Below, piece by piece: positions 1 through 21,213 of a stretch of 21,213 bases of DNA. Both the position numbers and the translations under genes were made by a program. The DNA lies in the IMG/VR virus record IMGVR_UViG_3300031702_000059, positions 1 through 21,213 of that record; one strand, 5' to 3'. How positions within the stretch are numbered: position 1 is the first letter of the stretch; the number at the start of each line of letters is the position of its first letter. Source of the stretch: a virus. Under the pieces are notes generated by a model. It saw nothing but the letters and a program-made list of their open reading frames with translations. It was not told the DNA's origin and ran no database searches.

Positions 1-906
1 TCCTAACCTTATGAGCGTTGCCGCAAGATTTATCTCTGGGTCGCTTACTAACGTATGATCAACTAGTCCTTGTTTAATTACTAGGATAGCACTTTCCTGT
101 TTTTCATCATCACCAAACAAAGAAATATTATCATACAACCACTTGTATATATCTTCTATTTCTTCTGGGCGAGCTTGACTACACACTAGTTTTCTTGCTT
201 GACCAATCTTGCCAGCTTTAAACAGTTCAACCATTTCAAGTTTGTAATCTGCATCGCCGCTGTCGCTCTTTGCTGGCGGAACTAATGCACCGTCTACACA
301 GTTCATTTGTACCATATTAATACATTTGCGCAAGTCTGGATATGTAGCCTTTACGTATGTGTCTAGTACATCTAAATCTGGAACAACTTCTTCTGTAATA
401 AGAATCTCAGCTACTCGTGCTGTAAACTCAGTTTGGTCAATGCGTTCAATATGAAAGCCTTGGCAACGACTATGTAGTGCAGGAATAATTCTGTTAGGAT
501 AGTTACAAGTCATAATAAACCTACTTGTAGTATGATACTCTTCCATCACGCCACGTAGTGCGGCTTGTGCGTTAGGCGACAAATAGTCAGCCTCATCAAG
601 TAGTACAACCTTAAAGTCACCAAACGGAATCATTTGTACAAAGTTTACAATCTTGTCACGCACATCTTCTACAGAGTTTGTACGACTAGCGTTAATTTCT
701 AGTACATCATACTCGTTTACTTCTAACTGGTTAAGTAAAATTTTAGCAAGTGTTGTTTTACCAATACCTGCGTTACCACTAAACAATAGATGCGGAATAG
801 TACCGTCTTTAATCCAAGTGTTTACTTGATTACGCTGATGTTGATCTCTAAAAACATAACCATCTACTGTTGCTGGACGGTATTTCTCTACCCATAATTC
901 CTTCAT
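1..906 (-). CDS. 44: Sliding-clamp loader large subunit, T4 gp44-like (3' end beyond window)
   Basis: AAA+ ATPase that, with gp62, loads the phage sliding clamp (gp45) onto primer-template for DNA polymerase. I translated 302 residues from the ATG at 904-906; no stop occurs before the left edge, so the C-terminus is missing. It opens MKELWVEKYRP, the usual start of clamp-loader subunits. Walker A GNAGIGKT lies at residues 44-51, Walker B VVLLDEAD at 100-107, and the SRC motif (HSRC, arginine finger) at 145-148. The ATG overlaps the dexA stop by four bases (ATGA), so the two are probably translationally coupled. It is the third gene of the unit read from the sigma-70-like promoter at 1647-1675. 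T4 gp44 is about 319 residues, so only a short tail should be missing. Gene 62 would be expected next to the left, but that is outside the window. Confidence 0.95.
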   Translation of the reverse strand, partial: MKELWVEKYRPATVDGYVFRDQHQRNQVNTWIKDGTIPHLLFSGNAGIGKTTLAKILLNQLEVNEYDVLEINASRTNSVEDVRDKIVNFVQMIPFGDFKVVLLDEADYLSPNAQAALRGVMEEYHTTSRFIMTCNYPNRIIPALHSRCQGFHIERIDQTEFTARVAEILITEEVVPDLDVLDTYVKATYPDLRKCINMVQMNCVDGALVPPAKSDSGDADYKLEMVELFKAGKIGQARKLVCSQARPEEIEDIYKWLYDNISLFGDDEKQESAILVIKQGLVDHTLVSDPEINLAATLIRLG

Positions 907-1454
907 CGTACTTCTACTCCAAAATGTTTATATGATTGCTGTACGCATATAGCTTGATAATAACAATCAGCTAATGCATTATGTAGTTCTTCTTGTATTG
1001 CTTTACGCGGATCCTGGGGCATCATTGCAAACAGCGTTCGACTGTCTCTAATTTGCCAAAAGTTCCACGGACACGGTTTACCTATGCCGCTGTACAAGTT
1101 TTGCAAAATTGCATAGTCAAATAACGGTCCTTGACACCAAAGCTGGTCAATGCCTACACACCATTTATTAAGTGCCTTTGTAAGCTGATCCATGTTAACA
1201 CGATCCTCGTGTTCTCCAAACGCTTCGTCTTGGATCTTTTGATCTTGTTTGCCCCACCAAGCAAGTGTATTGTCATCTACACTTCTGCCGAGCTGTTCTG
1301 TTTGTTCTTCAATATCGCAACGTAAATATAATCCACTGTGCGGTTCAACACCAGTATACGGATCAAATTTAATAGCACCTAGGGTAATAATAGTACTGTC
1401 TGGATTTACTCCAAGAGTTTCTAAGTCTATCATTCCGTGTACTTTAGTGCCCAT
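903..1454 (-). CDS. dexA: DEDDh 3'-5' exonuclease, DexA-like
   Basis: Predicted 3'-5' exonuclease of the RNase T/DnaQ superfamily, 183 residues (T4 DexA is about 227). The three Exo motifs are visible. Exo I is IDLETLG with D10 and E12. Exo II has D113 in GPLFDYAI. Exo III is HNALAD with H158 and D163, which makes it the DEDDh subtype. In T4, DexA degrades DNA from 3' ends. A few relatives act on RNA, and substrate cannot be told from sequence. The ATG at 1452-1454 has a good ribosome site (AGGAAGG, about six bases upstream) that lies in the end of the preceding small gene, and its stop overlaps the gene 44 start. Placement beside the clamp loader fits a role in replication or host-DNA breakdown. 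The family call is firm; the name DexA is by position and superfamily. Confidence 0.88.
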   Translation of the reverse strand: MGTKVHGMIDLETLGVNPDSTIITLGAIKFDPYTGVEPHSGLYLRCDIEEQTEQLGRSVDDNTLAWWGKQDQKIQDEAFGEHEDRVNMDQLTKALNKWCVGIDQLWCQGPLFDYAILQNLYSGIGKPCPWNFWQIRDSRTLFAMMPQDPRKAIQEELHNALADCYYQAICVQQSYKHFGVEVR

Positions 1455-1455
1455 A

Positions 1456-1620
1456 TTAGCCCTTCCTATTCTCTTGACCGACTGCGCTTAGGATTAATGC
1501 GACATATAGCAACGGCCATGCCCAGCCGATGATAAATCCTGTAGTGTGCAGTATTAACAAAGTCACACCACATACTCCAGTAGTACCTATACCACTGCTT
1601 TGGGGTTTTGGGAATTTCAT
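1456..1620 (-). CDS. Small membrane protein, 54 residues, first gene after the sigma-70-like promoter
   Basis: I read this gene by translating from the ATG at 1618-1620, preceded by AAGGAG seven bases upstream, to TAA at 1456-1458, one base before the dexA ATG. The product begins MKFPKPQSSG and is then almost wholly hydrophobic: about residues 12-31 (glycine and threonine rich) and 32-48 (AWPLLYVALILSAVG) could be two membrane segments with a short charged tail QENRKG. Its start and stop fit the promoter at 1647-1675 and the dexA ribosome site exactly. An overlapping longer reading frame (1466-1663) begins inside the -10 box and was rejected. I do not recognise a family. A membrane-acting early protein, for example in host takeover or lysis timing, is possible but is inference. 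Confidence 0.72.
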   Translation of the reverse strand: MKFPKPQSSGIGTTGVCGVTLLILHTTGFIIGWAWPLLYVALILSAVGQENRKG

Positions 1621-1627
1621 AAAAATA

Positions 1628-1671
1628 CTCCTTAATCGTTATATACATTATAGCATAAAACAATTAAGGAG
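1628..1671. repeat. 13-bp inverted repeat bracketing the -10 box (operator-like)
   Basis: CTCCTTAATCGTT at 1628-1640 and AACAATTAAGGAG at 1659-1671 are inverted copies with one mismatch (12 of 13), centred on the -10 element of the promoter. One arm lies in the -35/-10 spacer and the other at the transcription start and ribosome site. The arm centres are 31 bp apart, about three helical turns. The mRNA would start near the inner edge of one arm, so an RNA hairpin cannot form; a dimeric DNA-binding regulator is the natural reading. Part of the similarity could be coincidence, since one arm includes the Shine-Dalgarno. Confidence 0.5.
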
Positions 1672-1675
1672 TCAA
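1647..1675 (-). promoter_or_regulatory. Near-consensus extended -10 sigma-70 promoter
   Basis: Read on the minus strand, the -35 is TTGACT (1670-1675) and the -10 is TATAAT (1647-1652), separated by exactly 17 bases, with TG one base before the -10 (TGCTATAAT). Transcription would start near 1640 and give a leader of about 20 bases containing AAGGAG before the ATG at 1620. It would drive the 54-residue membrane gene, dexA and gene 44. It is much closer to consensus than anything else in the window, which suggests early transcription by unmodified host polymerase. Confidence 0.85.
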
Positions 1676-1687
1676 GTGTTTTTTTAC

Positions 1688-2098
1688 TTAAAGATCGCCG
1701 TCTTTACGGTTTTCGGAATAATGTACATCAAACTCACCACCCGGGTAACGTGCTTTAAGTTTGTTTACATTTTCTGCTAGAACTTCATTAGGGTCCAAAT
1801 TAAGTGCCCTGCAACTATTAACCCAGTACCAAGCAATATCGCCAAGTTCTCGTTTAGCATGAAAGATAGTTGCATCATCAAGTGGTTTACCTTGGAAAAT
1901 ACATTTTTTAACAATTTCAGCAAACTCGCCTCCTTCGCTCGCCATACCAATCGAGCCTGTTAGTAGTAGTGCCATGTTAACACCACTTTCAGTTTCTAGT
2001 TTATCTAGGGTTTTTGATAGCTCAGTAGTATTATTACTTGCTGTGCTAGTTACTTCTTCTACAAATTCTTTATACTTATTTAGATCTACGTTATTCAC
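1688..2098 (-). CDS. mazG: MazG-like nucleotide pyrophosphohydrolase
   Basis: All-alpha NTP pyrophosphohydrolase family member, 136 residues. The metal-binding pattern is visible: E55, E58 and E61 in SEGGEFAEIVKK, then E84 and D87 in ELGDIAWYW, followed by the conserved helix ENVNKLKARYP (109-119). Such enzymes hydrolyse NTPs or dNTPs to monophosphates. Phage versions have been linked to dNTP pool cleaning or to (p)ppGpp-related control of host starvation responses, but the substrate is not readable here. The start is GTG at 2096-2098 with AGAGG upstream; the overlapping ATG at 2098-2100 runs straight into TGA. It is 31 bp downstream of the co-chaperonin gene and ends 13 bp before the -35 of the next promoter. 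Confidence 0.85.
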   Translation of the reverse strand: MNNVDLNKYKEFVEEVTSTASNNTTELSKTLDKLETESGVNMALLLTGSIGMASEGGEFAEIVKKCIFQGKPLDDATIFHAKRELGDIAWYWVNSCRALNLDPNEVLAENVNKLKARYPGGEFDVHYSENRKDGDL

Positions 2099-2129
2099 AT
2101 TAGCCTCTTTCTTTGAGTGGTTTAATTTC

Positions 2130-2585
2130 TTACTGTGTCATCTGTCCGCGAGCGTTAACAAAGTCTTCTGGGCGAGCTTGATCACCGTTTACGTCAATTT
2201 CTTCACCTAGTCTAAGGTCATTGGGTTTTTCTTCAGCCCAACCTAAGATACTTTCTGCTTCAACCATTCGTACTGTAATTGGCTCTTCGCCATCTAGTGC
2301 AATGTTTAAGCCTCGTGTCCAGCGACCATGTTCGACTAATATCCATTGTCCTACTTCATATGGATCTACGTTTGTCGGACCTTTAGAAAATACTTTACCC
2401 CAACGTGGATAAATTCCTCTAGATTCGCCATCATCACTTCTAATAATAAGCCCACCTTGAGTATATTGTTCTCCAAATTCCATATCGGTAACAAGCACTC
2501 TATCATTGATAGCTCGCAATTTTTCAGCTTTAATTGTTACTTGGTGGCCTCGCTTGTTTGCGGCCATATCTTTATAATTAAACAT
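2130..2585 (-). CDS. 31: GroES-like co-chaperonin, T4 gp31 analogue
   Basis: Predicted co-chaperonin capping host GroEL, needed in T4 for folding the major capsid protein. The 151-residue product has a GroES core: RAINDRVLV (24-32) matches the first strand, residues 36-50 with QGGLII look like the mobile loop (compare GGI in GroES), GKVFSKGP (63-70) follows, and VGQWILVEHGRW (78-89) resembles the GroES dome-to-core strand. T4 gp31 is 111 residues; here a C-terminal extension of about 35 residues (EEKPNDLRLG onward) and a short basic N-terminus are added. The ATG overlaps the preceding TAA as TAATG, with AAGGTGAT upstream. An alternative start is M7, but M1 has the better ribosome site. Confidence 0.8.
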   Translation of the reverse strand: MFNYKDMAANKRGHQVTIKAEKLRAINDRVLVTDMEFGEQYTQGGLIIRSDDGESRGIYPRWGKVFSKGPTNVDPYEVGQWILVEHGRWTRGLNIALDGEEPITVRMVEAESILGWAEEKPNDLRLGEEIDVNGDQARPEDFVNARGQMTQ

Positions 2586-2980
2586 TAATCACCTTTTTTT
2601 ACAAAATTACCATCTGCATCTTCAACCCATTCGTCATCGGTTGCTTTTGCTTCTGCTTTAGTCTGTCCTGTTCTTGCCTTAGTAGCACGAGGAGTTGGAA
2701 CTTCAACTTCTACTGTTTCTTGTACAGGCTCTGCTGGAGTAGGTTCTTTCTCTGATGCTTCGAACTGTGTAGGTTCAACATTATCATCATAAAAGTCACG
2801 CATTACTTCTTCACGCTTGCGAATGATTTGGCCGCCTGCTCCTAGTTCGTCTCCACGAGCATTTACTTTAGCATTGCCTACTGCTGGTGTTAATTCATTT
2901 CTTTGTCTTAACAAATCCATATCAACGGTTTTGCCCGTCATAGTTTTGTATATTTTTCGACCTGTTTGCTTTACTGCCAT
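2585..2980 (-). CDS. Conserved marine T4-like phage protein of unknown function, 131 residues
   Basis: A basic N-terminal half contains the segments TGKTVDMDLLRQRNELTP, AVGNAKVNARGDELG and GGQIIRKREEVM (about residues 15-61). I recall closely similar wording from proteins of T4-like cyanophages, where no function is assigned. The C-terminal half (about 66-131) is low complexity, rich in Pro, Glu, Thr, Ala and Lys, likely disordered, and ends with an acidic patch DDEWVEDADGNFVKK. The ribosome site AAGGAG precedes the ATG at 2978-2980. It is translationally coupled to the co-chaperonin gene by TAATG, so a role in particle assembly is conceivable but is inference only. Confidence 0.75.
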   Translation of the reverse strand: MAVKQTGRKIYKTMTGKTVDMDLLRQRNELTPAVGNAKVNARGDELGAGGQIIRKREEVMRDFYDDNVEPTQFEASEKEPTPAEPVQETVEVEVPTPRATKARTGQTKAEAKATDDEWVEDADGNFVKKGD

Positions 2981-3005
2981 TTGTGTCTCCTTGTTATATT
3001 AGTAC

Positions 3006-3539
3006 TTATCTCAGGAACTCTCTCCAATCCAGGTCATACTGGATCGAATCTATTTTGTGTACACCTATTAAGTATAACACATAACTTGCTACAGAGCTAC
3101 CTCTACCTACACCCCAAACAATATTATTCTCACGCATGAAGTCTACAAGATAGATCATGTAACGTAATAAGTCGTGCATACCACGTGCTTCATATTCTCT
3201 AAGTTCTTCCCATATACGTTCTTGATGGGGGATTTCCTCACAGGGTATTTCTGCTTTACCTAATACATAATGGTATACATTAAGTTCTTTATATTTGTCA
3301 GGCATAAACCATTCGGACTGTAACGCACCGTCAAAGTCTTTCTGCTCTACATCAATTGGGATATATTGTTTAAGCTCAGGTAAGTACTGATCACGCATTG
3401 CTTTGTTAAATTGATCAATGTCGTCACTTGGGTCACATAGTACTACGTGGCATTTGTCAGCATGACCTGAATAGATCATGTCAATAAGATCCTTGTTAGA
3501 GAATCGTGGTATTCCTAGGTTGTCTGTTTTCATTAGCAT
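3006..3539 (-). CDS. DnaE-like protein limited to the N-terminal palm segment; no catalytic Asp
   Basis: 177 residues. About residues 105-177 match the stretch of bacterial DNA polymerase III alpha just before its active site: a helical region with ERIWEELREYEARGM and LLRYMIYLVDFMREN, then the signature VWGVGRGSSVASYVLYLIG, and HKIDSIQYDLDWREFLR at the C-terminus. In DnaE the next residues would be the PDFDxD catalytic motif; here the gene stops, so it cannot be a polymerase. The first 100 residues are unassigned. I recall a similar free-standing protein in T4-like cyanophages, so this seems a settled family rather than a fresh truncation. No Shine-Dalgarno is evident; starts at 3539 (MLMKTD) and 3533 (MKTD) are both possible. 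A hairpin at 3551-3568 lies just upstream. Confidence 0.75.
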   Translation of the reverse strand: MLMKTDNLGIPRFSNKDLIDMIYSGHADKCHVVLCDPSDDIDQFNKAMRDQYLPELKQYIPIDVEQKDFDGALQSEWFMPDKYKELNVYHYVLGKAEIPCEEIPHQERIWEELREYEARGMHDLLRYMIYLVDFMRENNIVWGVGRGSSVASYVLYLIGVHKIDSIQYDLDWREFLR

Positions 3540-3548
3540 ACATATAGT

Positions 3549-3788
3549 TTAACTGATATTAATCAGTTTGTCAAGATCTAAATCGCCATTTTTACGATTT
3601 TTTTGTTCTTCTACTTGATTTCTTGCTTCTTTCATCATTGCTTCTTGTCTATACAATTCAATAAATGTAGAAATTTGGTCGCGGACTTGGGGATTTTGAG
3701 TTGCAAAGTATTTGTTAGTTAACTCTGCAACTCGATCGTAAAGTTGCTGTACTGACATGTTTGAGGTGTCTTCAGCAAATGGATGCAT
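3549..3788 (-). CDS. Small conserved phage protein, helical, 79 residues
   Basis: A short, charged, probably all-helical protein: MHPFAEDTSNMSVQQLYDR, then a heptad-friendly stretch to residue 66 and the tail GDLDLDKLINIS. The layout (PFxED near the start, LTNKYFATQNPQVRDQISTF, ending DKLINIS) resembles small unassigned proteins I remember from T4-like cyanophages, but I cannot give a function. It starts one base inside the end of the preceding structural gene (TAATG at 3786-3790), so it is coupled to late structural expression and may itself be a virion or assembly protein. Its last codons and stop form the hairpin at 3551-3568. Confidence 0.75.
   Translation of the reverse strand: MHPFAEDTSNMSVQQLYDRVAELTNKYFATQNPQVRDQISTFIELYRQEAMMKEARNQVEEQKNRKNGDLDLDKLINIS
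3551..3568 (-). other. Perfect 7-bp hairpin spanning a stop codon
   Basis: AACTGAT and ATCAGTT are perfect inverted repeats around a four-base loop (minus-strand RNA loop UAAU). The stem covers the end of the 79-residue gene and its TAA, and ends about 12 bases before the DnaE-like start. No U-run follows, so it is not a classic terminator. It could be an RNA-processing or translation-control structure, or a by-product of the conserved C-terminal codons. Confidence 0.45.
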
Positions 3789-4393
3789 TACTGGAAGATT
3801 CCTAAATACTTAGCCCATACATTAGCGCCACTGTCATAGCTAGTAAATTCAAAAGCATAATACTTACTTGCTTCATCTGCGCCTGGTGCACCAATTACTG
3901 CTGTAGTATTAGCTGTCGGCCATCCGTTGTCTGTTTTAATAGTTCCAGCACCTGCATTGGATGCAAATGTAATAGTTCTATTAGTAGCACTACCAGCGGC
4001 TTGGTCACTTTGTACGTGTACTCTAATCTTACCTGCTTTTGCAGTAACACTAGACCAGTTTGAAAGTGTAAATGTAATATCTGCACCTGCTTTAAATTCT
4101 TGGTATCCACCGCTATCTACGTTAATGTTTTGGCTAGTATTAACTGTAGTACTTGCAACGTATGCCGTCTCAGTAACATTTTCTAAGTTTGCGCCCGAAA
4201 CTGTGTTACCTAAGAAATTGTTTGCTACATTTAATTTTGCAGTGGTAGTCTGCAATGTTTCAATCTCTGCCTTCGCCGCAACAAAGTTAGTTTTGATTGT
4301 TGAGAAATTATCTCTAAATCCTTGTGAGTCGTTATCGACACCTGCAATTGGATAATCGCTATTCACCGCAGTGTCATTAATATTACTTGCCAT
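3788..4393 (-). CDS. Virion structural protein, tail fibre/baseplate type, 201 residues
   Basis: Residues 1-50 hold a divergent form of the N-terminal module seen on neighbouring fibres: a GVDNDSQGFRDNFSTIK segment followed by a helix NFVAAKAEIETLQTTTAKL that could trimerise. Residues 75-201 are rich in Thr, Ser, Ala and Gly, with alternating beta-type segments (DITFTLSNW, KIRVHVQSD, NRTITFAS, YYAFEFTSY) and end in WAKYLGIFQ. This is the usual look of a small trimeric fibre or fibre tip. It has its own late-type promoter at 4414-4421 and the ribosome site CAGGAG. No enzyme motif is visible. Fibre accessory protein is the best reading. Confidence 0.7.
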   Translation of the reverse strand: MASNINDTAVNSDYPIAGVDNDSQGFRDNFSTIKTNFVAAKAEIETLQTTTAKLNVANNFLGNTVSGANLENVTETAYVASTTVNTSQNINVDSGGYQEFKAGADITFTLSNWSSVTAKAGKIRVHVQSDQAAGSATNRTITFASNAGAGTIKTDNGWPTANTTAVIGAPGADEASKYYAFEFTSYDSGANVWAKYLGIFQ

Positions 4394-4413
4394 CTATTTG
4401 CTCCTGTTATATA

Positions 4414-4421
4414 TATTTATC
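4414..4421 (-). promoter_or_regulatory. T4-type late promoter (GATAAATA)
   Basis: On the minus strand GATAAATA differs from the T4 late consensus TATAAATA at one base. It lies 20 bases before the ATG at 4393, with the ribosome site AGGAG in the short leader. The same element-to-start spacing recurs at 8109-8116, 20388-20395 and 20899-20906. Confidence 0.65.
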
Positions 4422-4425
4422 GGCT

Positions 4426-7383
4426 TTACACATTGAATTGGTAATTTCCGAACGGTATGTATTGTTCGTTACTGTTTCCATTTGTACTGTCAATATTGTA
4501 TCTTTCAATCTCAATATCTAGTTGTCTAAAGTCAAAGTTACTATTTTTAATATTTAGAATTACACTATCTGCTTCGCCCGGCTTACAATAACATAACGGT
4601 ATTGCAAGTGTAAATCCTAATTCTGACTGTCCTTGCACTTGTGCAGTACGCATCCATAATGGATAAAACTCTCTTAGATTGCTACCTACTGCTCTAATAC
4701 GATCTCTCATATTAGTAATATTACTGATATATTTACGTTGATCTTTACTGTCACTTACTAATACTGCATCACTGTCAATTTTGATTGTATTAGTTGTTGG
4801 GCGCAATCTTAAACTATCAGAGCTAATACTGTCGTCAATATCTGCTACTACAATGTCACTACCGTTACGTAGTACAAGAGGTATATTGCCGCCCGGTGTA
4901 AACAACACAGGACCAACTCTTGTATAGAATGTAATAGTTCCTGTTGATGCAGGACTAGTTCCGTCACCGCCTCTAAGGCCTAACGTAAAGAATCCTTCAC
5001 CTGTACCAACACCAGTATTATCGTCAGTGACTGAATATTGAATACTATCTGTTGTAATCTTATTTTTTGTTGTTGCTACAAAACTTTGTTTTGTTTTTCC
5101 TTTGATTGCATCCGGCTCGTCTGGATCAATAACTTCTAAATATATTACTTCATATACAGTGTCATTACTTCCAGGATTTTTTGCTATTGCTTTTTTAACT
5201 TGGCCTAGCTTATAACTTTTTCTCTTGTGATTCTTTGCCGCGGCCGCTACAAATTCTCTTACATCTTTAGTTTCAATGCCGGCATACGCTAACATTTTAA
5301 TTTCGCTTTGTAATCCAAATGTATCATCGTTTGGTCTATATACGCTTCTTGGTGTAAAGATAGTTGGATCAGATACAAAGTTTCTAAAGTTTATTCTTTG
5401 TGTTTGTTTTAACAGTGGAACCATTGATAAACTACTGTATAGTAAATCATCTGGATCTGTAGTAGTGATAGTAAATGTTCTAGTTGATGCACTAAATTGG
5501 AATTGATCCTGTGCCTTAACAGTAAATGTGTAACTACGGTCAATGGTAGTTGTAAGTCCGTCAAACGTTGTTGCTGTAGTTGCTTTGTCAATAGTTGTTA
5601 AGCCCAAATCACCAACTGCACCAAACTGTTTAATTTTACCTTGTAGCTGTCCGTCGATTGCTAACGTAATGCCAGGAGGCAGTCTTCCTGATTCAAAGCT
5701 ATAAAGTACAACCGCGCTGGTAACATTACTAGTAGCACTAACACTTAATGTACTAACAAAGTTTGCTCTTAAATTTCCAAGACTGGCCGCAGTGTTCCAT
5801 GTAATGGCACTTTCGACCTCGCCTAATAGCTTAACACTGAATTGTTTATCTTTAGATACAGTCGGATTGCTAGTAATAGTGTTACGCTTATCAAAGTTAT
5901 AAAACGATATTGTAACAACTTTATTTGAGATAGTTGCACCATTTGAATCGTATGTTTTATATCCTACGTTAGGAATAGTTCCAATAAACTTACCTCTAAG
6001 ATAGTCAGTTGTTCCTACTTCAATTTTAGTAGTAGCAGTATTTTTTGAAGTAGAAGTAACTCTACCATTTTCTATAGTCCATACAGTTTTATCAAGTACA
6101 TCAATTGCAACATATGATTTATTATCACCTGCATCTGCTGTAGAAACAGCCGCCTCGTTAAATACTACCCAACCCGATCCGCCTAATCCGTTAAATCTAG
6201 TATCAGCAAATTCTGTCCATGAAACATTTTCGTCACCGCTCCATGTCTGGCCTATACCAAAGCTATTTGCAAATGGCTGTGTTGTTGTATCGGACGAAGA
6301 ACCTAGTTGTCTTAGTGCTTCGATTGTAAAATTATATTCTCGTGTAACAGCTGGCTGATAAGGAATACGTCCTGCAATTTCTCCAGTAGTACTGTCAATA
6401 ATCATGCCTGGCGGCAATGCACTTGCGCTTCCGTCTGCGTTTGAATCTTTAACTGTAAAGCTAATAATTCCTGTGTTACTAGTTGGATCATATACATCAA
6501 GGAATAGTGTTACATAGTTGTTGGCTCTTCTATATCCCAAGTCGCTTGGTGTTAACCAAACTGGTGCTCTAAGGTATGTGTTATCTGCCGTAAATAATCC
6601 TGTAGCAAGTTGCATAATAGTATTATCTGATCTTAGGAAATCGTCACCTACAAGATAGATTTGAAACTTGCGGTGAGCAATAGTAACACCGTCGCTTGCA
6701 CTTACTGTAAATTCGTAATATCGATTTAATTTTTTAGGACTTCTAGTAGCAACATTATAATCATAAAATGTTGTATCGTAGTAATAGCTTTCAAAACCGT
6801 TTGCGCTCTTGACACCAAAATCAAACGCATGTTGTCCGTATGTATTTGTATCAAAGAATCCGCTATTTGCTCGTTGTTCTAACGCTAATATAGGTTCAAC
6901 TATTCCTGTAAGTTTACCAGTAGTAGTACCTAGTGTAATACCCGGAGGTAGTTCGCCGTCATTGTCGGCAATAAAGTATTCAATAGTGTCGCCAGCTGGT
7001 AAATCAGGATCAATAAGTTGTAATTGGAAATCTACTAAACTACTGTCTAAAATATAAAATTTGTTGTTAGGACCTATTGCTAACGGTCCTTCAGGAGTTA
7101 CCCATACCGGAGCATCTGCACCATCAATTTTTAATTTTAATGTTAAGTCTTCTGTGACATTGTCATTAACTGCTCTCATTACAAACTTAAATGTCTTTAG
7201 AAAGTTTACTTCATTAGGAGTTCCTGTTAGTGTAGTTCCTTCTATTCTTAGGCCACTCGGTATTGCCCCACTGATGAGTGTAAGAGTACTTCCGGCAGAT
7301 ACCGGTAATGGTATTGTCTGTGTGATACTTTCTTGAAATGTACCTAAGTTGTAACCTGTACTAACGGTCCATAATTGTGCCAT
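4426..7383 (-). CDS. Large structural protein with Ig-like (He_PIG-type) segments, 985 residues
   Basis: Probable tail-fibre or baseplate protein made of beta-sandwich segments. At least four carry the putative-Ig signature of a Pro-Gly turn followed by a short strand and TGxLxG: AIPSGLRIEGTTLTGTP (40-56), ELPPGITLGTTTGKLTG (144-160), ALPPGMIIDSTTGEIAG (322-338) and RLPPGITLAIDGQLQG (about 567-582). Each is preceded or followed by a cadherin-like strand such as YYEFTVSASDG or YTFTVKAQD. The C-terminal ~180 residues differ: the segment EFYPLWMRTAQ, a CYCKPGEADS motif, and the tail YIPFGNYQFNV. No signal peptide or gp10-like module is present. It starts nine bases after the 232-residue gene, with AAGGAA as ribosome site. 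Ig-like domains on phage particles usually bind surface glycans; that role here is inferred. Confidence 0.78.
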   Translation of the reverse strand: MAQLWTVSTGYNLGTFQESITQTIPLPVSAGSTLTLISGAIPSGLRIEGTTLTGTPNEVNFLKTFKFVMRAVNDNVTEDLTLKLKIDGADAPVWVTPEGPLAIGPNNKFYILDSSLVDFQLQLIDPDLPAGDTIEYFIADNDGELPPGITLGTTTGKLTGIVEPILALEQRANSGFFDTNTYGQHAFDFGVKSANGFESYYYDTTFYDYNVATRSPKKLNRYYEFTVSASDGVTIAHRKFQIYLVGDDFLRSDNTIMQLATGLFTADNTYLRAPVWLTPSDLGYRRANNYVTLFLDVYDPTSNTGIISFTVKDSNADGSASALPPGMIIDSTTGEIAGRIPYQPAVTREYNFTIEALRQLGSSSDTTTQPFANSFGIGQTWSGDENVSWTEFADTRFNGLGGSGWVVFNEAAVSTADAGDNKSYVAIDVLDKTVWTIENGRVTSTSKNTATTKIEVGTTDYLRGKFIGTIPNVGYKTYDSNGATISNKVVTISFYNFDKRNTITSNPTVSKDKQFSVKLLGEVESAITWNTAASLGNLRANFVSTLSVSATSNVTSAVVLYSFESGRLPPGITLAIDGQLQGKIKQFGAVGDLGLTTIDKATTATTFDGLTTTIDRSYTFTVKAQDQFQFSASTRTFTITTTDPDDLLYSSLSMVPLLKQTQRINFRNFVSDPTIFTPRSVYRPNDDTFGLQSEIKMLAYAGIETKDVREFVAAAAKNHKRKSYKLGQVKKAIAKNPGSNDTVYEVIYLEVIDPDEPDAIKGKTKQSFVATTKNKITTDSIQYSVTDDNTGVGTGEGFFTLGLRGGDGTSPASTGTITFYTRVGPVLFTPGGNIPLVLRNGSDIVVADIDDSISSDSLRLRPTTNTIKIDSDAVLVSDSKDQRKYISNITNMRDRIRAVGSNLREFYPLWMRTAQVQGQSELGFTLAIPLCYCKPGEADSVILNIKNSNFDFRQLDIEIERYNIDSTNGNSNEQYIPFGNYQFNV

Positions 7384-7392
7384 TTATATTCC

Positions 7393-8091
7393 TTAACTAA
7401 AACTAGTGCCAAATTCTGCTGTAGGCTGTGCTGACGCTGTAAACGTACTAGAACCGTTATCAAAATCAACAGTCATATTATGAATCAAGTATTCTAATCC
7501 AGTACTAAATGAGTCTGGGTTAAATAGTCCTAAGTCTAGTTCGTTAACATAAGATTGTATCCCATCCATTTTACGGATATCAAGATTGTGTACTAAACCT
7601 GTCATATTACCTACATTAGTAATATCATTAGTTTGTGCGTTCAGTGTTGCTGTTAGTTTAGGTGCTGTATCAGTTTGGACTGACGTAACACTTGACACTG
7701 TAATCGTTGTTCCGCTTAGATTTGTAGTAGTTGTTCCGCCACCTGCAATAGTTAATGCATTACTGTTTGAATCTAGTGTAAGGTTATTATTATCAGCAAA
7801 CACTTGTACGCTAGGTAAGCCTGTTGCTGTACTATTAATTGTAACAGTATTAGCATCAGAAGCAAGTGTTATCGCTGACCCAGCTACAATCTTTTTAAAC
7901 TGTAGCTCTGCTAAACTTATTTGCGCAAAAATACCCTCTCCACTAGCTCCTAGATTAGCTCCAGTTGTTTGCTCCGGCGATCTTGCACTAAGTTCTGCAA
8001 AGTTGTTATTAACTTTTACAAACGCTTCACGAAGGTCATCACCTGTGCCGTCGTTTGCTATCTGTCCTATATTTACTGTCTGAATTGCCAT
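7393..8091 (-). CDS. Baseplate/fibre protein with gp10-like N-terminal module, 232 residues
   Basis: Residues 1-36 (MAIQTVNIGQIANDGTGD, then LREAFVKVNNNFAEL) match the start of T4 baseplate wedge protein gp10 as I remember it (NINIGNVVDDGTGD, KINENFDELY). In T4 that region anchors gp10 in the baseplate. The rest is a Thr/Ser/Ala/Asn-rich beta repeat (TVTINSTATGLPSV, LTLDSNSNALTIAGGG, TTTNLSGTTITVSS) and a C-terminal part with LDLGLFNPDSFSTGLEYL. It has its own late-type promoter at 8109-8116 and the strong ribosome site TAGGAG. Likely a short fibre or connector hanging a receptor-binding tip on the baseplate. The module is clear; the exact role is inferred. Confidence 0.75.
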   Translation of the reverse strand: MAIQTVNIGQIANDGTGDDLREAFVKVNNNFAELSARSPEQTTGANLGASGEGIFAQISLAELQFKKIVAGSAITLASDANTVTINSTATGLPSVQVFADNNNLTLDSNSNALTIAGGGTTTTNLSGTTITVSSVTSVQTDTAPKLTATLNAQTNDITNVGNMTGLVHNLDIRKMDGIQSYVNELDLGLFNPDSFSTGLEYLIHNMTVDFDNGSSTFTASAQPTAEFGTSFS

Positions 8092-8108
8092 GTGTATCTC
8101 CTACGTTG

Positions 8109-8116
8109 TATTTATT
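8109..8116 (-). promoter_or_regulatory. T4-type late promoter (AATAAATA)
   Basis: Minus-strand AATAAATA, one mismatch to TATAAATA, overlaps the stop codon of the protease gene and lies 17 bases before the ATG at 8091, with AGGAG in between. It would restart late transcription for the 232- and 985-residue structural genes. Confidence 0.62.
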
Positions 8117-10610
8117 TAACAACTAACCCTTTAATGTTACTACTAAATGTTTGCGTCTTGCCGTACCTAGATAACATAAATCTATTAGGCCCTCCAACAA
8201 GGTCGTCAGTATCTTCATAATTTGTAAGGTCACTTGCAGTATTTAATATTGCTAGTGAATCTGTTTCTATCTTTGACTTTAGCTGTGCAGGAGTAAGTCC
8301 TGGCTCAGTTTGCAAATATGTTGCTCCTACGCCGGCAACTTGTGGACTTGCCATTGACGTTCCGCTAATGTTACACTGTCTCCAACTGCTATTGCCGTAG
8401 TATACTGCATCAGCAAATTTATTAGTTTGACTGGTGCAACTAATGATATTGTGCCCTGCCGCATATATATTTACACCTGGGCCTGTTGTGCTAAAACTTA
8501 CTTTACGTTCTGTTGTAGCATTAGTCGGCGTAGCGTCTGCACACCCTACCATAAATGCATCATCACTATACGGCGAGCTTCCTCTATGATAGTTTGCTGT
8601 AACTCCATTACTTGCAAATACAATATTATTATAATCATCACCGCCTGATACATCTGCTTTAAAACTATTATTACCAGCCGCAATGCACACATGCACTCCT
8701 GCCGCAATAAGTTCATCTACGTCAGTGTCCACTGAAGCTATTCTAACAGGAAGTCTATAAGCACCTGAATTATAGTAAGTTGCAAAGCCGTAAGTAGACC
8801 ACATATGCGCGGCTCCCCCAAACGATGAGTCACTGCCCGAATTATAAGTTGTTCCACGATAAACTATACTCGTAATATTATTAATAGAGTTCCCTACACT
8901 AGAACTATATCCCCAACTCATATTAACAATAGTTGGACGCTTAACTCCTGTTAGAGGATCTGCTTCTTTTGCGTTGTGCCAATTTTTAATAACATCAAAA
9001 CAATTACTAATGCTAATACCAGTACCACTGTCACCTGTACCTTCTAGACCGCCAACCTTAACACTAAAGATCCTAGCGTTCTTTGCCCATCCATATGTGT
9101 TACCAACTGCTGTTCCACCAACATGTGTACCGTGTCCGTCAGTGTCTCTATAATGGTTAGTGTTTTGTGTAAAAGATATTCCACTTTCATCTGCCCAGTT
9201 AATTTGATGTACTCTGTGAAATCCAGTATGTGCTTGATAGTTTGATGCTCCTGCATCATTAGCTTTGAATATACTTTTTAGTGTTGTAAAATTTGGTTTG
9301 CTTAGTACAGGCGAAAAGTATTTTACAAATAGTTGGTAACCTAGTGGATTGTTAACTTGCACACCTTTTGCTGTGCGCATGTCATCAGTCCATTCTGGTG
9401 CAAGGCTATCTCCGCTCCAAAACTCGCTCATACTCCACATGCCCCAATTAAGCAGATACATATATTCTTTATAAGCAATCTCTGCTTGTTCTGTGTTAGT
9501 TGCCCAACTAGGTGCATAACCACTTGGATCAAATTTACTCGCGGCAATAGCTTCTGCCATTGCAAGATGTAGCTTTGTAGTTCGCCATTGTGCATTGTTA
9601 GATGCGTTCCAATTCATATCAACTTCGGAACCAGGAACAGCACCATATATGCCAAACAAATGTATAGTATGAAATAAGTGTTCTACCATTTCTTCAATGT
9701 CGTTATCACTAGTTGAAGGTGATGGTCCTGATGAATTTAGATACCATACCATATCGTTGGTCATATGGCTATCTAAGAAAGCCTGGTATCCAGTATAGCT
9801 TGAAATGCCATCGTCAGTTAAGAAGTTTGGAGTATAGCTTGCACCCCCGCCATAAGCAACTCGTTGAGCTGTTGGCATTCCTGCGTGAACTGTTCCTGTA
9901 GCACCTGCTAATGTTGCAATAAGATTTTTTTGATAACGAAGGTTAATACTAGCACCAGTTGGGTCTATTAATAGTTTTACTACTTGTGCAGTTTTCTCTG
10001 CCCATATATCTGGTACTGCTGTTTGTCCACCTACTGCTCCTGCAACAACAATCTTTAATCCATGTGATGTAACTTGTCTATCAAACACTGCGCCATTTGT
10101 ACTGTTAGCGGCAAGTGTTGTGCTAATATAATCGCTAGTGTTTTCCATAATAAATTCTGGATGATCAATTTGTAATCCACTATCTTGAATAACTACATCA
10201 ACTCCGTGCCCGTCTAGTACGTAGGGCATAGTTGCGCTAGTAGTAGTTCCAGTACCGTATTGGTTTTCTCTAATGCTGTGTCTTATTTTACCCCAGTCGT
10301 AGTACTCGCCTGAATCACTAGTACTTTTATTAAAAGTTCCAGTTTGTATTGCAGTCAGTCCAATCTGAATATCTGTTCTAACTTCTGGAGGTAACTGTAC
10401 ATCGAGCACTCTTGAATCATTGCGTAGAGCTTGGGCTTCATCGTTAGTTAGTGCGTAGTGCGTGTTTCTTTGTGATGCAGGTCTAGCGTTTTCAACACCA
10501 ACAATACGTTGAGGAATATCTCCACCGCCTGTTTCTGCAATCATCTCTTGGTTAAATGCAGTGTAGTCTACATCCTTATGTAAGGTTACAATATACTCAC
10601 GTTCAGTCAT
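8112..10610 (-). CDS. Subtilisin-like (S8) serine protease with ~300-residue insert, 832 residues
   Basis: The catalytic triad is complete: D143 in VVIQDSGLQIDHPEF, H493 in DGHGTHVGGT, S752 in SGTSMASPQVAG, and the oxyanion Asn N647 in AAGNN. Residues 1-75 (REYIVTLHKDVDYTAF onward) resemble an I9-type prodomain, the folding chaperone of many subtilases. No signal peptide is seen, as expected for a virion or cytoplasmic phage protein. In subtilisin the Asp and His are about 30 residues apart; here 350 residues separate them. The insert (about 160-485) is unrecognised, contains EEMVEHLFHTIHLFG with three His at three-residue spacing, and is rich in Trp and Tyr. The gene lies between fibre genes in the late block with the ribosome site AAAGGA, so a particle-borne protease or a fibre/prohead-processing enzyme is likely. 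Substrate unknown. Confidence 0.9.
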   Translation of the reverse strand: MTEREYIVTLHKDVDYTAFNQEMIAETGGGDIPQRIVGVENARPASQRNTHYALTNDEAQALRNDSRVLDVQLPPEVRTDIQIGLTAIQTGTFNKSTSDSGEYYDWGKIRHSIRENQYGTGTTTSATMPYVLDGHGVDVVIQDSGLQIDHPEFIMENTSDYISTTLAANSTNGAVFDRQVTSHGLKIVVAGAVGGQTAVPDIWAEKTAQVVKLLIDPTGASINLRYQKNLIATLAGATGTVHAGMPTAQRVAYGGGASYTPNFLTDDGISSYTGYQAFLDSHMTNDMVWYLNSSGPSPSTSDNDIEEMVEHLFHTIHLFGIYGAVPGSEVDMNWNASNNAQWRTTKLHLAMAEAIAASKFDPSGYAPSWATNTEQAEIAYKEYMYLLNWGMWSMSEFWSGDSLAPEWTDDMRTAKGVQVNNPLGYQLFVKYFSPVLSKPNFTTLKSIFKANDAGASNYQAHTGFHRVHQINWADESGISFTQNTNHYRDTDGHGTHVGGTAVGNTYGWAKNARIFSVKVGGLEGTGDSGTGISISNCFDVIKNWHNAKEADPLTGVKRPTIVNMSWGYSSSVGNSINNITSIVYRGTTYNSGSDSSFGGAAHMWSTYGFATYYNSGAYRLPVRIASVDTDVDELIAAGVHVCIAAGNNSFKADVSGGDDYNNIVFASNGVTANYHRGSSPYSDDAFMVGCADATPTNATTERKVSFSTTGPGVNIYAAGHNIISCTSQTNKFADAVYYGNSSWRQCNISGTSMASPQVAGVGATYLQTEPGLTPAQLKSKIETDSLAILNTASDLTNYEDTDDLVGGPNRFMLSRYGKTQTFSSNIKGLVVK

Positions 10611-10620
10611 GTACTATCCT

Positions 10621-12537
10621 TTAATGTAAGTCTACCCAAGCGCCACCAGCGTAGCCTTGGAATTTATTTGTAGTTGTATTGTAAATGGTATCGCCATTTA
10701 CTCCTGTAAGAGCGTTGCGTTCAGCAGTTGTAAAACTTGCTAGTCTTAGTGGACTTTGTGTAATCTTAACAGCGTCTTCAGCAATAAATTCAATTGAGCT
10801 TGCACTTGTAATCTGTGGAACTCCTGTTCCTGTGCCTTCAAAACTTTCTGCTTGCAATGATCCTGTTACGATCATATCGTTTTGTACTGTAAGATCGCTA
10901 CTTAATACCATTGCTGGCGTTACTGTAATTGCACTAGAATCGTCTGTATCGATTATGCTAGAACTAAATGTAAAGTTCCCAACTGATTCACCGCCTGCCG
11001 CGTTAGTCCAAATGCCTCCAACGTATTTTATTACTTGGTTTGCCAACGGGGTGTTAATACTTACATCAGACAGTGTAGTGATACTAGTTGATGTTAAGTT
11101 TGCAAGATAGCCTGAGTCGTTTGTAAATGAACTTACTGCTGTGGGCTTTCCTGATAAGTCAGCATATGCTCCTGTAGTTGCTACTGTTGCTAGTGTAGGT
11201 GTGCCTGTAACATTTGAGTATTGTACTCCTGTAATATTTGCACCACCGCCGTAGAAGTTAGTTGCATAAGCGTTTAAATAAACATTGTTGCTTGCGCCTA
11301 AGTTATATGTACTAGTTGCAAAAGGTGTAACATTACCAAAGCTAACACTATCACTTACTTCAGAGCCGCCTGCTAATACTTGACTAAGTGTAAGTCCTGT
11401 TAAACTTGCACCACTACCAACAAATGATGTACCTTTTATATCGCCTGCTACTGTTAATTTGTGTGTAGGGGCAACATCAAATATACCAATGCGTTGCGTA
11501 CCTGTATCAATATACATTGCTGATACTGTACCGCCCGATGGCTTAATTTTAAAGTTCATGTCCTGCTCAGTAACACTGTTTTCAAAAATTACTGCGTTGT
11601 CAATATGTATTTTTAAGTTATTGTTAGTACCAACTACAATACCCATATCACTATTAAATGTTACTGAACCGTTTTGTGTGTAATTTCCGCTAGTACTAAC
11701 AGAATCAGTAATTCCGTATCCTGATAATGTTGTAGGAGTGCCAACTAGTGAACTCCATTCGCTGTTAAACAATGCAGGTTGATTGGTTAAGTTAGTGTAG
11801 TCTAAAAAGTATGGGCTATCAAATCCGTCAAGTGTATCTGCATTTAATCCGCCGCCACCCGAAGTAGCATCATTAGCAGGTGCCCACTTGGTACCGTCCC
11901 ATTTTAAAACTTGTCCCGGAGTGGGCGGAGTTGATTGAGTGTCAACATCATCTAAGTCGCTAATGTCATCTACAATACTAGGTTTGTTTGTTAAGTTATT
12001 ATAACTACCTGTTGTCGCTACTGTAGCTAAACTAGGTGTTCCAACAATTTCACTATAATTAACAAAGCTATTAACCCAAGCACCGGCATTGTCTTGTCCA
12101 GCTGTAGTATTCCATTTTAATAGTTGGGTATTTGCTAACCCTGTTAACTCAGTGGTAATGCCGCTACCACCACCACTGCCGCTAGCAGTTGAAGCAATAG
12201 TAATTGTTCCATTTAAGTCATCATATGTGATGTCGATGTTAGAGCCTTCTCTAAGTACAGCGTTAACTCTGTCATCAACTCTTTCGTTTGTAAAATACTG
12301 ATTAGTGCCTTCAGGTAAGTCTGTTGTGCTTGCGGCTACTGTGGGCTTATCTGCTAAGTCGTTCCAACTTCCACTAAACGGATTATAACTAATCCCAGCA
12401 AGTGTAAGTCCTGTTGCAGAAATATTTCCTGCACCGGTTATACCCGATCCTGTTAAGTCTAAATTATCACCTATTGGTAATTCTTTTAGTTTGTTGCTAT
12501 CGTCTCTATCAACAATTAATGGTATTCTATTTGCCAT
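10621..12537 (-). CDS. Tail-fibre protein with repeated GTP..LATVATTG..KP units, 638 residues
   Basis: Opens MANRIPLIVDRDDSNKLKEL, a start I associate with marine T4-like fibre proteins, and lacks the gp10-like module. The body is built from short repeats of a W/Y-x-DL-x-x-KP type: SWNDLADKPTVA (about 56-67), SYNNLTNKPSI, DYTNLTNQPALF, AYADLSGKPTAV. Two larger units, at 11140-11208 and 11977-12045, share LATVATTG. Other segments include QVLKWDGTKWAPAND and a middle part THKLTVAGDIKGTSFVG like other fibre shafts. The C-terminus (RLASFTTAERNALTG, then NTTTNKFQGYAGGAWVDL) is a common phage fibre ending. It lies between the 92-residue gene and the protease gene, 10 bases from each, and should be in the late operon from 20388. 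Receptor binding is inferred. Confidence 0.82.
   Translation of the reverse strand: MANRIPLIVDRDDSNKLKELPIGDNLDLTGSGITGAGNISATGLTLAGISYNPFSGSWNDLADKPTVAASTTDLPEGTNQYFTNERVDDRVNAVLREGSNIDITYDDLNGTITIASTASGSGGGSGITTELTGLANTQLLKWNTTAGQDNAGAWVNSFVNYSEIVGTPSLATVATTGSYNNLTNKPSIVDDISDLDDVDTQSTPPTPGQVLKWDGTKWAPANDATSGGGGLNADTLDGFDSPYFLDYTNLTNQPALFNSEWSSLVGTPTTLSGYGITDSVSTSGNYTQNGSVTFNSDMGIVVGTNNNLKIHIDNAVIFENSVTEQDMNFKIKPSGGTVSAMYIDTGTQRIGIFDVAPTHKLTVAGDIKGTSFVGSGASLTGLTLSQVLAGGSEVSDSVSFGNVTPFATSTYNLGASNNVYLNAYATNFYGGGANITGVQYSNVTGTPTLATVATTGAYADLSGKPTAVSSFTNDSGYLANLTSTSITTLSDVSINTPLANQVIKYVGGIWTNAAGGESVGNFTFSSSIIDTDDSSAITVTPAMVLSSDLTVQNDMIVTGSLQAESFEGTGTGVPQITSASSIEFIAEDAVKITQSPLRLASFTTAERNALTGVNGDTIYNTTTNKFQGYAGGAWVDLH
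11140..11208 (-). repeat. Fibre repeat unit, copy 2
   Basis: Encodes 23 residues starting TGTPTLATVATTGAYADLSG. It pairs with the copy at 11977-12045, which encodes VGTPSLATVATTGSYNNLTN and three more residues. The protein match is strong while the DNA has drifted at third positions, so this is an old internal duplication kept by selection. Confidence 0.7.
11977..12045 (-). repeat. Fibre repeat unit, copy 1
   Basis: Same 69-bp unit as 11140-11208, about 837 bp upstream in the same reading frame. Both copies precede a further KP-type short repeat, consistent with a repetitive fibre shaft. Confidence 0.7.
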
Positions 12538-12547
12538 GTCTTTATCC

Positions 12548-12826
12548 TTATAATGCCGCTATACGTACTTTGAATGCCGCAAAGTCTGCACTTGCCGCTA
12601 CTTCAGTTTTTAATGTTGCTAAACTTACATACCCTGGTATAATGCCATTTACAGCATCTACAAGTAATGTACTGTCATCAGCAAATACACTTCCTACTAC
12701 ATCTCTATTTGTATTGGTTACATTTAGTTCTGCAAAGTTATCGTTGATTTTTTTAAACGCCGCTCTTAAAGTGTCGCCGTCACCCTTGTTAGCACTTGTG
12801 CCAATGTTTACTGTTTGAATAGCCAT
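12548..12826 (-). CDS. Stand-alone gp10-like N-terminal module protein, 92 residues
   Basis: Residues 1-36 (MAIQTVNIGTSANKGDGD, LRAAFKKINDNFAEL) are nearly the same as in the 232-residue protein at 7393-8091, and the DNA around the two starts is also alike. After the module come only ~55 residues (VVGSVFADDSTLLVDAVNG onward), ending FAAFKVRIAAL. So it is a baseplate-attachment module without a fibre. It begins one base inside the end of the giant fibre gene (TAATG), with GGGAGAG as ribosome site, and is followed after 10 bp by the 638-residue fibre that has no module. It could be the docking adaptor for that fibre, a competitor for the docking site, or a shortened adhesin. Confidence 0.75.
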   Translation of the reverse strand: MAIQTVNIGTSANKGDGDTLRAAFKKINDNFAELNVTNTNRDVVGSVFADDSTLLVDAVNGIIPGYVSLATLKTEVAASADFAAFKVRIAAL

Positions 12827-15800
12827 TATACTCTCCCTACCACAACTTCGACTGTGCCGCGATCGTCAGTAGTTTTATTAGCTACTGCCTTTCCAATTAC
12901 AGTTCCAACTTTGGGGTCATTGTCTACAATAGCATACCCTGGTATAGCACTTGTAACAAGCAAGTCTCCTTTATGTACTTTGCCTAGTACCTTAACAGGT
13001 ACACGCCCTTGTAGTGCAATAGTTCCTATAAACTCTCCTTCAAGTTCTGAATTCATTAAGTATGCAGGATGAGCTGAAATAACACCAGCTATTCTTCTAT
13101 CACCTTTAGTGTGTGCTAATGTAACTTCTTGTTCGCCACCAAACACAACAACTGTGCCTTCTTCGTACTCAGCGTCTGCTAAGTAATTCTCTGCCAAGTC
13201 AGCATATTTTGCACTTGATGAAATACTCGATACTGCGTTAGCATGTACTGTACCAAACTTTAATGCACTAGTACCTAAGTCGTAGCCGCCATTTGAACTT
13301 GGAACTACTTGTGATTGCTTAAACACTACTGCCGCAACGTTATTATTTGCAACAATAGAAACTTCGCCTGCACTACTAAATCCTGTACCTGCTCCAATAC
13401 CAATACCTGTACTCGAAGTACTCTTTTCACCTGGTGCTTCAATAAAGCTAGTATACATCCAGTCTGACGCCACCCTCGGTGAGTTCAGTGTAGCATCACT
13501 TGGATCTCCGTAACTACTATTCTGTTGGAAGAACGATGCTGTAATACTAGTGTCGCCTACTTGTAATGTACCTGGCAACGTAGTAGTTGTATTACTTGGA
13601 ATTGTACCAACTGTGTTAAACACTGTAGCACCACCCGGTGTCTTCATTGTCATTGTTAAGTTAGTTTGATCTAAAATATCGTAGTTATCAAGTTTGATCT
13701 TTTGTGCATCAATACTTCCGTCTGCGCCTGTTTTAATAATTCTATCAGCAACACCTGTTGTAGTAAATGAACCACCTGTGTTAACAATAGTACTAAATGC
13801 AATGGCACTTGCATCGCCGGTAGCTGATGCGCTTCTGCCATACACTGTGTTTTGTGCTACATCCGGTAAGTCGGCAAAGTCAACTGCACTTGCGGCTAGT
13901 GTTACCCAACCGTTTGTTACACTAAAGTCACCACTATCAAAACTTGCTAGTCCTAAATCACTTTGTGCAATACCTGATGCGTTTGCTCTTGCACTTGCGG
14001 CAGTCATTGCTAGTTTACTTTGGACAATCGCCGCACTAGCATTGATATCCGAGTTAATAATAACACCACTAGTAATTGCTGTTGTTGCAACGTTGTTTGT
14101 AACACTTAAAGTTACATCACCTTGTAATGTTGCGTTGTCGTAACTTGTACCATCCCATACTAGTAAGTCATTAGTGACTCTGTTACCAATGTCTGCACCA
14201 ATTGCTTCTGTACCAAATGGTGTTCTAGCATCTACATAAGATTTTGTAGACAAGTCTTGTGCATTGGTAGGATCAGCTGAGTTATAAATCTTATTACTAC
14301 CGGCATTAAGGTTACCTGTGAATGGTGTAGTACCATCTCTTGCAAGTGCTCCTGGTCCAATAGTTCCGGTATTAATAATGACACCGTCTCTATCAAAGTG
14401 TAGTCGTTTCTCAATAAACTTTTCAGTTGCAAATTCTGTTGGAACTGCCGCCGGGTCACCATCTGACATTGTATCATCATTACTAAACTCTTGTATTCTA
14501 ACACCCTGTCTAAATCCAAGTCCGTCTAAGTTACTAATGGCAATACTTGCCGCGAATGTAACTGTACCAGTTCCTTGGTCTACACTAAAGAATTTACCAA
14601 CTCTAAAGAAACCATCCTGGTCTGTACTTGCAAAGAATACTCTGCCCTTGCCACGTTCGTTAACTTCTGCATCTTGGTTAGCACTAAGAGTTGACTGACC
14701 GTAGATAATACTTGGATAGTTAGTAGTGTTAAATCCACCTGTACCAATTTTATCAAAGTCGTGTCCGTTAGCTCTTAGAGTTGAAATACCAACTGTAATG
14801 GTACCAGCTTCGTTATCTTGTAATGACAATGAAATTGTTCTAGTTGCGGCTGGACTAAATCTTAGATCTGCACCAATACCTGTATCACCAAACAATCCAG
14901 CATTACTATTAATGTTACTCGATGCTAAGTCAGCTATGTTAACTGTAGCATATGAGCCTCTGCTTGTATAGTTTGAAACAACATGTGTCTTACCTGCAAA
15001 GGAGAAGATCATATCGTTATTAGCAATACGTGCAATTTGCGGTGCTGTTAGTGTATCAATAGCAATTACATCGTCACCTACAGTAGCACCCATTGTGGTA
15101 CCTGTGCCAGCATATGTATTCAATGCTGATTCTGTAGTTCTAAGTGTTAGATTTAAGTGAGTAAACGGTGAGTCTAATACTACCTGGAATCTATCTGATG
15201 CTAGTGCAGTACCGTCTGCATCTTGGTTATTAAAACTAATTGTTCTATAAACTGAATCTTCATTCTCTGTAAATATTAATGCTGTTGAAGGTCTTGTTGC
15301 TGTAACACCACTCAATCCGTCCAGCAAGTGGTTCTTGTTCATTCTAACAACAACGTATGCTGATGCATCACTTGCCACTGTTGGATTGTGTACACCTGTG
15401 ATAGCTGTTTCTAATCCTGTGCTTCCTGAAACACTACATCTGTATATAGGGCTGTTAGCACCCTTACGTCCTGTTGGTCCTGTTGCGCCTGTGTATCCAC
15501 CAATGTTACTTGTAATTGGTGCAACAATACTTGTTGCTGTTACTTCGTAAGTTGTAACACCTGCCGCTGTGTATACGTCAATTAAACTGTTTGGATAAGG
15601 CATGTAATCACAGTCATATAAGAAAATACTAAACGCACCTTGCGCATGTCCAAACGTACCAAATCCAAATGTGTTACCGCTATCGTTAAACACTTTAGCA
15701 GGTTGTTGCATATTTCTTAGTGTTACAATATCATCAACAGTTTCGTTTGGATCTGATCCTGCCGCAACTAAACCAAAGTTACCGTTTGCGTTAGAACAGT

Positions 15801-18800
15801 TAAGTGCTCTAATCTCTGAACCGTTGTTACTAAAGAACGCTGTATGGTTGTAATAAGTAAATGTCGATACTTGCTCTGATAGTGCCGCGTTGTTACAAAA
15901 TAATCCATAACCTAAGTCGTTAACTTGAGTATAGTCGTTTGCCAACATACTTCTGTTACCAGCAGTTTGAACATAAATTGCTTGAGGGAAACTTGTTGCT
16001 GTATAACCATTGCCTTCATTTGACAATTTGTTAATTAATAGTTTAGCTGTACCAGCCGCTCCATCATATTCTGAAACAGCATCAACTTGATAACGGATAC
16101 CGTTAATAAAGAATGGCGCAGGAGTTTGTGGTTTTCTAATTCTTAAACCGGTGCCTACATCTGATTCTACATTAAGTGTGTAGTTGTCGTCCTTACTTGT
16201 AATCTTAGTTTCTAAGTTACCAGCAAATCCATCAATGTACATACCACCTTTAAAGCCTTGCTTGTTTGTACTTCTTGAGAACGATCCACATACTTGTGTG
16301 TATGGTGATTTGATTAGAACCTGTCCTGCAGGGTCAAGTACTTGCGCAAATCCACCGTGTCCTTGGAATGACATGTTTGCAAGTCTTGTTGCATCATTCA
16401 TTAAGAACACATCCATTTGATCGTTTGTTTTCTTAGCACTTGCTACATTCATCGGATCAGTTAGATAGTGATAACCGTAATTTGTTGTTTGTTTAATGTG
16501 CCAAGCACCCGATGCAATATCATTCAAGTTTGGAAGAACATCTATAGTTAGTGTAACTTCAAAGTCACTTCCACCATCAGAATTACTAATAAGTCCCATT
16601 GCACCATTGTCTGTGTAGAACCAAGCACCGTCCCATGATGTTGGAGCGATGTTGTTTGCTGGAGTAACTGTAATTACGCCGCCTGCTTGGTTTGTTCCTG
16701 TTATAGCAACTACTTGTGCTGTTGCTAAGTCAGAGCCAGTTACATCTGTAATTTTTAGATTGTCTAGTAACTTGTCTCTGTAAAAATATGTTGTTGCCCA
16801 AGGTGATTGTGAAATCCGTTTTGCTGGTCTAATTTGGCAACGTCTAAAGTCTGAACCTTTAATCGAAACGTTAGCAGGAACTTTTAATGGATAGTCTTCA
16901 TAGTAAATGCCTGTTTCAACATGTACTGTAATTTGCTTCTCAGCAGTTGGGTTGCCGTATTCTAAGTCTTCACCAATTCTAAATTCAGTCGGCTCAACTA
17001 ATACAACTTGTACTCTATCGTATGCTACGCCACCTAAGTCTACTCCGCTTTGGTATTTTACAATACGTCCTCTAGCACCCGATGTTTTACCAACAATAAT
17101 TTTACCGGGTAAAATGTCTACGTTAGTGTTAATACCTTGGTCAGTACTATCATTGCCTGTTCCGTTACCAAAGTCAACATTGTATGTAGTACCTTCAACT
17201 AGTGTGTAGTTGTTTCTTGCAGTAAAACCATTTTCTAAAATATCAAGTATAATATCAAACTTAGCATTTAGAGCATCTTTGACTTGTGTACTAACAGTTG
17301 TAATGGATGAGTCTAACCACTGTGGAATTAAAGTTGTGTAATCTGATGGATAAACTTTTGTTCCAAATTCACATTCAAACACAATGCTATCTAGTACAAC
17401 AACATCACCTGCACCTAATCCGTGTGCAGTAGTAGTTGTAATAACACCTTTACCTGTTGTGTGGTTATAATTAAAACCACTTATGTTATATGCAGTACCA
17501 CCAAATGTAACAGTACCACCACTAACATATGTGTGTGCATAAGGATTTGTTCCTACTGCTACTTGTAATTGGGTTGATGTTAAATTATCAGTTTCTACTG
17601 CAAAACGTCTACTTGCTGTTAACAAATCTGTATTACTAACAACTGCATTTACAATAGACTTAGCTTTAGTCATTGCCGCTCTAGTTTCTTGTCCTTGACT
17701 AATACGTGCTCTAGCGCCCGAAGTTGTACTAAAATAGCGTGTAGCGGCTTGTATAGCATTATAGTTTGAGTTAGTACCGTTGCCGATATCAATAATCATA
17801 CCATCAACAATTAAGCCAACATCTCTTTCACAAGTATTATTAGACTTAACTGGTTGCTCAGGAGGAACTAATACAGTTAGTCCGTTTGTAATAACGTTTG
17901 TAATTGTAGTTGTTAGCGTACTTGCTCTGTTTGCAACATCGTTAACGCCCGTGCCTGATTCTACTGTTAATCCAGTTGTAGTATTTTGTGTAAATGTCTC
18001 TGGGTAAATTTTAGCAGTAGTAACGCCATTGTACGTACAGTTAACATTAATAGCCGCAAGTGTTACTACATTGCCTGCTGATAATCCGTGATTGGTTGTA
18101 GTTGTAATACTTGCAATGCCTGTTGCTTCATTATATGTAAATCCGCTTACTGCTAATACACTAGCATCTGCTTTGGTTACAGTACCGCCGCTAATATATA
18201 CGTTTGCGCGACTACTGCGACCAATGTAAAATTCAAATACAGTTGCGGCTAAGTTATTACTATCGACTACAAATGTAGTTTGCTTTGATGTGTATGCTGA
18301 GTTTGCTAGTACATTATTAACTACTAAGTCTCTTGCAAATTCAATTGCACCGTTAGTTTGTGCAATTTGATCAGCGGTACCTAAGCCTGTACCAGATGGA
18401 CCTACAGCATTTTGATTTCCTGCTAGATAACTAGCGGCCATTCTACGTGTTTCTAAGTTGCCGCCTTTTGATAAATCGTTAATCCATGCATCTACAATAT
18501 AGCCTACATCACGCTTACATTTTTCACTACTGTAATCAAAGTTATTCCATATACCTGAGCCACCAGCTGTTCCAACATTATGGTTGATCCAGTACGTAAC
18601 TTCTTCTTGAATAAATTCTTTGTTCTGAAACAAAATTGCTTCGGCGTTAGGATTGGAAACACTTGATGAGTCATAGCTAAGATTTGGAAACGTATCGTTT
18701 ACATAATCAAGAACTGCTTTTTGTATAAACTTTTTATTCTTTCTTAGATACGTTTGCGCACCGTAAGCCGCTGTGTTAGGAGTTGTTGTGCCTATTGCTT

Positions 18801-20043
18801 TAACTAGTGCAACACCTGCACCATTGTCGTATGTAATTGTTTGCTTGTATGCGCCGGGCTCAACTGGGGCGCTTTCAATAACTTCTTCAGCTTTTAATAG
18901 AGCGCCTTTTAAACTACCATATGCATAACTTAGCCCACGTCCTTCTAGTCCTACTGGAGTACGTGTTTGTGTATCGTCACCTTGCATAGTAACAAATAAA
19001 TCTTCAGTGGATGCATAAGAATTGTTATCAACATATAGTTTTGATGCGGCTTGCTTGTCGCTAATATTACCTGTGTCTGTTCCTGCTAAGTCACCTGGGT
19101 GATCATGCAAGTACAATGCACCAGTCATGTCATCGCCTTGGCGTCTTACTGCCGAACTTCTTGGTAGTGTTTCGTTGTCTCTGTAGAATCCGTATAGTGA
19201 ATTATCGTATGCAGTATCTACTACAAGGTCTGTTCCTACAACTGCTGTTGTTGCACCTAGTCCAATGTTAACCTTTACACGAGTAACGTCATTGTTATTT
19301 TGTGACTCTTGTTTAGTTGTGTGTATACTAAGTTGATCTTCTGTTACCCATCTTAGATAGTAGTCTGTATTATTAGTTAATCCGTTTGGTGGAGTATCTG
19401 TTGTAGAGTACTTCCACTTAGTTCCGTTAATACTCCAGTCATAACCATGATCAGTAATTACTAAGTTGCCGCCTCTGTATTCAATAATAGTTCTAGTGTA
19501 TTCGTTTGCGTTAGCAGGCTCAGTTCTAGCATACACTGGCTTTGTTGGCTCAGTTGTTGTATTTGGTGCATAATACTGGTCTTGGAATTTTTTATCTGTT
19601 ACAATATCGTTAATGGTAATTGAACTACCATGTGTGGTATTAAATTCAGCAATAGCCGCTGGAGATGTTGCAATCTTACCAATAGCATAAACCTGGTTAC
19701 CACTTACTGGTCCACCAAAGATCGGTGAAGTATCTGCGTTGATATTTGCACCTGTGTTTGTAATAGTAATACTCGATGCACTGGAGTTGTCAATGCTAAT
19801 ACCATTTCCCGCTGATAGCGTTTTTGATATAATTTCTGTACCAGTTGTGTTACCAATTAATACACCACTTGGTGTAATGCCTGTTGGTGTATCGTTGAGT
19901 GCGGTAAAACTAATAGTTCCGCCTTGTCCAAATACAGCATATAGCTCTGTAAAGTTTTCGTTCGCTTTACGGAATGCTTCACGGATACTATCACCTGTTC
20001 CGTCATTACCCTCTACACCTAAATAAATATCATTCTTTGCCAT
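12826..20043 (-). CDS. Giant tail-fibre/adhesin protein, 2405 residues
   Basis: The N-terminal 38 residues (LGVEGNDGTGDSIREAF, NENFTELY) are a gp10-like baseplate module. Fibre-type segments follow (QAASKLYVDNN near 335). A duplicated unit has CKRDVGYIVDAW at residue 509 and CERDVGLIVDGM at 738, each followed by a beta part with NHGLSAGNVV (651) or AHGLGAGDVV (873). Residues about 1000-1080 (ETGIYYEDYPLKVPANVSIK) look like beta-helix, and a short collagen-like GATGPTGRKG lies near 1515. A second shaft part includes DLSTKSYVDARTPFG. The last ~125 residues (YADLAENYLADAEYEEGTVV to GTVEVVVGRV) form a compact conserved C-terminal domain that I recall from marine phage fibres. It lies three bases downstream of the Fe-S carrier gene, with AGGAT as ribosome site. 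Likely the main side fibre or adhesin; receptor unknown. Confidence 0.85.
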   Translation of the reverse strand: MAKNDIYLGVEGNDGTGDSIREAFRKANENFTELYAVFGQGGTISFTALNDTPTGITPSGVLIGNTTGTEIISKTLSAGNGISIDNSSASSITITNTGANINADTSPIFGGPVSGNQVYAIGKIATSPAAIAEFNTTHGSSITINDIVTDKKFQDQYYAPNTTTEPTKPVYARTEPANANEYTRTIIEYRGGNLVITDHGYDWSINGTKWKYSTTDTPPNGLTNNTDYYLRWVTEDQLSIHTTKQESQNNNDVTRVKVNIGLGATTAVVGTDLVVDTAYDNSLYGFYRDNETLPRSSAVRRQGDDMTGALYLHDHPGDLAGTDTGNISDKQAASKLYVDNNSYASTEDLFVTMQGDDTQTRTPVGLEGRGLSYAYGSLKGALLKAEEVIESAPVEPGAYKQTITYDNGAGVALVKAIGTTTPNTAAYGAQTYLRKNKKFIQKAVLDYVNDTFPNLSYDSSSVSNPNAEAILFQNKEFIQEEVTYWINHNVGTAGGSGIWNNFDYSSEKCKRDVGYIVDAWINDLSKGGNLETRRMAASYLAGNQNAVGPSGTGLGTADQIAQTNGAIEFARDLVVNNVLANSAYTSKQTTFVVDSNNLAATVFEFYIGRSSRANVYISGGTVTKADASVLAVSGFTYNEATGIASITTTTNHGLSAGNVVTLAAINVNCTYNGVTTAKIYPETFTQNTTTGLTVESGTGVNDVANRASTLTTTITNVITNGLTVLVPPEQPVKSNNTCERDVGLIVDGMIIDIGNGTNSNYNAIQAATRYFSTTSGARARISQGQETRAAMTKAKSIVNAVVSNTDLLTASRRFAVETDNLTSTQLQVAVGTNPYAHTYVSGGTVTFGGTAYNISGFNYNHTTGKGVITTTTAHGLGAGDVVVLDSIVFECEFGTKVYPSDYTTLIPQWLDSSITTVSTQVKDALNAKFDIILDILENGFTARNNYTLVEGTTYNVDFGNGTGNDSTDQGINTNVDILPGKIIVGKTSGARGRIVKYQSGVDLGGVAYDRVQVVLVEPTEFRIGEDLEYGNPTAEKQITVHVETGIYYEDYPLKVPANVSIKGSDFRRCQIRPAKRISQSPWATTYFYRDKLLDNLKITDVTGSDLATAQVVAITGTNQAGGVITVTPANNIAPTSWDGAWFYTDNGAMGLISNSDGGSDFEVTLTIDVLPNLNDIASGAWHIKQTTNYGYHYLTDPMNVASAKKTNDQMDVFLMNDATRLANMSFQGHGGFAQVLDPAGQVLIKSPYTQVCGSFSRSTNKQGFKGGMYIDGFAGNLETKITSKDDNYTLNVESDVGTGLRIRKPQTPAPFFINGIRYQVDAVSEYDGAAGTAKLLINKLSNEGNGYTATSFPQAIYVQTAGNRSMLANDYTQVNDLGYGLFCNNAALSEQVSTFTYYNHTAFFSNNGSEIRALNCSNANGNFGLVAAGSDPNETVDDIVTLRNMQQPAKVFNDSGNTFGFGTFGHAQGAFSIFLYDCDYMPYPNSLIDVYTAAGVTTYEVTATSIVAPITSNIGGYTGATGPTGRKGANSPIYRCSVSGSTGLETAITGVHNPTVASDASAYVVVRMNKNHLLDGLSGVTATRPSTALIFTENEDSVYRTISFNNQDADGTALASDRFQVVLDSPFTHLNLTLRTTESALNTYAGTGTTMGATVGDDVIAIDTLTAPQIARIANNDMIFSFAGKTHVVSNYTSRGSYATVNIADLASSNINSNAGLFGDTGIGADLRFSPAATRTISLSLQDNEAGTITVGISTLRANGHDFDKIGTGGFNTTNYPSIIYGQSTLSANQDAEVNERGKGRVFFASTDQDGFFRVGKFFSVDQGTGTVTFAASIAISNLDGLGFRQGVRIQEFSNDDTMSDGDPAAVPTEFATEKFIEKRLHFDRDGVIINTGTIGPGALARDGTTPFTGNLNAGSNKIYNSADPTNAQDLSTKSYVDARTPFGTEAIGADIGNRVTNDLLVWDGTSYDNATLQGDVTLSVTNNVATTAITSGVIINSDINASAAIVQSKLAMTAASARANASGIAQSDLGLASFDSGDFSVTNGWVTLAASAVDFADLPDVAQNTVYGRSASATGDASAIAFSTIVNTGGSFTTTGVADRIIKTGADGSIDAQKIKLDNYDILDQTNLTMTMKTPGGATVFNTVGTIPSNTTTTLPGTLQVGDTSITASFFQQNSSYGDPSDATLNSPRVASDWMYTSFIEAPGEKSTSSTGIGIGAGTGFSSAGEVSIVANNNVAAVVFKQSQVVPSSNGGYDLGTSALKFGTVHANAVSSISSSAKYADLAENYLADAEYEEGTVVVFGGEQEVTLAHTKGDRRIAGVISAHPAYLMNSELEGEFIGTIALQGRVPVKVLGKVHKGDLLVTSAIPGYAIVDNDPKVGTVIGKAVANKTTDDRGTVEVVVGRV
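17175..18519 (-). repeat. Tandem ~225-residue duplication inside the giant fibre (approximate limits)
   Basis: Two units in the same order: a helical start with C-x-RDVG-x-IVD and then a beta segment VYISGGTVT or TYVSGGTVT, SGFTYNEATG or SGFNYNHTTG, and TTTNHGL or TTTAHGL. The Cys codons are 229 residues apart and the HGL histidines 222 apart. The copies have clearly diverged, so the duplication is old. Unit limits are estimates. Confidence 0.75.
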
Positions 20044-20046
20044 TGA

Positions 20047-20370
20047 TTAAAATCCTATACTTTCACCACAGCCACAACTACTTGTAGCGGTAGGGTTTTG
20101 AATGTCGAAATAAGAGCCAAACACTTCTTTTTTATAATCTACTACTGATCCTAGCAAGTACATAATACTCGAGTTATCAATAGCAAATTTGCCGTTTGGT
20201 AAATCTATTACTTCGTCCCGTTCTTCTAAATTATCTTCTAATGTCCAATTGTACTTAAATCCCGAACATCCTCCTCCTTGCAGTTCTAATCTAATAGCTG
20301 GCTTGCTATGCTCTAAAAGCATGCTATCCATCTGTTTTATAGCTGATTCCGTAAGGGTTACAATTGACAT
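20047..20370 (-). CDS. A-type Fe-S cluster carrier (HesB/IscA family), 107 residues
   Basis: The product has all three family cysteines: C35 in GGGCSGFKY, and C99 and C101 in SSCGCGESIGF, with the canonical 63-residue gap. Such proteins bind and hand on 2Fe-2S or 4Fe-4S clusters, or iron, to target proteins. IscA, ErpA and SufA cannot be told apart from sequence alone. I chose the ATG at 20368-20370 (MSIVTLTESA): it has GAAGGA eight bases upstream and fits the late promoter at 20388-20395, whereas extending to 20439 would add a non-homologous leader running through that promoter. It is the first gene of the late operon and is followed three bases later by the giant fibre gene. Full length with no missing ligand, so it is probably active. 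Confidence 0.92.
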   Translation of the reverse strand: MSIVTLTESAIKQMDSMLLEHSKPAIRLELQGGGCSGFKYNWTLEDNLEERDEVIDLPNGKFAIDNSSIMYLLGSVVDYKKEVFGSYFDIQNPTATSSCGCGESIGF

Positions 20371-20387
20371 TTTTATTTCCTTCTTTG

Positions 20388-20395
20388 TATTTATA
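20388..20395 (-). promoter_or_regulatory. Perfect T4-type late promoter (TATAAATA)
   Basis: The minus-strand sequence TATAAATA is an exact match to the T4 late promoter, 17 bases before the ATG at 20370, with GAAGGA in the short leader. It should drive the Fe-S carrier and the downstream fibre genes. No sigma-70-like pair is seen in the same direction. Confidence 0.8.
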
Positions 20396-20418
20396 CTTTG
20401 TTTTGCAATCCGAATGTA

Positions 20419-20426
20419 AATAAATA
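20419..20426 (+). promoter_or_regulatory. Candidate late promoter (AATAAATA) hard against the plus-strand gene
   Basis: AATAAATA, one mismatch to the late consensus, ends only five bases before the ATG at 20432. If used like the minus-strand late promoters, transcription would begin at or near the ATG, giving a leaderless mRNA; no Shine-Dalgarno is visible either. A weak alternative is TTGACA at 20364-20369 with TATTTA 18 bases later. Confidence 0.4.
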
Positions 20427-20431
20427 CAATT

Positions 20432-20719
20432 ATGTTCAAAAGAATTGAAAAAGAAGTAAGATTTTACGTGCGCAAAAGTAAGACGGGCAAGACCCATCCG
20501 TACAAGCGAATACGTAGTTATGCAGTATTTGAGTGTGACGAGTGTCACGAAGAGTTTCAGCGAGAAAAAGGCAAAGTAGACCATAAACGTCTTGACGACT
20601 ATTATGTCCACGTTTGCCCTAATTGTGATCCTAAAAGGTTCGCTCAACGCAAAGGTGTTGAGCAACGTAAAAAACTTAATATGCCTGCTGGCTTAGATAT
20701 TCCTATTAGCGATCTTTAA
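20432..20719 (+). CDS. Zinc-ribbon protein, conserved in marine T4-like phages, 95 residues
   Basis: The only plus-strand gene. It is very basic, with a two-knuckle metal site: C35 and C38 in FECDECHEEF, and C62 and C65 in HVCPNCDPKRF, 23 residues between the pairs. The N-terminus (MFKRIEKEVRFYVRKSKTGK) and the GVEQRKKLN helix after the ribbon are Lys/Arg rich, suggesting nucleic-acid binding. I recall similar unassigned proteins in T4-like cyanophages (KRIRSYAVFECDxC, RFAQRKGVEQRK), but no function. The ATG at 20432 is the first possible start and has no Shine-Dalgarno. Its stop overlaps the stop of the convergent membrane-protein gene. A transcription or packaging factor is a guess. Confidence 0.82.
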   Translation: MFKRIEKEVRFYVRKSKTGKTHPYKRIRSYAVFECDECHEEFQREKGKVDHKRLDDYYVHVCPNCDPKRFAQRKGVEQRKKLNMPAGLDIPISDL

Positions 20720-20880
20720 TCTTTAGTGTAAATTGCCCAAGCACCGTAAGCAATCGCTCCGTATGCCGCTAGTTTAGCAAATGGTCCTGCAATTAGTACA
20801 ATAACACCAACTGCAATTAGCACTACGCCATTAGTTGTAGTGCGTTCGTTGAGTCTTTCTTTAATCCATAGTTTAAGCAT
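20716..20880 (-). CDS. Small membrane protein, 54 residues
   Basis: Found by translating from the ATG at 20878-20880, preceded by CAGGAG, to TAA at 20716-20718. The product has a charged start (MLKLWIKERLNERTTTNG) and a strongly hydrophobic remainder: GVVLIAVGVIVLIAGPFA (18-35) and KLAAYGAIAYGAWAIY (36-51), probably two membrane passes. A late-type promoter (20899-20906) sits 18 bases upstream. Its last codons overlap the end of the convergent zinc-ribbon gene, the two stop codons sharing two bases. No family name can be given. Possible roles (holin-like, membrane-associated virion component) are speculation. Confidence 0.75.
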   Translation of the reverse strand: MLKLWIKERLNERTTTNGVVLIAVGVIVLIAGPFAKLAAYGAIAYGAWAIYTKD

Positions 20881-20898
20881 TTTTCTTCTCCTGTCATG

Positions 20899-20906
20899 TA
20901 TTTATT
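20899..20906 (-). promoter_or_regulatory. T4-type late promoter (AATAAATA)
   Basis: Minus-strand AATAAATA lies 18 bases before the ATG at 20880 with AGGAG in the short leader, matching the spacing at the other late promoters. Confidence 0.62.
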
Positions 20907-20932
20907 GTATAATTCTATCATTGCTAGGTATT

Positions 20933-20950
20933 TAGCACGTTAACATGCTA
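20933..20950 (-). other. Palindrome/hairpin TAGCATGTTAACGTGCTA
   Basis: In minus-strand RNA this folds as a 7-bp stem (one U-G pair) with the loop UUAA; as DNA it is an 18-bp near-perfect palindrome around GTTAAC. The sequence CCTAGC recurs three times around it on the minus strand. No U-run follows. It could be an operator or an RNA-processing hairpin between two small membrane-protein genes. Confidence 0.45.
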
Positions 20951-21006
20951 GGGCTAGGCTTTGTTGGTATAGTTCTTTGCTTGTAGCCCTTCTCATATTG
21001 CAACAT

Positions 21007-21201
21007 TTAATAACTCCAGATAAACGCTAGTAGGCCCACAGGTACATACACCAAGGCACTCATGGCGAAGATAATTAATGCTAAATTCTTCAGCATATTC
21101 TCCCGTACCCATTGAGGTGTAACCAGCATGCCTCCTATTACCATTACCGTTAGGGCTAACACAGCGTGTGTTGCTATTAGTTGGTAGATTAGGTTATTCA
21201 T
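21007..21201 (-). CDS. Small two-pass membrane protein, 64 residues
   Basis: Starts at the ATG 21199-21201 with AAGGGTGA upstream and ends at TAA 21007-21009. Two hydrophobic segments, LIATHAVLALTVMVIGGMLV (8-27) and LALIIFAMSALVYVPVGLLAF (40-60), are joined by a polar stretch TPQWVRENMLKN. The layout is that of a small inner-membrane protein with both ends on the same side. No known motif is seen. Together with the 54-residue membrane protein to its left it forms a small cluster of membrane genes upstream of the late fibre block; a holin-like role is one possibility but unsupported by any specific motif. Confidence 0.65.
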   Translation of the reverse strand: MNNLIYQLIATHAVLALTVMVIGGMLVTPQWVRENMLKNLALIIFAMSALVYVPVGLLAFIWSY

Positions 21202-21213
21202 GAAATCACCCTT

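What the first reader, a model, noticed from the sequence alone, without database searches (positions are those of the whole stretch)
8112..10610. Subtilisin-like protease with a 300-residue unknown insert inside the fibre cluster
The S8 triad is complete (D143, H493, S752, oxyanion N647) but Asp and His are 350 residues apart instead of about 30. The inserted block (about 160-485) resembles nothing I can name and carries EHLFHTIH, with His at 311, 314 and 317 after E310. With an I9-like prodomain and no signal peptide, this looks like a particle-borne or assembly protease that could cut a host surface layer, a fibre or a receptor. The insert may be a recognition domain or a second, metal-binding activity.
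Basis: partly seen in the sequence, partly recalled or inferred. Interest (0 to 1): 0.8.

Follow-up and report, generated by a model that had tools for sequence, protein, structure and literature searches.

The report
Phage tail protease carrying swappable domain
A marine phage carries, among its tail genes, a subtilisin-like protease with a second enzyme-like domain spliced into it; close relatives of this phage have swapped that domain, or the whole protease, while nearly everything around it stayed the same, which suggests it acts on whatever differs between hosts.

Summary
On the minus strand (8112-10610), an 832-aa S8 protease has Asp143, His493, Asn647 and Ser752 invariant in 15 same-architecture relatives. 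A 288-residue domain (residues 173-460, 'INS') lies between Asp and His. INS is not unique to this gene. It occurs in at least 191 marine viral loci: inside or attached to S8 proteases, inside a YHYH baseplate protein of cultured cyanophages, in giant tail proteins without S8, and as stand-alone exported bacterial proteins. It was single-copy in 12 of 13 phage records checked (the other has a contig-end fragment) and moves as a ~0.9-kb in-frame cassette (89-94% DNA identity between unrelated genes). Against one relative the window is 96-100% identical except for this whole gene (70-75%). Against another only INS differs strongly (77%; the rest 95.7-100%). AlphaFold models INS confidently (pLDDT 92). 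The best structural matches are all zincin metallopeptidases, but scores are modest and the motif is EHxxH, not HEXXH. Most likely it is a tail-mounted protease acting on host surface molecules, with INS as an exchangeable metal-site module. Tail association is indirect.

The parts
8112..10610 (-). Gene for the 832-aa S8 protease with nested domain (stop codon 8112-8114)
10371..10610 (-). Residues 1-80, prodomain-like N-terminus, no signal peptide
   Evidence: Conserved in S8 relatives with and without INS; no Pfam I9 match
10182..10184 (-). Catalytic Asp143 (VVIQDSGLQIDHPEF)
9231..10094 (-). INS, the nested mobile domain, residues 173-460, inserted after the DHPEF motif
9660..9683 (-). EHLFHTIH, residues 310-317: E310, H311, H314 and H317 on the predicted active-site-like helix 301-321
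9462..9470 (-). KEY, residues 381-383: invariant E382 on the predicted second helix 373-391 (glutamate-helix-like)
9390..9398 (-). PEW, residues 405-407, invariant
8112..9230 (-). C-terminal part of the S8 catalytic domain, residues 461-832 (with stop)
9132..9134 (-). Catalytic His493 (DGHGTHV)
8670..8672 (-). Oxyanion Asn647
8355..8357 (-). Catalytic Ser752 (SGTSMASP)
10621..12537 (-). 638-aa fibre-like protein upstream; 96-99% identical in relatives whose protease or INS is swapped
12548..12826 (-). 92-aa protein with T4 gp9/10 N-terminal-like domain (below Pfam cut-off)
12826..20043 (-). 2405-aa tail fibre protein
   Evidence: phrog_9851
7393..8091 (-). 232-aa protein with T4 gp9/10 N-terminal domain
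4426..7383 (-). 985-aa protein with putative Ig (He_PIG) domains

Best explanation
The gene encodes a tail- or baseplate-associated subtilisin-family (S8) protease made in the cytoplasm without a signal peptide. Its catalytic domain is split after the Asp motif, at a subtilisin surface loop, by a self-contained, horizontally mobile domain (INS) of zincin-like predicted fold with an E-H-x-x-H ... E metal-site-like pair of helices. On adsorption the serine protease most likely cuts a protein of the host envelope. INS, held beside the active site, acts on or engages the same surface, most likely as a metal-dependent hydrolase. Because the target varies between host strains, phages exchange INS, or the whole protease gene, as cassettes. 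Shown here: the S8 triad and architecture, the homology and mobility of INS, the allele swaps, purifying selection on INS, and fusions of S8+INS to a gp9-like connector match. Predicted: the INS fold. Inferred: metal binding, catalysis, virion location of this particular protein, and the host target.
For: S8: Pfam E 4e-23, triad and Asn invariant in 15 relatives. Tail context: gp9/10-type and fibre genes on both sides; P-SSM2 S8 gene in a similar fibre/spike cluster; S-H38 and S-CREM1 S8 between gp9-like and other baseplate genes; S8+INS fused to a gp9-like match (phrog_677, E 1.5e-7 and 2.8e-5) in L039 and L057, and INS fused to baseplate wedge protein in L036. INS module: 46% identical to part of the S-RIM2 1713-aa YHYH baseplate protein, which has no S8; D-H loop, second S8 loop, C-terminal and post-prodomain placements; tree needs 12-15 architecture changes; ~0.9-kb DNA blocks at 89-94% identity in unrelated genes with no or little flank similarity; one full copy in each of 13 records checked; dN/dS 0.09-0.19. 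Swaps: the window equals L017 except INS (77%), and equals L018 except the whole S8+INS gene (70-75%), all else 95.7-100%; the L018 gene is 95-99.6% identical to L020's although flanks are 77-81%. Fold: pLDDT 91.8, pTM 0.91; the first 37 VIA-align rows are zincins of several families, best PPEP-2 Z 7.6, first other row Z 3.5. Conservation 69/69 of the putative site residues. A divergent Verrucomicrobia family aligns EEVLH with EHLFH and TEY with KEY (hhalign E 8e-5, probability 61%). Stand-alone bacterial forms look exported (signal peptide, lipobox, InlB-type or PG-binding-like domains).
Against: Foldseek itself finds no significant match (best E 1.5), and the tool warns that Z below 8 can arise by chance. 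The HEXXH motif is absent; residue-level registration on a zincin could not be checked because no coordinates were available. No virion proteomics exists for this phage. No activity is known. INS also occurs in genomes with no detected S8, so it does not need the S8 partner. The target is not identified.
Confidence: 0.5

Rival explanations
1. INS is a non-catalytic recognition (receptor-binding) domain on a zincin-like scaffold. It steers the S8 protease, or other tail proteins, to a variable host molecule.
For: Promiscuous placement in many tail proteins, one copy per record, and allele swapping at a single locus are what receptor-binding modules do. The canonical HEXXH is missing. YHYH-type proteins in this operon have been discussed as putative receptor-binding proteins (PMC7029224).
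Against: Binding faces are usually the most variable parts. Here a charged His/Glu cluster on two helices is invariant in 69 of 69 sequences from phages and several bacterial groups, which looks like an active or metal site.
Confidence: 0.32
2. The protease is an assembly or maturation enzyme that trims the neighbouring fibres or baseplate proteins; INS positions it on them.
For: No signal peptide and a place in the fibre cluster.
Against: In window vs L018 the protease is replaced (70-75% identity) while every candidate substrate next to it stays 96-100% identical. INS also occurs in genomes without a detected S8.
Confidence: 0.1
3. INS is a selfish in-frame element (intein-like, intron-like or transposon-like) that inserts into phage genes and has no role in the virion.
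For: Sharp-edged DNA cassettes in unrelated genes; single copy.
Against: Stand-alone bacterial forms carry signal peptides or lipoboxes. dN/dS is 0.09-0.19. It is often C-terminal rather than interrupting a gene. No terminal inverted repeats or target duplications were seen by eye at the edges.
Confidence: 0.03
4. INS is an old S8-specific insert like those of TPP II or pyrolysin (own knowledge), a structural or oligomerisation element of the protease.
For: Those S8 enzymes also have long Asp-His inserts (own knowledge). Subtilisins tolerate small insertions at positions 42/43, and insertions lie at the surface (PMC9549277).
Against: INS is found outside S8 proteins and at other places in S8 proteins, was placed between Asp and His several times on the INS tree, and its profile matches no PDB chain sequence meaningfully.
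Confidence: 0.03

Closest known systems
Subtilisin-like (S8) proteins of T4-like cyanophages (P-SSM2 PSSM2_297; S-H38, S-CREM1, Sf-FR1; phrog_9158; S8 peptidase T4-GC518 of P-HM1/P-HM2 reported in PMC3037559)
   Same: Similar N-terminal region, S8 catalytic domain and tail or baseplate gene neighbourhood
   Different: No INS; about 550-610 aa; S8 identity about 31-35% in BLAST
S-RIM2, S-RIM12 and Syn33 ~1700-residue YHYH 'baseplate wedge subunit'
   Same: Carries the INS domain (46-52% identical to the window's) with the same invariant motif
   Different: INS sits within a YHYH protein; S-RIM2 has no S8 detected in its genome
Zincin metallopeptidases, nearest structural rows PPEP-1/2/3 (M34 type) and clostridial collagenase
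   Same: Predicted order of strands, motif helix and a later helix with an invariant Glu; best structural scores
   Different: EHxxH instead of HEXXH, no detectable sequence similarity, Z below 8, function unknown
TPP II and pyrolysin (S8 enzymes with long Asp-His inserts; own knowledge)
   Same: Large insert between catalytic Asp and His
   Different: INS is a mobile domain that also occurs outside S8 proteins; no homology detected
Promiscuous Ig-like domains of phage structural proteins (own knowledge)
   Same: One domain found in many different virion proteins, spread horizontally
   Different: INS is larger, single-copy per record, enzyme-like in conservation, and is seen swapping alone within one gene

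Membership tests
Peptidase family S8 (subtilases) | Profile match above curated cut-off | tested here: met
   82.5 bits vs 21.8, residues 471-785
Peptidase family S8 (subtilases) | Asp, His, Ser triad and oxyanion Asn in sequence order | tested here: met
   D143, H493, N647, S752 invariant in 15 relatives
Peptidase family S8 (subtilases) | I9-type propeptide | tested here: inconclusive
   No Pfam match at E 10; low-confidence model with compatible strand/helix order
Peptidase family S8 (subtilases) | Serine protease activity | not testable with these tools
   Needs the purified protein
Zincin metallopeptidases (clan MA), for INS | HEXXH motif | tested here: not met
   EHxxH in 69 of 69 INS sequences
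Zincin metallopeptidases (clan MA), for INS | Zincin fold | tested here: inconclusive
   First 37 VIA rows are zincins, best Z 7.6, first other 3.5; but Z below 8 and Foldseek E above 1
Zincin metallopeptidases (clan MA), for INS | Third ligand (Glu) on a later helix | tested here: inconclusive
   Invariant E382 on helix 373-391; geometry not measurable without coordinates
Zincin metallopeptidases (clan MA), for INS | Bound metal and peptidase activity | not testable with these tools
   Needs purified INS
M34-type Pro-Pro endopeptidases (PPEP) | Sequence similarity to solved PPEPs | tested here: not met
   INS profile finds no PPEP chain at E up to 10
Cyanophage tail-cluster S8 protein family (phrog_9158) | Profile match over N-terminal and S8 parts | tested here: met
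   E 1.7e-86, two stretches
Inteins / self-splicing elements | Occurs only as an interruption of another gene | tested here: not met
   Stand-alone exported bacterial proteins

The most novel reading that the evidence does not exclude
INS is a working metalloenzyme with a rearranged zincin site (E-H-x-x-H ... E). The protein would then be a dual-chemistry virion protease, serine plus metallo, whose metallo half is a mobile cassette that phages trade to match host surface variants.
Probability: 0.25. Interest if true: 0.85.

Novelty: new variant of a known kind. Interest (0 to 1): 0.68.

Why it matters
It points to one gene, and one domain in it, as the variable element of otherwise near-identical marine phages, whose host specificity is hard to study. 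It adds an unannotated domain family with enzyme-like invariant residues, present both in virion proteins and as exported proteins of marine bacteria. If INS is active it would be an unusual zincin-like metal site. It also shows a large enzyme-like domain shuffling between virion proteins, with recent swaps visible at the DNA level.

Tried and rejected
Pfam, NCBIfam and PHROGs with INS: nothing credible. PDB sequence search with INS profiles: nothing credible. Foldseek against PDB and BFVD: no match below E 0.3. Full-length AlphaFold model: unusable, pLDDT 39.6, so the packing of INS on S8 is unknown. Literature: no relevant paper on EHxxH, and none found on S8 + metallo-domain tail proteins. 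Virion proteomics: the S-CREM2 and S-SZBM1 papers gave no S8 or INS protein that I could identify; S-SZBM1 is not listed among the 40 S8-bearing records. The idea that relatives of the Opitutales host commonly carry INS: only 1 of 286 sampled genomes of the class. Rejected: unique orphan insert, intein-like element, fibre-maturation protease (see rivals). Metagenomic chimera as the source of the swaps: unlikely because the L020-type gene occurs on several contigs and cassette moves recur in unrelated pairs, but the INS-only swap rests on the one contig L017.

Full report
WHAT IS THERE. The gene is on the minus strand, 8112-10610, 832 aa. Pfam recognises Peptidase_S8 in 471-785. In relatives without the nested insert the same parts form one continuous S8 domain. 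D143, H493, N647 and S752 are invariant in 15 full-length proteins of the same architecture. The insert starts after the DHPEF motif. By motif position this is the subtilisin surface loop near residues 42/43, where small insertions occur in some subtilisins (PMC9549277).

WHERE IT SITS. The window is an IMG/VR virus record of 21,213 bases. The protease lies among genes with gp9/10-type N-termini, tail-fibre profiles and Ig-like domains. P-SSM2 has an S8 gene without INS in a similar cluster of fibre and spike genes. S-H38 and S-CREM1 have theirs between gp9-like and other baseplate genes. In L039 and L057 one polypeptide holds S8, INS and a C-terminal match to the baseplate wedge tail-fibre connector family. 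This supports a virion role by association, not by direct detection.

THE INSERT IS A MOBILE DOMAIN. Residues 173-460 (INS) are 46-52% identical to part of the S-RIM2 and Syn33 YHYH baseplate protein, which has no S8. Among fetched loci INS is found between Asp and His of S8, in another S8 loop (L082), C-terminal to S8, just after the prodomain (L064, L069), in large tail proteins with no S8, and as stand-alone proteins of marine bacteria with signal peptides or lipoboxes. The INS tree has two main branches, each with phage and bacterial members. Placement changes 12-15 times on it, and the Asp-His placement alone needs at least 4 changes forced by well-supported branches (rows truncated at a contig or locus end were set aside). 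In 13 phage records checked each has one full INS; one also has a fragment at a contig end. At the DNA level INS is a block of 903-924 bases, 89-94% identical between unrelated genes: L071/L084, L085/L093, S-RIM2/L071, L082/L084. Flank similarity is absent or limited to weaker separate pieces. The edges read (A/L)DPEYNNG... and ...GASGYVVD in one branch. I saw no inverted repeats or target duplications there by eye. dN/dS within INS is 0.09-0.19, so it stays under purifying selection.

A NATURAL SWAP. Compared with the L017 contig, the shared 13.5 kb of the window is 98-100% identical gene by gene outside the protease. Within the protease the S8 N part is 99.2%, the S8 C part 95.7%, and INS only 77%. 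The L017 INS is 97.1% identical to that of L018, whose S8 parts are only 65-71% identical to L017's. Compared with the L018 contig, essentially the whole window is 96-100% identical except the S8+INS gene, which is 70-75%. The L018 S8+INS gene is 95-99.6% identical to that of L020, a phage otherwise 77-81% identical in the flanks. So the whole gene and the INS cassette are each exchanged. This gene is the single hot spot of the stretch, while the fibre genes beside it are nearly constant. That argues against a fibre-maturation role and for an interaction partner that varies, most simply a host surface molecule.

WHAT INS MIGHT BE. AlphaFold2 with 36 sequences gives pLDDT 91.8 and pTM 0.91. VIA-align's first 37 rows are all zincin metallopeptidases of several families (PPEP-2 Z 7.6; PPEP-1 and -3, lethal-factor domains, collagenases, lugdulysin, aminopeptidases, a neurotoxin light chain); the first unrelated row has Z 3.5. 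Two cautions: Foldseek alone gave nothing, and Z below 8 is not proof. The helix 301-321 holds E307, E310, H311, H314, H317; helix 373-391 holds K381, E382. All of these and E406 are identical in 69 of 69 sequences. A zincin would read HEXXH on the first helix; INS reads EHxxH. A divergent Verrucomicrobia family, also present as a tandem copy in L100, aligns over 229 columns with EEVLH and TEY at these places (hhalign E 8e-5, probability 61%), keeping E310, H314 and E382. My reading, an inference, is a metal site of E310, H314 and E382, with residue 311 in the place of the catalytic Glu. No coordinates were available to test it.

HOW IT MOST LIKELY WORKS. Synthesised late with the tail, mounted on the baseplate or fibres, the S8 domain cuts a host envelope protein at adsorption; INS beside the active site either hydrolyses (favoured) or binds the same target. 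Both parts are traded among phages because that target varies. The S8 chemistry is well founded in sequence; the virion location is indirect; the INS chemistry is a prediction.

LIMITS. No virion proteomics covers an S8+INS phage; the cultured phages found have S8 or INS in separate proteins or lack one of them. The INS-only swap rests on one contig. Architecture counts in the fetched loci are biased towards the query. The full-length model failed.

Noticed in passing
3006-3539 (-): A 177-aa protein matches only part of the bacterial DNA polymerase III alpha NTPase domain (Pfam E 4.5e-11); it looks like a small free-standing piece.
   Followed up: no
20047-20439 (-): An IscA-like iron-sulphur cluster carrier (Fe-S_biosyn, E 1.5e-16) lies upstream of the big fibre gene.
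   Followed up: no
1-906 (-): The clamp-loader ATPase is closest among phage records to large Pseudomonas phages of about 285 kb (PA5oct group, 54% identity), not to cyanophages; the window may come from a large phage.
   Followed up: partly
4426-7383 (-): The 985-aa Ig-domain protein has no tblastn match in 50,697 phage records yet is 99% identical in contigs L017 and L018.
   Followed up: partly
L069:3587-6388: S8 domain following INS looks degenerate by eye: catalytic Asp and His positions appear replaced while the Ser motif remains (sequence), a possible pseudo-protease.
   Followed up: no
L100:2720-4861 and L123:1492-2304 (-): A divergent relative of INS with EEVLH and TEY motifs, no Pfam family of its own, in Verrucomicrobia; in L100 it is in tandem with INS.
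   Followed up: partly
G301 (record of L068): This 252-kb record has an S8 protein (538-aa frame) and INS in a separate 4835-aa protein, so the two coexist without fusion.
   Followed up: partly
L096:1184-8833: A flavobacterial INS lipoprotein gene sits beside an alpha-L-fucosidase, a DUF6786 protein and another lipoprotein with InlB-type repeats.
   Followed up: no
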